Below the pieces are notes generated by a model. It did no database searches and had not been told where the DNA came from. It saw only the letters and a program-made list of their open reading frames with translations. DNA of 64,000 nt from Pseudomonas putida (GTDB taxonomy: Bacteria > Pseudomonadota > Gammaproteobacteria > Pseudomonadales > Pseudomonadaceae): positions 5,518,001 to 5,582,000 of the forward strand of contig NZ_CP066306.1 in the NCBI RefSeq assembly GCF_016406145.1, read 5' to 3'. Below are positions 1-64,000 of this stretch, piece after piece (the first letter of the stretch is position 1; each line of letters opens with the position of its first letter). A program made the translations under genes and the position numbers.

Positions 1-1
1 C

Positions 2-307
2 ATTGCCGACAGCGGCAAGGCAGTGCTGCGCCGCGGTGACCTGTTCGGGCGTATTGGTGGCGAGGAATTTGCCGCGGTGTTCCCCGGCTGCAATGCACAG
101 GTTGCCGAGCAGATTGCCGAGCGCCTGCAGCGCGAGATTCAGCGGCTGAGCTTCAGCCATGGCGAGCAGGTGTATGGAGTGACGGTAAGCCAGGGGCTGA
201 CCGGGCTCACGGCCGAGGATGACTCACTGGACAGCCTCTTCGCTAGGGCTGATGCGGCAATGTACCGGGCCAAGCGGCAGGGCAAGAATCAGATAGTGCG
301 GGGCTGA
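2..307 (+). CDS. GGDEF-domain protein, C-terminal fragment (5' end outside window)
   Basis: This is the end of a diguanylate cyclase-type domain, which makes cyclic di-GMP from two GTP. The frame is open from base 2, so the gene starts upstream. The signature loop reads GRIGGEEF, the intact active-site (A-site) form GGEEF, and the terminal segment ADAAMYRAKRQGKNQI is the usual end of a GGDEF domain. No RxxD inhibitory site can be placed with confidence because upstream residues are missing. The sensory or transmembrane part lies outside the window. It converges on the receiver-HDOD gene 32 bp downstream, so both may belong to one signalling locus. Confidence 0.9.
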   Translation: MADSGKAVLRRGDLFGRIGGEEFAAVFPGCNAQVAEQIAERLQREIQRLSFSHGEQVYGVTVSQGLTGLTAEDDSLDSLFARADAAMYRAKRQGKNQIVRG

Positions 308-339
308 GCCATGGGGTGGGCACAGCGGCCCCAAAAAAC

Positions 340-1602
340 TCAGGTCGGCACCTCTTCTTCCGGCACAGGCGGCTCTTCATCCTGCGGCTTTACCCCAGGG
401 TCCTGCACCTTGCGCAACCGGCTCAACTGCGCCAACCCAACCTTGAGCAAGCGCGCGGTCTTGTTGTCGGCCACCTTCTCCAGCCCCTGGTCCGCCGGCA
501 GTCTTGCCAGTTGCCCTGCCAGGTTCATGGCCAGGATCTCCCGCGAATACACGCCACCGCCCAACTGATAGATTGCCGCGATCAGCTCACGCAGGCCCAG
601 CGGCAAGCGCCAACGGGTTCGCAGTGCCGAGCCGAATGCTGCACCGAAGTCGCGCAGTGACGCCTGCACCAAGCCATCATGCAGTTCACCACCGGCCAGC
701 CGCCATTCCTGCAGGCAGCGCAGCACCGCAAGGTCACCCAGGCAGTGCAACAGCCCGGCGCAGTAACAAAGCTCTTCGTCGAGCTCGAGCATGCGCGCCA
801 GCGAACGAGCGTATTCGGCGGTATGCAGCGACAGGTTCCAGAAATGCGCCGCCTGCTGCGCCAGCAGCGGGTCGCTAAGGCGGGCGCTGCGCTTGAGGGC
901 AAGGCCAAGAATCAGGTTCATGCTCTGCGTGCTGCCAAGCTTGTTCAGCGCCTGCAGCAAGGTCTGCACCGGCGCGTCCCGGTGCAGCGCAGCACTGTTG
1001 GCCGCAGCGATCAGTACGGCAGTAACCTGCGGATCGTTGCGCACTTCCTCTTCAAGCACCTTGAGGTCCAGCCCCTGCGGGTTCAGCGCGCGCTTGATCG
1101 CCACCTGCACATCAGCAAACAGTGGCCCGCCATCGGCGGTGGCGCGGCGCTGCTCAAGGAAGGCCGGCAGGCTCGCCCCTGGCTGCAACGGTGGCACCGG
1201 GCAGGCGATCTGCTCACCCACTTCAAGCAGCAGCTCTTCCAGGCGCTTGCGCAGGTTGTCCATGTTCAGTGGCTTGCTCAGGTAAGCCGTGGGGTGCAGC
1301 GGCAGCGCCTCACGCACGCTGGCACTGTCACTGCGGTTACTCATGAGAATGAACGGCAACCCCGGCCCCTTGGCGCGCACCTTGCGCAACAGGTCCAGGC
1401 CATCGACACCTGCCAGCTCACGGGCGGCGATGATCAGATCAGGCTTGCTGGCCAATGCCGTGAGCGCTTGTGAGCCATCGGCGCACACCTGCAGCCGGGC
1501 ATCACAGCGCACGCTGAGCAGCATCTCACGCAGCATGTCGCGCACCCAGGGATCGCCCTCGGCAATCAGTACGCAAGGTGGGGTGGGGTCTGCAGCGTTC
1601 AT
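340..1602 (-). CDS. Degenerate response-regulator receiver fused to HDOD domain
   Basis: A 420-residue two-domain signalling protein. Residues about 8-125 form a receiver fold: the acidic pocket is represented by E15 and D17, the switch Ser by ILMSN and the Lys by YLSKPL. The phospho-acceptor position is Ala60 (context PDLIIAARELAGVDG), where a canonical receiver has Asp. From about residue 160 an HDOD region follows (NDPQVTAVLIAAANSAAL, LGSTQSMNLILGLALK, HFWNLSLHTAEYA). As in HDOD proteins, the catalytic HD pair is absent (LLHCLGDL). The start at 1602 is preceded by AGGAG at good spacing; an upstream in-frame extension lacks that support. The output is unknown; phosphorylation control is unlikely. 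Confidence 0.85.
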   Translation of the reverse strand: MNAADPTPPCVLIAEGDPWVRDMLREMLLSVRCDARLQVCADGSQALTALASKPDLIIAARELAGVDGLDLLRKVRAKGPGLPFILMSNRSDSASVREALPLHPTAYLSKPLNMDNLRKRLEELLLEVGEQIACPVPPLQPGASLPAFLEQRRATADGGPLFADVQVAIKRALNPQGLDLKVLEEEVRNDPQVTAVLIAAANSAALHRDAPVQTLLQALNKLGSTQSMNLILGLALKRSARLSDPLLAQQAAHFWNLSLHTAEYARSLARMLELDEELCYCAGLLHCLGDLAVLRCLQEWRLAGGELHDGLVQASLRDFGAAFGSALRTRWRLPLGLRELIAAIYQLGGGVYSREILAMNLAGQLARLPADQGLEKVADNKTARLLKVGLAQLSRLRKVQDPGVKPQDEEPPVPEEEVPT

Positions 1603-1695
1603 GGCCAACTCCTGAATATCCCTGACACGCAATCCGTTGCAGCTTCCAAAGCAAATCCTGCCACAACCATAGCGCCAAGGGCCTTTAATAGGCAC

Positions 1696-1723
1696 AAAAA
1701 AAACCCGCCTAAGCGGGTTTTTT
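1696..1723 (-). terminator. Rho-independent terminator after gabT
   Basis: An AAACCCGC / GCGGGTTT hairpin with a 4-nt loop is flanked by an A-run on one side and a T-run on the other, so it can act in both directions. It lies just past the gabT stop codon and upstream of the receiver-HDOD start, where it would isolate the two transcripts. Confidence 0.85.
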
Positions 1724-1739
1724 CATGAAGCGTGTCACA

Positions 1740-3017
1740 TCAGGCCAGTTCAGCGAAGCACTCTTCGATGATGGCCAGGCCCTTGTCGAGCAGCTCATCT
1801 TCGGCGGTCAGCGGAACCAGGATACGCAGAACGTTGCCGTAGGTGCCGCAAGACAGCAGGATCAGGCCCTTGTCACGGGCTTTGGCAACCACTTGGGCAA
1901 CCGCAGCGGCGTTCGGGGTGTGGGTGCCTTTTTCGAAGACTTCCACAGCGATCATCGAGCCCAGACCACGGACGTCGCCAATGATCGGGTGCTTTTCCTG
2001 GATCTTGCGCAGGCCAGCGGTCAGGTGCTCACCTACTGCCTTGCTGCGGTCCAGCAGCTTCTCTTCTTCGAACACCTGGATGACGGCCAGAGCCGCAGCA
2101 CAGGCGATCGGCGAACCGGCGTAAGTACCGCCCAGGCCGCCCGGAGCGATGGCGTCCATGATCTCGGCCTTGCCGCAAACACCGGCCAGCGGGAAGCCGC
2201 CAGCAATGGATTTGGCGAAGGTGGTCAGGTCCGGCGCGACGCCCATCTGTTCCATGGCGAAGAAGGTGCCGGTCCGGCCCGCACCAGTCTGTACTTCGTC
2301 GGCGATCAGCAGAATGCCGTGCTGGTCGCACAGGGCGCGCAGGCGCTTCATCAGCTCTTTAGGCGCTGGCAGGAAGCCGCCTTCGCCCTGTACCGGCTCG
2401 AGGATGATCGCAGCGATGTCGCGCGGCTCGGCGTCGTTCTTGAAGATGCGCTCGACCGAAGCGATGGCATCGTCAACGCTGACACCGTGCAGTTCGCTCG
2501 GGAACAGGGCGCGGAAGATGCCGCCCGGCATCAGGCCCATGCCTGCGGAGTACGGCACAACCTTGCCGGTCAGGCCCAGGGTCATCATGGTGCGGCCGTG
2601 GTAGCCGCCGGTGAAGGCGATTACACCAGCACGGCCAGTGGCGGCACGGGCGATTTTCACGGCGTTCTCAACGGCTTCGGAGCCGGTGGAAACCAGCAGG
2701 GTCTTCTTGTCGAAGTCACCTGGGACCAGCTTGTTGATCTTCTCGCACAGCTCTACGTAAGGCTCGTAAGCCAGTACCTGGAAGCAGGTGTGGCTGACTT
2801 TGGTCAGCTGCTCTTGAACAGCGGCAACCACTTTGGGGTGCAGGTGGCCGGTGTTCAGAACTGCGATGCCGCCGGCGAAGTCGATCAGTTCGCGGCCTTC
2901 AACGTCGATCACGGTCGAGTTCTTCGCGCTTTCGACGAAGATCGGGTGAATCTGGCCTACGCCACGTGGGACGGCGGCTACACGACGTTGCATCAAGGAT
3001 TCGTTGGTCTTGCTCAT
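1740..3017 (-). CDS. gabT: 4-aminobutyrate aminotransferase GabT
   Basis: A 425-residue class III PLP aminotransferase. It transfers the amino group of GABA (and probably 5-aminovalerate) to 2-oxoglutarate, giving succinate semialdehyde. The phosphate-binding STGSEAVENA stretch is near residue 110, the PLP-ring Asp is D240 in LLIADEVQTG, and the Schiff-base lysine is K269 in TTFAKSIAGG. The start MSKTNESLMQRR gives the normal family length; the open frame continues upstream to 3260 but that extension is not GabT-like. gabD lies 178 bp upstream on the same strand, so product and next substrate match: GabD oxidises the semialdehyde to succinate. Confidence 0.96.
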   Translation of the reverse strand: MSKTNESLMQRRVAAVPRGVGQIHPIFVESAKNSTVIDVEGRELIDFAGGIAVLNTGHLHPKVVAAVQEQLTKVSHTCFQVLAYEPYVELCEKINKLVPGDFDKKTLLVSTGSEAVENAVKIARAATGRAGVIAFTGGYHGRTMMTLGLTGKVVPYSAGMGLMPGGIFRALFPSELHGVSVDDAIASVERIFKNDAEPRDIAAIILEPVQGEGGFLPAPKELMKRLRALCDQHGILLIADEVQTGAGRTGTFFAMEQMGVAPDLTTFAKSIAGGFPLAGVCGKAEIMDAIAPGGLGGTYAGSPIACAAALAVIQVFEEEKLLDRSKAVGEHLTAGLRKIQEKHPIIGDVRGLGSMIAVEVFEKGTHTPNAAAVAQVVAKARDKGLILLSCGTYGNVLRILVPLTAEDELLDKGLAIIEECFAELA

Positions 3018-3195
3018 AATGCCCTCATTTGCGCCGATCAGCGGCGCTTTTATTCGGGGGTGGCTGGGAGTGCTCGCGAACAGTATTCGTTGATCGACTG
3101 CCGTGAACGCCCTGGCCACCAGGTACTGCGATGTCAAAAAAGCCAGCGAGACGTCGCTCTCGCGCCCCGCTGGCAGAGGTAAAGCCTTCAGCGCA

Positions 3196-4638
3196 TCAGA
3201 CGCTGATGCACAGGTACTTGATTTCGAGGTAGTCCTCGATGCCGTACTTGGAGCCTTCACGGCCCAGGCCCGAAGCCTTGATGCCGCCGAACGGCGCGAC
3301 TTCGTTGGAGATCAGGCCGGTGTTGATACCCACCATGCCGTATTCCAGCGCCTCGGCAACGCGGAACACACGGCTCATGTCGCGGGCATAGAAGTACGAG
3401 GCCAGGCCGAACTCGGTGTCGTTGGACATGGCGATGACTTCAGCCTCGTCCTTGAAGCGGAACAGCGGCGCCAGCGGGCCGAAGGTCTCTTCCTTGGCGA
3501 CGGCAGCCGTCTTCGGCACGTCGACCAGGATGGTCGGCTCGAAGAAGTTGCCTTCGATCAGCTTGCCACCGGACAGCACCTTGGCACCTTTGGAGACGGC
3601 GTCCTCGATGTGTTCCTGAACCTTGGCGACGGCCTTGCCGTCGATCAGCGGGCCAGTGGTGGTGCCGTCTTCCAGGCCGTTACCGATCTTCAGTTTGGCA
3701 ACAGCGGCTTTGAGCTTCTCGGCGAAGGCATCGTAGACGCCGTCCTGCACATAGATACGGTTGGCGCAAACGCAAGTCTGGCCGTTGTTGCGGTACTTGG
3801 AGATGATCGCGCCTTCTACCGCCTTATCCAGGTCGGCATCGTCGAACACGATGAATGGGGCGTTGCCACCCAGCTCCAGGGAAACCTTCTTGATGTCCTT
3901 GGCACATTCTTCCATCAACTGGCGACCGATTTCGGTCGAGCCGGTGAAGGACAGTTTGCGCACCAGGGAGTTGCCGGTCAGCTCGCCGCCAACTTCGCCA
4001 GCGCTGCCGGTCACCACGCTCAGCACGCCAGCCGGGATGCCGGCACGGGTAGCCAGCTCGACCAGGGCCAGGGCAGAGTACGGGGTTTGCGAAGCAGGCT
4101 TGAGCACCATGGTGCAGCCAGCGGCCAGGGCCGGGCCGGCTTTACGGGTGATCATCGCCGCCGGGAAGTTCCACGGCGTGATGGCCGCGGTAACGCCGAT
4201 CGGCTGCTTGATGACGATCAGGCGCTTGTCAGGCTGGTGGCCCGGGATGGTATCACCGTAGACGCGCTTGGCTTCTTCGGCGAACCACTCGATGAACGAG
4301 GCTGCGTAGGCGATTTCGCCCTTGGCTTCGGCCAGTGGCTTGCCTTGTTCGGTGGTCATCAGGCGAGCCAGGTCGTCCTGGTTCTCGATCATCAGTTCGA
4401 ACCAGCGACGCAGCTTGTTCGAGCGCTCTTTGGCGGTCAGTGCACGCCAGGCCGGCAGGGCCTTGTCGGCAGCTTCGATGGCGCGGCGGGTTTCCGCAGT
4501 ACCCATCTTCGGCACGGTACCGATGACTTCACCTGTGGCCGGGTTGGTCACATTGATGGTCTGGCCGCTGTCCGCATCCAGCCATTCACCGTTGATGAAG
4601 GCTTGCTGGCGGAACAACTGAGCGTCTTTGAGCTGCAT
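3196..4638 (-). CDS. gabD: Succinate-semialdehyde dehydrogenase (NADP+) GabD
   Basis: A 480-residue aldehyde dehydrogenase that oxidises succinate semialdehyde to succinate in the cytoplasm. The catalytic Glu is E255 in LELGGNAPF and the catalytic Cys is C289 in NGQTCVCANR. Cofactor-binding ITPWNFP and FTGSTEIGR are present. The start MQLKDAQLFRQQ gives the usual length; residues upstream of it in the open frame are not GabD-like. It is first in a probable gabD-gabT transcript. A palindrome 54 bp upstream of the start may bind the regulator, and no regulator gene is adjacent. Confidence 0.96.
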   Translation of the reverse strand: MQLKDAQLFRQQAFINGEWLDADSGQTINVTNPATGEVIGTVPKMGTAETRRAIEAADKALPAWRALTAKERSNKLRRWFELMIENQDDLARLMTTEQGKPLAEAKGEIAYAASFIEWFAEEAKRVYGDTIPGHQPDKRLIVIKQPIGVTAAITPWNFPAAMITRKAGPALAAGCTMVLKPASQTPYSALALVELATRAGIPAGVLSVVTGSAGEVGGELTGNSLVRKLSFTGSTEIGRQLMEECAKDIKKVSLELGGNAPFIVFDDADLDKAVEGAIISKYRNNGQTCVCANRIYVQDGVYDAFAEKLKAAVAKLKIGNGLEDGTTTGPLIDGKAVAKVQEHIEDAVSKGAKVLSGGKLIEGNFFEPTILVDVPKTAAVAKEETFGPLAPLFRFKDEAEVIAMSNDTEFGLASYFYARDMSRVFRVAEALEYGMVGINTGLISNEVAPFGGIKASGLGREGSKYGIEDYLEIKYLCISV

Positions 4639-4691
4639 GTCGGCTTCCCGAATTGTTGATTGTTGAAAAGCGCCCAAGGCAGGGCATCGAG

Positions 4692-4709
4692 CGTTTGAAA
4701 TCTCAAACG
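4692..4709. promoter_or_regulatory. Palindrome upstream of gabD, candidate operator
   Basis: CGTTTGA-AATC-TCAAACG is a perfect inverted repeat with 7-bp arms in the 263-bp gap between gabD and astA. A related word, ACGAATG, occurs just after the palindrome and again near 4761. The position suits a regulator of gabD, but the factor is unknown. The rest of the gap shows no ORF I can support. Confidence 0.45.
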
Positions 4710-4901
4710 AATGCTAAGCGGCTGCTGGGGTATAGGACAATAGGCTGTTCGAAAAAAAGAACGAATGGTTGCACAGGCCAGTGATGCTTCTGGATGAGTG
4801 GTTCAGCAACCGGCCTTGCCGCCGCCAAAGCCAGTACAGGTTAGACGAATGAACTGAAGGAAATGTGAAGGGAGGACCGACGGCCCTCCCGGCGGGAATT
4901 A

Positions 4902-6578
4902 TCAGAAGGCCTTGGCCAGGTCGATCACCAGTGCGCGGTACCCGACGCTACCCGGCTGACGGCTATGCACCTTCAGCTCCACCAGTACCTCCTGGCTCCC
5001 GCGGCGCACCTCATTTAGCACCGTGGTGGTGAGCTTCTCGGGGGTGAGGAAATCAACCGATGCCGAGTAGATGAACTGGGTATCGGTTTCAGGACGGTAA
5101 GCGACCACCGACGTCACGGGACTGTACCACTCGTCGCCGCGCTCCTTGCCGTACTCCCAGACCTGTTCGACCGTGCCCTTGGCCTCGTCGATTCTGTACT
5201 CCACCGCACGGCTGTAGTTGCCGGTAAGCTTGGTCGGCGCAAAATCACGCCCCCAGCCATTGTCGAAGACAGTCAGCGTGCCTTTGCCGGTCAGCCAGGC
5301 AGTGTGCTGGGTCCACGACCAATCGAAGCCCTCACCGGCGACAGGCTTGAGTACCTTATCCTGCAGCCGCTGCGGCCAGCCCTGCGGCGAAGCCAGAATC
5401 CACTTCACCTCCTTGTCACGGCCGATTTTCACCACGCCCTGATGGCGCGCTGAAACGATGATGCTGTCGTCATCGGCATCGTAGTCGATGGCATTGACGT
5501 GCGCCCAGTTGCGTCCTGTGCCCACCCCAGGGGTGTCACCGAACGGAAGGTCCCCTTCGGCGAGTTCATTGGCCAGGCGGTCGTCCTGCTTCTGTACCCC
5601 TTCCGGCAGTTGAATGGCGGCCTTGCCCAAGGTCTCCAGCAGGTCGCCACGGTAAGGGTCGAGAATCTGGTTCAGGTCCCAGAACTCCAGAACATCCCCG
5701 GCTTCGTTGACCTCGATGATGTGGTCTCGGATCGAGCGCACCCGTTTGCCATCAGGCCGGCGGTAGTCGCTGGTACCGACGCGCAGCAGGTAGGTACCGT
5801 TAGTCGTTTCGCGGATTTCGTGGGAGAAGTCGGCGAACTTGTCCGGCAGGCTACGCTGCCAGATGCGCCGGCCCAGCAGGTCGTACTTGGAGTAGGTCTG
5901 GCCTTGGCCCCAAATCAGCTTGCCGTCCCGGGTCTGCTGGAAGCCCATGGTGCCACCCAGGCCGTCGCGGCGGTTGGAATCATGGATCTGTTCTATGTCC
6001 AGATACCAACGCACATCGCCGTTGCTGTCGGCGATCCAGTTGTTGCCAACCTGGTCCCACTCGGCGGCACCACCCAGGCCATTCCACTTGAAGGCGCGAC
6101 CACCGGGAATGTCGCCGAGCAAGTGGTTGAACAGGTAAAGACGGTTTGCAAAGCCCGGGGCAACTTTGACTGGCTCGACTTCCGGCAATGCGGCGGTCTG
6201 CTTGGCCACCACCGGCAGGCGCACTGCCGGGGCGTAGATCTGGTAGCGCTCACGAATGCGCTCACCGTCGAGCTTGTATGTTACTTCCACCTGGTTCACA
6301 TGATCCGGGTACAACCCGAACACCGGGATGCCCCCGTAAGTCCACAGCGAACGGTCGGAAACCTCATAGGCGATATCCACACCACGTTCACCGCGGCCCA
6401 GCACGCGAACATGGGCAGCGGTCAGGGTGCGCCCGCCATCGCGGACGATCGCGGTCAGCGGCGCCAGGCGATACGGGTTGACCACCACATCGCCGAGCAG
6501 CGCTTCATCACGCTGCGGCACCTGGGCAGTCAGGCAGGCGCCCTCGGGCAGTGCGGGGGTTTCGGTCTTGGCGTTCAT
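4902..6578 (-). CDS. astA: Arylsulfotransferase AstA (ASST family)
   Basis: A 558-residue ASST-family beta-propeller enzyme that moves sulfate from aromatic sulfate esters to a phenolic acceptor without PAPS. The key residues of the family can be placed: H253 (DFSHEI), H360 (NWAHVNAIDYD), R378 (SARHQG) and the probable sulfate-accepting H425 (SWTQHTAWL), closely matching the spacing in E. coli AssT. Unlike enterobacterial AssT it has no signal peptide, so it probably works in the cytoplasm. The start at 6578 is chosen because AAGGAG lies 9 nt upstream; an ATG at 6599 overlaps the end of sftP. It follows the TonB receptor by 17 bp, consistent with an sftP-astA transcript as described in P. putida S-313. 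Confidence 0.9.
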   Translation of the reverse strand: MNAKTETPALPEGACLTAQVPQRDEALLGDVVVNPYRLAPLTAIVRDGGRTLTAAHVRVLGRGERGVDIAYEVSDRSLWTYGGIPVFGLYPDHVNQVEVTYKLDGERIRERYQIYAPAVRLPVVAKQTAALPEVEPVKVAPGFANRLYLFNHLLGDIPGGRAFKWNGLGGAAEWDQVGNNWIADSNGDVRWYLDIEQIHDSNRRDGLGGTMGFQQTRDGKLIWGQGQTYSKYDLLGRRIWQRSLPDKFADFSHEIRETTNGTYLLRVGTSDYRRPDGKRVRSIRDHIIEVNEAGDVLEFWDLNQILDPYRGDLLETLGKAAIQLPEGVQKQDDRLANELAEGDLPFGDTPGVGTGRNWAHVNAIDYDADDDSIIVSARHQGVVKIGRDKEVKWILASPQGWPQRLQDKVLKPVAGEGFDWSWTQHTAWLTGKGTLTVFDNGWGRDFAPTKLTGNYSRAVEYRIDEAKGTVEQVWEYGKERGDEWYSPVTSVVAYRPETDTQFIYSASVDFLTPEKLTTTVLNEVRRGSQEVLVELKVHSRQPGSVGYRALVIDLAKAF

Positions 6579-6595
6579 GGCAAAGCTCCTTGTGC

Positions 6596-8932
6596 TCAAA
6601 AGTCATAACGGGCGGTGGCGCCGAAGGTGCGCGGGGTGCCAAGCACGCCGGCATAGCCGCCGTTGGCGGAATTCCACAGGCTGGTGAAGTAGGTCTTGTC
6701 GCCGGCATTCTTCACCCACAGCGACAGATCGAGCACGCCATCGCCCTGGTCCAGGCGCACGCCAGTGGACAGGTTGACCAGCGCGTAGCTGGGGATCTGG
6801 CCGAAGTCGGAATCGTCGATGGTGCCGACCGCCTTGGAGCGGAAGGCATAGCTGGCGGTGACATAAGGCTCGATGTGCTCGGTCAGCTGCCATTTGTACT
6901 GGCCGTTGAGGTTCGCGATGTACTTGGAGGCGCCGACCACCTGGTGGCCGGACAGGTCGCAGGTGGCAGTGGCATTGACCAAGCTGACCTCGGGTGGGCA
7001 CGGCGCATCGTCGTACTCGGTGTAGCGCACGTCATTCCACGAGCCATTGAAATTGACCGTCAGCCCACGAATCGGCAGCGCGGTGGCCTCGAACTCAAGG
7101 CCCCGCGAACGCACACGCCCGGCGTTGGCCAGGTACTGCACGCGGTTGATGTGGTCGTAGACGTTGGCCTGGTATCCATGTACCTCGGCCCAGAACAAGT
7201 TGGCATTGAGTTGCAGGCGGTCATCGAACAGGGTGCTCTTGAGACCGACTTCGGCGTTGTTGACCCGTTCCGTACCGACCAACAACGAGTCGGTACCCAG
7301 CCGCGGCGCCGCGCCGACGGTGAGGTTTATACCTCCGGATTTTTCACCGTGGGTCAGGGTGGCGTAGCCCAGAAGTTGCTCGTTGAAGCGGTAGCTCAGG
7401 CCGAGCAGGCCGGAGGGGCTGAAGCTGTACTGGTTGAGGTCACCCGAGTCATAGGCCCCCACCCTGCCCTGGCGCGCCGCAGCAGCGGCGCCGGTCACGA
7501 GCGCTCCGCCAACCGGCGCATCACGTGTCACCGACGCGCTCTTCTCTTCATAGGTGCCGCGCACACCGGCGGTGAAGTCGAGGCGGTCGGTGACGTGCCA
7601 GGTGCCTTGGGCGAACAGGGCATAGCTGTCGGTATCGATGTGCCCGTCACCCAGTGTAGTGACGTCGTTCAGGGCACCGGCGGGCGTAGCGCTCCAGACG
7701 TCGGCCTGCGGGCCGTAATAGGTGAAGGATTTGTTGTCCAGGTCCTGCTTGAAGTAGTAGGCACCGAGTACATAATCGAAAAAGCCTCCGGTGGGCGACG
7801 CCAGGCGGATTTCCTGGGAATACTGCTTGTCGCGCACCGCGACCCCTGCGTTGTAGGCCGCCGGCACGTTGAGACCATCGTCGTTGCGCGGGGTGAAGTC
7901 CCACCAACGGTAGGCGGTGATCGAGGTGAGGGTGAAGTCATTGGGCAGCGTCCAGTTGGCCTCCACGGAGGTACCTCCCTGGAACACCGTTACCTGCTGA
8001 TCGGAATCGAAATTGACCTTGCGGTCCTTGCCCGAGACCAGTGTGGCACCGGCCAGGGCGGCCAGGCTTTCGTAACGATTGACGCCATTGATGGTCGGCC
8101 CGGAGCTGTACAGGCTGAGGATGCCGTTGTTGGAATCCTCTTCGTTGTACTCGCCGATCCAGCGCAGGTTAAAGGTTTCGCTCGGCTGGAACAGCAACTG
8201 GGTCCGAAAGCCCTGCCGCTTGCCGCCGTTCAGATGATCGCCGTTGTGAATGTTCTTCACATAGCCGTCGTCTTCGGTACGGTAGGCACTGATTCGCCCG
8301 GCCAAGGTGTCGCTGATGGGCCCGGAAAAACTGCCCTGGGTCTGCAGATAACCATCCTCGCCAATGGACTGCTGGATGCTGCCCTCACGGTGGAAGGTCG
8401 GCTTGCGCGAGGTGATGTTCAGCACCCCGGCCGTGGTGTTCTTGCCGAACAGCGTACCTTGCGGGCCACGCAGTACTTCCAGTTGCTCGACATCCAGCAG
8501 GTCGAACACCGCCATGCCAGGGCGCCCGAGGTAGACGTTGTCCAGGTAGATGCCAACGCTGCCTTCCAGGCCATCGCTAGCCGGGTTGTTGCCCAGGCCG
8601 CGGATCGAGATGCTCGACTGGCGGGCATGCACATAGGACACGTTGGTGCTTGGCACCAGTTGTTGCAGGTCCTGCACACGGTAGATGCGCTGTGTTTCCA
8701 GAGTTTCGCTATTGAGCACGCTGATCGGCGTGGGCACGCTTTGTGCGGTTTCCTCACGGCGGCGGGCATTGACGGTGACGGTGCCGAGCTTGGCGTCCTG
8801 CGCCACGGCGGGGGCAGTGCTGACCGGTTCTTCGGCGAAGCTGCCATTGGAAGCAGCCAGCAGAACGCCAGCGGCCAAGGGTTGCAAGGTGAAACGCGAC
8901 GCGCGCGCAGGCCAACGGGAAATTCGGGACAT
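6596..8932 (-). CDS. sftP: TonB-dependent outer-membrane receptor SftP
   Basis: A 778-residue outer-membrane receptor expected to take up sulfate esters or related ligands using TonB energy. The first 33 residues form a signal peptide ending near NGSFAEE. The plug follows (about 45-165) with GSVGIYLDNVYLGRPG and the typical VEQLEVLRGPQGTLFGKN. The barrel fills the rest and ends in Phe (TARYDF), as outer-membrane barrels do. It is transcribed away from sftR and ahead of astA. Substrate specificity cannot be read from sequence; the sulfate-ester role comes from its neighbours and from the S-313 locus. Confidence 0.88.
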   Translation of the reverse strand: MSRISRWPARASRFTLQPLAAGVLLAASNGSFAEEPVSTAPAVAQDAKLGTVTVNARRREETAQSVPTPISVLNSETLETQRIYRVQDLQQLVPSTNVSYVHARQSSISIRGLGNNPASDGLEGSVGIYLDNVYLGRPGMAVFDLLDVEQLEVLRGPQGTLFGKNTTAGVLNITSRKPTFHREGSIQQSIGEDGYLQTQGSFSGPISDTLAGRISAYRTEDDGYVKNIHNGDHLNGGKRQGFRTQLLFQPSETFNLRWIGEYNEEDSNNGILSLYSSGPTINGVNRYESLAALAGATLVSGKDRKVNFDSDQQVTVFQGGTSVEANWTLPNDFTLTSITAYRWWDFTPRNDDGLNVPAAYNAGVAVRDKQYSQEIRLASPTGGFFDYVLGAYYFKQDLDNKSFTYYGPQADVWSATPAGALNDVTTLGDGHIDTDSYALFAQGTWHVTDRLDFTAGVRGTYEEKSASVTRDAPVGGALVTGAAAAARQGRVGAYDSGDLNQYSFSPSGLLGLSYRFNEQLLGYATLTHGEKSGGINLTVGAAPRLGTDSLLVGTERVNNAEVGLKSTLFDDRLQLNANLFWAEVHGYQANVYDHINRVQYLANAGRVRSRGLEFEATALPIRGLTVNFNGSWNDVRYTEYDDAPCPPEVSLVNATATCDLSGHQVVGASKYIANLNGQYKWQLTEHIEPYVTASYAFRSKAVGTIDDSDFGQIPSYALVNLSTGVRLDQGDGVLDLSLWVKNAGDKTYFTSLWNSANGGYAGVLGTPRTFGATARYDF

Positions 8933-9007
8933 GCAAATGCTCCTTGAGGCATTGCCCTGGCGAGCATTTCCGTTGGCGGAACCGAATCGCGGCTAAGTGG
9001 GCTTATA

Positions 9008-9052
9008 TTCTTTTAAGAGATATAAATATGTTTTATTCATATTTTGAGGAAT
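9008..9052. promoter_or_regulatory. AT-rich sftP-sftR divergent promoter region with inverted repeats
   Basis: The 191-bp gap between the divergent sftP and sftR genes is strikingly AT-rich at 9001-9060. It holds TCTTTTAAGAGA (near-palindromic, one unpaired position, 9009-9020) and ATTC-N10-GAAT (9035-9052). LysR-type regulators usually bind such elements in divergent promoters; SftR or CysB are the obvious candidates. Assignment is by position only. Confidence 0.4.
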
Positions 9053-9123
9053 AAGTAACAGTCTTTATAAGGGGGCTCACCCTGTTCATCAATTGCATTC
9101 GACCGAAAGTTTTCATGTAAAAA

Positions 9124-10038
9124 ATGCATATCGACCTTCGCCAGCTCCGCCATTTCATCGCCCTTGTCGAACACCGCAGTTTCGTCGCTGCGGCGGCTGC
9201 GGTGAACCTGTCGCAATCGGCCTTCAGCCGCAGCATCCAGACCCTGGAGCACAACGTCGGCTGCCGCCTGGTCGACCGCGCCAGCAAGGAGCTTTCACCC
9301 ACCCGTCAGGGCCTGCTGGTGCTGGAGCACTCCCGCCGGCTGGTGCACGGCGCGCACAATCTGGTTAACGAAATCCACCAGTTCAATGGCGCCACTACGG
9401 GCGTAGTGTGCTTCGGCTCAGGCCCTGCCCCCGCGGGCGGGCTAGTGCCACGGGCAGTGGCGCGCTTCGTCGCTGAATACCCGGCGGCGCGTACCTGTTT
9501 TCAGGTGGATAACTGGCAGGCCCTGAACCGCAAGCTGATTGCCGAGGAGATCGAATTCTTCGTTGCCGACACCCGCCAGTTCGAGTCCGACCCGGACTAC
9601 CGCGTGCACAAGCTGACACCACAGCGCTGGCACTTCTGTTGCCGCGCCGGACACCCGCTGACCGAGCGCTACCAGGTTAATGCGCGGGATGTATTCGAGT
9701 ACCCGCTGGCGACCACTTTCCGCCCGCCGAACATCCGCAAGATCCTCACTGAACTGAGCGGCAGGCAGGACTTTCTGCCCTCAGTAGAGTGCGAGCACGG
9801 CTATGCGTTGCTCAACGTGGTGATGCACTCGGATACCATCGGCATTGCCTGCAATGCCAACTTGCGGCCTTATCAGGCGGGGCAGGGGCTGGTGGCGCTG
9901 CGGTTGGCGGACCTGGCGCCGGAGCAGGAGGAGTCTTTCTACACCCGCTATGGCGTGGTTAGCCGGGTGGGGTATGGGTTGTCGCCACTGGCGCAAGGAA
10001 TGGTCAGGCAGTTGGTGGCCTGTGATACCGAAGAGTAA
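9124..10038 (+). CDS. sftR: LysR-type transcriptional regulator SftR
   Basis: A 304-residue LysR-family regulator. The N-terminal winged helix-turn-helix is clear (LRQLRHFIALVEHRSFVAAA, then LSQSAFSRSIQTLE), followed by a substrate-binding effector domain from about residue 90. The gene sits between sftP (divergent) and atsK (convergent), the arrangement reported for SftR of P. putida S-313, where it activates sulfate-ester genes when sulfate is scarce. The start MHIDLRQ is normal for the family. The effector is not evident from sequence. Confidence 0.88.
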   Translation: MHIDLRQLRHFIALVEHRSFVAAAAAVNLSQSAFSRSIQTLEHNVGCRLVDRASKELSPTRQGLLVLEHSRRLVHGAHNLVNEIHQFNGATTGVVCFGSGPAPAGGLVPRAVARFVAEYPAARTCFQVDNWQALNRKLIAEEIEFFVADTRQFESDPDYRVHKLTPQRWHFCCRAGHPLTERYQVNARDVFEYPLATTFRPPNIRKILTELSGRQDFLPSVECEHGYALLNVVMHSDTIGIACNANLRPYQAGQGLVALRLADLAPEQEESFYTRYGVVSRVGYGLSPLAQGMVRQLVACDTEE

Positions 10039-10060
10039 AAAGTGGCCTTGCGTCGCGAAA

Positions 10061-10077
10061 GGGCCGCAACGCGGCCC
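10061..10077. terminator. Hairpin between convergent sftR and atsK
   Basis: GGGCCGC-AAC-GCGGCCC is a perfect 7-bp stem in the 47-bp gap between two convergent genes. It has no T-run, so it may act as a weak bidirectional terminator or be a degenerate REP; the adjacent TCGCGAAAGGGCCGC also occurs near 31980 in slightly altered form. Confidence 0.5.
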
Positions 10078-10085
10078 CAACACTA

Positions 10086-10991
10086 TCAGCCTTTGCGCGT
10101 AGTCCGGCTCAGTTGCCCATCAACCCCAACCGGTACCTCACCGGCCAATGTCACCCGGCGCACGATGCGCGGCTGGGTGCCGTAATCATCCACCGCATAA
10201 TGCTGCGTCGCTCGGTTGTCCCAGATCGCCACGTCCCCCGCCTCCCAGCGCCAGCGCACGGTGTTTTCCAGGCGAGCGACATGTCCTTGCAGCAGCGCGA
10301 ACAGGTGCTGCGAGTCGGCCAGCGAGTAGCCCTTTATGCGTTTGACGAAGTGCCCCAGCTGCAGCGCCCGCTCACCACTGATCGGGTGCACCCGTACCAC
10401 CGGGTGCTCGGTCTCGTACACCGTCGAGGTGAAGACTTTGCGATAACGCTCGAGTTTGGCCGGGTCGACATCCGGCTTGATGCTCGCGTAGTCATATTCG
10501 TTGCTGTGCACCGCCCAGAGTTTGTCGGCCAGTTCGCGCAACGGCTCGGGCAGTTCCTGATAGGCGGCAGCGGTATTGGCCCACACGGTATCCCCGCCAG
10601 AGGCAGGGGCGACCACGCTGCGCAGGATCGAGGCCTTGGGGTAGGCGTCGACGAAGGTCACGTCGGTGTGCCATGAGTTGGCCCGCTGGCCTTCGGCACC
10701 ATCGAGCTGGAGCAGGTAGCTGGTGCCGTCGACCACCGGCACGGTGGGGTGAGCTACCGGCTCGCCCAGCAGCTTGGCAAAACCTTCCTGGCTCAGGTCA
10801 TCCAGGTGGGCTTGGCCGCGGAAGAAGATCACCTTGTACTGCACCAAGGCAGCCTGGATGGCCGCGACCGTGGCGGCGTCGAGGTCGGCGGAGAGCTTCA
10901 CGCCACGAATTTGCGCGCCGATACGACCGGCAACGGGTTGGATATCGAGTTCGAGGGCTTGCGGCGCAGTGGCCAGTGCAGCAGTACTCAT
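10086..10991 (-). CDS. atsK: Alkylsulfatase AtsK (Fe(II)/2-oxoglutarate dioxygenase)
   Basis: A 301-residue TauD-family dioxygenase. It hydroxylates the carbon bearing the sulfate ester of alkyl sulfates, using O2 and 2-oxoglutarate, and the product collapses to an aldehyde and sulfate. With the start MSTAALATAPQ, the iron ligands fall at H108, D110 (NSWHTD) and H264 (RATQHYA), and the 2-oxoglutarate Arg at R275/R279, the same numbering as AtsK of P. putida S-313. That agreement fixes the start at 10991 rather than 11024. It follows atsR by 37 bp, so binding protein and sulfatase are probably co-expressed under sulfate starvation. Confidence 0.94.
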   Translation of the reverse strand: MSTAALATAPQALELDIQPVAGRIGAQIRGVKLSADLDAATVAAIQAALVQYKVIFFRGQAHLDDLSQEGFAKLLGEPVAHPTVPVVDGTSYLLQLDGAEGQRANSWHTDVTFVDAYPKASILRSVVAPASGGDTVWANTAAAYQELPEPLRELADKLWAVHSNEYDYASIKPDVDPAKLERYRKVFTSTVYETEHPVVRVHPISGERALQLGHFVKRIKGYSLADSQHLFALLQGHVARLENTVRWRWEAGDVAIWDNRATQHYAVDDYGTQPRIVRRVTLAGEVPVGVDGQLSRTTRKG

Positions 10992-11028
10992 GGTTGTGGT
11001 CCTCACGGTCATTGTTGGGGTCAAGGGT

Positions 11029-12072
11029 TCAGCGGGCGGCTTGTACGGCTTGTTCCTGTTGCAACGCGGTATCGAGAAAGCGCGGCTCGACCCAGTCAGC
11101 TACTTGGAAGCTGCGGCGGATAAGGCGCTCCTGTGCAGCAAGGTCCACGCCTTGTTGCAACTGGGCGAGGAAGGCCGCATCCAGGCGCGGGTCGAAGTAG
11201 TGGGCAAGGTCTTCCTTGGCCAGGTCGTCACTGAGGATGCTGCGCGGCCAGCTTGCATTGCTTGCCACCAGGTCGACGAAGGCATCGCGGTTGTGTTCGT
11301 CGCGCAGCCAGCGGGTCGCTTGCTGCTGGGCGTTGACCAGCCGCTGTACCAGCTCGGGGTATTTGCGGATGAACTCGCCGGTACCCAGCAATACCGCCTG
11401 GGTACTACCAGCGCCTTCCAGGTCTCGAGAGTTGACCGGTAGTTCGACCAGGCCGCGCTCACGCAACGAAAGCAGGCTGGCAAGGCCCCAGGTGGCGTCG
11501 ATCTGCTTGGCGGCGAGCGCGGCGTTAGCTGCATTGAAATCCAGGTTGATCACTTTCAAATCGCGCTCAGACAGCCCTTGGCTAGCGAGGGCGCTGGCAA
11601 ACGACAGCTGGTTGGCAGTGCCGCGGAACACCGCGACGCGCTTGCCTTTGAGGTCGTGCAAGGTCTTGATGCCCGACCCCGGCACGACGCCCAGATAGCT
11701 TTTCACCCCGCGCACACCGGCAGACAGCACGCGGGTGTCGAGGCCATTGGCCTTGCCGACGATCGCTGCCAGGTCGCCCAGGTAGGCGAAGTCTGCCTGC
11801 CCGTTGGCCAGTGCCTCATTGACCACCGGCCCAGCGCCCTTGAAGAAGCGCCAGTCGATACGAATACCGTCCTTGGCAAATTCCTTTTCCAGCAGCTGCT
11901 GGTCACGCAGCACATCAACGACACCGCCGGCACTGTGCTTGCTGCCAGCGCTCAGGTCGGGCACGGCTATACGGATGCTCTCGGGCTTGGCCGAATCGGC
12001 CGCCTGGGCGCTGAAGGCGGACAAAACGAGTAGCCCGAAGGCGGGGATCAGGTGGCGCAGCGGGGTTTTCAT
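11029..12072 (-). CDS. atsR: Sulfate-ester ABC transporter substrate-binding protein AtsR
   Basis: A 347-residue periplasmic binding protein of the SsuA/TauA type. The signal peptide is residues 1-24 (FSAQA/AD). The mature protein has the expected motifs IRIAVPDLSAG, VVNEALANGQADFAYLGDLA and the domain-hinge LKGKRVAVFRGT. It would deliver alkyl sulfate esters to AtsBC. It is divergent from atsB across a 298-bp AT-rich region and is followed by atsK. Assignment to sulfate esters rests on the flanking genes. Confidence 0.88.
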   Translation of the reverse strand: MKTPLRHLIPAFGLLVLSAFSAQAADSAKPESIRIAVPDLSAGSKHSAGGVVDVLRDQQLLEKEFAKDGIRIDWRFFKGAGPVVNEALANGQADFAYLGDLAAIVGKANGLDTRVLSAGVRGVKSYLGVVPGSGIKTLHDLKGKRVAVFRGTANQLSFASALASQGLSERDLKVINLDFNAANAALAAKQIDATWGLASLLSLRERGLVELPVNSRDLEGAGSTQAVLLGTGEFIRKYPELVQRLVNAQQQATRWLRDEHNRDAFVDLVASNASWPRSILSDDLAKEDLAHYFDPRLDAAFLAQLQQGVDLAAQERLIRRSFQVADWVEPRFLDTALQQEQAVQAAR

Positions 12073-12121
12073 GGCAAGGCTCCTTGGCAGGCTGCCACCG
12101 GCGATGGCCGGCGCTTTGGCC

Positions 12122-12180
12122 AGAAGCTAGGCAGGTCTGGTTAGAAGCTACAAATATCAAAACTTCATTTTTTAGTAGCT
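12122..12180. promoter_or_regulatory. Direct and inverted repeats in the atsR-atsB divergent promoter region
   Basis: The word AGAAGCTA occurs at 12122-12129 and again at 12143-12150, exactly 21 bp apart, that is two helical turns. An inverted copy, GTAGCT, lies at 12175-12180. This pattern in the AT-rich gap between divergent atsR and atsB suggests a multimeric activator site (SftR or CysB). Further along, CACATATGTG at 12309-12318 is a perfect 10-bp palindrome. No ORF in this 298-bp gap is convincing. Confidence 0.4.
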
Positions 12181-12370
12181 GAAAGGCATAAACCAAGCAG
12201 CACGCGGCTCGGCGGACAGCTTGCGGAAAACGCATGGAAAATATGACGAAAACGCAATGACGTGAGGCTTCCGTATGCAGGGTGCGCATGCTCTTATCTC
12301 TTGAAGTCCACATATGTGAATTTTTAATTCCATAAGTGCATAACCTAAAAACGCTTCGTAGAGATGGCCG

Positions 12371-13957
12371 ATGAATGGAATTCTGAGCAAGCGAGCGTGG
12401 GTACGGCTGGGGCCGCTACGCGGCCCTTCCACGGCCCAAGGCCGCTCCCGCATACTTGCGGTGTTGTTGCCTATTCTGATCGCGCTGTTGTGGGTGGCGG
12501 CGAGCCAACAGCACTGGATGAGTGAGCAGATACTGCCGGCGCCCTCGCTGGTCTGGCAGAGTGCCGTTGAGTTTGGCTCCGGTGAACTCTGGGGGCACTT
12601 GTGGATAAGTCTGCAGCGGCTGTGGTGGGGATTGCTGGTAGGTATTGCCAGCGGCTTGCTGCTTGGGGCGTGGCTCGGGACTTCGCGCAATGCGCAGACG
12701 CTAGTGCTGCCTACCTTCGTCGCGCTGGCACAGATCCCCACCTTGGCATGGATCCCATTGTTCATGCTGTTTTTCGGCATCGGGGAACTGCTCAAACTGG
12801 TCGTACTGGTGAAAGCCGTGGTGGTGCCGGTCACCCTGCATACGCTGGTCGGCGTACGCGATACCCAACCCAAGTTGCGTGAAGCCGCTGCAGCGTTGCG
12901 CCTGCCGCCTCATCTGCTGATACTCCGCCTGCTGTTGCCCGCCGCCCTGCCCGCTTTCCTGACTGGCGTGCGACTTGCCCTGGCTACCGGCTGGACCTCC
13001 TTGTTGGCCGTGGAGTTGCTGGCCTCCAGCGAAGGCATCGGTTATTTGATGGTGTGGGGCAGGCAACTGTTCATGCTCGACCTGGTGCTGCTGTGCATCC
13101 TGATGATCGGACTGGTCGGCGGGCTCATGGACCGAGGTTTTTCGACGCTGGAGAAGCGCCTGCTGTACTGGCCACAACCGGCCACGGGCGAACACCAGCG
13201 CGGCCCACTGCCCACAGGCTGGCTGAGCCTGTTGCTGCCCGTGGCCCTGCTGATGCTCTGGCAGGCCAGCAGCAGCTTCGGCTGGATCGATCAAAACATT
13301 CTGACTTCGCCCTTGGATGTCGTGCGTACGCTGTTCGCAGGCCTGGCCGATGGCTCACTGCCTGAAGCCATGCTGCTGAGCCTGCAGCGCACCTTGACCG
13401 GCTTGGTGCTTGGCGGCGGTGCGGGCTTGCTGTCGGGGCTGCTGCTGGGGCTTTCACACAACGCCGAGCGGCTGTTCGGGCCAAGCCTTTCGGCACTGCG
13501 CCAGGTAGCGTTGTTCGCCTGGGTGCCGCTGCTGACGGCCTGGTTCGGCCTGGGTGAGGGCGCCAAGAATGTGTTTGTCGGCCTGGCAGCATTCTTTCCA
13601 CTGCTGATCGCTACGCAGCGCGGTACCGCCAGCCTCTCGCCACAACTGGGCGAAGCTGGCCGCACGCTGCGCCTGAACCAGTGGCAACGCCTGCGCCTAC
13701 TGGTGCTGCCCGGCGCTGCTCCGGCCATCTTTGCCGGGCTGCGTCTGTCGCTGATCTATGCCTGGCTAGGCACCATCGGCGCTGAATATTTCATGCCTTC
13801 GGACGGCGGCATCGCCAGCCTGATGATCGGCGCACAACAGTTGTTCCGCATGGACCAGGTCATGGCCGCCATGCTTCTGATCGGCCTGGTCGGCGCCCTG
13901 CTGGGCAACCTTGGACAACGCCTCGAAATGCGCGCCACGCGCTGGAGAACCGCATGA
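12371..13957 (+). CDS. atsB: Fused double-domain ABC permease AtsB
   Basis: A 528-residue inner-membrane permease with two SsuC/TauC-type transport domains in tandem. Each half has about six membrane segments and its own ATPase-coupling EAA-type loop: REAAAALRLPPHLLILRLLLP in the first half (about residue 180) and GEAGRTLRLNQWQRLRLLVLP in the second (about residue 435). Most NitT/TauT permeases are single-domain proteins working as dimers, so this is a natural fusion, also reported for AtsB of P. putida S-313. Its stop overlaps the atsC start by 4 bp (ATGA), pointing to translational coupling. Confidence 0.9.
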   Translation: MNGILSKRAWVRLGPLRGPSTAQGRSRILAVLLPILIALLWVAASQQHWMSEQILPAPSLVWQSAVEFGSGELWGHLWISLQRLWWGLLVGIASGLLLGAWLGTSRNAQTLVLPTFVALAQIPTLAWIPLFMLFFGIGELLKLVVLVKAVVVPVTLHTLVGVRDTQPKLREAAAALRLPPHLLILRLLLPAALPAFLTGVRLALATGWTSLLAVELLASSEGIGYLMVWGRQLFMLDLVLLCILMIGLVGGLMDRGFSTLEKRLLYWPQPATGEHQRGPLPTGWLSLLLPVALLMLWQASSSFGWIDQNILTSPLDVVRTLFAGLADGSLPEAMLLSLQRTLTGLVLGGGAGLLSGLLLGLSHNAERLFGPSLSALRQVALFAWVPLLTAWFGLGEGAKNVFVGLAAFFPLLIATQRGTASLSPQLGEAGRTLRLNQWQRLRLLVLPGAAPAIFAGLRLSLIYAWLGTIGAEYFMPSDGGIASLMIGAQQLFRMDQVMAAMLLIGLVGALLGNLGQRLEMRATRWRTA

Positions 13958-14817
13958 ACGCTTTCAACACCTCACAGCTGCTTGCGGCCAACCAACCTGA
14001 TACCACGCCAGCGCTGGTGAGCTTCGAAGGAGTGGGCAAGGTTTTCACCGTCGATGGTCATTCCTTGGAAGCCATCCGCAATTTCAATCTGTCGATCAAC
14101 GAGGGCGAATTCATCGCCATCGTCGGCGCCTCCGGGTGCGGCAAGTCCACCCTGCTGCGCCTGCTGGTCGGGCTGGACACTGACTACAGCGGCAGCATTC
14201 GTGTCGATGGCCAACCTGTGAGCGGCATCGGTGGCGAACGCGGCATCGTATTCCAGGAGCATCGATTGTTCCCTTGGCTGACGGTTGAGCAGAACATCGC
14301 CCTGGGGCTGGTGAATGAGCAGCTGACTCAGGGCGAGCGTGCCCGTCGCGTGCATGAGTTCGTGCTGTTGGTAGGCCTGGTCGGCTTCGAGTCCGCTTAC
14401 CCGCATCAGCTTTCCGGTGGCATGGCCCAGCGCGTGGCGATCGCCCGAGGTCTGGTGGCCAGCCCTCGCATCCTGCTGCTGGATGAGCCGTTCGGTGCGC
14501 TCGATGCGCTGACCCGCCAGCAGCTGCAGGATGAGCTGCTGGGCATCCGCGAACGTGCCGGCATCACCACGTTGCTGGTCACTCACGACGCCGAGGAGGC
14601 AACTTACCTGGCGGACCGGGTCGTGGTACTGGAGCCGCGCCCTGGGCGGATCAAGTCGGTGGTCGACATTGATCTGCCGCACCCGCGGCTGCGCACAGGC
14701 GTGGCGCTGCATGGGCTGCGTGAGCAGGTGCTGCACCAGATCACCGGTGATGGCGGTTACCTGCCGCCGCCAACGCGACGGGTGGAGGGGTTGCGGCCGG
14801 AGCTGATTGCGCTCTGA
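13954..14817 (+). CDS. atsC: Sulfate-ester ABC transporter ATPase AtsC
   Basis: A 287-residue ABC ATPase powering AtsB. Walker A is GASGCGKST, the Q-loop is GIVFQEHRLFPW, the signature LSGGMAQRVAIARGL, Walker B ILLLDEPFGALD and the switch His lies in LLVTHDAEEA. It overlaps atsB by four bases. The length and C-terminal tail are typical of SsuB/TauB-type ATPases. It converges on the neighbouring eight-gene operon with only 5 bp between stop codons and no obvious terminator. Confidence 0.92.
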   Translation: MNAFNTSQLLAANQPDTTPALVSFEGVGKVFTVDGHSLEAIRNFNLSINEGEFIAIVGASGCGKSTLLRLLVGLDTDYSGSIRVDGQPVSGIGGERGIVFQEHRLFPWLTVEQNIALGLVNEQLTQGERARRVHEFVLLVGLVGFESAYPHQLSGGMAQRVAIARGLVASPRILLLDEPFGALDALTRQQLQDELLGIRERAGITTLLVTHDAEEATYLADRVVVLEPRPGRIKSVVDIDLPHPRLRTGVALHGLREQVLHQITGDGGYLPPPTRRVEGLRPELIAL

Positions 14818-14822
14818 CTGAA

Positions 14823-15122
14823 TCAGGCGGTAGCTGTAGAGCGGTGTTTACCCAGATCGTACAAGTACGCCCAAGGATAGATCCCCCGCTCATGACCATC
14901 GCTGAATACCAGTTGCACGCCATACCCTTGTGCTTCGATCCGCTCGATGCGGACATCGGCGGCAACCACTGCAATGCCTCCCAGCAACCGCGCCGCGCGG
15001 CATTGCGAGCAGGGGCATGCACCGCGCAAGCGCGCATGGCTGATGCTGTGCTCGCCATCCTCCCATTCCAGCAGCAACTGTCCGACCCCGCGCAGGTTGC
15101 TGATTGCCCCCGGCGCGTTCAT
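14823..15122 (-). CDS. DUF971 (gamma-butyrobetaine-hydroxylase-like N-terminal) protein
   Basis: A 99-residue stand-alone DUF971 domain. The family's zinc-site residues are all present: C36, C38, C41 (CPCSQC, pattern C-x-C-x2-C) and H77 (FSDGHERGIYPW). In gamma-butyrobetaine hydroxylase this domain binds zinc, and elsewhere it accompanies iron-sulfur carrier proteins; its biochemical role alone is unknown. The start overlaps the HEAT-gene stop as TGATG. It is the last gene of the operon running from the GntR regulator at 22050. A structural or metal-handling role for the flavoprotein-ferredoxin pair is a guess. Confidence 0.85.
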   Translation of the reverse strand: MNAPGAISNLRGVGQLLLEWEDGEHSISHARLRGACPCSQCRAARLLGGIAVVAADVRIERIEAQGYGVQLVFSDGHERGIYPWAYLYDLGKHRSTATA

Positions 15123-16087
15123 CACGCCACCCCGCGCAATTGCGCCAAGGCAATGCGCACCGCCTTGCGCACCTCCGGGTCGCTATCGGCCTCGGCGGCC
15201 TGCAGCAATGGCAAGGCACGCGCCTGGCCCAGCTCGCCGAGGGCCAAGGCCGCCTCCTTGCGAAGGTTGGCGATGCCGTGCCCGAGCAGATCGCCAAGGG
15301 CATCCAGTGCAGCGGCATAGCGCAGGCGTCCCAGTGAACGCGCCGCACGCAGGCGTACCTGCCAGAAACCGTCGGCAAGTGCATCCACCAGCGCCGGCCC
15401 AGCCTCAGCCTGGCCTACCTTGCCCAGGGTGGTCGCAGCTTCTTCACGCACTTGCCAGACCGCATCGTTCAACGCTGCCACCAGCGCAGGCAGCACGGAG
15501 CTGCCACGCGCAAGCCCTAGCGCACCAATAGCTGCGCGACGCACTTGCGCGTCCGGCTCACCCTCGGCCAGCCTTGCCAGTGCCGGCACCGCGGGCTCGT
15601 GTTTGAGCCAACCAAGGATGCCCACCGCCTCACGTCGCACGGCCGCATCGTCATCCGCCAGCGCGAGCAGCGCAGGCGCTGCGGCATCTTCCAGGCGCAG
15701 TTCGCGCAGGGCACGCAGGGCGCTGGTGCGAACAAAGGCCGCTGCGTGGCTGACCCAAGGCAGGATCAGTTGCCCGGCTTCCAGGCTCTTGAGTTCACTG
15801 AGGCTCTGCGCTGCGGCCAGGCGCACCGGCTCGGCAGGATCGGCCAACGCAGCGCATAGGGCCTGTACCACCTCTGGCTCTTCCCACGCTTCGAGCAGCC
15901 GCGCGGCTTCAGTGCGCACCTCATCGGCCGCATCGACCAACAGCGCATCGGTGAGCCAAGGCAAACCGTCCGGGTCTTCCAGGTCGGCCAGCTCGATCAG
16001 CGCGATGCGCCGCACACCTGCGTCGACGTCTTCAAGGCGAGACAGCAGAGCAATGATGGCCGGGTTGTCGATGTTGCGTTCAGTCAT
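15122..16087 (-). CDS. HEAT-repeat protein of the AprA-like operon
   Basis: A 321-residue protein built almost wholly of PBS-lyase/HEAT-type helical repeats, roughly nine or ten units of about 31 residues. The recurring pattern is (V/A)R-x-x-A-(A/I)-x-x-L-G, for example EVRTEAARLL, QVRRAAIGALG, QVREEAATTLG, QVRLRAARSLG and NLRKEAALALG. There is no signal peptide or membrane segment. Such proteins often act as scaffolds or chaperones, and some handle cofactors. It overlaps the ATPase gene by 4 bp and the DUF971 gene by one base, so it belongs tightly to this operon. Confidence 0.85.
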   Translation of the reverse strand: MTERNIDNPAIIALLSRLEDVDAGVRRIALIELADLEDPDGLPWLTDALLVDAADEVRTEAARLLEAWEEPEVVQALCAALADPAEPVRLAAAQSLSELKSLEAGQLILPWVSHAAAFVRTSALRALRELRLEDAAAPALLALADDDAAVRREAVGILGWLKHEPAVPALARLAEGEPDAQVRRAAIGALGLARGSSVLPALVAALNDAVWQVREEAATTLGKVGQAEAGPALVDALADGFWQVRLRAARSLGRLRYAAALDALGDLLGHGIANLRKEAALALGELGQARALPLLQAAEADSDPEVRKAVRIALAQLRGVA

Positions 16088-16941
16088 AGCGCGATCCGTA
16101 GTGGAGGGTGGTCGGTGTCCGGCAGGCCCAACGGGGTCAGCCGCGGCAGTTCGCGACCTTCTTCGTGGCGCAGCAAGGCCAGGCAGTGACGTTTGAGATG
16201 GGTGAATTGCGGGCTGGTCAACAAGCCGGCGCGGCGTGGCCGCAGAAAGTCCAGCTGCAGGTCCTCGATGAAACGCCCCGGGCGCGGGCTCATCACCAGG
16301 ATGCGATCGGCCAGGAACAGGGCTTCATCGATGTCATGGGTGACGAACACCACAGTAGTGCGAATACGCGCCCAGATATCCAGCAACAGTTCCTGCATGC
16401 GTGAGCGGGTTTGCGCATCAAGGGCGCCGAAAGGTTCGTCCATGAGTAACAGGCGGGGACGATTGATCAGCACCCGGGCGATTTCGGCGCGCTGTTGCAT
16501 GCCACCGGACAGCTGGCTGGGCCAGCGCCCGGCAAAGTCGGCCAGGCCCACCAGTTGCAGCATCTCGCGCGCCTGACGCTGGCGCTCGGCCTTGCCCAGG
16601 CCTTGCATCTTCAGGCCGAACGCGACGTTGTCGAGCACACTGCGCCAAGGCAGTAGGGTGTGGTGCTGAAACACCATGCCGCGCTGCGGCGACGGCCCAT
16701 TGATGACCTGATCGTCCACGCTCAGTACGCCATCGCTGGGGGCCAGGTGCCCGGCAAGTGCTCCGAGCAACGTGGACTTGCCACAACCGGAAGGCCCGAG
16801 GATGCACACGAACTCACCGGGCGCGACGGCGAAGTCCAGGCGCTGCACTGCCTCGAACGCCTCAGCACCTTGGCCCATACGGATGGACAGGCCGCGCCCT
16901 TCGATGCGCCCAGGCGCCAGGGCCTGTTGACAACGGCTCAT
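16084..16941 (-). CDS. NitT/TauT-type ABC transporter ATPase
   Basis: A 285-residue ABC ATPase. Walker A is GPSGCGKST, signature LSGGMQQRAEIARVL, Walker B LLLMDEPFGALD and switch His FVTHDIDEA. The start MSRCQQ is preferred because its ATG overlaps the permease stop as TGATG; the longer frame to 16968 would run into the permease. It should energise the permease encoded just upstream. The imported compound is not determined by the ATPase. Confidence 0.9.
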   Translation of the reverse strand: MSRCQQALAPGRIEGRGLSIRMGQGAEAFEAVQRLDFAVAPGEFVCILGPSGCGKSTLLGALAGHLAPSDGVLSVDDQVINGPSPQRGMVFQHHTLLPWRSVLDNVAFGLKMQGLGKAERQRQAREMLQLVGLADFAGRWPSQLSGGMQQRAEIARVLINRPRLLLMDEPFGALDAQTRSRMQELLLDIWARIRTTVVFVTHDIDEALFLADRILVMSPRPGRFIEDLQLDFLRPRRAGLLTSPQFTHLKRHCLALLRHEEGRELPRLTPLGLPDTDHPPLRIAL

Positions 16942-17723
16942 CAGGCGGCCCTCCGCGTGCGATACCAAGGGGTGGCCAGTGCGCCGAGCTGCTTGACCAG
17001 AGCACTGCTACCCATGCCCAGCACGCCGATCAGTAACATGCCGACGATGATGTCCGGGTAGTTCTGCAAGGTGTACGACTCCCAGGTGTAATAGCCGATG
17101 CCGAACTGCCCTGAGATCATCTCGGCAGTGACCAAGCAGAACCACGAGGTTCCCATGCCGATGGCCAGCCCAGTGACGATACTGGGCAGCGCACCAGGCA
17201 GTACCACCTCACGCAGGATCGCCCAGCGCCCGGCGCCTAAGCTACGCGCGGAGGCCACCAGGCGCGGGTCGACCGCCTCGACGCCATGCACGGTGTTGAG
17301 CAGGATGGGGAACAGCGCGCCGGTAAAGGTGATGAAGACCATCGACAGCTCCGAAGAAGGGAACATCAGGATCGCCAACGGTATCCAGGCCACCGCCGGG
17401 ATCGGCCGCAGTACCTCAAGGGGCGGCAACAGCGTGTCTTCGGCCCATTGCGACCGTCCGATCAGCAGCCCCAGCGCCACCCCCAGCAGCGCCGCGACGC
17501 TATAGCCGGCAAATACCCGCGACAGGCTGCTGCCCAGGTGCGCCAGCACGGCACTGGACGTGAGCAATTGCCAGGCGGCATCCAGCACCGCCCTGGGTGT
17601 GGGCACATAGGTGAAGCTGAACAGCCCGAGGTCGAGCTTTGCGCTGGCTGCCACCTGCCAGAACGACAGGCAGGCAAGCAGCGAAGCGAGGCGCAGCGGC
17701 CAACGTTTGAGATCGCGGGTCAT
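16941..17723 (-). CDS. NitT/TauT-type ABC transporter permease
   Basis: A 260-residue inner-membrane permease of the SsuC/TauC/NrtB type with about six membrane segments. The coupling loop is VASARSLGAGRWAILREVVLP (about residues 160-180). Two ATGs lie close together; the one at 17723 is chosen because GGGAGG is 7 nt upstream of it but only one base from the ATG at 17729. It sits 15 bp after the binding-protein gene and overlaps the ATPase gene. Confidence 0.9.
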   Translation of the reverse strand: MTRDLKRWPLRLASLLACLSFWQVAASAKLDLGLFSFTYVPTPRAVLDAAWQLLTSSAVLAHLGSSLSRVFAGYSVAALLGVALGLLIGRSQWAEDTLLPPLEVLRPIPAVAWIPLAILMFPSSELSMVFITFTGALFPILLNTVHGVEAVDPRLVASARSLGAGRWAILREVVLPGALPSIVTGLAIGMGTSWFCLVTAEMISGQFGIGYYTWESYTLQNYPDIIVGMLLIGVLGMGSSALVKQLGALATPWYRTRRAA

Positions 17724-17738
17724 TACCATGCCTCCCGG

Positions 17739-19145
17739 TCAGCGCTGGGCAACCAGCTTCTGGTTGGCGCTGACGAAGTCCAGCACTTCTGCGCCATGAG
17801 CCTTGGCGTACTGCTCGGCCTGATCCTTGAGCAGGAAGGCGGCCAACTCACCCTTGGTGTTGCGCACGAACCAGGCCTGGTTAGCCAGCAGCTTGATGCC
17901 GCTGTCGGCGGCCTGGGCGTAGATGGCGCGGATGTCCTTGCCTTCCTGCTCAAGCTGGGCAAGGGCACCAAGGGCGGCCTCAGGCGAGGCATAGTGGCGA
18001 ACCTTGTCTTCCCCCCGCACCCAGATCTGCGCCAAGCGGCTGAAATCGGTAATCGGTTTGCCGGTCAGCGCATCTGCAGCCTTGAGCGGCAGCGGGTCGT
18101 AGTTTTGCAGCGCCTTGTCGTAATCCACACCCGCCTGCGTGAAGGCGGCGCGGATGTACTGATCATCGATGAACTGGCGGGTATCGAGCTCCCGATCGGT
18201 CCTCTTCAGCAGCTTGAGGGTGTCGATGGAGGTGGCGACTGCTTTGCGGTACTCGGGCTTCCAGGTCAGATCGCGGGTTTGCAGGCCCAGCGGCCCATGG
18301 AACAGGTAATTGACCTCGGCTTCAATCCCGGTGACCTTCTCGATCAGCTCACTGTACTTCTCGGGCTCGGTGGCAATCAGGCGGTCGGCCTCAAGGCTCG
18401 CACGCAGGTAGGCGGTGACGACCTCGGGATATTGGCGGGCGTATTGGGCATCGACCAAGGCACCATGGAAGGTCGGCGCATTGGCCTGGGCACCGTCGTA
18501 GATCTTGCGGGCGAAACCACGGTTGGGGAACAGTTCGGCGAACGGCACGAAGTCGGCGTGGGCTTCGATGCGGTTGCTGCGCAAGGCCGAGCCTGCGATC
18601 TCCGGGGCCTGGGCGATGATTCGCACGTCTTTGTGCGGGTCCCAGCCCTGGGCCGCAATGGCGCGCAACAGCATACCGTGGGCCGTGGAGGCAAACGGCA
18701 CGGAAATGGTCTTGCCCTTGAGTTCGCTAAGCGATTGCACGGCGGAGGCCGCCGGCACGACGATGCCGTTGCCGCTGCCGTGCACACTACCCGACAGCAC
18801 ACTGATGAACAGGCTGCGTTTACCTGCATCCAGGTGAGCGACGCCATTGAACGAGCCAGGGAAGTCGGCCATGGCGCCGAAGTCGAGCTTGCCGGCGACC
18901 ATTTCGTTGGTCAGTGGCGCTCCGCTGGTGAAGTTCTTCCACTCGACCTGATACTGGGCATCCTTGTACCTGCCGTCATGCGGCAGGTACTTCTCCAGCA
19001 GGCCAAGTTCGCGAATCAGCAAGCCGCCGGTGGCGCAGTTGATGGTGGTGTCCTGGGTACCGATGGCGATACGGATGGTTTCGGCACTGGCGTTAAGGCC
19101 AGTGAGTGCCAGCGCAAGGCCGGCCAAGTTTGCTACAAGGCGCAT
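17739..19145 (-). CDS. Long ABC transporter substrate-binding protein (NrtA/SsuA-like)
   Basis: A 468-residue periplasmic binding protein with a signal peptide of about 22 residues (LTGLNASA/E). Family motifs include IRIAIGTQDTTINCATGG, KLDFGAMADFPGSFNG and SELKGKTISVPFASTAHGMLL. SsuA and TauA proteins are about 320-350 residues, so this one carries an extra C-terminal section of over 100 residues, closer to NrtA/CmpA length. It is separated from the ferredoxin gene by a 119-bp gap able to form a hairpin. The ligand is probably a small oxyanion or sulfonate-like anion; this is inferred from family and neighbours. Confidence 0.85.
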   Translation of the reverse strand: MRLVANLAGLALALTGLNASAETIRIAIGTQDTTINCATGGLLIRELGLLEKYLPHDGRYKDAQYQVEWKNFTSGAPLTNEMVAGKLDFGAMADFPGSFNGVAHLDAGKRSLFISVLSGSVHGSGNGIVVPAASAVQSLSELKGKTISVPFASTAHGMLLRAIAAQGWDPHKDVRIIAQAPEIAGSALRSNRIEAHADFVPFAELFPNRGFARKIYDGAQANAPTFHGALVDAQYARQYPEVVTAYLRASLEADRLIATEPEKYSELIEKVTGIEAEVNYLFHGPLGLQTRDLTWKPEYRKAVATSIDTLKLLKRTDRELDTRQFIDDQYIRAAFTQAGVDYDKALQNYDPLPLKAADALTGKPITDFSRLAQIWVRGEDKVRHYASPEAALGALAQLEQEGKDIRAIYAQAADSGIKLLANQAWFVRNTKGELAAFLLKDQAEQYAKAHGAEVLDFVSANQKLVAQR

Positions 19146-19153
19146 GGGTGCTT

Positions 19154-19220
19154 CCCCTCGAATCGTTTGAAGTATTGGAATCGTCTCCGCCACCAGGCTT
19201 GGGTGGTGGGAAACGAGGGG
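19154..19220 (-). promoter_or_regulatory. Structured leader between ferredoxin and binding-protein genes
   Basis: CCCCTCG (19154-19160) can pair with CGAGGGG (19214-19220), closing around an inner hairpin CCACC/GGTGG (19190-19206). The structure lies directly before the binding-protein start in the operon's longest internal gap. It could stabilise the downstream mRNA or adjust the ratio of transporter to enzyme, as seen in other ABC operons. This is inference from base pairing only. Confidence 0.35.
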
Positions 19221-19264
19221 CATTGCAGAGGGCGTCCGGTGGCTCGCCGGATGGCCTGGGAGGG

Positions 19265-19510
19265 TCAGCGCAGCAGGTAAGGGATGTCGACCTTCACTGC
19301 ACCAGTAGGGCAATCTTTTTCGCAGGGCATGCAGTACCAGCACTCATCAAAGGCCATGTAGGCCTTCTGGGTGGCCGGGTTGATGGCCAACAGGTCCATT
19401 GGGCAGACCTCAACGCACACGGTGCAGCCTTTTTCAGCGATGCATTTGTCTTCGTCGATGGTCACCGGGGCGCTGCTGCGAAAGAAAATCTCTTGGGGTT
19501 GGTAGGCCAT
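19265..19510 (-). CDS. 2[4Fe-4S] ferredoxin-like protein (AprB-like)
   Basis: An 81-residue iron-sulfur protein. Eight cysteines fall in two clusters: C23, C29, C32, C36 (x5, x2, x3 then Pro) and C57, C60, C63, C67 (x2, x2, x3 then Pro). This layout, with an enlarged first spacing, resembles the ferredoxin core of the AprB subunit of adenylylsulfate reductase. The start MAYQPQE is preceded by GAGGAA. It follows the AprA-like flavoprotein gene by 69 bp and very likely carries electrons to or from its FAD. Confidence 0.9.
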   Translation of the reverse strand: MAYQPQEIFFRSSAPVTIDEDKCIAEKGCTVCVEVCPMDLLAINPATQKAYMAFDECWYCMPCEKDCPTGAVKVDIPYLLR

Positions 19511-19579
19511 TTCACGGTTTCCTCGGGGCCTTTGGCCCTCGTTGTCGTTCATTGCCGGGGCCGCTGTGCGCCACCCCAC

Positions 19580-21304
19580 TCACGCGGCATCGGCCTTGAC
19601 CCGTAGCCGGTCGTAGGCAGTCTGTTCCTCGGCATCCAAGGCAATGAGGTAGGGTTCGACGGCTTTCTTGAAACTGGTCATTTCACCGTCCTCGCCCTTC
19701 TTCAGGTGGCAATGACAAAACCACTGGCCATCGTTGCGCTCGGGATAATCGACACGATGGTGGTAAAGACCCCAGCGGCTTTCTTTGCGGAACAGCGAAG
19801 CGCGGGCGGCCATTTCGGCGCAGTCGCGGATCACCGATACTTCCATCGCACGCATCAGCTCATGTGGGTTGTTGGCCTTGATCTGCTCAAGGTCACGCGC
19901 GATCTCAGCAAAGCGCGCCAGGCCGATTTCCATTTTCCTGGTCACCTTGGGGGGCTGCAGGTAGTCGTTGACCATGCGCCGCAGCTTGTATTCGACTTGC
20001 GCTGGCGGCTGGCCATGCTCGCGGTGCAACGGCGCGAACACGCGCTCACGTTCGCGCTCTACCTGGGCCACATCGACCTCGGCCAGCTCGCGCCCGGCCA
20101 CGTACTGCGCGGCGTTGACGCCAGCAAACCAGCCATAGGTGAACGCACCGAGCATGTAGTTGTGCGGCACCGCAGCCATGTCGCCCGCGGCGTACAGGCC
20201 CCTGACGCTGGTCTCGGCCTTCTCGTTGACCCACACACCCGAGGCCGAATGCCCGGAGCAGAAACCGATCTCGGAGATATGCATCTCGACCATGTGCTGG
20301 CGGTAGTCGGTACCGCGCCCGGCATGGAACTGGCCACGGCTGGGGCGCTCGTTGCTGTGCAGGATATGTTCGATGTTCTGGATGGTCTCCTCTGCCAGGT
20401 GATCAAGTTTAAGGAACACCGGACCATTGCCGCCTTCGAGCTCCTGATGGAACTCCCACATCATCTGCCCGCTCCAGTAATCGCACTCGATGAAACGCTC
20501 GCCTTTGCTATTAGCGGTATAACCACCCAGTGGGCCCGTCACGTAGGCGCAAGCCGGGCCGTTGTAGTCCTTGATCAACGGGTTTATCTGGAAGCACTCA
20601 AGGTTGGCCAGTTCGGCGCCTGCGTGATAGGCCATGGCGTACCCGTCACCCGCGTTGGTGGGGTTCTCATAGGTACCCATCAAATACCCCGAAGACGGCA
20701 GGCCCAGGCGCCCGGCAGCACCGCAGGCAAGGATCACCGCCTTGGCACGCACCACGCGAAACTCGCCACTGCGGCAGTCGAACCCGAGTACTCCGGCCGC
20801 CGCACCATCACTGTCGAGCAACACACGGGTGCAAACCATGCGATTGCTGATCTCGATACGGGCCCGCTTGAGCTGGCGGTAGAGCACCTTCTTGATGTCG
20901 TGGCCTTCGGGCATGGGCAACACGTAGGCGCCCATGTGATGGACCTTCTTTACCGCGTAGTCGCCGGTCTCGTCCTTCTCGAACTTCACACCCCAGCGGT
21001 CGAGCTGTTCAATGGTTGCAAAGCTGTGGGTGGCATAGGCATGTACGGTGGCCTGGTTGACGATACCGTCATTGGCAACGGTAATTTCCTTGGTGTACTG
21101 CTCGGGTGTAGCGTGCCCAGGGATGATCGCGTTGTTCAGGCCATCCATGCCCATGCTGATGGCGCCACTGCGCTTGACGTTGGCCTTGTCCAGCAGCAAC
21201 ACGCGCAGACTTTTGTCCTGCTCCTTGGCTTTGATAGCGGCCATCGGGCCAGCAGTGCCGCCGCCGATGACGATGATGTCGTAGTCCTGGGTCTCGATGC
21301 TCAT
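19580..21304 (-). CDS. AprA-like FAD-dependent oxidoreductase (fumarate reductase/succinate dehydrogenase flavoprotein family)
   Basis: A 574-residue flavoprotein. The dinucleotide-binding motif is IIVIGGGTAGPMAAIKA (G14-G19), the FAD-contact motif near the C-terminal half is GLYAAGDMAAVPHN, and KRSGAISMGMDGLNN corresponds to the RSGA segment of AprA. The pairing with a small ferredoxin is also AprBA-like. Canonical assimilatory pseudomonads use CysH, not AprBA, so the substrate is probably something else, perhaps the compound imported by the adjacent ABC transporter. It overlaps the GntR gene by 4 bp (ATGA). Direction of electron flow and substrate cannot be read from sequence. Confidence 0.85.
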   Translation of the reverse strand: MSIETQDYDIIVIGGGTAGPMAAIKAKEQDKSLRVLLLDKANVKRSGAISMGMDGLNNAIIPGHATPEQYTKEITVANDGIVNQATVHAYATHSFATIEQLDRWGVKFEKDETGDYAVKKVHHMGAYVLPMPEGHDIKKVLYRQLKRARIEISNRMVCTRVLLDSDGAAAGVLGFDCRSGEFRVVRAKAVILACGAAGRLGLPSSGYLMGTYENPTNAGDGYAMAYHAGAELANLECFQINPLIKDYNGPACAYVTGPLGGYTANSKGERFIECDYWSGQMMWEFHQELEGGNGPVFLKLDHLAEETIQNIEHILHSNERPSRGQFHAGRGTDYRQHMVEMHISEIGFCSGHSASGVWVNEKAETSVRGLYAAGDMAAVPHNYMLGAFTYGWFAGVNAAQYVAGRELAEVDVAQVERERERVFAPLHREHGQPPAQVEYKLRRMVNDYLQPPKVTRKMEIGLARFAEIARDLEQIKANNPHELMRAMEVSVIRDCAEMAARASLFRKESRWGLYHHRVDYPERNDGQWFCHCHLKKGEDGEMTSFKKAVEPYLIALDAEEQTAYDRLRVKADAA

Positions 21305-22050
21305 GCCTTGCCCCCTTTCTGGCGGTCGATGCGCAGGCGGTACTGGAAGGCATCGCCGCGGTAGTAGAGGTGTTCGAAGTCCAGCGGTGTGCCATCAGCG
21401 GCATGGGTGAGGCGCTCGATGCGCATGATCGGCGCCCCCTCTTCCACTTCCAGTGCCTGGGTCAGGTCGCTGTCGGCCAAGACCGCATCGATGGCCAGGT
21501 CAGCGTGACCAAGCGCGATGCCGCAGTCGTTTTCCAGCAGCAAGAAAATGTCGCGGGTAACCAAGTCGGCTTTTTCCAGTTTTTCCCCCACAGCCTTTGG
21601 CAACCAGGTCAGCTCCAGTGATACCGGCTCACGGTTGATCAGGCGCACCCGCCGAATCTCAGTCACAAGGCTGCCCTCCTCGACCTGCAGGCGCGCCGCC
21701 ACCAACGCATTGGCTGGCACATGGCGGAAGCTGCGCAGCCGGTTCAGCACTTCGTAGCCCATCTGCGTCATAGATTCAGCCAAACCTTGCAGGGTGCTCA
21801 CGTTCTGGAACGCCTTGGGCTTGGCGACGAAAGTGCCTTTGCCGTGAATCTTGAAGATCAGGCCCTCCTTCTGCAGATCGCCCAAGGCCTGACGCACAGT
21901 GATGCGGCTGACGTCGAACGACTTGCCCAGTTCGCTTTCTGAGGGCATGCGGCTGTGGGGGGCGTAGGTGCCGTCGAGTATGCGCTCGCGCAGCAATTCC
22001 TTGAGCTGGGTGTAGAGCGGTACCGGTGAAAGTGGGAGCAGTTCGGCCAT
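21301..22050 (-). CDS. GntR/HutC-family (UTRA) transcriptional regulator
   Basis: A 249-residue regulator. Residues about 8-75 are a GntR winged helix (SESELGKSFDVSRITVRQAL, then GKGTFVAKP) and about 95-240 an UTRA effector-binding domain (VTEIRRVRLINREPVSLE, MRIERLTHAADGTPLDFEH). The start MAELLPLSPVPLY gives the usual length; the open frame to 22410 has no such support. It is the first gene of the operon and overlaps the flavoprotein gene, so it probably represses its own operon until a pathway ligand binds. The palindrome 22 bp upstream of its start is the likely operator. Confidence 0.92.
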   Translation of the reverse strand: MAELLPLSPVPLYTQLKELLRERILDGTYAPHSRMPSESELGKSFDVSRITVRQALGDLQKEGLIFKIHGKGTFVAKPKAFQNVSTLQGLAESMTQMGYEVLNRLRSFRHVPANALVAARLQVEEGSLVTEIRRVRLINREPVSLELTWLPKAVGEKLEKADLVTRDIFLLLENDCGIALGHADLAIDAVLADSDLTQALEVEEGAPIMRIERLTHAADGTPLDFEHLYYRGDAFQYRLRIDRQKGGKA

Positions 22051-22071
22051 GGTTCTCTTCGCTGATTGGGC

Positions 22072-22087
22072 ACTTGTTATAACAAGT
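22072..22087. promoter_or_regulatory. Perfect 16-bp palindrome, probable GntR operator
   Basis: ACTTGTTATAACAAGT is a perfect palindrome 22 bp upstream of the GntR start. HutC-subfamily operators have the form TTGT-x-TA-x-ACAA, and this site fits with TTGTTATAACAA. The position across the promoter suggests repression of the whole eight-gene operon. The remaining part of the 250-bp divergent gap holds no other feature I can support. Confidence 0.75.
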
Positions 22088-22300
22088 TGTGACCAGAGAA
22101 TAGCGGGCATAAGAATTGACCGTGAAATACTGTTATTGCATATGCATATAGAGGTTTGCGGTTGCCCTGCGGGCCCTTCACGCGCAACCCACGCAAGGGG
22201 AATCACCCATCCGGCAAAATTCCGAAATCCTTTATCGGCCCGGGGGTGTCGGGCCCGGCTAGCCTTGATCAGGACCTCATCACTTGGCACGGACGCCACC

Positions 22301-23986
22301 ATGCACAACCCCGACGATCGATCCCTCGACCTCAAGCGCGTGCTGGACACGTTGCAAGCCGACCAGCGCCTGAGCGCCAACGACGCTAGGCAAGTACTCG
22401 AATACGCCAACTCACAGCCACCTCGCCATCCGCTCGAAACCGTAGCGGCCCTGGGCCTCGAAGACCGCCAGCACCCCGGCCAGCGCCTGCATCTGGACTG
22501 CCTGTGCCAATGGCTCGCCAGAAAAGTCGGGCAGCCTTACCAGCGTATCGACCCACTGCAACTCGACCTGTCTCAGGTCAACGGGCTGATATCGCCAGCA
22601 TTCGCCCATCGCCACGGCATACTCATCCTGGCCAGCGACAGCCTGGGCATCACCGTGGCCAGTGCGCAGCCTTACCAGTGTGACTGGCAAACCGATCTGG
22701 CCCGCAGCCTGGGCAAGCCGATCCGCCGCGTGCTCGCCAGCCCCCTGCAGTTGCGCCAGGTGGGCCAGTCGTTGTCTCGCCTCGCCCACTCGGTGCAAGG
22801 CGCCCAGCATCAGCAGTCGGCAAGCCTGGGTGAGCTGGAGCAGTGGCTGGAGCAGGACAAGCGCCAGGGCAACGCCACGGCAGACGACGCGCATATCGTG
22901 CACATCGTCGACTGGCTGCTGCAGTACGCTGTCGAACAGCGCGCCAGTGACATCCATCTTGAGCCGCGCAGCGAGCAGGGCCGATTGCGTTATCGCATAG
23001 ACGGCCTCCTGCATACGGTCTACGCCTTCCCGGCCAGCGTGACCCTGGCCGTCGTCAGCCGCCTGAAGCACTTGGGCCACATGGATGTCGCGGAGAAACG
23101 CCGGCCGCAGGATGGCCGCATGAAGTGCAGCCTGCCAGGTGGCCGCGAAGTGGAATTGCGCCTGTCTACCCTGCCCACCCCCTTTGGCGAAAAGCTGGTA
23201 CTGCGGTTGTTCGACCCACAACAGCTACAGGAAGACTTCGACCGCCTGGGCCTGGAAGGTGAACAACTGCAGCAGTGGCAGGCCCTGCTGCAGCGCCGTC
23301 ATGGCATGCTGCTGGTCACCGGCCCTACCGGTTCAGGCAAGACCAGCACGCTTTACGCAAGCCTGAAGCGGCTGGCCACACCCGAGGTCAACTTGTGCAC
23401 CATCGAAGACCCGATCGAACGCCTGGAGCCGGCGTTCAATCAATTACAGGTGCAGCCGACACTGGACCTCAGCTTCGCCAACGGTGTACGCGCGCTGCTG
23501 CGCCAAGACCCTGACATCATCATGATCGGCGAGATCCGCGATCGCGAGACGGCTCTGGTAGCCGTGCAAGCTGCCCTTACCGGACACCTGGTGCTCTCGA
23601 CCCTGCACACCAACGACAGCTGTGGGGCCATTACCCGCCTGCTGGAACTGGGCGTGCCCGATTACCTGATCAAGGCCTCCCTGAGTGGGGTGATGGCACA
23701 GCGCCTGGTACGCGTGCTGTGCCGTGAGTGCCAGGGCTGCGCAGCATCGGCCAGCGGCCAGCCTTGCCTGATGTGCCGGGGCACCGGCTTTGATGGTCGA
23801 ACGGGCGTGTTCGAGCTACTGGTCCCGAGCGAAAGCCTGCGCGCCCGGATAGGCGCCGGAGCGGACCTTGCCAGCTTGCGGCGACAGGCATTGAGCGAAG
23901 GGTTGCTGGACCTGAAACGCTGCGGGGAGGCAAAAGTGGCCCGTGGACTGACCTGCCAAGAGGAAGTGCTGCGGGTCTGCACATGA
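22301..23986 (+). CDS. Orphan type II/IV secretion ATPase (GspE/PilB family)
   Basis: A 561-residue secretion ATPase. The N-terminal 170 residues are a divergent GspE-N-like region. The C-terminal motor has Walker A GPTGSGKTST, Asp box CTIEDPIE, Walker B PDIIMIGEIRDRETA and His box TGHLVLSTLHTND. A four-cysteine zinc-ribbon follows (CRECQGC and CLMC, then GRTGVFELL). The start MHNPDDRSLDLK is where similarity begins; no good ribosome-binding site is visible. No pilin, platform protein or secretin gene is nearby, so partners must be elsewhere or the gene is a stand-alone remnant. Confidence 0.85.
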   Translation: MHNPDDRSLDLKRVLDTLQADQRLSANDARQVLEYANSQPPRHPLETVAALGLEDRQHPGQRLHLDCLCQWLARKVGQPYQRIDPLQLDLSQVNGLISPAFAHRHGILILASDSLGITVASAQPYQCDWQTDLARSLGKPIRRVLASPLQLRQVGQSLSRLAHSVQGAQHQQSASLGELEQWLEQDKRQGNATADDAHIVHIVDWLLQYAVEQRASDIHLEPRSEQGRLRYRIDGLLHTVYAFPASVTLAVVSRLKHLGHMDVAEKRRPQDGRMKCSLPGGREVELRLSTLPTPFGEKLVLRLFDPQQLQEDFDRLGLEGEQLQQWQALLQRRHGMLLVTGPTGSGKTSTLYASLKRLATPEVNLCTIEDPIERLEPAFNQLQVQPTLDLSFANGVRALLRQDPDIIMIGEIRDRETALVAVQAALTGHLVLSTLHTNDSCGAITRLLELGVPDYLIKASLSGVMAQRLVRVLCRECQGCAASASGQPCLMCRGTGFDGRTGVFELLVPSESLRARIGAGADLASLRRQALSEGLLDLKRCGEAKVARGLTCQEEVLRVCT

Positions 23987-24075
23987 GCAAAAAACCCTTG
24001 TTTTCGAGGAACTTACGCCCCGCAGACACAATCAAATCGGGCTCCATCAGCCCTCACCCTTCGAGGTGTTTCATC

Positions 24076-24390
24076 ATGCGTCTCCCAACCGCCATCGCAG
24101 CCGCTGCCCTGCTTTCGCTGCCCATTGGCTCCGCCATGGCCGATACCTTCTGGCGCAACGTGATTTCTTCCGGCGCGACCACGGCATCGACTTACCTGAC
24201 CTCCAGAGATCACAAGCTGGTCGTCGCGGCGCAGGATGACGCCGGCAGCTTCGTTGCCAGTGAAGGTGCTATTCGTGGGCCGTTCCTGGAGGCGGCCATG
24301 CGTCAGGTGCGGGCTGAGAACCCAGGCATGCAAGCCAGCGACATGGAACTGGCCAATGCCATCCTGGCGAAGAATGCGATAGCCGAGTAA
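24076..24390 (+). CDS. DUF2388-type small secreted protein
   Basis: A 104-residue protein with a signal peptide (LPTAIAAAALLSLPIGSAMA, cleaved near residue 22) and a short mature domain containing TTASTYLTSRDHKLVVAAQDD and NAILAKN. It looks like the Pseudomonas DUF2388 family, whose function is unknown. GAGG lies before the start. It follows the orphan ATPase by 89 bp and is followed by a hairpin terminator. Confidence 0.75.
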   Translation: MRLPTAIAAAALLSLPIGSAMADTFWRNVISSGATTASTYLTSRDHKLVVAAQDDAGSFVASEGAIRGPFLEAAMRQVRAENPGMQASDMELANAILAKNAIAE

Positions 24391-24396
24391 GGCCCA

Positions 24397-24420
24397 GGGG
24401 CTGCTGTGCAGCCCCAGTTT
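24397..24420. terminator. Hairpin terminator between DUF2388 gene and gcvP
   Basis: GGGGCTGC-TGT-GCAGCCCC forms a perfect 8-bp stem with a 3-nt loop, followed by AGTTT. It lies between two convergent genes and probably ends the plus-strand transcript; the T-run is short. Confidence 0.65.
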
Positions 24421-24424
24421 CAGC

Positions 24425-27298
<2,874 letters not shown>

Positions 27299-27390
27299 GA
27301 CGACGCTCTCTTCCTAGACCAGGCCTCGTGGAGATTTATAAGTCTAGGAAGGATTGCCGATACTGCGGAAAAACTTGCTTCGCCAGTGCC

Positions 27391-27422
27391 GGCCTCATCG
27401 CCGGCAAGCCGGCGATGAGGCC
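27391..27422. repeat. REP palindrome between gcvH and gcvP
   Basis: A perfect inverted repeat with 15-bp arms and a 2-nt loop (left arm GGCCTCATCGCCGGC, then AA). It shares the GCCGGCAAGCCGGC core of the other REPs in this window and lies inside the gcv operon, where it may stabilise upstream mRNA or lower gcvP expression. Confidence 0.85.
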
Positions 27423-27429
27423 AGAATGA

Positions 27430-27813
27430 TCACTCGCCGATAGCGGCGCCGTAACCAGCAGCATCCAGCAGCTTGTCCAGTTCGGCCTTGTCGCTTGGCT
27501 TGAGCTTGAAGATCCAGGCGCCGTAAGGCTCTTCGTTGAGCAGCTCCGGGCTGTCGGCCAGGGCTTCGTTGACCGCGATCACTTCGCCACCCACCGGGGC
27601 ATAGATATCCGAAGCGGCCTTGACCGACTCGACCACGCCAGCAGCATCGCCGGCAGCGAATACTTTGCCAACCTCTGCCAGTTCCACGAACACCACATCA
27701 CCCAGGGCCTCTTGAGCGTGGTCGCTGATACCCACGGTCACAGTACCGTCGGCTTCCAGGCGCGCCCACTCGTGGCTTTCGGCAAAACGCAGATCGGCGG
27801 GGATATTGCTCAT
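27430..27813 (-). CDS. gcvH: Glycine cleavage system H protein
   Basis: A 127-residue lipoyl carrier protein. The lipoylation lysine is K65 in [20 protein letters not shown], and the fold-typical HEWAR and [13 protein letters not shown] motifs are present. It shuttles the aminomethyl group between GcvP and GcvT. It sits 47 bp after gcvT. Nothing unusual was seen. Confidence 0.97.
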
Positions 27814-27860
27814 GTCTTGTATTCCTCGATTGGGTCAGCGGTCGGCCCGCCGTTGATTGT

Positions 27861-28943
27861 TCAGATCAGAATCTTGCCGTGACGCACGAAGGTCGGTTTG
27901 ACCACCCGCACCGGGTACCACTTACCGCGAATCTCGACCTCGGCACGGTCACCGGTGGCCATGGGTACACGCGCCAGGGCAATGGATTTGCTCAGCGTAG
28001 GAGAGAAACTACCACTGGTGATCTCCCCTTCGCCAATGCCGGCAACGCGAACCACCTGATGGGCGCGCAAAACACCGCGCTCCTCCAGCACCAGGCCGAC
28101 CAGCTTGTCCTGCACGCCGCGCTCGATTTCCGCCAGCAGGCCAGCGCGGCCGATGAAATCGCGCTCGGCCGGCTCCCAGGCGATGCTCCAGCCCAGGTTG
28201 GAGGTAAGCGGGGTGTGGTCTTCATCGATATCCTGGCCGTACAGGTTCATGCCGGCCTCCAGGCGCAAGGTGTCGCGGGCGCCAAGGCCACTGGGGGCGA
28301 TGCCAGCGCCGACCAGGTCGTTGAAGAAGGCCACGGCCTCATGGCCCGGCAGGATGATTTCCAACCCGTCTTCACCGGTGTAACCGGTGCGGGCAATGAA
28401 CCAGTCGCCCTCGCCAACCCCTTCGAACGGGCGCAGCTCACGGATAAGCGCAGCGCGCGAAGCGCTGAGCAAGGCTGCGACCTTCTCGCGGGCCTGGGGC
28501 CCCTGGATGGCGAGAATGGCCAGGTCAGGGCGCACCTTGAAACCGACCGAGAAGCCGGTACTGCGGGCCTCCAGCCACGCCAACACATTGGCGCGGGTGG
28601 CGGCATTGGTGATCAGCCGGTAGCCATTTTCCGTGCGGTAGGCGATTAGGTCATCGATAACCCCGCCCTCTTCGTTGAGCAGCGGGCTGTACAGAGCCTT
28701 GCCGACACCCGCAAGGCGGGCAACGTCGTTGGCCAGCAAACGCTGCAGCCAGACGGTGGCATCGGCACCATCTATGTCGATCACGGTCATGTGGGAAACA
28801 TCGAACACCCCACAGTCACTGCGCACCTGATGGTGCTCTTCGACTTGCGAGCCGTAGTGCAGGGGCATGTCCCAGCCACCGAAATCGACTGTCTTGGCGC
28901 CTAGCGCCAGGTGCAAGTCGTACAAAAGCGTGCGCTGTCCCAT
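27861..28943 (-). CDS. gcvT: Glycine cleavage system aminomethyltransferase (T protein)
   Basis: A 360-residue T-protein that releases ammonia from the lipoyl-bound intermediate and forms 5,10-methylene-tetrahydrofolate. Motifs include DFGGWDMPLHYGSQ near the start, VFDVSHM and GYTGEDGLEI. The start MGQRTLLYDLH follows a GGAAGGAG site; the longer frame to 29048 is not family-like. It is the first gene of the gcv operon. I looked for a glycine riboswitch in the 123-bp leader and did not see one. Confidence 0.96.
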   Translation of the reverse strand: MGQRTLLYDLHLALGAKTVDFGGWDMPLHYGSQVEEHHQVRSDCGVFDVSHMTVIDIDGADATVWLQRLLANDVARLAGVGKALYSPLLNEEGGVIDDLIAYRTENGYRLITNAATRANVLAWLEARSTGFSVGFKVRPDLAILAIQGPQAREKVAALLSASRAALIRELRPFEGVGEGDWFIARTGYTGEDGLEIILPGHEAVAFFNDLVGAGIAPSGLGARDTLRLEAGMNLYGQDIDEDHTPLTSNLGWSIAWEPAERDFIGRAGLLAEIERGVQDKLVGLVLEERGVLRAHQVVRVAGIGEGEITSGSFSPTLSKSIALARVPMATGDRAEVEIRGKWYPVRVVKPTFVRHGKILI

Positions 28944-29066
28944 GGGTTTCTCCTTCCGGGCGTGGCGAAGCGGCGGCGGTCGATGACGTTTGGTCGTCAG
29001 CTCTTCTTGTAGGACCCGTCGCGCGAATGCCGCGCATTGTAGCCGCAAGGGCGCGGGCTGGCACCC

Positions 29067-30737
29067 TCAGTGACTGTGACCGGGGCGCCTGGCTGAACGA
29101 CGAATCAGGCCGATGACCGGCAGCAGGCCAACCAGCACCAAGGTCAAAGCGGGCAGTGAGGCACGGGCCCACTCCCCTTCACTGGTCATCTCGAACACCC
29201 GTACGGCGAGGGTATCCCAGCCGAAGGGCCGCATCAGCAACGTTGCAGGCATTTCCTTGAGCACATCGACGAAGACCAGCAGTGCAGCGCTGAGGGCACC
29301 GGGAACCAGCAGCGGCATATACACTTTGAAAAACAATCTCGCCCCTCCGACACCCAGGCTCCGTGAAACCTCGGGCAACGACGGGCGGATGCGCTCCAGG
29401 CTGCCTTCCAGTGGCCCATAGGCCACGGCGATGAAACGTACCAGATAGGCCACCAGCAAAGCCGCGAGGCTACCCAGCAGCAACGGCTTGCCTGCCCCAC
29501 CCAGCCACGTCGACAGAGGGATCACCAGGTGGTTGTCCAGGTAACTGAAGGCCAGCATGATCGACACCGCCAGCACCGAACCGGGCAAGGCGTAGCCCAG
29601 GTTGGCCAGGCCGACCCCGGCACGGATGCCGCCAGTCGGCGCCTGACGCCGGGCAAAGGCCAGCACCAGTGCGACGCAGACCGTGATCAAGGCTGCCATC
29701 GCGCCCAGGTACAAGGTGTGCAGCACCAGGCCAACATAGCGCTCGTCCAGGTCTTGCCGCCCTCGCTGCCAGAACCATACCAGCAACTGCAGCAGCGGGA
29801 TGACGAAGGCACAGGCAAATACCAGCAGGCACCAACCACTGGCCAGCAGTGCCTTCAGACCGCGCAGGTGATAGAGGGCCTGACCCCGAGGGCGTTCATT
29901 TGCGCTACGCGAGGCGCCACGAGCTCGTCGCTCTCCGTACAGCACCAGCATTACCGCCAGCAATAGCAGGCTGGCCAGTTGAGCCGCGCTGGACAGGCTG
30001 AAGAAGCCGTACCAGGTCTTGTAAATGGCGGTGGTGAACGTGTCGAAATTGAACACCGCCACCGCGCCGAAATCTGCCAAGGTCTCCATCAGGGCCAGCG
30101 CAATGCCTGCGCCGATGGCCGGCCTCGCCATGGGCAGCGCAACCCGCCAGAAAGCTTGCAGCGGCGAAAGACCCAACACCCGCGCCGCTTCCATGAGCCC
30201 CTTGCCCTGGGCCAGGAATGCCGTGCGTGCGAGCAGGTAGACATAGGGATAGAACACCAGCACCAGCACGACAATCACCCCGCCGGTGGAGCGCACCCGC
30301 GGCAGGCGCATGGGCCCGAACACTTCACGCAAGGCGCTTTGCACTGGGCCGGCGAAATCAAGCAGGCCGACGAAGACGAACGCCAAGACATAGGCAGGGA
30401 TGGCAAACGGCAGCATCAGTGCCCAGTCCAGCCAGCGCCTGCCGGGGAACTCGCAAAGGCTGGTGAGCCAGGCCAGGCTCACGCCAAGCACCGTGACGCC
30501 TACGCCTACGCCCGCCACCAGGGTGAGCGTGTTGCCGAGCAGGCGGCTCATCTGGGTGTCGAGCAGGTGCGACCAGATCTGCACGTCGATCGACTGCCAG
30601 GACAGCAGCAAGACGCTCAGGGGCAAGAGCACGAGTGCGGCAGTCAGGGTGACCGGGAGGTACCAGCGGCGTTGGGGAGCGTGGGGCAAGGCAACTGTCT
30701 CTGTGGCAGATGGCAACCGCTGCGCGGTCGTTCGCAT
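29067..30737 (-). CDS. Ferric-iron ABC transporter permease (FbpB/SfuB type)
   Basis: A 556-residue inner-membrane permease with two transport domains in tandem and about twelve membrane segments, as in FbpB. The two coupling loops are MEAARVLGLSPLQAFWRVALP (first half) and PEVSRSLGVGGARLFFKVYMP (second half). It follows the binding-protein gene across a long REP hairpin. No ATPase gene (FbpC) is next to it, so the ATPase must be encoded elsewhere. Confidence 0.88.
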   Translation of the reverse strand: MRTTAQRLPSATETVALPHAPQRRWYLPVTLTAALVLLPLSVLLLSWQSIDVQIWSHLLDTQMSRLLGNTLTLVAGVGVGVTVLGVSLAWLTSLCEFPGRRWLDWALMLPFAIPAYVLAFVFVGLLDFAGPVQSALREVFGPMRLPRVRSTGGVIVVLVLVFYPYVYLLARTAFLAQGKGLMEAARVLGLSPLQAFWRVALPMARPAIGAGIALALMETLADFGAVAVFNFDTFTTAIYKTWYGFFSLSSAAQLASLLLLAVMLVLYGERRARGASRSANERPRGQALYHLRGLKALLASGWCLLVFACAFVIPLLQLLVWFWQRGRQDLDERYVGLVLHTLYLGAMAALITVCVALVLAFARRQAPTGGIRAGVGLANLGYALPGSVLAVSIMLAFSYLDNHLVIPLSTWLGGAGKPLLLGSLAALLVAYLVRFIAVAYGPLEGSLERIRPSLPEVSRSLGVGGARLFFKVYMPLLVPGALSAALLVFVDVLKEMPATLLMRPFGWDTLAVRVFEMTSEGEWARASLPALTLVLVGLLPVIGLIRRSARRPGHSH

Positions 30738-30738
30738 T

Positions 30739-30806
30739 GCAAGCCCGTTCCCACAGGTACAGCGCAGACCGCAGGGGCAGCGCTGTACCTGTGGGAACGG
30801 GCTTGC
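30739..30806. repeat. Long perfect inverted repeat (REP pair)
   Basis: Two perfectly complementary 26-bp arms at 30739-30764 and 30781-30806 flank a 16-nt spacer. The left arm starts GCAAGCCCGTTCCCACAGG, a common P. putida intergenic repeat word. It fills the gap between the iron binding-protein gene and the permease gene and would fold into a very stable mRNA hairpin, likely raising binding-protein mRNA relative to permease mRNA. Confidence 0.85.
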
Positions 30807-30852
30807 TTCGCGAAGAGGCCCTTGCGGGCCCCAGCAGGATAAAGCCTTGGGC

Positions 30853-31854
30853 TTAGTTCCAGCCAGCCCGATCCATCAAGCGAATGGCCTCGGCCTGGCG
30901 TTTGCCCGCCACCTCGACCGGGATGCTGTCAGCCTTGAAGCTGCCCCATGCCGCGACCTCGTCCGATGGCTTGACCTTAGGGTTGGCCGGGAACTCCTGG
31001 TTGATGTCGGCGAACAGCTTCTGCGCCTGCTCACCGGTCATCCACTCCACCAGCTTCTTGGCCGCCTCCGGATGCGGTGCGTGCTTGGTCAGGCCGATGC
31101 CGGACAGGTTGACGTGCACGCCCCGGTCGCCCTGGTTAGGCCAGAAGATCTTCACCGGCAAGTTCGGGTTCTGCTTGTGCAGGCGGCCGTAGTAGTAAGT
31201 GTTCACCACCCCCACATCGCACTGGCCGGCCTCGATGGCCTGGATTACCGAGTTGTCGTCAGAGAATACGTCGGTAGAGAGGTTGTTGACCCAGCCTTTG
31301 ACGATCTGTTCGGTCTTGGCCTCGCCATGGTTCTCGATCAGCGTGGCGGTCAGCGACTGGTTGTAAACCTTCTTTGCCGTGCGCAGGCACAGACGCCCTT
31401 CCCACTGTTTGTCGGCCAGAGCTTCATAGGTGCTCAGCTCTGCAGGTTTGACCCGCTCGGTGGAATAGATGATGGTCCGTGCGCGCAGGCTCAGGCCAGT
31501 CCAGTCATGGGACGAGGCGCGGTATTGAGCGGGGATGTTCTGGTCGATGATGGCCGACTTGATAGGCTGCAGGATGCCCATCTGCTCGGCCTGCCAAAGG
31601 TTACCGGCATCGACGGTCAGCAGCAGGTCGGCCACCCCGTTCTCGCCCTCGGCTTTGATGCGCTGCATCAGCGGGGCTTCCTTGTCGGTGATGAACTTGA
31701 TCTTGACGCCGGTCTCTGCGGTGTAAGCGTCGAACACCGGCTTGATCAGCTCGTCGATGCGCGAGGAGTACACCACTACTTCGTCCGCCGCCTGGGCGGT
31801 GCCACCGAACAGCGTCAGGGCCAGGGCGGCCAGTAGGGGCTTGCGTGGCAACAT
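30853..31854 (-). CDS. Ferric-iron ABC transporter substrate-binding protein (FbpA type)
   Basis: A 333-residue periplasmic ferric-binding protein with signal peptide about 1-22 ([12 protein letters not shown]). Typical features are [19 protein letters not shown] at the mature start, the paired tyrosines NTYYYGR that bind iron in FbpA, and [15 protein letters not shown]. The start MLPRKPLL is preceded by GAGGAG. It is followed by the REP hairpin and the permease. A palindrome upstream may be regulatory. Confidence 0.9.
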
Positions 31855-31886
31855 CGGATGCACTCCTCGAATCGTATGAGAGGCGC

Positions 31887-31907
31887 AAATGGTAGTGAAT
31901 CCCATTT
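31887..31907. promoter_or_regulatory. Inverted repeat upstream of the iron binding-protein gene
   Basis: AAATGG-N9-CCATTT lies 33-53 bp upstream of the start. The position suits an operator. The sequence is not a convincing Fur box, so the factor is unknown. Confidence 0.3.
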
Positions 31908-31985
31908 TCCGGCTCACCTACCCAGCCGTTACCAGATGTTGCAAGGGCACCCAAACGCTTGTAGGAACGGCTTTGTTTCGCGAGA

Positions 31986-32002
31986 GGGCCGCAAAGCGGC
32001 CC
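31986..32002. terminator. Hairpin after the UbiI-like hydroxylase gene
   Basis: GGGCCGC-AAA-GCGGCCC is a perfect 7-bp stem just past the hydroxylase stop codon. It closely resembles the element at 10061-10077 and is preceded by a REP-like word (TTTCGCGAGAGGGCC). It may be terminator, REP remnant or both. Confidence 0.5.
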
Positions 32003-32010
32003 CGGCAATC

Positions 32011-33234
32011 TCAAGGCTTGGCCAGCTCCGGCAAGTCCCCGGAAAGCCCCAATGCCTGGCGCACGAACAGCGCCTTGGCCTCCGGCATCTGCTGCACCAG
32101 CTTCAGACCGCTGTTACGCAACCAGCGCAACGGCAGCGGGTTGGCCTGGAACAGCCGCTCGAAGCCCTCCATAGCTGCCATCAATGCCAGGTTGTGCGGC
32201 ATGCGTCGGCGCTCATAGCGGCTGAGCACTTTCACATCCGCCAGCCGTTCACCACGCTCGCAGGCGTTCACCAGCACTTCAGCCAGCACCGCGGCATCGA
32301 GAAAGCCCAGGTTTACGCCTTGCCCAGCCAGCGGATGGATTGTGTGCGCGGCATCGCCGATCAGTGCGAGCCCCTCGTCCACGTACCGCTTGGCGTGGCG
32401 TTGGCGCAACGGCACGCAAACCCGAGGGTCGGCATGCAGCACTTGGCCCAGTCGCCCCTCGAATCCACGCTCCAAGGCCTTGAGGAAAGCTTGATCATCC
32501 AGCGCCATGAGCTGCTCGGCCTGTTCCGGCGTGGTCGACCACACTATCGAGCACCAGCCCTGCTCGCCGTCTCGCGACAAGGGCAGGAAGGCCAGCGGCC
32601 CTTCGTCGGTGAAACGCTGCCAGGCGGTAGCCTGGTGTGCAGCGCTGCAGCGCACGCTGGTGACGATAGCGTGGTGCAGGTAATCCCACTCACGGGTCTG
32701 GCAGCCGGCCAGGCGCCGCACCGCCGAGTTGCCACCGTCGGCAGCCACCACCAGCGGTGCCCGCAGGCGGCGACCATCGGCCAGGGTCAGCAGCCACTCA
32801 TCGCCAGAGCGGCGCATCTGCTCCAGGCGGGCGTTGGGCAGCAGGCCAATATCGCTGTCATGCAGGCGCTCCAGCAGGCCGTCCTGTACCACCCGGTTTT
32901 CGACGATATGGCCAAGCACCTGCGCGTGCACGCTGGCGGCGGAGAAGTGAATCTGCCCAGTGCCGCTACCGTCCCAGACATGCATGTCCGAGTAGGGCGA
33001 AACACGCCGTTTGGCAATTTCCTCCCAGGCGCCCAAACGCTCGAGGATGCGCTGGCTGGCCGCCGAAAGGGCGCTGACCCGCGCCTCGAACGGCGCATCG
33101 CCGTCAAACGGCTTCACCGTCAGCGAACCACCGTCGAGCAGGAGTATTTCCAGGCCACTGTGGCGCAATGCCAAGGCCAAGGCGCTGCCGACCATACCGG
33201 CACCGACAATCAACAGATCTGCGCGCATTTCCAT
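32011..33234 (-). CDS. Ubiquinone-biosynthesis FAD hydroxylase (UbiI/VisC/UbiF family)
   Basis: A 407-residue flavin monooxygenase of the UbiH family. The FAD motif is LLIVGAGMVGSALALAL, the DG-type motif LVVAADGGNSAVR, and the second FAD motif ALIGDAAHTIHPLAGQGVN. The enzyme should hydroxylate the aromatic ring of a ubiquinone precursor; by locus it is probably the C5 hydroxylase UbiI, but UbiF cannot be excluded. It is 3 bp downstream of the DUF4442 gene, which overlaps ubiH, so all are one operon with pepP and ygfB. Confidence 0.88.
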   Translation of the reverse strand: MEMRADLLIVGAGMVGSALALALRHSGLEILLLDGGSLTVKPFDGDAPFEARVSALSAASQRILERLGAWEEIAKRRVSPYSDMHVWDGSGTGQIHFSAASVHAQVLGHIVENRVVQDGLLERLHDSDIGLLPNARLEQMRRSGDEWLLTLADGRRLRAPLVVAADGGNSAVRRLAGCQTREWDYLHHAIVTSVRCSAAHQATAWQRFTDEGPLAFLPLSRDGEQGWCSIVWSTTPEQAEQLMALDDQAFLKALERGFEGRLGQVLHADPRVCVPLRQRHAKRYVDEGLALIGDAAHTIHPLAGQGVNLGFLDAAVLAEVLVNACERGERLADVKVLSRYERRRMPHNLALMAAMEGFERLFQANPLPLRWLRNSGLKLVQQMPEAKALFVRQALGLSGDLPELAKP

Positions 33235-33237
33235 GCC

Positions 33238-33720
33238 TTACGCCTGCCTCGCTTGCGGCTTGAGCCGCACGTATAGGGTTTTATCGACCCGCGCCACCAG
33301 CTCGCCAGCACCGTCGCGGACATCGACCTGCAAACGTGGCAGGTATTTCTTGCCGCTGGCGGTCTGCTGGCGGATCTCGTCCAGCAGTGCGTCTTCGATG
33401 TGGAAATCGGCATACACAGGGCCTTTGCCGGGTGCGATGAAGTCAATGCTGGCTGCCTTGTCCCAGACGATGTACTCACGGCCCAGCAGTTCGATCAGCA
33501 ATAGCATGTAGAACGGATCGACCATCGAATACAGGCTACCGCCAAACTGGGTACCGACGTAGTTGCGGTTCCAGCGCGTCAGCTTCATACGCACCCTGAC
33601 ACTGCGCATATCCGGGCTGATGTGCTGAATACGAATGCCGGCACCCAGGTACGGTGGATAAAGGTTCAGCAGCCAGCGCAACATGCGCGCCCGGCGCGCC
33701 AGCTTGCGCGGGTTGGTCAT
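33238..33720 (-). CDS. DUF4442 hotdog-fold protein
   Basis: A 160-residue protein of the DUF4442 type, related to hotdog thioesterases. Visible features are the basic N-terminus RKLARRARMLRW, the hotdog helix region YVGTQFGGSLYSMVDPFYMLLL and DKAASIDFIAPGKGPV. The thioester substrate is unknown. It overlaps ubiH by 4 bp and precedes the second hydroxylase gene by 3 bp, so it is placed between two ubiquinone hydroxylases. Confidence 0.8.
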   Translation of the reverse strand: MTNPRKLARRARMLRWLLNLYPPYLGAGIRIQHISPDMRSVRVRMKLTRWNRNYVGTQFGGSLYSMVDPFYMLLLIELLGREYIVWDKAASIDFIAPGKGPVYADFHIEDALLDEIRQQTASGKKYLPRLQVDVRDGAGELVARVDKTLYVRLKPQARQA

Positions 33721-34916
33721 GCCTGACCCCGCGGATCAGGGCGGGTGCCCATGCCCATGGCCTGGCGGGCGAACCAGCTTTTTGCCGGCGGCAGCAAATC
33801 GAGCCCAAGCAAGCCGATGTTGCGCCCGGCGGCCAGCAACGGCTGGTTGCTGCCGAACAGTCGGGTAACCTGGTCGGAGAACCCGATGGTCATGGCCTGG
33901 TCGAGCTGCTGGCGTTGATGGTACGCCTGCAGGGTCGCCAGATCGCCTGGCTGCTGCGGGCCGGCCAGCAGCGCATCAGCCAGCGACTGCACATCACGCA
34001 GCGACAGGTTGAAACCCTGCCCGGCAATGGGGTGCAGGCTGTGCGCGGCATTGCCCAGTACAACCAGATGCGGGCGCACCTGCTCTTGGGCTTCGACCAG
34101 TGCCAGCGGGTAGAGGTGCCGTGCGCCGACCTGGCGCAGGGCGCCGAGGCGATAGCCGAATACATCCTGCAGCTCGCGCAGGAAGCTGCGTTCGTCGATC
34201 TCGGCCAGGCGCTTGGCGTCCATACCCTGACGGGTCCAGACCAATGCGCAGCGATTCTCGGGCAGCGGCAGCAATGCCATGGGGCCTTGCTCGGTAAAAC
34301 GCTCGAAGGCTTGCCCACGATGGGACTCGCCCGGGGTGATATTGGCGATCAGGGCGCTCTGCTCGTACGGCGTGCGGCGCACATGTATGCCCAATTGCTC
34401 GCGCAACCCGGAGCGGCCACCGTCGGCCAGCACGGCCAGGTCGCACTCCAGGCTGGTGTCATCGTCCAACTGCAAGCGATAACCACCGGCGACGGCCTGC
34501 ATCGCCTTCACTTCGGCCGGGCAGCGCCAGCTCACCACCTCGCTGTCCAGCCCTTGCCAAAGGCACTGGCCAAGCCAGGCGTTCTCCACCACATAGCCCA
34601 ACGCTGGCACACCCTCCTCCAGCGCATCCAGGCGGGTGGAGCCAAAGCGCCCACGGTCCGAGACCTGGATCTGCCGGATCGGCTCGGCACGCGGGCTGAT
34701 CGCCTGCCACACGCCCAGGTGCTGATAGATCTGCCGGGTACCGAACGAAAGCGCTGAGGAGCGCGCATCATAGCTGGGCTGAAAGCTGTCGCCCGGGGCG
34801 AACGGCTCGATCAGCAGGATCTTCCAGCCGCGCGCCTTGGCCCCAGCCTGCAGGGCCAGCGCCAGGCTGGCACCGACCAGGCCGCCACCGATGATCGCCA
34901 GGTTGACTCGGTTCAT
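33717..34916 (-). CDS. ubiH: 2-octaprenyl-6-methoxyphenol hydroxylase UbiH
   Basis: A 399-residue FAD monooxygenase of ubiquinone biosynthesis. Motifs: LAIIGGGLVGASLALAL, DLAVLADGGRSGLRE, and VVLGNAAHSLHPIAGQGFNL, where UbiH proteins have GNAAH in place of GDAAH. It overlaps pepP upstream and the DUF4442 gene downstream by 4 bp each. The ygfB-pepP-ubiH order matches E. coli and other gammaproteobacteria, which supports naming this copy UbiH. Confidence 0.93.
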   Translation of the reverse strand: MNRVNLAIIGGGLVGASLALALQAGAKARGWKILLIEPFAPGDSFQPSYDARSSALSFGTRQIYQHLGVWQAISPRAEPIRQIQVSDRGRFGSTRLDALEEGVPALGYVVENAWLGQCLWQGLDSEVVSWRCPAEVKAMQAVAGGYRLQLDDDTSLECDLAVLADGGRSGLREQLGIHVRRTPYEQSALIANITPGESHRGQAFERFTEQGPMALLPLPENRCALVWTRQGMDAKRLAEIDERSFLRELQDVFGYRLGALRQVGARHLYPLALVEAQEQVRPHLVVLGNAAHSLHPIAGQGFNLSLRDVQSLADALLAGPQQPGDLATLQAYHQRQQLDQAMTIGFSDQVTRLFGSNQPLLAAGRNIGLLGLDLLPPAKSWFARQAMGMGTRPDPRGQA

Positions 34917-36247
34917 GCCGCGTCCTTACGTGCCGCCTGCATCAGCGCCTCGATCTCGGCGACCGTCCTGGGCACGCCCGATGTCAAAATTTCACAGCCT
35001 TGCCTGGTCACCACCACGTCGTCCTCGATCCTTACGCCGATGCCTCGCCATTTCTTCGCGACCTGCTGATTGTCGGCGGCAATGTAGATACCCGGTTCGA
35101 CGGTCAGCGCCATGCCAGGCTCCAGCACCCGCCACTGGCCGCCGACCTTGTACTCACCCACATCATGCACATCCATGCCCAGCCAGTGCCCGGCACGGTG
35201 CATGTAGAAAGCGCGATACGCTTCACTTTCGATCAGCGCCTGCACCTTGCCCTTGAGCAGCCCCAACTCCACCAGCCCCTCGGTGATCACCCGCACGGTC
35301 GCTTCATGGGCGTGGTTCCAGTGCTTGCCTGGGGCAATCTCGGCGAAAGCGGCGGCCTGGGCCCTGAGCACCAGTTCATAGATGGCCTTTTGCTCAGGCG
35401 AAAAACGCCCGCTGACCGGGAAAGTGCGGGTGATGTCGCTGGCATAGCAATCGATTTCGCAACCGGCGTCGATCAGCACCAGGTCACCGTCCTTGAGCGC
35501 GGCATTGTTCTGTTGATAGTGCAGGATACAGCCATTGCGGCCGGCAGCGACGATCGACCCGTAGGCTGGCATTCTTGCCCCACCTTTACGGAATTCGTAG
35601 TCCAGCTCGGCTTCCAGGCTGTACTCGTGCAGCCCTGCCCGGCAGGCCTGCATGGCCCGCACATGGGCGCGTGCGGAAATTTCTGCAGCGGCGCGCATCA
35701 CTTTCACTTCCGCCGCAGATTTATACAGACGCATGTCGTGTAGCAGGTGATCCAGGGCAACGAACTCGTTGGGCGGCTGGGCGCCAAGGCGCGCCTTGGA
35801 GCGGATCACGTTGATCCAGTCCATCAGCCGACGGTCGAACTCGGGGTTGCTGCCCATGGAGCTGTAAACCCGTTCGCGACCTTCGATGAGGCCCGGGAGG
35901 ATCTCGTCGATGTCGGTGATCGGGAAGGCATCGTCCGCGCCAAAGTCGCGGATGGCACCTTCCTGGCCGGCACGCAGGCCGTCCCATAGCTCGCGCTCAG
36001 GGTTACGCTCGCGGCAGAACAGCACGTACTCGCCATGCTCGCGCCCCGGGATCAGCGCGATCACCGCCTCCGGCTCCGGGAAGCCGCTCAGGTACTGGAA
36101 ATCGCTGTCCTGGCGGTAGACGTGCTCGACATCGCGGTTGCGAATGGCGACTGCGGCAGCCGGCAGGATGGCAATGCTGTTGGGGACCATCTGCGCCATC
36201 AGCGCCTTGCGCCGACGGGCATATTCGGCCTTGGGTATGTGGCTCAT
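34913..36247 (-). CDS. pepP: Xaa-Pro aminopeptidase PepP
   Basis: A 444-residue metallopeptidase that removes N-terminal residues before proline. The metal ligands are visible: the two Asp in LIDAGCEIDCYASDITRTF, His in HRAGHWLGMDVHD, Glu in LTVEPGIYI and Glu in GVRIEDDVVVT. The start MSHIPKAEYARRRKA gives the normal length; the open frame to 36451 runs through the ygfB gene. It lies 22 bp after ygfB and overlaps ubiH. Confidence 0.96.
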   Translation of the reverse strand: MSHIPKAEYARRRKALMAQMVPNSIAILPAAAVAIRNRDVEHVYRQDSDFQYLSGFPEPEAVIALIPGREHGEYVLFCRERNPERELWDGLRAGQEGAIRDFGADDAFPITDIDEILPGLIEGRERVYSSMGSNPEFDRRLMDWINVIRSKARLGAQPPNEFVALDHLLHDMRLYKSAAEVKVMRAAAEISARAHVRAMQACRAGLHEYSLEAELDYEFRKGGARMPAYGSIVAAGRNGCILHYQQNNAALKDGDLVLIDAGCEIDCYASDITRTFPVSGRFSPEQKAIYELVLRAQAAAFAEIAPGKHWNHAHEATVRVITEGLVELGLLKGKVQALIESEAYRAFYMHRAGHWLGMDVHDVGEYKVGGQWRVLEPGMALTVEPGIYIAADNQQVAKKWRGIGVRIEDDVVVTRQGCEILTSGVPRTVAEIEALMQAARKDAA

Positions 36248-36269
36248 GGGCAGGACTACCCCCGGTTGA

Positions 36270-36824
36270 TCAGTGCAGCGAAGGTTTTGGCGCGGGCGCG
36301 GCCGGCGCGGCCAGCTCTGTGTACAGCAGCAGCGGCGCAACGCGCAGATACTCCATGACTTCCATGTAATCGCTTTCGCCGTCCTCGGATTCTTCCAGCG
36401 CTTCCTGGACCTGGGAAATGGCAACCAGGTCCTGGAGCACTTCCTTGGCATCGGTGGACAGGTCCTTGCCGCCAGCGTTCAGCCCGAAGCCGGCGATGAA
36501 ACCCTGACACCACTGGCCCAGCGCCGTGGCACGCTCGGTCAGCGGGGTTTCGTCGCTTGGCAGCAGCAGAACGATCGCAATGTCCTCGCCGGTCAGCTCG
36601 GCCTTGACCATCTCTTGCAGGCCGATCAGTGCAGCGCGCACATTGTCTTCAGGTTCGTTTTCCAGCACCCCGGCAGCGTCGGCAAGCCAGGCATCGGCCT
36701 CGAAGCCGGCACCGGCACAACTGCGGCCGATCAGCAGGCCGTGCAGCTCGGCAGGGGAAACAGGGTGGCCGTTGCTCGAGAGCAGTGCGGCGAATGCGGT
36801 GTAGGGCGATTGGGTATTAGGCAT
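36270..36824 (-). CDS. UPF0149/YgfB family protein
   Basis: A 184-residue acidic helical protein of the YgfB/YecA family. Motifs include [26 protein letters not shown] and [19 protein letters not shown]. It lacks the C-terminal SEC-type zinc motif of YecA. In P. aeruginosa a family member affects beta-lactam resistance by interfering with an anti-terminator; whether this applies here is unknown. It is the first gene of the pepP-ubiH operon, divergent from the zapA operon. Confidence 0.88.
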
Positions 36825-36970
36825 GGGCGGCTAGGCGCCAGACGGCGCATTTGACTAGAATGAAGGCCTTGTATCCTAGCACCGGCAGGCGCGCCAAGAC
36901 CATCGGCACTGGCCGTCACCGCTCAGGGAGAGGCATCATCGACGGGTGATTCAATGACGGAGCGAATCGA

Positions 36971-37189
36971 GTGCAACCCACGCAAGAGAACGACCTGCAA
37001 GCATTGATGAGCCGGTTCGAGTCGCTGATCGAGCGCGTCGAGCAACTTAAACGGCAAAATGCACTCCTAGTAGCTCAGGAAAAATCCTGGCGCGAAGAGC
37101 GCGCCCACCTCATCGAAAAGAACGAGATCGCCAAGCGCAAGGTCGAGTCGATGATCTTACGCCTCAAGGCCCTGGAGCAAGACTCATGA
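36971..37189 (+). CDS. Small coiled-coil protein (TIGR02449, ZapB-like)
   Basis: A 72-residue protein that is nearly all coiled coil (SRFESLIERVEQLKRQNALL, then AQEKSWREERAHLIEKNE). It matches the small TIGR02449 family always found before zapA. The start codon is GTG at 36971 with GGAG about 8 bases upstream; no in-frame ATG precedes it. It overlaps zapA by 4 bp. A cell-division role beside ZapA is inferred. Confidence 0.85.
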   Translation: MQPTQENDLQALMSRFESLIERVEQLKRQNALLVAQEKSWREERAHLIEKNEIAKRKVESMILRLKALEQDS

Positions 37190-37506
37190 GTTCAAGCAAT
37201 AGCGTCACCGTGCAGATCCTGGACAAGGAATACTCGATCATCTGCCCGCCGGAAGAACGCAACAACCTGGTCAGCGCCGCACGCTACCTGGACGGCAAGA
37301 TGCGCGAGATCCGCAGCAGCGGCAAGGTGATCGGTGCCGACCGGATCGCGGTCATGGCCGCATTGAACATCACCCACGAGATGCTCCACCGCCAGGAAGA
37401 CCGCACCGACGCCCCCGCTGGCAGTGCCACCCGCGAGCAGGTCCGCGACCTGCTCGATCGCGTCGACAAGGCTTTGTCCGACGACACGGATACCAAAATC
37501 GGCTGA
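37186..37506 (+). CDS. zapA: Cell division protein ZapA
   Basis: A 106-residue FtsZ-associated protein. The N-terminal beta domain contains VTVQILDKEYSIICPPEE and AARYLDGKMREIR, and the C-terminal half is a coiled coil. It bundles FtsZ filaments at the division site. It is co-transcribed with the coiled-coil gene upstream and is followed within 20 bp by the 6S RNA gene. Confidence 0.94.
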   Translation: MSSSNSVTVQILDKEYSIICPPEERNNLVSAARYLDGKMREIRSSGKVIGADRIAVMAALNITHEMLHRQEDRTDAPAGSATREQVRDLLDRVDKALSDDTDTKIG

Positions 37507-37524
37507 GGTTGGTATACTGGCGCC

Positions 37525-37703
37525 ACTCCCTGGGGGATGCGCCAGTCGGTTATGTCCCTGAGCCGATACGCACAACCACGGGGGTTGCACGCTGGGGCCG
37601 GTGTGCATGTCCGCCCGACGGAAAGCCTTAACGCCCCCTGCAATCTCCACCTTGAACTTTCGGGTTCAAGGGCTACACCGATAGCGGTCTTATCGGGGAG
37701 CCT
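37525..37703 (+). ncRNA. ssrS: 6S RNA
   Basis: A structured RNA of about 180 nt that binds the sigma-70 RNA polymerase holoenzyme in stationary phase. The conserved landmarks of Pseudomonas 6S RNA are present: CTCCCTGGGG at the 5' end, GCCAGTCGG and ATGTCCCTGAGCCGATA, then CACCTTGAACTTTCGGGTTC and AAGGGCTACACC near the 3' end. A TATACT -10 box at 37513-37518 places the 5' end near 37525. The position between zapA and ygfA is the standard one. The 3' end is approximate. Confidence 0.9.
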
Positions 37704-37772
37704 GATTTCGATTGCCCGCCCCTCGGCGGGCAGTTCTCGCTTTTAGCTTCGACACCTGGGAACGCCCGTGCC

Positions 37773-38381
37773 ATGACCGACACCGCGCCGCTCACCCGCC
37801 CCCAGCTTCGTCGCCTGCTTCGCAATGCCCGCCGTGCACTCACGCCAGCCCAGCAACGCCAAGCCTCCCTAGGGCTGTATCGGCAGCTGGCGCAACACCC
37901 GCTGTTCCGCCGCGCCCGGCACATTGCCCTGTACCTGCCCAACGACGGTGAAATCGACCCGCAGCTGCTACTGCGCGAGGCGCAACGCCGCGGCAAACGT
38001 ACCTACCTGCCGGTACTGCACGCATGGCCGCGTACGCGCATGGTGTTCCAGCGGTTCGAGCAGGGTGAAAAGCTCAAGCGCAACCGTTTCCGTATTCCAG
38101 AGCCACTGACTGACCGCAGGCGCCAGCGCCCGATCTGGTCGCTGGACCTGATTCTGCTGCCACTGGTGGGCTTCGATGAAGCAGGCGGGCGGCTAGGCAT
38201 GGGCGGTGGTTTCTATGATCGCAGCCTGGCCTACCAGGCGCGACGCAAAACATGGAAAAAACCCCTGCTGCTGGGGCTGGCCCATGAATGCCAGAAGGTC
38301 GAACGACTGGCGCAGGCCAGTTGGGATGTACCACTGCAGGGCACGGTCTCGGACCGTGACTGGTACCTGGCGCCTAAATGA
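37773..38381 (+). CDS. ygfA: 5-formyltetrahydrofolate cyclo-ligase
   Basis: A 202-residue enzyme that converts 5-formyl-THF to 5,10-methenyl-THF with ATP. The N-terminal basic segment RPQLRRLLRNARRAL, the substrate region IALYLPNDGEIDPQ and the glycine-rich LPLVGFDEAGGRLGMGGGFYDR are diagnostic. The position right after 6S RNA is conserved in gammaproteobacteria, where the two are often co-transcribed. Confidence 0.95.
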   Translation: MTDTAPLTRPQLRRLLRNARRALTPAQQRQASLGLYRQLAQHPLFRRARHIALYLPNDGEIDPQLLLREAQRRGKRTYLPVLHAWPRTRMVFQRFEQGEKLKRNRFRIPEPLTDRRRQRPIWSLDLILLPLVGFDEAGGRLGMGGGFYDRSLAYQARRKTWKKPLLLGLAHECQKVERLAQASWDVPLQGTVSDRDWYLAPK

Positions 38382-38400
38382 CAGGCGTCAGCGGGGGAGA

Positions 38401-38550
38401 TCAGCGCTGCTGCTGACCGGCTTCGACCGGTACCTGGTACGCGGTATCGAGCTTGCGCTCCCAGATACCCTGGGCATAACCAGTGGTAACCACACCCAGA
38501 CCAAAGATGAAGACCAAGACCCAGAGCAGGTCCGGTTTGCGTTGATTCAT
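38401..38550 (-). CDS. Small membrane protein, 49 residues
   Basis: A 49-residue ORF starting MNQRKPDLLWVLVFIFGLG, with one hydrophobic segment (about residues 9-25) followed by a polar tail with WERKLDTAYQ. The reading frame starts after a plausible GGGGGG-rich leader. I recognise no named family; similar short ORFs are commonly annotated beside ygfA in Pseudomonas. It converges on ygfA with 19 bp between stops. Confidence 0.6.
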   Translation of the reverse strand: MNQRKPDLLWVLVFIFGLGVVTTGYAQGIWERKLDTAYQVPVEAGQQQR

Positions 38551-38728
38551 CGAAGAATGCCCCCCTAGGCATACGTTCTGGCTCGGCGACCTTCTTGGTG
38601 CCGCCGGAGCATATAGCGTTAAAATCGGCGCATTTTCCGACAACCTGAGTCGACACGCAAACGTTGACGCCAACCGGCTGTCGGTTTCGTGCAACAGGTT
38701 ATTTCAAACCTTTTCAGGAGCAGTATCC

Positions 38729-39181
38729 ATGGCCTACTGGCTGATGAAATCCGAGCCCGATGAGCTTTCGATCGAAGGCCTGGGCCGCCTCGGGGAGGCC
38801 CGCTGGGACGGCGTTCGCAACTATCAGGCACGCAACTTTCTGCGCGCCATGAACGTAGGCGATGAGTTTTTCTTCTACCACTCCAGTTGCCCTCAACCGG
38901 GTATTGCCGGGATCGCCCGGATCACCGCAGCAGCCTACCCGGACCCAACTGCGCTGGACGCTCAGAGCCACTACTACGACGCCAAAGCCACTGCCGAGAA
39001 GAACCCCTGGAGCGCGGTAGATGTGGCCCACGTGAGAACGTTCAGGCAGGTGCTGGGGCTGGGCTTGCTCAAGCAACAAAGCGCGTTGGAGGAGTTGCCA
39101 CTGGTGCACAAAGGCACTCGGCTGTCGGTGATGCCGGTGACCGAAGAGCAGTGGGCGGCGATCATTGCGCTGAGCAAATGA
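38729..39181 (+). CDS. EVE domain-containing protein
   Basis: A 150-residue EVE-domain protein, a relative of the YTH/PUA fold that binds modified nucleobases. The start MAYWLMKSEPDELSIEGL is the family signature, followed by WDGVRNYQARNFLRAM and GDEFFFYHSSC. The ligand is unknown. AGGAG precedes the ATG. The gene is probably transcribed alone. Confidence 0.9.
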   Translation: MAYWLMKSEPDELSIEGLGRLGEARWDGVRNYQARNFLRAMNVGDEFFFYHSSCPQPGIAGIARITAAAYPDPTALDAQSHYYDAKATAEKNPWSAVDVAHVRTFRQVLGLGLLKQQSALEELPLVHKGTRLSVMPVTEEQWAAIIALSK

Positions 39182-39214
39182 CCGGCCCCGCGAAGAGGCC
39201 AGCCTGCCTCTTGA

Positions 39215-39619
39215 TCACTGCACGATCAGGTTATTGAACAGCAGATCTTCGACAATCGGCTTGCCTTCTTCTGCTTCCATCACCTGCTGCACCTGCTTGA
39301 GCGCCTCTTGGCGCAGTTTTTCCTTGGCGTCGACGTTGCTCAAGTTATCCACACCCTGCTGGGTGAACAGCGCCACCAGCTGGTTGCGAATCAGCGGCTC
39401 GTGGTGCTTGACGGCCTTGGCTGCCTCTTCGCCAGTCACGCGCAGGGCCACATCAGCTTTGAATACGCGCAACCTGGGGCCACCGTCGAGGGCGTAGTTG
39501 CCGACAAAGGGCGGGCTCAGGCTGATATAGGAGACCTTGGGGGCTCCTTCCTTGGCTTCTTCGGCCAGAGCCGCCGCTGGCAGCATCAGGGCCAGCACCA
39601 TCAAGATCCACGCTTTCAC
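39215..39619 (-). CDS. FliL-like secreted protein
   Basis: A 134-residue protein starting at a GTG with GGAG upstream; residues 1-19 are a signal sequence (ILMVLALMLPAAALAEE). The mature part is FliL-like: VSYISLSPPFVGNYA, RVFKADVALRV and HEPLIRNQLVALFTQQ. No flagellar genes are nearby, so it is probably a FliL paralogue with another role. The longer frame from 39676 lacks a ribosome-binding site. Confidence 0.75.
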   Translation of the reverse strand: MKAWILMVLALMLPAAALAEEAKEGAPKVSYISLSPPFVGNYALDGGPRLRVFKADVALRVTGEEAAKAVKHHEPLIRNQLVALFTQQGVDNLSNVDAKEKLRQEALKQVQQVMEAEEGKPIVEDLLFNNLIVQ

Positions 39620-39775
39620 GAATTCGCTCCTCAAAACAATTGGCGCCAGCTTACCCAGCATGCGGCCCAAACCCAAGCCCAGGCTTATGCAGCCCCATCA
39701 GGACGGGCCATGCTCGTTGACCCGACAGGCCGCCCTCCTACACTTATCGGCCACTACCCGCAAAGGAATAGCCCG

Positions 39776-40753
39776 ATGAAAGCTGTGTTGTGTAAAACCT
39801 TGGGGCCGGCACGCAACCTGGTTCTGGAAGAGGTGGCCAGCCCGGTACCGAAGAAAAACGAGATTCTGCTCGAGGTGCATGCGGCCGGGGTCAACTTCCC
39901 AGATACCCTGATCATCGAAGGCAAATACCAATTCCAGCCACCGCTACCGTTCTCTCCCGGTGGCGAGGCAGCGGGTGTCGTCGCCGCTGTCGGCGAGCGC
40001 GCCGGCGCCTTACAGGTCGGGGATAGGGTGATGGCCCTCACCGGCTGGGGGGCGTTCGCCGAACAGGTGGCCGTGCCGTTCTACAATGTGCTGCCCATTC
40101 CCGACAGTATGGACTTCACCACCGCTGCTGCCTTTGGCATGACATATGGCACCTCGATGCATGCGCTCAAGCAGCGCGGGCAGTTGCAGCCAGGGGAAAC
40201 CTTGCTGGTGCTGGGTGCCTCCGGTGGCGTGGGCCTGGCGGCCGTGGAGATCGGCAAAGCCATGGGCGCCAAGGTGATCGCAGCCGCCAGCAACTCAGAG
40301 AAACTGGCCGTGGCCAAGGCTGCAGGGGCGGACGAGCTGATCGACTACAGCCAAGCCAGCCTCAAAGAGGAAATCAAGCGCCTGACCGGCGGCCAGGGGG
40401 TAGATGTGATCTACGACCCGGTCGGCGGTGAACTGTTCGACCAGGCCGTGCGCGGGCTGGCGTGGAATGGGCGGTTGCTGGTGGTCGGCTTTGCCAGCGG
40501 GACGATTCCACAGATGGCGGCGAACCTGGTGCTGCTCAAGGGCGCAGCGGTGCTGGGGGTATTCTGGGGGGCATTTGCCCAGCGTCAGCCGCAGGACAAT
40601 GCGGCCAACTTCAGCCAGCTGTTTGCCTGGCATGCAGAGGGCAAGCTGAAGCCGCTGGTATCGAAGACTTACCCGCTGGCCGAGGCGGGCGCGGCGATCG
40701 AGCAGTTGGGCCAAAGAAAAGCAGTGGGTAAGTTGGTGGTGCTGCCCAGATAA
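39776..40753 (+). CDS. NADPH:quinone oxidoreductase (zeta-crystallin family)
   Basis: A 325-residue zinc-free medium-chain dehydrogenase/reductase. The N-terminal region has GVNFPDTLIIEGKYQ and FSPGGEAAGVV, and the NADPH motif is LVLGASGGVGLAAVEIGKA. It would reduce quinones or enone-type compounds. The start is set by MKAVLCKTLG with AAGGA upstream; the frame is open from 39308 but overlaps the FliL-like gene antisense there. Confidence 0.9.
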   Translation: MKAVLCKTLGPARNLVLEEVASPVPKKNEILLEVHAAGVNFPDTLIIEGKYQFQPPLPFSPGGEAAGVVAAVGERAGALQVGDRVMALTGWGAFAEQVAVPFYNVLPIPDSMDFTTAAAFGMTYGTSMHALKQRGQLQPGETLLVLGASGGVGLAAVEIGKAMGAKVIAAASNSEKLAVAKAAGADELIDYSQASLKEEIKRLTGGQGVDVIYDPVGGELFDQAVRGLAWNGRLLVVGFASGTIPQMAANLVLLKGAAVLGVFWGAFAQRQPQDNAANFSQLFAWHAEGKLKPLVSKTYPLAEAGAAIEQLGQRKAVGKLVVLPR

Positions 40754-40776
40754 TCATTGGAAAATACGGTGGCCCT

Positions 40777-40812
40777 GCAGGGCTCTTCGCAGATAAATCC
40801 GCGAAGAGCCCT
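40777..40812. repeat. REP-like hairpin between convergent genes
   Basis: Two perfect 13-bp arms (CAGGGCTCTTCGC and its complement) flank a 10-nt loop. The element lies between the convergent quinone oxidoreductase and ChaC-like genes and may serve as a bidirectional terminator. The GCTCTTCGC word is frequent in P. putida repeats. Confidence 0.75.
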
Positions 40813-40823
40813 GTACAGCCCAA

Positions 40824-41474
40824 TCAGACCTCACGCAGGTTGTGGCAGCGCCTGAACCGCGCTTCGAGGTTTCGGTCGGGCATCTGGTGGCTGCGCAGTG
40901 CGTTCAACGTCTGCTCGACATACTCACGCGTCGTGCCGTAGCGCCCTTTGGCACTGGCAAGAATCTGGCTAAGCAGCGTATCGGGCAAATTGCCGGCGTA
41001 GCACGGCAGGTGTCGCTCAAGTACAAAGCCCAGGGCCTGCACCTTGCTGCCATCAGCCAGCCGGCAACTGAGCCAGTGCGGCCGGTACGCCGGGTACGGC
41101 ATCTCTCTTTGCCACAAGGCCATCAGCGAGTCGTCGAGGTTGCTTTCATCGAGGCGGTAGGCAAAACCGCTGCACGAACCGCCGCGGTCAAGGCCGAATA
41201 CCAGGCCTGGCGTTTCCGGCGTACCACGATGCTCGTGCGACCACAGGTAAAGGCCACGGTGATAGCCATGCACGCGTGCTCGCTGGCGCTCTACCGAACT
41301 GCACTCCGGGCGCCATATCAACGAACCATAGGCGAACAACCAGACCGGGCCACCCTCATGGCGCGACATGGTCGTATGCATCGAGTTGATCAATTGCTCG
41401 CGGGTCAGTTGCTGACCGAAGTCGAGTGCCGGAGGATAAGCGCTTTTCCAGGATAAACTTTCAAGTGCCGACAT
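40824..41474 (-). CDS. ChaC-like gamma-glutamylcyclotransferase
   Basis: A 216-residue protein of the ChaC family, which cleaves glutathione to 5-oxoproline and Cys-Gly. The substrate-binding signature is WLFAYGSLIWRP, followed by RVHGYHRGLYLWS and a C-terminal helix pair. The start MSALESLSWK gives a length like other ChaC proteins; a shorter start at the Met before HTTMSRHEGG is possible. Convergent with the quinone oxidoreductase gene. Confidence 0.85.
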   Translation of the reverse strand: MSALESLSWKSAYPPALDFGQQLTREQLINSMHTTMSRHEGGPVWLFAYGSLIWRPECSSVERQRARVHGYHRGLYLWSHEHRGTPETPGLVFGLDRGGSCSGFAYRLDESNLDDSLMALWQREMPYPAYRPHWLSCRLADGSKVQALGFVLERHLPCYAGNLPDTLLSQILASAKGRYGTTREYVEQTLNALRSHQMPDRNLEARFRRCHNLREV

Positions 41475-41670
41475 AAGCTGCCGCCATTATTCCCTGTGAA
41501 CTACTGATGTAGCGAAAGGCCCTGCAGGGCGGGGCTTGCGCCAGCGCCTTGGGAGCCTGCAACCACCTTAGGATAGAACCGCGCCAACACTCAAGCCCTG
41601 AAGCCTAAGTTTCACGCGAACTTCCGACGGTTGGAGAGCATTGTTCCAAGTATAGTGAAAGTTATTAGCC

Positions 41671-41693
41671 AAGGCGGTAAGAATTACCGCCTT
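41671..41693 (-). terminator. Hairpin downstream of the ferredoxin-reductase gene
   Basis: AAGGCGGTAA-GAA-TTACCGCCTT is a perfect 10-bp stem with a 3-nt loop, 27 bp past the stop codon of the gene at 41720. A T-run is lacking on the minus strand, so termination efficiency is uncertain. The rest of the 245-bp gap back to 41475 holds nothing else I can support. Confidence 0.55.
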
Positions 41694-41719
41694 ATACCCA
41701 CTAGCTGAAACTTCAGTTA

Positions 41720-42688
41720 TTAACCACGCGGCGCGTAGGCAAACACATCCGCACGCATGCGATGCGCATCCATACCGGCCTCGACCAAAGCATCGAGCGT
41801 GGCATAAACCATATTTGGTGAACCGCTGGCATAGACATGAACCGTATTGAGGTCTTGCACGTCCTCGCACACGGCCTCGTGCAACATGCCGCAGCGGCCT
41901 TCCCAGCCACACAGGTCACTCACCACCTTGTGCAGGAACAGGTTGGGCAGACGCTCCCATTCGTCCCAGTGCTCGATGGCGTAGAAGTCTTCAGGGCGTC
42001 GCACGCCCCAGTAGAGGTGCACCGGGTGCTTGAAGCCCTGGGCGCGGCAATGCTCGACCAGGCTGTGCATCTGCCCCATGCCGGTCCCCGCAGCGATGAG
42101 CACCAGTGGTCCATCGGGCAGCTCGGCCAGGTGGGTGTCACCGAATGGCATTTCGATGCGGGCGATAGGGTCACGCTGCAGCTGCGCCAACAGCTGACGG
42201 GCGCTGTCTTCACGGACCAACACGTGAAGCTCAAGGTCGCGCCCACTGTGCGGGGCAGACGCCAGCGAGAAGGCCGCCGGCTTGCCGCCCTCGCGCTCGA
42301 TCATCAGATACTGCCCGGCGTGATAGCGCAGTGGCTTGCCAGCCGGCGCGCGCAAACGCACGCGCCAGACGTCGCCACCCACCTCCAGGCATTCAATGAC
42401 GCTGCATGCCAGCTTGCGCACTGGCAGCTCGCCCAGGGCCAGCACACCATCCCAGAGCAGCACGCAATCCTCCAGCGGTTCGGCGATGCACGTGAACAGC
42501 TCACCATGGTCGCGCACCTCACCGTTCTGGCGAACGCGACCTTCGACCAACAATGCGGCGCACACATGGCAATTGCCATTGCGACAGCTGTTCGGGCAGT
42601 CATAGCCCAGCCGCCGCGCTCCATCCAGGATCCGTTCCCCGGGTTCGAGCGCCAGCACCGCCCCGGACGGCTGCAACGTTACCTGCAT
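41720..42688 (-). CDS. 2Fe-2S ferredoxin/FNR-type flavin reductase
   Basis: A 322-residue fusion of an N-terminal plant-type [2Fe-2S] domain (C35, C40, C43 in SCRNGNCHVC, plus the distal Cys in GELFTCIAEP) with a ferredoxin-NADP reductase module: FAD site RYHAGQYLMI and NAD site VLIAAGTGMGQMHSL. It transfers electrons from NAD(P)H to an unknown acceptor. The start at 42688 overlaps the ubiD stop as TGATG, so the genes are translationally coupled. Proteins at this locus have been called Fre/UbiB-like; a part in ubiquinone or UbiD chemistry is inferred from coupling only. Confidence 0.88.
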   Translation of the reverse strand: MQVTLQPSGAVLALEPGERILDGARRLGYDCPNSCRNGNCHVCAALLVEGRVRQNGEVRDHGELFTCIAEPLEDCVLLWDGVLALGELPVRKLACSVIECLEVGGDVWRVRLRAPAGKPLRYHAGQYLMIEREGGKPAAFSLASAPHSGRDLELHVLVREDSARQLLAQLQRDPIARIEMPFGDTHLAELPDGPLVLIAAGTGMGQMHSLVEHCRAQGFKHPVHLYWGVRRPEDFYAIEHWDEWERLPNLFLHKVVSDLCGWEGRCGMLHEAVCEDVQDLNTVHVYASGSPNMVYATLDALVEAGMDAHRMRADVFAYAPRG

Positions 42689-44154
42689 CAATCTATTCCC
42701 AACTGGTCCCACAACTCATCGATGCGGCGGGTGACGGCCTCGTCCTTGACGATGACCCGGCCCCATTCGCGTGTAGTCTCGCCCGGCCACTTGTGGGTGG
42801 CATCCAGGCCCATCTTCGACCCCAGGCCCGATACCGGCGACGCAAAGTCCAGGTAATCGATCGGCGTGTTGTCGATCATCACCGTATCACGCTTGGGGTC
42901 CATGCGCGTGGTGATGGCCCAGATCACGTCATTCCAGTCACGGGCGTTGATGTCGTCGTCGGTAACGATAACGAACTTGGTGTACATGAACTGTCTCAGG
43001 AACGACCACACACCCAGCATCACGCGCTTGGCGTGGCCCGGGTACTGCTTCTTCATCGTCACCACCGCCATGCGGTACGAGCACCCTTCCGGCGGCAGGT
43101 AGAAGTCGACGATCTCCGGGAACTGCTTTTGCAGGATCGGCACGAACACTTCATTGAGCGCCACGCCGAGGATGGCCGGCTCATCTGGCGGCCGACCGGT
43201 ATAGGTGCTGTGGTAGATCGGTTTTTGCCGGTGGGTGATGCGTTCGACGGTGAACACCGGGAAGCTGTCCACTTCGTTGTAGTAGCCGGTGTGGTCACCA
43301 TAAGGGCCTTCCGGAGCCATCTCCCCCGGGTGGATCACACCTTCAAGGATGATCTCGGCGGTGGCCGGCACCTGCAGGTTGCTGCCTCGGCATTTGACCA
43401 ACTCGGTGCGATTGCCACGCAGCAGGCCGGCGAAGGCATACTCGGACAAAGTATCTGGCACCGGCGTGACAGCGCCGAGGATGGTTGCCGGGTCGGCGCC
43501 CAGAGCAACGGCGACCGGGAACGGTTGGCCGGGGTTCTTCTCGCACCACTCGCGATAATCCAGAGCGCCACCGCGGTGGCTCAACCAACGCATGATGACC
43601 TTGTTGCGGCCGATGACCTGCTGGCGATAAATGCCCAGGTTCTGGCGGTCCTTGTTCGGGCCGCGGGTCACGGTAAGACCCCAGGTGATCAGCGGCGCCA
43701 CGTCGCCCGGCCAGCAGTGCTGGATCGGCAGTTGGCCAAGGTCGACATCATCACCCTCGACCACCACCTCCTGGCAAACGGCATCCTTGACCACCTTCGG
43801 CGCCATCGACACGACCTTCTTGAAGATCGGCAGCTTCGACCAGGCGTCCTTGAGGCCTTTCGGCGGCTCCGGCTCCTTGAGGAAAGCCAGCAGCTTGCCG
43901 ATCTCGCGCAGCTCCTCGACCGACTCGGCGCCCATGCCCATGGCCACCCGCTCCGGGGTGCCGAACAGGTTGCCGAGCACCGGAATGTCGAAGCCCGTGG
44001 GCTTTTCGAACAACAACGCCGGGCCCTTTGCACGCAGGGTGCGGTCACACACCTCGGTCATTTCCAGGACAGGGGAGATCGGAACCTGGATGCGCTTGAG
44101 TTCACCGCGCTGTTCCAGGCCACGGATGAAGTCGCGCAAGTCGCGATACTGCAT
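42688..44154 (-). CDS. ubiD: 4-hydroxy-3-polyprenylbenzoate decarboxylase UbiD
   Basis: A 488-residue prenylated-FMN-dependent decarboxylase of ubiquinone biosynthesis. Family segments include [27 protein letters not shown]-like [18 protein letters not shown], and the catalytic E-R-E region around [12 protein letters not shown]. Length and start are typical. The flavin prenyltransferase UbiX is not nearby. It is the first gene of the pair with the ferredoxin reductase. Confidence 0.95.
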
Positions 44155-44246
44155 GCATGAGCCTCGTGTTGGCCGTATCGGTCGGGGTGCAGAGTGTAGC
44201 GCCGTTCAGTGCTCAATGGCCAAAAATGACTTGGGGCCGCTTCGGA

Positions 44247-44318
44247 CCCCATCGCCGGCAAGCCGGCCCCCAGAAGGATCGCAGAGGACCTGTGGGAGCC
44301 GGCTTGCCGGAGATGGGG
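44247..44318. repeat. REP pair between ubiD and rho
   Basis: CCCCATCGCCGGCAAGCCGG (44247-44266, plus one C) faces an inverted copy at 44298-44318 with one mismatch, separated by 30 nt. Each arm is itself a REP core. The whole 204-bp gap is filled by this element and its GC-rich flanks. Confidence 0.85.
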
Positions 44319-44358
44319 CGCGAAGCAGCCCCAATCATTGCTTGAACGATCTAACCGC

Positions 44359-45618
44359 TTACTTGCGCTTCATCGACAGGAAGAACTCGTCGTTGGTCTT
44401 GGTCTGCTTGAGCTTGTCGACCAAAAACTCGATGGCGGCGATCTCGTCCATCGGGTGCAGCAACTTGCGCAGGATCCACATGCGCTGCAGTTCGTCGTCG
44501 GCGGTGAGCAGCTCTTCACGGCGGGTGCCCGAGCGGTTGATGTTGATGGCCGGGAACACACGCTTCTCGGCGATGCGACGGTCCAGGGGCAGTTCCATGT
44601 TGCCGGTACCCTTGAACTCTTCGTAGATCACTTCGTCCATCTTCGAGCCGGTTTCTACCAGCGCGGTGGCGATGATGGTCAGCGAACCGCCTTCCTCGAT
44701 GTTACGCGCAGCACCGAAGAAACGCTTCGGCTTCTCCAGGGCGTGGGCATCGACACCACCGGTCAGCACCTTGCCGGAGCTCGGGATCACGGTGTTGTAG
44801 GCACGCGCCAGACGGGTGATGGAGTCGAGCAGAATGACCACGTCCTTCTTGTGCTCGACCAGGCGCTTGGCCTTCTCGATGACCATTTCGGCGACCTGCA
44901 CGTGGCGGGTTGGCGGCTCGTCGAAGGTCGAGGCAACCACTTCACCGCGCACGGTGCGCTGCATTTCGGTCACTTCTTCCGGGCGCTCGTCGATCAGCAG
45001 AACGATCAGGTGGCACTCGGGGTTGTTACGGGTGATGTTGGCTGCGATGTTCTGCAGCATGATCGTTTTACCCGCTTTCGGCGGGGCGACGATCAGGCCA
45101 CGCTGGCCCTTGCCGATCGGTGCGCACAGGTCGATGACGCGGCCGGTCAGGTCTTCGGTGGAACCGTTACCGGCTTCCATCTTCAGGCGCTTGTTCGGGA
45201 ACAGCGGCGTCAGGTTTTCGAAGAGGATCTTGTTCTTCGCGTTTTCCGGGCGATCGAAGTTGATCGTGTCGACCTTGAGCAGCGCGAAGTAACGCTCCCC
45301 TTCCTTCGGCGGGCGGATCTTGCCGACGATGGTATCGCCGGTACGCAGGTTGAAGCGGCGGATCTGGCTGGGCGAGACGTAGATGTCGTCAGGGCCGGCC
45401 AGATAGGACGCATCAGCCGAACGCAGGAAACCGAAACCATCCTGGAGAATCTCCAGCACGCCGTCACCTGAGATCTCTTCGCCGCTTTTCGCGTGCTTCT
45501 TCAGCAGGGCGAAAATCACGTCCTGTTTGCGCGAACGGGCCATGTTTTCGATGCCCATCTGTTCGGCCATTTCCAGCAGATCGGTAATCGGCTTTTGCTT
45601 GAGTTCAGTCAGGTTCAT
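44359..45618 (-). CDS. rho: Transcription termination factor Rho
   Basis: A 419-residue hexameric RNA helicase. The N-terminal [22 protein letters not shown]-binding [20 protein letters not shown] and P-loop [16 protein letters not shown] are all standard, as are [14 protein letters not shown] and the C-terminal [18 protein letters not shown]. No insertion is present. The order rho after trxA on the same strand is conserved in Pseudomonas. The gap between them contains the trxA terminator. Confidence 0.98.
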
Positions 45619-45814
45619 AAGGGGAATGACGTAATCATGTATGAAGGGAGGATTAAGCTTCTGGCTTAATGAAGCCGCGCCGCTAGAAGGCGATAGGATC
45701 GCGCACAGATTCTAATTAGGAGTGCGTCGGCGACGGCGTGCAGGGGGCACTGGAGAAACAGTGCGAGGCCGAATGTAACACTTGCTTTTTTCGACGTCTA
45801 GTGGGTTGGAAAAG

Positions 45815-45842
45815 AAAAGCCCCGGAATTTCCGGGGCTTTTT
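45815..45842 (-). terminator. Rho-independent terminator of trxA
   Basis: AAGCCCCGG-AATT-CCGGGGCTT hairpin with A and T runs on its two sides, directly after the trxA stop codon. Reading on the minus strand it has the classical stem and U-run. It separates trxA from rho. Confidence 0.9.
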
Positions 45843-45846
45843 CACA

Positions 45847-46176
45847 TCACAGGTGGGCGTCGAGGAACGCGGCCAGCTGGGATTTGGACAGGGCGCCGAC
45901 CTTGGTGGCCTCGACGTTGCCGTTCTTGAACAGCATCAGCGTCGGGATGCCACGCACGCCGTGCTTGGCCGGGGTTTCCTGGTTGTCGTCGATGTTCAGC
46001 TTGGCGACGGTCAGTTTACCCTCGTAGGTGGTGGCGATGTCGTCCAGAACTGGAGCGATCATCTTGCATGGGCCGCACCATTCAGCCCAGTAGTCGACCA
46101 GCACCGGGCCTTGGGCTTGCAGGACTTCGGCCTCAAAGGTGGCGTCGGTGACGTGTTTGATAAGATCGCTGCTCAT
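45847..46176 (-). CDS. trxA: Thioredoxin 1
   Basis: A 109-residue thioredoxin with the redox-active WCGPCK motif in [20 protein letters not shown], the cis-Pro in [12 protein letters not shown] and the usual C-terminal helix. The start [11 protein letters not shown] gives the normal length; the longer frame to 46284 is not conserved. Divergent from ppx. Confidence 0.98.
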
Positions 46177-46293
46177 GGATATCTCCAGGGTCGTAAGCAA
46201 AAAACGTGGCCCATCATAGCCGCACCCACGCGCTACAGGAAGTCGCGGACGATTGAGTGTCACTATAGTTGTGCAAGACGCCACGAATCGAAA

Positions 46294-46311
46294 CTGTCAC
46301 AGAAGTGTCAT
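46294..46311 (+). promoter_or_regulatory. PHO box upstream of ppx
   Basis: CTGTCAC-AGAA-GTGTCAT matches the PhoB box (two 7-bp CTGTCAT direct repeats spaced by 4) at 12 of 14 positions. It lies 109 bp before the ppx start in the trxA-ppx divergent gap. It suggests that polyphosphate breakdown is induced by phosphate starvation. Confidence 0.6.
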
Positions 46312-46419
46312 AGCATCGACTGGCACATTGCCCTGCATCAAGCCCTGGCGAGTCGCGCGTTGGCGGCAGCCTGCTAACGTGGCACGATTGCCGGGTTACC
46401 GACCGAGACTACTCAGATC

Positions 46420-47922
46420 ATGCCGCACACCTTAGCGAAGAACCTGTCCCTGATTGCCGCCATCGACCTGGGCTCCAACAGTTTCCACATGGTCGTGGCC
46501 AAGGCTCACCATACCGAAATCCGCATTCTGGAGCGGCTCGGGGAAAAGGTTCAGCTCGCCGCTGGCATCGACGAAGCACGCATGCTCAGCGAAGAAGCCA
46601 TGGTCCGGGGCCTGGAATGCCTGAAGCGCTTTGCCCAGCTGATAAACGGCATGCCTGCGGGGGCCGTGCGTATCGTTGGCACCAACGCCTTGCGCGAGGC
46701 GCGCAACCGCAACGAATTCATCCAGCGTGCCGAAACGATCCTCGGCCACCCCGTGGAAGTGATCTCCGGCCGCGAAGAAGCGCGCCTGATCTACTTGGGC
46801 GTGTCCCATACCCTGGCCGATACCCCCGGCAAACGCCTGGTCGCCGATATCGGCGGCGGCAGCACCGAGTTCATCATCGGCCAGCGCTTTGAGCCGCTGC
46901 TGCGTGAAAGCCTGCAGATGGGCTGCGTCAGCTTCACCCAGCGCTATTTCCGCGATGGCAAGATCACCCCGGCCCGCTACGCCCAGGCCTACACCGCCGC
47001 GCGCCTGGAGCTGATGAGCATCGAGAATGCCCTGCACCGCCTGACCTGGGATGAAGCGATTGGCTCCTCCGGGACCATCCGCGCCATCGGCGCCGCCATC
47101 AAGGCCGCTGGCCTGGGCAATGGCGAGGTCAACGCCGAGGGGCTGGCGTGGGTCAAACGCAAGCTGTTCAAGCTGGGCGAGGCCGACAAGATCGACTTCG
47201 ACGGGGTCAAACCCGACCGCCGCGCGATCTTCCCGGCCGGCATGGCGATTCTCGAGGCGATCTTCGACGCGCTGGAACTGCAACGCATGGACCATTGCGA
47301 TGGCGCGCTGCGTGAAGGCGTGCTGTTCGACCTGCTTGGCCGCCACCACCACGAAGACGTGCGCGAACGCACGTTGAACTCGCTGATGGAACGCTACCAC
47401 GTCGACCAGGGCCAGGCTGCGCGCGTCGAGCGCAAAGCGCTGCACGCCTTTGACCAAGTGGCCAAGGCATGGGGCCTTGAAGAGGGTAACTGGCGCGATC
47501 TACTGGGTTGGGCAGCCAAAATTCACGAAATTGGCTTGGACATTGCCCACTACCATTACCACAAGCATGGTGCCTACCTGATCGAGCACTCCGACCTGTC
47601 GGGCTTCTCGCGTGAAGACCAGCAGATGATGGCGCTGCTGGTACGTGGCCACCGCCGCAACATCCCCAAGGACAAGTTCGCCGAACTGGGCGATGAAGGC
47701 GTGAAACTGCTGCGTCTGTGCGTACTGCTGCGCTTCGCCATTCTGTTCCACCACATCCGTGGCACCCAACAGATGCCGAAGGTGCAACTGCAGGCCTCAG
47801 ACAATAGCCTCGACGTGGCCTTCCCGGCCGGCTGGCTGGAGCAGAATCAGCTGACCCAGGCCGACTTCGCCAATGAGGCGGAGTGGCTGGCCCGGGTCAA
47901 CTTCGTCCTCAGCGTACGTTAA
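46420..47922 (+). CDS. ppx: Exopolyphosphatase
   Basis: A 500-residue Ppx/GppA-family enzyme that releases phosphate from polyphosphate ends. The phosphate loops are [16 protein letters not shown] and [15 protein letters not shown], and the C-terminal HD-like domain contains [20 protein letters not shown]. It converges on ppk with a 14-bp overlap of the 3' ends. A PHO box precedes it. Confidence 0.97.
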
Positions 47923-50149
47923 GTACCGGGTTGCTCAGGCGCTCCAGCAGGGTCGCCTGGGCACTGCGCGGGTTCTGGTTGCCCGTCGGGCTGCTGCGCA
48001 CATAGCGCCCGTCGGGCTGCAGCGTCCAGGCATGGGTGTTGTCGGTCAGGTAGCCTTCCAGCTCCTTCTTCACCCGCAGCAACAGCTTCTTGCCTTCCAC
48101 CGGGAAGCAGGTCTCGACACGCTTGTCGAGGTTACGCTCCATCCAGTCGGCGCTGGACAGGTAGATCTGCTCTTCGCCGCCGTTGAGGAAGTAGAAAACC
48201 CGGGTATGCTCCAGGAAGCGGCCGATGATCGAGCGCACCTGAATATTGTGCGAAACCCCCGGGATGCCTGGGCGCAAGCAGCACATGCCACGCACCACCA
48301 GGTCGATCTTCACGCCCGACTGGCTGGCCTTGTACAGGGCCTTGATAACCTTGGCATCGGTCAGCGAGTTGAACTTGGCGATGATGTGCGCAGGTTTGCC
48401 TTCGAGGGCGAACTGGGTTTCCCGGGCAATCATGTCGAGCATGCCCTTTTTCAGGGTGAACGGCGCGTGCAGCAGTTTTTTCATGCGCAAGGTCTTGCCC
48501 ATGCCGATCAACTGGCTGAACAGCTTGCCGACGTCCTCGGTGAGGGCATCGTCGGAGGTCAGCAGGCTGTAGTCGGTGTACAGGCGAGCATTACCGGCGT
48601 GGTAGTTACCGGTGCCCAGGTGGGCGTAGCGGACGATCTCACCCTGCTCGCGGCGCAGGATCAGCATCATCTTGGCATGGGTCTTGAAGCCCACCACGCC
48701 GTAGATCACCACGGCGCCGGCGGCCTGCAGGCGGCTGGCCATCTGCAGGTTGGACTCTTCGTCAAAGCGCGCACGCAACTCGATCACCGCGGTGACCTCC
48801 TTGCCGTTTCGTGCGGCATCCACCAGCGCATCGACAATTTCCGAGTTGGCGCCGGAGCGGTACAGCGTCTGACGAACGGCGAGCACGTGCGGGTCCTTGG
48901 CTGCCTGGCGCAGCAGGTCGACCACGGGTGTGAAGGACTCGAACGGGTGCATCAGCAGGATGTCCTGCTTGCTGATGACACTGAAGATGTTGTCGGCATT
49001 GACCAACAGCTTGGGGATCGCCGGGGTGAACGGTGTGTACTGCAGCTCCGGGTGGCTGTCCAGGCCGGTGATGCTGAACAGGCGGGTCAGGTTGACCGGG
49101 CCGTTGACCTGGTACAACTCGCTCTCGCTCAGGCTGAATTGCTTGAGCAGGTAGTCGGACAGGTGCTTGGGGCAGGTGTCGGCCACTTCCAGGCGCACGG
49201 CATCACCGTATCGGCGCGAGAACAGCTCACCGCGCAGGGCGCGCGCCAGGTCGTCGACTTCTTCCGAATCCAGCGCCAGGTCGGCGTTACGGGTCAGGCG
49301 GAACTGATAGCACCCCTTGACCTTCATGCCCTGGAACAGGTCGTCGGCATGGGCGTGGATCATCGAGGACAGGAACACGTAGTTGTCCCCAGGGCCACCG
49401 ACCTCTTCCGGTACACGGATGACCCGCGGCAGCAGACGCGGTGCCGGGATGATCGCCAGGCCCGAATCACGACCGAAGGCATCGACCCCTTCGAGTTCTA
49501 CGATGAAGTTAAGGCTCTTGTTCACCAGCAACGGGAACGGGTGCGTCGGGTCAAGGCCGATCGGGGTGATGATCGGCGCAATCTCGTCACGGAAGTAGCG
49601 GCGCACCCAGGTCTTGAGCTTGGGCGTCCAGTAACGGCGGCGGATGAAGCGGATCGCGTGCTTTTCCAGTTCCGGCAGCAACACATCATTGAGGATCGCG
49701 TACTGGCGATCAACTTCGGTGTGCACCAGCTCGCTGATGCGCGCCAGCGCCTGATGCGGCTGCAGGCCGTCGGCACCGGCCTGTTCACGAGCAAAGTTGA
49801 TCTGCTTCTTCAGGCCCGCCACGCGGATCTCGAAGAACTCATCGAGGTTGCTGGAGAAGATCAGCAGGAACTTCAGGCGCTCGAGCAGCGGGTAGGACTC
49901 ATCCAGCGCCTGCTCCAGCACGCGGATGTTGAACTGCAGCTGCGACAGCTCGCGATGAATGTACAGGCTGCTGTCGTCCAGGCTCGGGATGGCGATGGCC
50001 GGCGCGGGGGCAGCATGCACGGGCGCGGGGGGTGCGGCCTCTACTGCAGGCTCCGGGGCCTCTGGCAGATCCGGCGGGGTCTGCACCATCTCTTCGGGGA
50101 CCGCCTGAGCGTCCTTGATCGCGACAGGGGTTAGCACTTCATTATTCAT
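47909..50149 (-). CDS. ppk: Polyphosphate kinase 1
   Basis: A 746-residue PPK1. A 60-residue Pro/Ala-rich N-terminal extension ([20 protein letters not shown]) precedes the conserved core beginning [20 protein letters not shown]. The autophosphorylated His lies in [14 protein letters not shown], and the second essential His in [18 protein letters not shown]. It makes polyphosphate from ATP. A weak PHO-box-like repeat is upstream. The extension is typical for pseudomonads, though a later start cannot be excluded. Confidence 0.96.
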
Positions 50150-50211
50150 CTGGCGTTCCTGGAGGACGTTAACGCCCTATCATCAATTGAGCGGGACGAT
50201 AAGCGGCCATT

Positions 50212-50229
50212 ATGACGTCTGTGTTACAT
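50212..50229 (-). promoter_or_regulatory. Weak PHO-box-like repeat upstream of ppk
   Basis: On the minus strand the sequence reads ATGTAAC-ACAG-ACGTCAT, two 7-bp repeats spaced by 4, roughly 10 of 14 matches to the PhoB box, 63 bp before the ppk start. It could equally be chance; its interest comes from the good box before ppx. The remaining gap to dedA holds a small palindrome, TTCACG-N6-CGTGAA, at 50318-50335. Confidence 0.3.
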
Positions 50230-50364
50230 CTATAGGCAAGCCCGCGACTTGTGGCTGAAGCCATTGTCCTTGTACGAATTGTTCACGTCGAGACACATCT
50301 GGACACTTTCACGAACGCGCGTGAAGGGGTAGGCTGCGCGTTCATTTCGCCAGCACCTCAGAAA

Positions 50365-51009
50365 ATGCTTCAACAATTCCTGCAGGATTTCGGCTATTTT
50401 GCCCTTTTTCTAGGCACCTTCTTTGAAGGCGAGACCATCCTGGTGCTTGCAGGATTCCTTGCGTTCCGCGGGTACATGGACATCAGCCTGGTGGTGATCG
50501 TGGCATTCTTCGGCAGCTATGCCGGCGACCAGCTGTGGTACTTCATGGGCCGCCGCCACGGGCGCAAGATCCTGGCGCGCAAGCCGCGCTGGCAGGCCAT
50601 GGGCGACCGGGCGCTGGAACATATCCGCCGCCACCCCGACATCTGGGTACTGAGCTTCCGCTTCGTCTATGGCCTGCGCACGGTCATGCCCGTGGCTATC
50701 GGCCTGTCCGGCTACCCACCCCGCCGTTATCTGCTGCTCAACGGCATCGGCGCAGCCGTCTGGGCCTTGGCCCTGGGCGCAGCCGCGTACCACTTCGGCG
50801 CCATTCTCGAAGGCATGCTGGGCAACGTGAAGAAGTACGAGCTATGGGTGCTCGGTGGCCTGCTGCTGCTCGGCGCCCTGCTGTGGCTGCGGCGGCGTTT
50901 TCGCACCTTGCGCGCCGAGCGCAAGGCCGCGGCACAGGCCCAGGCCGCCGAGGCTGAGCAGGCTGTAAAGCGCGAGCAGGGCCCAGACCAAGGGCGTGAC
51001 AACCCCTAA
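50365..51009 (+). CDS. DedA-family membrane protein
   Basis: A 214-residue DedA/SNARE-associated-type membrane protein, a family of undecaprenyl-phosphate and lipid flippases. The signature GTFFEGETILVLAGFLAFRG, then FFGSYAGDQLWYFMGRRHG and the RFVYGLRTVMPVAIGLSGY motif are clear. The start MLQQFLQDFGYFALF is family-like; the frame is open further upstream. The last 168 bp overlap the desaturase-family gene on the other strand, encoding a charged tail after the final membrane segment. Confidence 0.9.
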   Translation: MLQQFLQDFGYFALFLGTFFEGETILVLAGFLAFRGYMDISLVVIVAFFGSYAGDQLWYFMGRRHGRKILARKPRWQAMGDRALEHIRRHPDIWVLSFRFVYGLRTVMPVAIGLSGYPPRRYLLLNGIGAAVWALALGAAAYHFGAILEGMLGNVKKYELWVLGGLLLLGALLWLRRRFRTLRAERKAAAQAQAAEAEQAVKREQGPDQGRDNP

Positions 51010-52137
51010 GCCCAGAGCGCCAGCCAGATACAGCGCAGGCACATTCAACAACAGGCGCGCCAGCTCCAGGCGCCCTGCCCACGGCCGATTTTCCAGGGCC
51101 GCGCCCAAGGCAAACAACCCCAGCGCCATCACCGACCAGCCCAGCACCAGGGCCGCCGTCGGCACCTGCTCTGCGACACCCATCAGGTAGCTGCCCAATG
51201 CCACGTAAACGGCGAACTGCAGCACCACATAAACCTGCTGCGCCCGCCCCAGGGCAACCTCGAACTTACGGAACAGCGCCAGGTTCTGCTTGGCCTGTGG
51301 ATAACGCGCGGCCACATCCGCCGGCCGCCAGCCAGTGGGCATGAACCAGATACGCAGTTTGTCCCACAGGCTATCGGTGCGGCGGGCATCGTCCCAGAGC
51401 TGGGCATAGAACTGCAGGTTGGCCCACAACGGGTTCCAGCTGGCCAGCGGCGTGGTTACGCCAAACACCACGGGCTCGGCCGGGTCTTCTTCCTTGAAGG
51501 TGCCAAACAGACGGTCCCAAAGAATGAACACACCGCCGTAGTTGCGATCCAAGTAAACAGGATTTTGCGCATGGTGGACGCGATGGTTGGACGGTGTAAT
51601 CAGTATCCATTCGAGCCAGCCCAACTTGGGAATGTGCCGGGTGTGCACCCAGAACTGGTACAGCAGGTTGAGCGACGCCACTGTAATGAACACCCATGGC
51701 GACACGCCGATCAGCGCCAGCGGCAGGTAGAACATCCACGAAAAGAGGAAGCCGCTACTGGTCTGGCGCAACGCGGTGGTGAGGTTGTACTCCTCGCTCT
51801 GGTGATGCACCGAATGGGCTGCCCACAGCACATTGCGCTCATGCCCCAAGCGGTGCAGCCAGTAATAGCAGAAGTCGTACAGCACGAACGCCAGCAACCA
51901 GACCCAGACGGCGTGGTCCGGCAGGTGCAGCAGCGCCAAATGTTCCCACGCCAGTGCATAGGTCACCAGCCCTACCCCCTTGGTCAGCAACCCGGTACTG
52001 GTGGACAGCACGCCGGTGCTCAGGCTGTTGATCGAATCGGCCACCGTGAAATTACGCTGGCCGCGCACACGGTCGGCGACCAGTTCAACCGCGATCAGCA
52101 CGAAAAAGAACGGTACGGCCAGCAGAATCAGGTCCAT
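50842..52137 (-). CDS. Sterol desaturase/fatty acid hydroxylase family membrane protein
   Basis: A 431-residue membrane di-iron enzyme. The eight-histidine signature is present: HRLGH, then HSVHHQSEEYN, then NHRVHHAQNP. Several N- and C-terminal membrane segments flank it. Substrates of the bacterial members are mostly unknown; lipids are probable. The start MDLILLAVPFFF begins the first membrane segment. The final 56 codons (including the stop codon) lie antisense to the end of dedA; the tail KTPPQPQQGAEQQQATEHP is low-complexity and may be a recent extension. Confidence 0.88.
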   Translation of the reverse strand: MDLILLAVPFFFVLIAVELVADRVRGQRNFTVADSINSLSTGVLSTSTGLLTKGVGLVTYALAWEHLALLHLPDHAVWVWLLAFVLYDFCYYWLHRLGHERNVLWAAHSVHHQSEEYNLTTALRQTSSGFLFSWMFYLPLALIGVSPWVFITVASLNLLYQFWVHTRHIPKLGWLEWILITPSNHRVHHAQNPVYLDRNYGGVFILWDRLFGTFKEEDPAEPVVFGVTTPLASWNPLWANLQFYAQLWDDARRTDSLWDKLRIWFMPTGWRPADVAARYPQAKQNLALFRKFEVALGRAQQVYVVLQFAVYVALGSYLMGVAEQVPTAALVLGWSVMALGLFALGAALENRPWAGRLELARLLLNVPALYLAGALGLGVVTPLVWALLALYSLLSLGGLGLCRGLALGAQGAKTPPQPQQGAEQQQATEHP

Positions 52138-52250
52138 GGACAGCTGCCTCGAAGGGTATCCACACAGATTAGGATGCACCCATGGCAACCCCTATGGCCA
52201 CATCTGCCAAACTAGAGGACATTTAGCGCCTCGACACTGGAGTAATGAGC

Positions 52251-52916
52251 ATGACGAAAAAAGTAGCGGTGATTCTTTCCGGCTGTGGCGTCTACGATGG
52301 CGCCGAAATCCATGAAAGCGTGATCACCCTGCTGCGCCTCGACCAGCGCGGCGCACAGGTGCAGTGCTTCGCGCCGAACATCGCGCAGATGCATGTGATC
52401 AACCACCTCACCGGTGAGCAGATGCCTGAGTCGCGCAATGTACTGGTGGAATCGGCGCGCATCGCCCGCGGCGAGGTCAAGGACATCAGCGAGGCCAGGG
52501 CCGAGGACTTCGACGCGCTGATCGTGCCGGGTGGTTTCGGGGCAGCGAAGAACCTGTCCGACTTTGCCATCGAAGGTAGCGAGTGCACGGTCAACCCGCA
52601 GGTACTGGCCTTGGCCGAGGCCTTTGCCGAAGCTTGCAAGCCGGTTGGCCTGATGTGCATTTCACCGGCACTGGCGGCCAAGATCTATGGCCCTGGCGTG
52701 GTTTGCACCATCGGGAACGATGCCGATACTGCTGCTGCGGTGACCAAGATGGGTGGCACCCATGAAGAGTGCGATGTGCATGACATCGTTGAGGACACCC
52801 AGCGCAAGCTGGTGACCACGCCGGCGTACATGGTGGCCAAGTCGATCAGCGAGGCGGCTGGCGGCATTTACAAGCTGGTGGATCGCGTGCTGGAAATGAC
52901 CCACGAGGCTGACTGA
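52251..52916 (+). CDS. elbB: ElbB family DJ-1-like glyoxalase
   Basis: A 221-residue DJ-1/PfpI-fold protein. The N-terminus KKVAVILSGCGVYDGAEIHE and the segment LMCISPALAAKIYG match ElbB (isoprenoid biosynthesis protein with amidotransferase-like domain), which shows weak glyoxalase activity in E. coli. Start 52251 is chosen because GGAG lies 8 nt upstream; an ATG at 52245 is only 2 nt from it. Confidence 0.93.
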   Translation: MTKKVAVILSGCGVYDGAEIHESVITLLRLDQRGAQVQCFAPNIAQMHVINHLTGEQMPESRNVLVESARIARGEVKDISEARAEDFDALIVPGGFGAAKNLSDFAIEGSECTVNPQVLALAEAFAEACKPVGLMCISPALAAKIYGPGVVCTIGNDADTAAAVTKMGGTHEECDVHDIVEDTQRKLVTTPAYMVAKSISEAAGGIYKLVDRVLEMTHEAD

Positions 52917-53369
52917 TCAGCCCTTGGCCAAGCGAGCCAGAATACGGTCCAGCGCATTGGCGAACGCCTGCTTTTCGCGTTCGCCATAAGGCCCCTGCCC
53001 TCCGCCGGCCTGGCCCTGCTCGCGCAACTCGGTAAACAGGTTGCGCACTGCCAGCCGGTCGCCCATGTTGCGCTCGTCGAATTCACGGCCACGTGGGTCC
53101 AGCGCCGCTACCCCCTTCTTGATCAGGCGGTCGGCCAGCGGCACGTCGCTGCAGATGACCAGCTCACCGGGCACGGCGTGCTCGACCAGGTAATCATCGG
53201 CGGCATCCATGCCGCTGGGTACCACGATCAGCCGCACAACGGCGAAGGCCGGTTTGGCCACGGCCTGCCCGGCCACCATTACCACCTCGAGCTTGCGCTT
53301 GAGGGCGAATTTGACGATCAGGTCCTTGGCTGCCTTGGGGCAAGCATCGGCGTCGATCCATATGCGCAT
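52917..53369 (-). CDS. YaiI/UPF0178 family protein
   Basis: A 150-residue UPF0178 protein, a NYN/PIN-like fold of unknown substrate. Signature: MRIWIDADACPKAAKDLIVK, VRLIVVPSGMDAADDYLVE and VICSDVPLADRLIKKGV, then LDPRGREFDERN. The conserved acidic residues suggest a metal-dependent nuclease, unproven. It converges on elbB with adjacent stop codons. Confidence 0.9.
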   Translation of the reverse strand: MRIWIDADACPKAAKDLIVKFALKRKLEVVMVAGQAVAKPAFAVVRLIVVPSGMDAADDYLVEHAVPGELVICSDVPLADRLIKKGVAALDPRGREFDERNMGDRLAVRNLFTELREQGQAGGGQGPYGEREKQAFANALDRILARLAKG

Positions 53370-53540
53370 TGTATTTTCCTCTTGAAGCAGGGAGGGCTTT
53401 GCTCTCCTTTCGCGACTACGGCCATGTTACTCGTCCCGGCGAAAGAAACATGCAATGGCACATCTATTTCAATGGCCACGTGGAGTGCGCAGGGCAAGCA
53501 GCAGTAACGCCGCTCGCTGCCTGCCATGGCCTGCAAGGCC

Positions 53541-53789
53541 TCAGTGAGCCTTGTTCATCCCCCGCTCCAGATCATCGATCAATGCCTTGGCCATCTCGCT
53601 GAGAATCCGCGCCGCGCTGCCAGCGATGCGGTCGTTTTCCATTTCTGCTTCGGTGGTGAGGTGGCGGATGCAGCCGAGCAGTACAGAAAGCTGCGAGAAC
53701 GCATGATCGAACGGGACATCAGGCCTGAGGCTGAACAGGTCGAAGGTTTCTACGCCTGCCGTTGATGCTTGGTTGAGGCCCTCGCTCAT
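53541..53789 (-). CDS. Small Pseudomonas-type protein (DUF3077-like)
   Basis: An 82-residue protein, MSEGLNQASTAGVETFDLFS at the start, with a helical region (DHAFSQLSVLLGCIRHLTTE) of the kind annotated as DUF3077 in pseudomonads. No function known. It overlaps the upstream small gene by 4 bp (ATGA), so the two form a cistron pair behind the C4-like RNA. Confidence 0.7.
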   Translation of the reverse strand: MSEGLNQASTAGVETFDLFSLRPDVPFDHAFSQLSVLLGCIRHLTTEAEMENDRIAGSAARILSEMAKALIDDLERGMNKAH

Positions 53790-54049
53790 TGGGATGCTCC
53801 TTGCGCACCGGCGTGCTCGTTCAGCGCGTTGATCATCCGGCACAGCAGGCGGATGTTCATGCCCATGGCGTCACGCACAGGGCCTTGCGGGCTGTCGAGC
53901 AGCACGCTGGAGGTCTGTTTTATGGTCAGGGTCAAAGCGCAGATGAGTGCGTTGCACTCTTGGGTGTTGGGCGGTTCCGGGAGCGAGATGGCGGGGGGAT
54001 CAAGTAGAAGCAGGGCGGATGGAGGTGGGTCTGGGACGAGCTTTTTCAT
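53786..54049 (-). CDS. Small Pseudomonas-type protein starting MKKLVPDPPP
   Basis: An 87-residue protein with the N-terminus MKKLVPDPPPSALLLLDPP, typical of a set of small Pseudomonas proteins (DUF3077/DUF6124-like), and a helical C-terminal half (VRDAMGMNIRLLCRMINALN). Start chosen by GGAGA upstream. It lies 57 nt below the RNA target sites at 54107-54134 and overlaps the next small gene. Possible translational control by the C4-like RNA is the main point of interest. Confidence 0.7.
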   Translation of the reverse strand: MKKLVPDPPPSALLLLDPPAISLPEPPNTQECNALICALTLTIKQTSSVLLDSPQGPVRDAMGMNIRLLCRMINALNEHAGAQGASQ

Positions 54050-54106
54050 GGCGGATCTCCGTATGTTGGGCTGACCTGCCTTCCTCCTCGTCTCACGGAT
54101 TTGGGT

Positions 54107-54134
54107 GGCAGTCGTGCACGGGGTGAGACCCGGG
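54107..54134 (-). promoter_or_regulatory. Predicted antisense target sites of the C4-like RNA
   Basis: Two adjacent segments can pair with the RNA encoded just upstream. Minus-strand CCGGGTCTCAC (54133-54123) pairs with GTGAGACACCCGG (54220-54208) with a 2-nt bulge. Minus-strand CCCGTGCACGACTGCC (54122-54107) pairs over 16 positions with GGCGGTCGTGCGCGGG (54182-54167), two of them G-U. Confidence 0.5.
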
Positions 54135-54135
54135 A

Positions 54136-54225
54136 CATACGGTAACCCCGGCCAGACCGAAGCCTGCCCGCGCACGACCGCCATGGAGCGGCGCTACCGA
54201 ATGTGAACCGGGTGTCTCACGCCCG
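54136..54225 (-). ncRNA. C4 antisense RNA-like structured RNA
   Basis: A compact structured region reads on the minus strand toward two small ORFs. It contains a GGC(TTCG)GTC tetraloop hairpin inside GGCAGGCTTCGGTCTGGCC, a CGCC/GGCG stem around GCTCCAT, and a longer-range pairing of CATTCGGTA with TACCGTATG. Two single-stranded segments are complementary to the leader immediately downstream. This two-segment antisense layout is that of the C4 RNA family first known from phages P1/P7 and later found in bacterial genomes. Ends are approximate, and family membership was not tested with a covariance model. Confidence 0.5.
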
Positions 54226-54397
54226 ATCGCCTTGTGAAGCGACCCGAGGACATTATTCCCGGAGCGCTTGCCAGCCAAGACGGCACCTTCCGATAGGCGT
54301 CGTAGGATAAGTCGCCAGAGTGAAAGAACTGAAGCATTTGGTTTCAGGTTCGGAAATGTCTTACGGCTTTGCGACTGCTGCGAGGGCTTCGCCATCG

Positions 54398-54479
54398 ATC
54401 GCCGGCAAGCCGACTCCCACAATTACCCCGCTGCTCTCAAGCTCAGCGCAAACCCAGTGGCAGCCGGCTTGCTGGCGAT
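54398..54479. repeat. REP pair upstream of the RAYT gene
   Basis: ATCGCCGGCAAGCCG (54398-54412) and its inverted copy CGGCTTGCTGGCGAT (54465-54479, one mismatch) are separated by 52 nt. They flank the 5' side of the REP-associated transposase gene, the arrangement expected for a REP/RAYT unit. Confidence 0.85.
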
Positions 54480-54573
54480 TGGCCGCCCCGCGGAAACAGC
54501 AGGTACCAATTGCGTCCAACCTGATAAAACCGTCGCTACTAGCCTCATAGGCAAACCATAGGAGGCAGGGAAC

Positions 54574-55029
54574 ATGGATCGTCCCCATTCAAATCAGCTA
54601 AGGCTTGGCCGGTTCTCCGAAAGGAAGCGGTTGTACCTTGTCACCAGCACCACATTGCACAGGGCCCCTGTACTGGGTGGATTTCACTCGGCCCGCTTGT
54701 TGGTCAGCCAGCTACGCCAGGCCGAGGCAGAAGGTGCGGCGCGGTCTTTAGCCTGGGTGGTAATGCCTGATCATTTCCAATGGTTGATCGAGCTGGGGCC
54801 GGTGAGCCTGAAAACGTTGATGCGGCGGGTGAAGTCGCACAGCACCTGTGCCATCAACCGCCATCTGGGGCGATATGGGAGGCTTTGGCAGAAGGGGTTT
54901 CATGACCGGGCGTTGCGGCGAGAAGAGGACGTGCAGGCTGTGGCGCGGTACATCGTCTTGAACCCTAAGCGCGCAGGTCTGGTTGAGCGGGTGGGAGATT
55001 ATCCGCATTGGGATGCGATCTGGGTTTGA
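54574..55029 (+). CDS. REP-associated tyrosine transposase (RAYT), HUH motif altered
   Basis: A 151-residue Y1-type transposase that in active relatives cuts and mobilises REP palindromes. The Tyr motif is RYIVLNPKRAGLV with Y126 intact. The metal-binding HUH motif, normally H-x-H in MPDHVHxL, reads MPDHFQWL: H67 is present but position 69 is Gln (codon CAA). Loss of one metal ligand predicts weak or no nicking activity. GGAGG precedes the start. REP palindromes lie on both sides of the gene. Confidence 0.88.
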   Translation: MDRPHSNQLRLGRFSERKRLYLVTSTTLHRAPVLGGFHSARLLVSQLRQAEAEGAARSLAWVVMPDHFQWLIELGPVSLKTLMRRVKSHSTCAINRHLGRYGRLWQKGFHDRALRREEDVQAVARYIVLNPKRAGLVERVGDYPHWDAIWV

Positions 55030-55041
55030 CTGCCATGGCCC

Positions 55042-55071
55042 CATCGCCGGCAAGCCGGCTTGCCGGCGATG
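55042..55071. repeat. Perfect 30-bp REP palindrome after the RAYT gene
   Basis: CATCGCCGGCAAGCC followed directly by its perfect reverse complement. It lies 12 bp past the RAYT stop codon and just before the end of the efflux operon, and can form a loop-less cruciform or act as a terminator for both. Confidence 0.88.
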
Positions 55072-55076
55072 TAGCC

Positions 55077-56495
55077 TCAAGGCTTGGCGGTATCCTTCCA
55101 ACCACCGCCCAACGCCAGGAACACACCGATCTGCCCCATCGCCACCTGGCTATTGGCCGCCGCCAGCTGCGCGCGCATGTCCGTGTAGGTCCGCGTCGCC
55201 TGCAAGTCCGCCAGGAATGACTCACGCCCCGCCTGGTAATAGCGGTGCGTCTGGTCCGCCGCTTCTTTCGCCGATTTCTCCGCCTCGGCCAGCGCATCAC
55301 GCCGGTCGAGCAAGGCGCTGTACTGGGCCAGGCGGGTCTGGGTTTCGCGAATGGCGTTGAGCACCACGCCGTCGAAATGCGCCAGCGCCGCCTGGGTCGA
55401 AGCCTCAGCCATGCGGATGCGGGCACGGGTACCGTTAGTGGGGATGCTCCAGCTGATCTGCGGGCCGAAGCCCCAGCGGTTGGTCGCAGGATCCCCCAGG
55501 TTCTCGAGAATACCGATGGTACCGACCTGGGCGCCGATGCTGATGTCGGGATACAGGGCGCCCGTGGCCACGCCGATATTCGCTGTAGACGCCGCCAACT
55601 GACGTTCGGCCTGGCGCACGTCAGGGCGGCGCTTGAGCAGCGCGGCGCCATCACCGACCGGCAACAGCTGGTTCAGCTGTGGCAGCTCGGCACACTCGGC
55701 AGTGCCGGCAGGCAGTTGCCCCACAGGCTTGGCCAGCAGCGCAGCCAACGTATACAGGCCGGTTTCCCGCTCGGCCTTGAAGCGCGGCAACTCTGCGCGC
55801 AGCGATTTGAACTGGGTCTGCGAGCGAGTGACCTGGGTTTCGTCACCCCGGCCAGCATCACGCAGGCGCTGGTTGAGCTGCACGCTCTGCTGCTGCAAGC
55901 CGAGCGACTCGCGGGCGATGTGGTATTCCTCGTTGGCCGAACACACCTGGGTGTAGGCCTTGACCACATCGGCCACCAACGTGATGCGGGCGGTATCGGC
56001 AGCGGCCTGCACAGCGTCGGCATTGGCCTTGGCCGCTTCGGTGCCGCGCTTGAAGGTACCCCACAGGTCAAACTGGTAGGAAGCGCTGATGATCGCCTCG
56101 CCGATGTTGGCCACTGGCACCTTCTCGGTCAGCAGAAAAGCCTCGCCAGACTCCTGCAACCGCTGGGCTCCGGCTTTGATGCCACCATTGAATCCACCCT
56201 GGGACTGGGCTACCTCGACCTGCGCACGGGCCTTGGCAATGTTGGCCGCAGCCACGCGCAGTTCGGTGTTGGCACTCAACGCCTGGCGCACCAGCTCATT
56301 CAGGCGTTGATCCTGATACAGCTGCCACCAGTCCTCGGGTACCGGCGCCGACACGACGCTGGCGGCATCCTGGCGCAGCGGCCCATTGAGGTCGCTGCGC
56401 TGCACTGCCGCGTCCTTGGGCACTTCGTAGTCCGGGCCTACCATCATGCAGGCACCAAGAGACAGGCAAAAGCCAGCCAGGATCAGCTGTTTCAT
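55077..56495 (-). CDS. Outer-membrane efflux lipoprotein (NodT/OprM type)
   Basis: A 472-residue TolC-like channel protein. The lipobox is LSLGAC with Cys16, giving lipid anchoring. The typical VGPDYEVP start of the mature protein, the two repeated helical halves and LLKRRPDVRQAERQLAASTANIG are present. It should form the outer-membrane exit for the HlyD-FUSC pump encoded upstream. It overlaps the HlyD gene by 4 bp. Confidence 0.93.
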   Translation of the reverse strand: MKQLILAGFCLSLGACMMVGPDYEVPKDAAVQRSDLNGPLRQDAASVVSAPVPEDWWQLYQDQRLNELVRQALSANTELRVAAANIAKARAQVEVAQSQGGFNGGIKAGAQRLQESGEAFLLTEKVPVANIGEAIISASYQFDLWGTFKRGTEAAKANADAVQAAADTARITLVADVVKAYTQVCSANEEYHIARESLGLQQQSVQLNQRLRDAGRGDETQVTRSQTQFKSLRAELPRFKAERETGLYTLAALLAKPVGQLPAGTAECAELPQLNQLLPVGDGAALLKRRPDVRQAERQLAASTANIGVATGALYPDISIGAQVGTIGILENLGDPATNRWGFGPQISWSIPTNGTRARIRMAEASTQAALAHFDGVVLNAIRETQTRLAQYSALLDRRDALAEAEKSAKEAADQTHRYYQAGRESFLADLQATRTYTDMRAQLAAANSQVAMGQIGVFLALGGGWKDTAKP

Positions 56496-57367
56496 GGGCG
56501 CGGGCCCTCGATGATCGACACCGTGGCGGTACGCCCGGCGATCATGCGGAAGTCTTGCGGCACTTCATCGAAAGCGATGCGCACCGGGATCCGCTGGGCC
56601 AGGCGCACCCAGCTGAACGCCGGGTTGACGTTGGGCAGCAGATTGCTGCCGCTGCTGCGGTCGCGGTCCTCGATACCGGCGGCAAAGCTCTGCACATGGC
56701 CACGCAGGCGAGTGTTGTCGCCCATTACGCGGATGTCCACGGCATCGCCAATATGGATGCCGCCCAATTTGGTCTCTTCAAAGTAGCCGTCGACGTGATA
56801 CGAAGCACTGTCGACGACCGAAAGCACGGGGCGGCCAGCCGTGACGAATTCGTGGTTACGCGGCGCGCGGTCGTTGAGGTAGCCGTCCACCGGGCTGCGC
56901 ACCACCGAACGGTCCAGGTTCAGCTGGGCGGTGTCGACCGCCACTTGGGCCTCGCTCACCGCCGATCGGGCACGGGCCTCGCGGGACTGGCTTTCTTCCA
57001 GTTGCTCGGCCGCCACCAGGTTGCCCAGTTTGCGGTTGCGCTGCGCTTCGCGAGAGGCCTGGGCCAGGGTTTCCTGGCGTTCGCCAAGGGTCGCCTTGGC
57101 CTGGCGCAGCGCCAGGGTGAAGCGGTCCTGGTCGATGGTGAACAGCACGTCGCCGCGCTTGACGGTCTGGTTGTCACGCACTTCGACCTTCTGGATCAAC
57201 CCGGAAACATCCGGGGCGATCTGGATCACGTCGGCGCGGATGTGGCCGTCGCGGGTCCAGGGGGCGAACATGTAGTACACCACCATCTGCCACACGAGCA
57301 CGGCGGCGAAGGTCACTACCAGCAAGGTCAGGACCACACGGCCCAGGGTCAGCAAAGGTTTTTTCAT
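56492..57367 (-). CDS. HlyD-family membrane fusion protein (AaeA/EmrA type)
   Basis: A 291-residue periplasmic adaptor with one N-terminal membrane anchor (about 10-32). It has the lipoyl-like halves IAPDVSGLIQKVEVRDNQTV and VRSPVDGYLNDRAPRNHEFV around a coiled-coil hairpin (about 85-150). The start MKKPLLTLGRVVL overlaps DUF1656 by 4 bp. It links the FUSC transporter to the outer-membrane channel. Confidence 0.93.
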   Translation of the reverse strand: MKKPLLTLGRVVLTLLVVTFAAVLVWQMVVYYMFAPWTRDGHIRADVIQIAPDVSGLIQKVEVRDNQTVKRGDVLFTIDQDRFTLALRQAKATLGERQETLAQASREAQRNRKLGNLVAAEQLEESQSREARARSAVSEAQVAVDTAQLNLDRSVVRSPVDGYLNDRAPRNHEFVTAGRPVLSVVDSASYHVDGYFEETKLGGIHIGDAVDIRVMGDNTRLRGHVQSFAAGIEDRDRSSGSNLLPNVNPAFSWVRLAQRIPVRIAFDEVPQDFRMIAGRTATVSIIEGPRP

Positions 57368-57576
57368 GGCAGCATCAGGCTTCGGCAAAAATGGTCCACC
57401 GCGCCAAGCAGCACGGCATACAAAGCAACGTTGAACAACGCCCGGTGCCAGACCAGGCGGTAGAAGTGCAGGCGCACCAGCACCGCGTGCACCCCGAGAA
57501 ACAGCAGGTAGGTGCAGACCATCATCACCAGCAGCGTGGGCAGGAACACCCCGCTGATATCCAGTTCACCGATCAC
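57364..57576 (-). CDS. DUF1656 (AaeX-like) small membrane protein
   Basis: A 70-residue inner-membrane protein with two hydrophobic segments (LPTLLVMMVCTYLLFLGV and ALFNVALYAVLLGAVDHF). Such proteins always lie between FUSC and HlyD genes in aaeXAB-like operons. Its role is unknown. Both ends overlap neighbouring genes by 4 bp. Confidence 0.92.
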   Translation of the reverse strand: MIGELDISGVFLPTLLVMMVCTYLLFLGVHAVLVRLHFYRLVWHRALFNVALYAVLLGAVDHFCRSLMLP

Positions 57577-59660
57577 AGGGGCGCTCCGTCGAGCCCGGGG
57601 GGCAGTTGCGGTTGTTCGGCAGGCTCGAGCATCACCTCGACACCCGGCAGCAATGCCAGGCGCAGGCCGCTCAGGGCATGCAGCAGGTGCGTGCGGGCAT
57701 CGCCGCGCTCGTACAGTTCATCCAGGTTCAGCGCCAGGCGAGCCCGCTCCATGTTGCGCAGCAGCGCCGCAGGGGCATGCAGGCGCTGACCGGCGCGCAA
57801 GCAGGCAGCGTAGTGGCCGCCCACTTCCTCGATCACCGTTTGCAGGCGCTCGCGGGCCTGGGTGCCTGCACGCGGCAGATAGGCCAGCAGGTCGAGCAGG
57901 TTCAGGCCCACGCGCAGATCGCGCAGGGCTGCGCCACTGTCCTGGCCGGTCTGCGACAGGCGCGGCAGGTGCTGCATCAGGCGGTCGAGCATCTGCACGC
58001 CGAGTTGGCGACGTTCGGCCAGGGTCGCCGGTGCAGTCATCTCGACGATGTCCCGCCAGGCGAAGCGGGTCATGCGTTTGGCGGCCAGTTCCACACCGAA
58101 CGGGCGCATCACCAGGGTCCAGATGAATGCGAACAGAAGCCCTGCAGGGCCTGCCAGGTTGGAGTTGAGGAAGGTGAAGAAATCGGCGTCGTAGGCGCCC
58201 TGGATACTAATGAAGGTCGAGGTGTTGACGATGGTCAGCAAGGTGCCCAAGTAGAAGCGTGGCTGCACGGTCAGGGTGCCGACGCAGATGAACGGCACCG
58301 CGAAGGCCAGCACCAGCATCGGGAAATCGTGCAGGTTGGGCAGCACCAGGAACAGGTACAGGCTGGAGAAGATGACCGACATCAGGGTCCAGAAAAAGAA
58401 CCGGTAGATCTGCGGTGCCGGGTCGTCCATGGCGGCGAAGAAGCTGCACGACACGGCGGCGAGGATCACTGCGCTGGCGCCGTCGTTCCAGCCCAGGCCG
58501 ATCCACAGGCCGCAGGCGACGATGATTGCCAGCACGGTGGAAACCACCGAATAGAGCATCAAGCCACGGTCGAAGAACGGCGTCAGGCGGCCCAGGCGCC
58601 AGTGGCGGTAGACCGCACGCCAGGGCTTGGCGTCATCCGTGCGCAAGGCGTGCTGCAAGGTACAGCAGTCCTGCCACAGGTCGGCCCATTCGGTCAGCCG
58701 GTAAAGCGCATTGGACAGCAACAATTCGGCGCGCTGGTCGAGCGCGGCGGCGCCGGGCTGCAGGCGGTCGATCTGTTCGTGCAGGGCAGTCCAGCGTGCT
58801 ACCGAGGCGCTTTGTGCTGTACCCTCGAGCCATTCGCGGGCGGCGGCGAGCACTGGTTGCAGCTGGGCGAACTGCGCCGGGGCGCGGCCTTCGAGCGCCA
58901 CCAGGGCGTCGTCAAGGGCGTCGATCACCGGCAGCAGATGGATCATTCGCCCGCGCAGCTCGCGGGCGTTCTTCAAGGTATGCGGGCCTGCACCCTCGTG
59001 GCCGAGCTGGCCAATCATCAACTCCAGCGAGTTGAAGGTGGCAACCATGGCACCACGCATGCCACCCACTTTGTCCGCAGCAACATCACGGGCGAGGTAG
59101 GTATCGCTGTAGCGGATCGCTTCACTGAACCAGCTTCCGGTCGCGCCAACCACCACGGGCGCCAGGCGTCGTGGCCAGAAAATCGCGCCGACCACGGCTG
59201 CGCAGACAATCCCCAGGCAGATCTCCTGGGCACGTGAAGAAGCAACGTCGAACACTGCCAACGGGTTGTCGACCACCGCCAAGGCGATCATTGGCAGCGT
59301 ATAGCCGGCCAGCATCAGCACGTAGTTGTTCGCGGTGCGCAGGTTCAGCGAGAGGTACAGCAATGTGCCGGTCCACAGGGCGATCGCGACGGTCAGCAGC
59401 AAAGGCGACTGCACCAGCGGCGGCACCAGGAAGATTGCCCCGCCAGCGCCGAGCAGCGTGCCAAGGGCGCGATACAGGGCCTTGGAGCTGGTAGGCCCAA
59501 CGAATGGGCTGGAAACGATGTAGACGGTTGCCATCGCCCAGTAGGGGCGCGGCAGCTGCATGAGCAGTGCGATGTACAGCGCGATCATCGACGCGGCAAA
59601 GGTACGCACACCATAGAACCAGTCGCGGGCCGGCGGTACCGAACTGAAGAAACCGTTCAT
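57573..59660 (-). CDS. FUSC/AaeB-type efflux transporter
   Basis: A 695-residue inner-membrane transporter with two clusters of membrane segments (about 20-160 and 360-510) separated by a cytoplasmic domain and followed by a second one. ALLMQLPRPYWAMATVYIVSSPFVG is cut here to ALLMQLPRPYWAMATVYIVS, the hallmark of the first cluster. Family members export hydroxylated aromatic carboxylic acids. It overlaps the MarR gene by 4 bp and precedes DUF1656. Confidence 0.92.
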   Translation of the reverse strand: MNGFFSSVPPARDWFYGVRTFAASMIALYIALLMQLPRPYWAMATVYIVSSPFVGPTSSKALYRALGTLLGAGGAIFLVPPLVQSPLLLTVAIALWTGTLLYLSLNLRTANNYVLMLAGYTLPMIALAVVDNPLAVFDVASSRAQEICLGIVCAAVVGAIFWPRRLAPVVVGATGSWFSEAIRYSDTYLARDVAADKVGGMRGAMVATFNSLELMIGQLGHEGAGPHTLKNARELRGRMIHLLPVIDALDDALVALEGRAPAQFAQLQPVLAAAREWLEGTAQSASVARWTALHEQIDRLQPGAAALDQRAELLLSNALYRLTEWADLWQDCCTLQHALRTDDAKPWRAVYRHWRLGRLTPFFDRGLMLYSVVSTVLAIIVACGLWIGLGWNDGASAVILAAVSCSFFAAMDDPAPQIYRFFFWTLMSVIFSSLYLFLVLPNLHDFPMLVLAFAVPFICVGTLTVQPRFYLGTLLTIVNTSTFISIQGAYDADFFTFLNSNLAGPAGLLFAFIWTLVMRPFGVELAAKRMTRFAWRDIVEMTAPATLAERRQLGVQMLDRLMQHLPRLSQTGQDSGAALRDLRVGLNLLDLLAYLPRAGTQARERLQTVIEEVGGHYAACLRAGQRLHAPAALLRNMERARLALNLDELYERGDARTHLLHALSGLRLALLPGVEVMLEPAEQPQLPPGLDGAPL

Positions 59661-60109
59661 GCCACCCCGCCAGTGCTTCCAAGGCCTGCTGCCTCGAAGG
59701 CGCGGAGCACGCGCAAGGCGGCATGCAGGTCGGCCTCATCGATGCCCTGCAGCACTTCGTGGCGGACGCGCACCAGTTCGGCTTCGATGGCTTCGGCCAA
59801 GGCACGGCCCTCGGCTGTCAGGCTCAGAGCCTTGGCGCGGCGGTCCAGCGGATCCTCGCTACGGCATACCAGCCCGGCCCTGCACAGCTGGTCAAGCAGG
59901 CGCACAAGCGACGGGCTTTCCAGGCCAGCGGCCTGAGCCACGGCTACCTGGTGCACGCCATCGCCCAAGCGCACGATCATCAACAAGGGCGCGGCGCAGG
60001 CTTCGGAAATGCCGTAACTGGTCAGGGCCGTATGGCAAATGCGCCGCCAATGGCGGGCGGCAACGACCATGCCGGTGCTGACTTGCAGGCGCAGTGAGTC
60101 AAGCGTCAT
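59657..60109 (-). CDS. MarR-family regulator of the efflux operon
   Basis: A 150-residue winged-helix regulator. The recognition region reads VAQAAGLESPSLVRLLDQLC and the wing DPLDRRAKALSLTAEGRAL. Aromatic acids or the pump substrates are likely ligands. The start at 60109 gives a family-like length; no good ribosome-binding site is visible, and a TTG at 60121 is an alternative. First gene of the MarR-FUSC-DUF1656-HlyD-OMF operon, with its probable operator 16 bp upstream. Confidence 0.9.
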   Translation of the reverse strand: MTLDSLRLQVSTGMVVAARHWRRICHTALTSYGISEACAAPLLMIVRLGDGVHQVAVAQAAGLESPSLVRLLDQLCRAGLVCRSEDPLDRRAKALSLTAEGRALAEAIEAELVRVRHEVLQGIDEADLHAALRVLRAFEAAGLGSTGGVA

Positions 60110-60124
60110 GTAAAGAACCAAGGA

Positions 60125-60150
60125 TATTCATAGTTTGCTAACTATCAATA
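60125..60150. promoter_or_regulatory. Imperfect 26-bp palindrome, probable MarR operator
   Basis: The core ATAGTT-TGCT-AACTAT is extended by TATT and AATA on its two sides; 11 of 13 symmetric pairs match. It is AT-rich in a GC-rich setting and lies 16 bp upstream of the MarR start, as expected for autorepression of the pump operon. Confidence 0.7.
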
Positions 60151-60209
60151 TACGCCTGGCCCTCCCCCTGTCGTCAACCAGGGGCGACGGGGAGTACATG
60201 AATTGTTGT

Positions 60210-61007
60210 TCATTGAGGCTGAACCTGGTCCTCCAACTTCATCGCCAGCGCCAACGTACTGCCCATCTGCACTGCCCGATCCCGCCAATCCAGATAGCGC
60301 GCCGCATCGCAACGGCTGAAATGCACTGCCAGCTCCTCGGCCGCCTGCATGACCCCGGTCGCTGCCGCCAGCTCCAGCCAGTACAGCCCGGCCTTGATAT
60401 CAGCGTCCACACTCAGGCCATGCAACAAACGGTAGCCCACCTCGAAGCGGCAACGCACCTCGCCCCGTTCGGCACCACGAAGAAACCACTGGTAAGCCTG
60501 AGCCAGATCGACCTGCCAGCCCAGTTGCGCATCGCAGACTTCTTCCTCGTACAAATCGCCGAGTGCGGCGGCTGCATCGAGCATGCCCCGGTCAAAGGCA
60601 TGGCGATAACACTCTGCGGCCTGGACGTAGGAAACCTCCACACCCTTGCCGAAGTAGTGCTGCTGCCCCAGGTTGAACCAGGCCGCGGCATTGCCCTGCA
60701 TGGCCGCCATGCGCAGCAGGTGCCCGGCCAGCACGGTGTCGGCACGCCAGTACTTGCCATTGAGCCAGACCCAGCCCAGGTCATTGAGCGCCGCCACATG
60801 GCCGGCCAGCGCTTGATGGCGCAGGTCGGTATACACCGCTTGCAAGTCCGCCGCTTCGTCCAGGCGGTTGACCAGCAGCGCCCGCTGGCTGGGCAACCCC
60901 ACCCCGGCGAACAGCCGCTGTCGCCTGCCAGCGGGGGTCGGCGCGGGAATGACCTGCTCAGGCAGAAGACGGGCGAGCAGCGAGTGGATATTGCTGACAG
61001 CTGACAT
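60210..61007 (-). CDS. Sel1-like repeat protein
   Basis: A 265-residue helical protein with at least four SEL1/TPR-like repeats of about 36 residues: AALNDLGWVWLNGKYWRAD, AAAWFNLGQQHYFGKGVEVS, AAAALGDLYEEEV and VRCRFEVGYRLLHGLSVDAD. No signal peptide was seen. The start at 61007 is supported by GAGG 6 nt upstream. The partner is unknown. Lies between the efflux operon and a helix-turn-helix gene, divergently from the latter. Confidence 0.8.
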   Translation of the reverse strand: MSAVSNIHSLLARLLPEQVIPAPTPAGRRQRLFAGVGLPSQRALLVNRLDEAADLQAVYTDLRHQALAGHVAALNDLGWVWLNGKYWRADTVLAGHLLRMAAMQGNAAAWFNLGQQHYFGKGVEVSYVQAAECYRHAFDRGMLDAAAALGDLYEEEVCDAQLGWQVDLAQAYQWFLRGAERGEVRCRFEVGYRLLHGLSVDADIKAGLYWLELAAATGVMQAAEELAVHFSRCDAARYLDWRDRAVQMGSTLALAMKLEDQVQPQ

Positions 61008-61213
61008 GTTCATCCTCATTGAACGACCCACAGGCCTTACTGCGGCTGTGATGAGGCGTGATTCTGCGCGACGTCACGTCAAAACCTGTCGCGAACGATT
61101 CGGCGCCAGGCAACCAATTGGCGGTTCCTTGATCTGAACGGATCGTGGCTAATTGCCATGACCCACTAATGCCGCCATCCTGATGCGGCAAGCCTAGACA
61201 AGGACGTTACCTT

Positions 61214-61771
61214 TTGCCGTTCGCCACCACCCGCGCCACCCTCAGCCGTCAGTGGGCGCTGCTACGCCAGCTACCCAGCCGTTCCCCGGGCATTACCAGC
61301 GCAGAACTGGTGTGGCGCCTGCGCGATGTAGGTTTCACCGTCAGCAAACGCACGGTGGAACGCGACCTCAATGAGCTTTCGTTGATCTTCCCGCTGGAGC
61401 GCAACGACAAGAGCATTCCGTTCGGCTGGCACTGGTCGGCGAATGCCTTGGGCGAGCTGCGCGGGAATTTCGATCTGCAGGGCTACTTGCGCGGTGAGGC
61501 GCTGCAGCCGGCGCAAGGTGATGGGCTGGCGCTGCAAGCCTGGGTCAACGACAGGGTGGCGCGTCAGTTGCGGGATCAGCCGTTGAGTGCAGACATGCAG
61601 CTGACTGCCCTGGAGCACGGGCATCGGCTGCAGGCCACGATGGAAGATGGCTGGGCGTTACGCTGGTGGGTGTTGAGCCAGGGGGACGGGGTGAAGGTGG
61701 AGCAGCCGGATGAACTGCGCAGTGAGATTGCCAAGACCCTGAGCAATGCAGCTGCGCAGTACCAGAATTAG
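61214..61771 (+). CDS. Helix-turn-helix protein resembling WYL-type regulators
   Basis: A 185-residue protein. Residues about 10-65 are a DeoR-type helix-turn-helix (ALLRQLPSRSPGITSAELVW, then VSKRTVERDLNELSLIFPLE). The C-terminal half is short and WYL-like only in part (MEDGWALRWWVLSQGDGVKV). The start codon is TTG at 61214 with AGGA upstream. It may be a truncated or small WYL regulator; the ligand is unknown. It converges on the ABC permease gene. Confidence 0.75.
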   Translation: MPFATTRATLSRQWALLRQLPSRSPGITSAELVWRLRDVGFTVSKRTVERDLNELSLIFPLERNDKSIPFGWHWSANALGELRGNFDLQGYLRGEALQPAQGDGLALQAWVNDRVARQLRDQPLSADMQLTALEHGHRLQATMEDGWALRWWVLSQGDGVKVEQPDELRSEIAKTLSNAAAQYQN

Positions 61772-61785
61772 TAGGCCGCTAAAAA

Positions 61786-62649
61786 TCAGCGCTGCATCCC
61801 CCAGCGCCGCACGGTCACCCGTTCCAGGGTATTGAACACCAACCCCTCGACCAGCAAACCGATCAGGATCACCACCGCCAACCCGGCAAACACTTTGTCG
61901 GTATACAGCTCGTTGCGGTTCTGGAAGATGTACCAACCCAGCCCGCCCTTGCCGCTGCTCGCGCCGAACACCAGCTCGGCGGCGATCAGCGTGCGCCAGG
62001 CAAATGCCCAGCCGATCTTCAGCCCCGACAGGATCGACGGCAGTGCCGCGGGTACCAGGATGTGCAGCACCAGCCGCAGCCCTTTGAGGCCATAGTTGCG
62101 CCCAGCCATGCGCAAGGTTTCAGAAACGCCAAGAAAACCCGCGTAGGTATTCAGCGCCAGCGCCCAAAGCACCGAGTGCACCAGCACGAAGATCAGGCTG
62201 TTGTCGCCCAGCCCGAACCACAGCAGGGCCAGCGGCAGCAGGGCAATCGCGGGCAGCGGGTTGAACATTGAGGTCAACGTACCCAACAAGTCGCGGCCCA
62301 GCTGGGTGGAAACCGCCAGGCTGGTCAGGCCGAAAGCCAGCACGATGCCCAGCACGTACCCCTTGAGCAGGATCACCAGCGACACGCCGACCTTGGCCGG
62401 CAGCTCACCGCTGCGCAGGCCGTCCCACAGCGCCGCGGCAGTCTGCAAAAAGCTCGGCAGCAGCAGATCATTGCCCTGGTAGCGGGCAATGGCCTCCCAC
62501 AATGCTGCGATCACCACGAGGATCACCGCCTTGCGTAACCAGCCTTGCTGCCACAGGCGCTGGGCCAGCGGCAGGTTGCGTTCCAGAGGCACACTGAGCA
62601 GCGGCTCCAGCTGCACCTCGTATTCCTGACGTACAGGGGTAGTGGTCAT
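61786..62649 (-). CDS. NitT/TauT-type ABC transporter permease
   Basis: A 287-residue permease with about six membrane segments and the coupling loop LRMAGRNYGLKGLRLVLHIL (about residue 180). A 35-residue cytoplasmic N-terminus precedes the first segment. It lies 14 bp after the ATPase gene and is the third such importer in the window. Substrate unknown. Confidence 0.9.
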   Translation of the reverse strand: MTTTPVRQEYEVQLEPLLSVPLERNLPLAQRLWQQGWLRKAVILVVIAALWEAIARYQGNDLLLPSFLQTAAALWDGLRSGELPAKVGVSLVILLKGYVLGIVLAFGLTSLAVSTQLGRDLLGTLTSMFNPLPAIALLPLALLWFGLGDNSLIFVLVHSVLWALALNTYAGFLGVSETLRMAGRNYGLKGLRLVLHILVPAALPSILSGLKIGWAFAWRTLIAAELVFGASSGKGGLGWYIFQNRNELYTDKVFAGLAVVILIGLLVEGLVFNTLERVTVRRWGMQR

Positions 62650-62663
62650 GGCTCAAGCTCCTG

Positions 62664-63527
62664 TCAGTAGGCAATGCGGATGTCGTTGAAGCCCAGGTAT
62701 TCTGCCTGCTCGGGGGTATCGACCTCGTCGAACAACAGCCGATGGATGCGCCGGGCGCTGGCCTGGAAGTCACTGGCGCCGAGGCTGCCGAGGTCGTACT
62801 GATGGCTGTGCACCTCGGCCCGTACCCGCCCCGGATGGGGTGACAGCAACAGGATGCGGTTACCCACTACCAGCGCCTCCTCGATGGAATGGGTGACGAA
62901 CAGCAAGGTGAAGCGCACCTCCTCCCACAGCAGCAGCAACTCTTCCTGCATCTTGCGCCGGGTAAGCGCATCGAGTGCGGCGAACGGCTCGTCCATCAAC
63001 AGGATCTTCGGTTGCGTGGCCAGTGCACGAGCAATTGCCACGCGCGCTTTCATGCCACCCGACAGGGTATGCGGATAAGCGTCGGCAAAAGCCGCCAGGC
63101 CAACCTTGTCCAGGTAATGCAACGCTCGGTCTTCGGCCTCGGCGCGCTTGAGCTGGCCAGAAACGAGCAGCGGGAACATGACGTTCTGCTTCACCGTCTT
63201 CCACGGCGGCAGCTGGTCAAACTCCTGGAACACCACGATGCGATCGGGGCCAGGGCCGTTGACCGGCTGGCCCTGCAGCAGGATCTGCCCTTGCTGTGGG
63301 CTGATGAACCCGGCTACGGCCTTGAGCAGCGTGGACTTGCCACACCCCGAGGGGCCCAGCAAGACAAAACGGTCGGCACGATCGACTTCGAAGCTGACCT
63401 GATGGGTGGCCCGCACCACGCGCTGCGCGGTACGGTATTCGAGGCTGAGGTTATCCACCTTGAGCAACGGCGGTGTAGCCACACGGCTAAGGTTGCTGGC
63501 CGTGTGGCCTGGCAATGGGGCGGTCAT
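62664..63527 (-). CDS. NitT/TauT-type ABC transporter ATPase
   Basis: A 287-residue ABC ATPase. Walker A GPSGCGKST, Q-loop VVFQEFDQLPPWKT, signature LSGGMKARVAIARAL, Walker B ILLMDEPFAALD and switch His FVTHSIEEAL. It is 6 bp from the binding-protein gene. Nothing unusual was seen. Confidence 0.92.
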   Translation of the reverse strand: MTAPLPGHTASNLSRVATPPLLKVDNLSLEYRTAQRVVRATHQVSFEVDRADRFVLLGPSGCGKSTLLKAVAGFISPQQGQILLQGQPVNGPGPDRIVVFQEFDQLPPWKTVKQNVMFPLLVSGQLKRAEAEDRALHYLDKVGLAAFADAYPHTLSGGMKARVAIARALATQPKILLMDEPFAALDALTRRKMQEELLLLWEEVRFTLLFVTHSIEEALVVGNRILLLSPHPGRVRAEVHSHQYDLGSLGASDFQASARRIHRLLFDEVDTPEQAEYLGFNDIRIAY

Positions 63528-63533
63528 GGTCGG

Positions 63534-64000
63534 TCAGCTCCCCTGCAGTGGGCGTTCATCCTGGAAGAAGTAGTCCTTCCACGACTCAGGCTTGTGCTTG
63601 ATGGCGCCTACCCGGTAGAGGAATTCGGCCAGCTTGTAGGTGTTCTTCGGCGTTACGGTGAACTCGTATTGGGGGTTGTCGATCAGCTTGATCAGCACAT
63701 CGCGGTCAATCTTGGCCTTGGTGACGCGGATATAGGTATCGGCAGCCGCCGCCTTGTCCTTCTGGGCAAAGTCCGCAGCCTCAGCCAGGGCATCGACGAA
63801 CGCCTTGTAGGTCTTGGGGTTGTCGTTGCGGAATTTCTCGGTGGCAAACAGCAGGGTCGGCGAGTTGGGGCCGAGCAGGTCATAGCTGTTGAGCACCACG
63901 TGCACGTCCTTGTTGGCCAGTGCCTGGTCCTGGAACGGCGGGTTGGAGAAGTGCCCGTTGAGCTCGGTGCCGCCAGCCAGCAACGCGGCGGTGGCATCTG
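63534..64000 (-). CDS. ABC transporter substrate-binding protein, C-terminal part (N-terminus outside window)
   Basis: The last 155 or so residues of a NitT/TauT-type periplasmic binding protein; the frame stays open to the window edge. Recognisable segments are GHFSNPPFQDQAL, FATEKFRNDNPKTYKAFVDA and AKIDRDVLIKLIDNPQYEFT. It is the first gene known here of the transporter operon with the ATPase and permease. The ligand cannot be assigned. Confidence 0.88.
   Translation of the reverse strand, partial: DATAALLAGGTELNGHFSNPPFQDQALANKDVHVVLNSYDLLGPNSPTLLFATEKFRNDNPKTYKAFVDALAEAADFAQKDKAAAADTYIRVTKAKIDRDVLIKLIDNPQYEFTVTPKNTYKLAEFLYRVGAIKHKPESWKDYFFQDERPLQGS

Follow-up and report, generated by a model that had tools for sequence, protein, structure and literature searches.

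What does a Pseudomonas putida operon do in which an AprA-related flavoprotein and a ferredoxin are encoded beside an ABC importer, a HEAT-repeat protein and a DUF971 protein? We examined this operon in a window of 64,000 nucleotides, the whole stretch of DNA analysed. The first-pass annotation had described eight minus-strand genes, and all were found with the families assigned to them, in the order GntR, flavoprotein, ferredoxin, binding protein (SBP), permease, ATPase, HEAT and DUF971 (Table 1). The genes overlap at four of the seven junctions (GntR/flavoprotein, permease/ATPase, ATPase/HEAT and HEAT/DUF971) rather than at five, as had been counted, and gaps of 69, 119 and 9 nt separate the other three. 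The DUF971 gene spans 14823–15122 with an ATG start or reaches 15125 with a GTG start. The ferredoxin has the eight cysteines ascribed to it, in two 4Fe-4S patterns. The sulfur-scavenging genes next to the operon are context and lie outside the eight-gene unit.

Table 1 Features of the operon and its surroundings in the P. putida window
Feature	Position	Strand	Basis
DUF971 / GBBH-like_N protein (PF06155)	14823..15125	-	Pfam 6.6e-21
HEAT-repeat protein	15122..16087	-	Pfam HEAT_2 5.7e-60; NF010374 match
ABC importer ATPase, taurine/nitrate/sulfonate type	16084..16941	-	family matches; ATG start
ABC importer permease	16941..17729	-	family matches
SBP: SsuA/TauA-like lobes and C-terminal NosL-like domain	17739..19145	-	profile and fold matches
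8-Cys 2x[4Fe-4S] ferredoxin subunit	19265..19510	-	Pfam and Cys pattern
FAD flavoprotein, family NF006131 (PRK08275), AprA/PAPS-reductase superfamily	19580..21304	-	NF006131 1138.3 bits
GntR/UTRA (HutC-type) regulator	21301..22050	-	profile matches
Palindromic operator candidate ACTTGTTATAACAAGT, upstream of gntR	22072..22087	.	strand matches vs shuffles
Sulfur-scavenging genes: TauD family, SsuA-like SBP, fused double permease, ATPase	10086..14817	.	adjoining, convergent

The first-pass annotation had proposed conservation of the eight genes as a check, and they are indeed kept as a unit: because the full eight, in one order and on one strand, are present at 70 of 80 named Pseudomonas loci, the arrangement is not due to chance. 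Four of the other ten loci are truncated by contig ends and six lack the importer alone; in these six genomes the SBP is absent genome-wide. The importer is dispensable to the gene set, the core of which is the flavoprotein, the ferredoxin and HEAT. The set occurs in very different bacteria (Pseudomonadota, cyanobacteria and actinobacteria), often on plasmids, and the enzyme, itself plasmid-borne in places, is about 60% identical across phyla. In actinobacteria the flavoprotein and HEAT are fused in one protein; all 120 of the matches listed, out of 6481, are fused proteins of 887–911 amino acids with FAD and HEAT models, and the model NF010374 matches both flavoprotein and HEAT. One listed fused protein, P0321, is labelled ‘Putative reductase (alkanesulfonate metabolism)’. 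To judge from the fusion, HEAT is more likely a subunit of the enzyme than the assembly factor it had been thought to be. DUF971 is common beside the core, and in cyanobacteria Mrp/NBP35 takes its place, so DUF971 fits the role in Fe-S handling or assembly suggested for it. The window protein has the CxCxxC and DGH motifs noted at first pass, and the histidine is present in 15 of 15 aligned sequences and CxCxxC in 12; since the cysteine site is lost in 3 of the 15 orthologues, the alignment indicates that the family can do without the zinc site.

Flavoprotein and ferredoxin had been likened to AprBA, a resemblance that holds for architecture and not for substrate arginine or family membership. 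As in AprBA (PDB 1jnr/2fja), an FAD alpha subunit of the same superfamily is paired with a ferredoxin carrying two [4Fe-4S] clusters, and the asparagine at AprA position 74 is retained as Asn57. The flavoprotein scored 1138.3 bits against NF006131 over residues 2–573 (curated cut-off 587 bits), and the window proteins fell below the curated cut-offs for AprA (TIGR02061, 188.8 of 641.75 bits) and AprB (TIGR02060, 34.3 of 135.65). AprA R265 (A. fulgidus numbering), which we take to be the substrate arginine, aligns to Leu243 of the flavoprotein; among 48 family sequences this position is leucine in 97% or more, and in the Ilyobacter outgroup it is arginine. Identification as a succinate dehydrogenase or fumarate reductase was rejected on its score of 162.7 bits against TIGR01812 (cut-off 567.3). 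The predicted model of the flavoprotein was poor (pLDDT 51).

We considered whether the enzyme might be a variant assimilatory APS or PAPS reductase. Its best PDB match (8a8o_A, 5.3e-66), and thus the closest solved alpha subunit, is the PAPS reductase of Methanothermococcus thermolithotrophicus (PMC10322725); the two share a GH histidine (His352 in the window flavoprotein), whereas the PAPS reductase retains the arginine that is leucine here, and the available part of that account describes neither an importer nor HEAT. According to the same part of that source, PAPS reductase genes co-occur with sulfate-activation genes (PMC10322725). A search for sulfate-activation genes in the window cluster found none: unlike AprBA, the window set adds HEAT, DUF971 and an importer, and it lacks sat and cys genes, whereas the Ilyobacter cluster, 27% identical, has a gene for a GTP-binding protein as well as cysC and cysD. 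A CysH-type match (TIGR02055, E 1e-30) accompanies the flavoprotein in 14 of 20 carrier genomes, nine of which, the window's own genome among them, exceed the curated TIGR02055 cut-off. In favour of such a reductase, PF01507 (E 1e-8) had no match in five of 16 carrier genomes, and thus CysH and CysD both went undetected in them. Four of the five are gammaproteobacteria, of which one is 88% complete; the fifth genome is 74% complete. A sulfonate importer would be superfluous for such an enzyme. Because the arginine is lost, the AprA and AprB cut-offs were missed and the genome has CysH, the flavoprotein is probably not an APS or PAPS reductase; membership of the AprBA/PAPS reductase group was rejected on these grounds and on the cluster's lack of cys genes, and we regard a variant of this kind as highly improbable.

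Genes for electron input recur beside the flavoprotein in other carriers. Queries drawn from the plasmid locus L121 were compared with 40 control windows, whose round coordinates were chosen by hand on contigs from 12 genomes, the full 14 less G380 and G761. FNR was nearby in 6 of 14 genome loci and 1 of 40 controls (p=7e-4), the lone control match (L153) coming from G143, a genome already counted among the six FNR positives; FdxA was nearby in 8 of 14 loci and 1 of 40 controls (p=2e-5). An RNF operon lies downstream in 2 of 14 genome loci, and a large NADPH-oxidoreductase-like protein is encoded in 1 of 14 and on the A. caldus plasmid. Given this recurrence of FNR, RNF and FdxA, the flavoprotein is probably a ferredoxin-fed reductase. 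Electrons could instead run from the imported substrate, or from sulfite, to ferredoxin and NAD(P)+. Both FNR and the flavoenzymes of this superfamily can run in either direction, and sulfur oxidisers use AprBA oxidatively. However, RNF and FNR in aerobes normally provide reduced ferredoxin, and the importer and the sulfur-scavenging neighbours would suit reduction better, so that we think an oxidative enzyme improbable. PP_0206 of P. putida KT2440 is presumably the ferredoxin of the eight-gene set. The available part of one study records PP_0206, as ‘ferredoxin’, rising 7.5–8.5-fold under zinc (PMC6066579).

The importer had been called a sulfonate/nitrate type, and this is borne out. The SBP (467 amino acids) has an SsuA/TauA-type fold, and its top eight Foldseek matches are all SsuA/TauA, although by VIA-align sulfonate binders tie with nitrate and bicarbonate binders, and its scores lie below the curated cut-offs of TIGR01728 (SsuA_fam; 106.4 of 163.5 bits) and TIGR01729 (72.5 of 304.25). 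We compared its residues with the TauA ligand contacts given in the accessible part of PMC6906117. As in TauABC/SsuABC importers, glutamine appears to occupy the TauA Gln30 position (9/9, 30/30 and 26/26 in three overlapping sets, by a provisional equivalence that extends beyond the printed alignment), and the Gly61 equivalent, G74, is likewise retained (9/9, 28/30 and 26/26, overlapping sets). At other sulfonate contacts the SBP has Ala or Gly at 92 (Gly79) and Thr, Ala or Ser at 153 (Thr132). In contrast, the contacts for the taurine amine are replaced, the Asp205 position being an invariant histidine; taurine was rejected as the ligand on the changes at Glu106 and Asp205. The window SBP further differs from those importers in its C-terminal domain, which has a NosL fold. 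PF05573 (NosL; gathering score 24) gave 20.6 bits for the fragment and 17.0 for the full length; among eight orthologues, L124 (24.1), L125 (29.2) and L120 (28.1) pass, four fall below and L127 is unmatched. Unlike the NosL copper chaperone (7og7), the domain is fused to an SBP, and the Pfam match of domains of this type begins at profile position 20–26; a sequence search of the PDB with the NosL-like part alone returned no match. The first-pass annotation had overlooked this domain, as it had the electron-input genes of relatives, the palindrome and the dispensability of the importer.

Neighbouring genes bear on the substrate. YeiH (PF03601) lies within 8 kb of the flavoprotein in 4 of 20 carrier genomes, in three of them as the genome's sole copy; for plasmid loci the count is 3 of 23. 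Among 22 annotated plasmid stretches, 6 contain TauE/TSUP genes. PF01925 was found near the flavoprotein in 0 of 20 carrier genomes, and 11 of 80 Pseudomonas loci have TauD-like genes at their flanks. Many neighbourhoods have no recognised sulfur gene, and some contain amidase (3 loci), GNAT or ammonium-transport genes. These last observations would suit a ferredoxin-fed reductase of a small anion without sulfur (a C=C, nitro, N-oxide or other compound), with the importer tuned accordingly and the sulfur neighbours incidental. The importer superfamily also takes nitrate, bicarbonate and pyrimidines, the first two tied in fold score, the flavoprotein belongs to the fumarate-reductase superfamily, and the AprA substrate arginine is lost. 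Yet sulfonate binders head the Foldseek ranking, and YeiH/TauE and TauD-type neighbours recur across unrelated phyla; we judge a non-sulfur substrate rather unlikely.

The first-pass annotation had envisaged import of an organosulfur or other small anion and redox release of sulfur or another atom. The SBP fold, some ligand contacts, the YeiH/TauE exporters and the TauD-type neighbours are consistent with an organosulfur compound, the substrate being putative. We put at roughly 45% the probability that the gene set imports a sulfonate-type anion without an amine and then frees sulfite from it reductively. The ABC importer with its NosL-tailed SBP would take up the small anion, and the core would act as a cytoplasmic ferredoxin-dependent flavoenzyme with the FAD protein as catalytic subunit, HEAT in a structural role and Fe-S loading aided by DUF971 or Mrp/NBP35. 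Electrons from NAD(P)H would pass through ferredoxin reductase and ferredoxins, including the 2x[4Fe-4S] ferredoxin of the set, to FAD. The two-electron reduction would yield sulfite by chemistry like that at flavin N5 in APS/PAPS reductases; for PAPS reductase, attack by FAD N5 with release of sulfite is proposed in the available part of PMC10322725. The sulfite might then be assimilated or, in some hosts, exported.

A parallel to this proposed sequence of steps is isethionate reductase IsrBHDK with SsuCAB, in which, in the part of PMC11423573 available, Ssu-type import is likewise followed by reductive release of sulfite from a sulfonate; unlike the flavoprotein system, Isr has catalytic proteins of the nitrogenase-like kind together with a radical SAM protein, all of other families, and it was studied anaerobically. 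The same part of that source lists oxygenative (TauD, SsuED), Xsc, lyase (IslAB) and nitrogenase-like (Isr) routes for desulfonation of taurine and isethionate. Among the results listed, our literature text search agreed with the first-pass annotation in showing no published function for the gene set, which also goes unmentioned in the available parts of papers on chromate, PFAS, Rhodococcus and root exudates. We tentatively suggest, while doubting it somewhat, a new flavin-based, oxygen-independent class of sulfonate reductase, made up of FAD protein, ferredoxin and HEAT (with DUF971/Mrp) and fed by FNR or RNF, that would cleave imported organosulfonates to sulfite in otherwise aerobic bacteria and would have spread on plasmids through Pseudomonadota, cyanobacteria and actinobacteria, the NosL-tailed SBP being a new importer architecture. 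If so, the organic sulfur cycle would include a ferredoxin-driven flavin route as a previously unassigned step that many bacteria share, proteins whose only label is ‘fumarate reductase/succinate dehydrogenase flavoprotein subunit’ would gain a function, and stand-alone DUF971 and the HEAT–flavoprotein fusion a possible functional setting.

Finally, GntR is 77–98% identical across all 80 named Pseudomonas loci. Of 37 other loci, 15 have a match to it, and the matches in L111 and L144 are weak (29–31%). The perfect palindrome ACTTGTTATAACAAGT upstream of its gene gave two strand matches where 0.06 were expected, a number reached in 1 of 100 shuffles; GntR may bind there to act on the operon. 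A promoter scan found no promoter-like site, and terminator-like sites were no commoner than in shuffles. The locus as first delimited ends at 22087, the edge of the palindrome. ACTYGTTATRACAAGT adjoins gntR in all 80 named Pseudomonas loci, 74 exactly and six with one mismatch, compared with none of the 77 control regions taken 3 kb off, and variants of the palindrome occur in four of seven other regions. A wide GntR regulon was rejected, since one further site (with two mismatches) was found versus five strand matches of a reversed-pattern control; the palindrome at gntR is the sole exact site in the genome.

The operon lies on the minus strand, and its eight genes belong to the families first named for them (table). 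The first-pass annotation had given five overlapping junctions; with refined starts four of the seven overlap, and at the remaining three the genes lie 69, 119 and 9 nt apart. On paper, a divergent ORF overlaps the 5' end of gntR, but its actual start is probably further in. A genome scan found that the copy of the perfect palindrome ACTTGTTATAACAAGT next to gntR is the sole exact one. The consensus ACTYGTTATRACAAGT adjoins gntR in all 80 Pseudomonas loci, exactly in 74 and with a single mismatch in 6; it is absent from all 77 control regions placed 3 kb away. Variants were found upstream of gntR in four of seven non-Pseudomonas regions (two Paraburkholderia, Aquabacterium and Acinetobacter) and not in the other three (A. 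caldus, Cupriavidus and Tsukamurella). As the palindrome lies beside gntR and has a single exact site in the genome, we infer that gntR encodes a local regulator.

Features and their coordinates (in the window unless a locus, L, is named)
Feature	Position	Strand	Remark
Sulfur-scavenging block	4902-14817		arylsulfotransferase, TonB receptor, LysR regulator, TauD-family dioxygenase, SsuA-like substrate-binding protein (SBP), fused double permease (528 aa), ATPase
Eight-gene operon	14823-22050	minus	GntR, flavoprotein, ferredoxin, SBP, permease, ATPase, HEAT, DUF971
PilB/GspE-type ATPase ORF	22049-23986	divergent	
Perfect palindrome ACTTGTTATAACAAGT	22072-22087		just upstream of gntR
RNF genes	L136:13397-18510; L137:13308-18434		directly after flavoprotein-ferredoxin-HEAT-FdxA; both genomes gammaproteobacterial
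Fragmentary or split gene copy	L143:10945-11902		

The operon is conserved as a unit, with all eight genes in unchanged order and strand in 70 of the 80 Pseudomonas loci (the 80 best among 587 confirmed stretches; one record is titled Paucimonas). Contig ends cut four, and the importer is missing from six (L025, L030, L032, L033, L034 and L036), all of which retain GntR, flavoprotein, ferredoxin, HEAT and DUF971. The best SBP match anywhere in these six genomes has 26-27% identity (57.7-63.1 bits), against 94% in a control genome. Because these loci and their genomes lack a close SBP while the enzyme genes are kept, the importer is an accessory, and the core consists of the enzyme genes.

Beyond Pseudomonas the flavoprotein is patchy: in overlapping draws, its cut-off was passed by 15 of the 299 genomes sampled from the phylum, 5 of 369 from the class and 4 of 289 from a second class. 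Among 56 matches in plasmid records, a few of them fragments, 53 are at least 60% identical, from Burkholderiales, Acinetobacter, Acidithiobacillus caldus, rhizobia, Methylobacterium, Methylocystis, cyanobacteria and one actinobacterium; the other three are from a second actinobacterium, at 58.8%, and from Natribaculum and Ilyobacter, both distant. All 37 in-group non-Pseudomonas loci (outgroup L129 excluded) have flavoprotein and ferredoxin. HEAT was found by BLAST in 36 and is fused in both actinobacterial loci; in L127, where BLAST missed it, the fusion is called from the 893-aa length and the near-identical protein P0241. DUF971 is present in 22, Mrp/NBP35 in four more (cyanobacteria) and neither in 11. 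An operon-type SBP (at least 31% identity) occurs in 33; it is absent from L112, L118 and L119, and L126 has a different SBP. The operon is thus real, strongly conserved and mobile. Some copies are fragmentary or split (L143 and plasmid matches H90, H91, H94 and H95): the Mesorhizobium flavoprotein is in three pieces, in Mesorhizobium sp. AR07 the annotation divides HEAT into two genes, and A. caldus plasmids carry about a quarter of the flavoprotein. It is possible that the Mesorhizobium and A. caldus copies are signs of decay. Two Rhizobium plasmids (L130 and L144) have thiC-thiO-thiS together with a thiazole synthase gene immediately upstream of the cluster.

With NF006131, whose cut-off is 587 bits, the flavoprotein reaches 1138.3 bits; among solved structures it is closest to 8a8o_A, the alpha subunit of PAPS reductase (5.3e-66), and to AprA. 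It keeps the Asn at AprA position 74 and shares the GH histidine of PAPS reductase, here His352. Leu243 stands at the position of the AprA substrate arginine R265; both PAPS reductase and the Ilyobacter protein (27% identity) have Arg there. We conclude that the flavoenzyme is a new form of AprA-type ferredoxin flavoenzyme. It might act as an APS/PAPS reductase in carrier genomes with no PF01507 match, of which there were 5 among 16 searched: one that is 74% complete and four of gammaproteobacteria. In G321, G380, G525 and G533 this model detected no CysH and no CysD. An APS/PAPS role there is unlikely, as a true APS/PAPS reductase should have cysC/cysD-type surroundings: cysC, cysD and a GTP-binding protein gene surround the Ilyobacter relative, but the window cluster lacks them. 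Moreover, 14 of 20 carrier genomes have a CysH-type match, nine above the curated cut-off; these nine include the window's own genome. When the window was aligned with 47 loci, 10 from Pseudomonas, 210 of 574 positions were at least 97% identical, which suggests that this AprA-type flavoenzyme has one substrate throughout.

The 120 HEAT-flavoprotein fusions listed of 6481 matches are all 887-911 aa long with both FAD and HEAT models, and the named entries among them are actinobacterial; from this fusion, HEAT would be part of the enzyme. The cyanobacterial loci have an Mrp/NBP35 protein after HEAT, at the place expected for DUF971, which points to a role in Fe-S delivery. The CxCxxC of the zinc site described earlier for DUF971 is present in 12 of 15 aligned sequences and missing in three, so the site is not essential.

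Sulfur genes are frequent neighbours of the flavoprotein, but far from universal. TauD, SsuA-like and ABC genes face the window operon in convergent orientation, and the arylsulfotransferase and TonB receptor lie beyond them. A TauD-like gene flanks the operon in 11 of the 80 Pseudomonas loci, in no uniform arrangement, and in one Sinorhizobium plasmid locus. YeiH (PF03601), which in L125 is labelled a putative sulfate exporter, was found no more than 8 kb from the flavoprotein in 4 of 20 carrier genomes. Three of these, all of one genus, have no other copy; the tblastn test alone gave p=0.06. On cyanobacterial plasmids YeiH and TauE are just downstream. Of 22 annotated plasmid stretches, six contain TauE/TSUP genes (in one case 6.6 kb off), whereas none of the 20 carrier genomes has one near the flavoprotein.

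Ferredoxin-NADP reductase (FNR) was found in 6 of 14 carrier-genome loci versus 1 of 40 control windows (Fisher p=7e-4), and FdxA in 8 of 14 versus 1 of 40 (p=2e-5); the controls come from 12 of the same 14 genomes, and the loci are partly non-independent, three being of one genus. An RNF operon directly follows FdxA in L136 and L137; RnfA, C, E and G in L137 and RnfD and E in L136 passed NCBIfam cut-offs, and the remaining Rnf genes tested are tblastn matches. L134 and an A. caldus plasmid encode a large relative of NADPH-glutamate synthase beta/sulfide dehydrogenase (PRK06567, below cut-off). With these finds, 9 of the 14 loci have some electron-input module. Among 23 plasmid loci, FNR occurs in one, FdxA in two and the PRK06567-like protein in one, and the window's own cluster has no electron-input gene. 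Gene neighbourhoods thus suggest an enzyme that would consume reduced ferredoxin, supplied in most hosts from elsewhere.

A probable role for the operon is reductive sulfite release from an imported sulfonate. Electrons would most likely pass from NAD(P)H through FNR, RNF or similar to ferredoxin(s), the 2x[4Fe-4S] subunit and FAD; the reduced flavin would then most likely attack the sulfonyl sulfur, or cleave the S-R bond otherwise, and sulfite would leave. The flavin N5 step is taken over from AprA and PAPS reductase, as given in PMC10322725. Text searches of the literature found no description of this operon's function. In PMC11423573, isethionate reductase IsrBHDK combines sulfonate import by an Ssu-type transporter with proposed reductive sulfite release, although its catalytic proteins differ from the flavoprotein system. 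The actinobacterial fusion P0321 carries the database label 'Putative reductase (alkanesulfonate metabolism)'.
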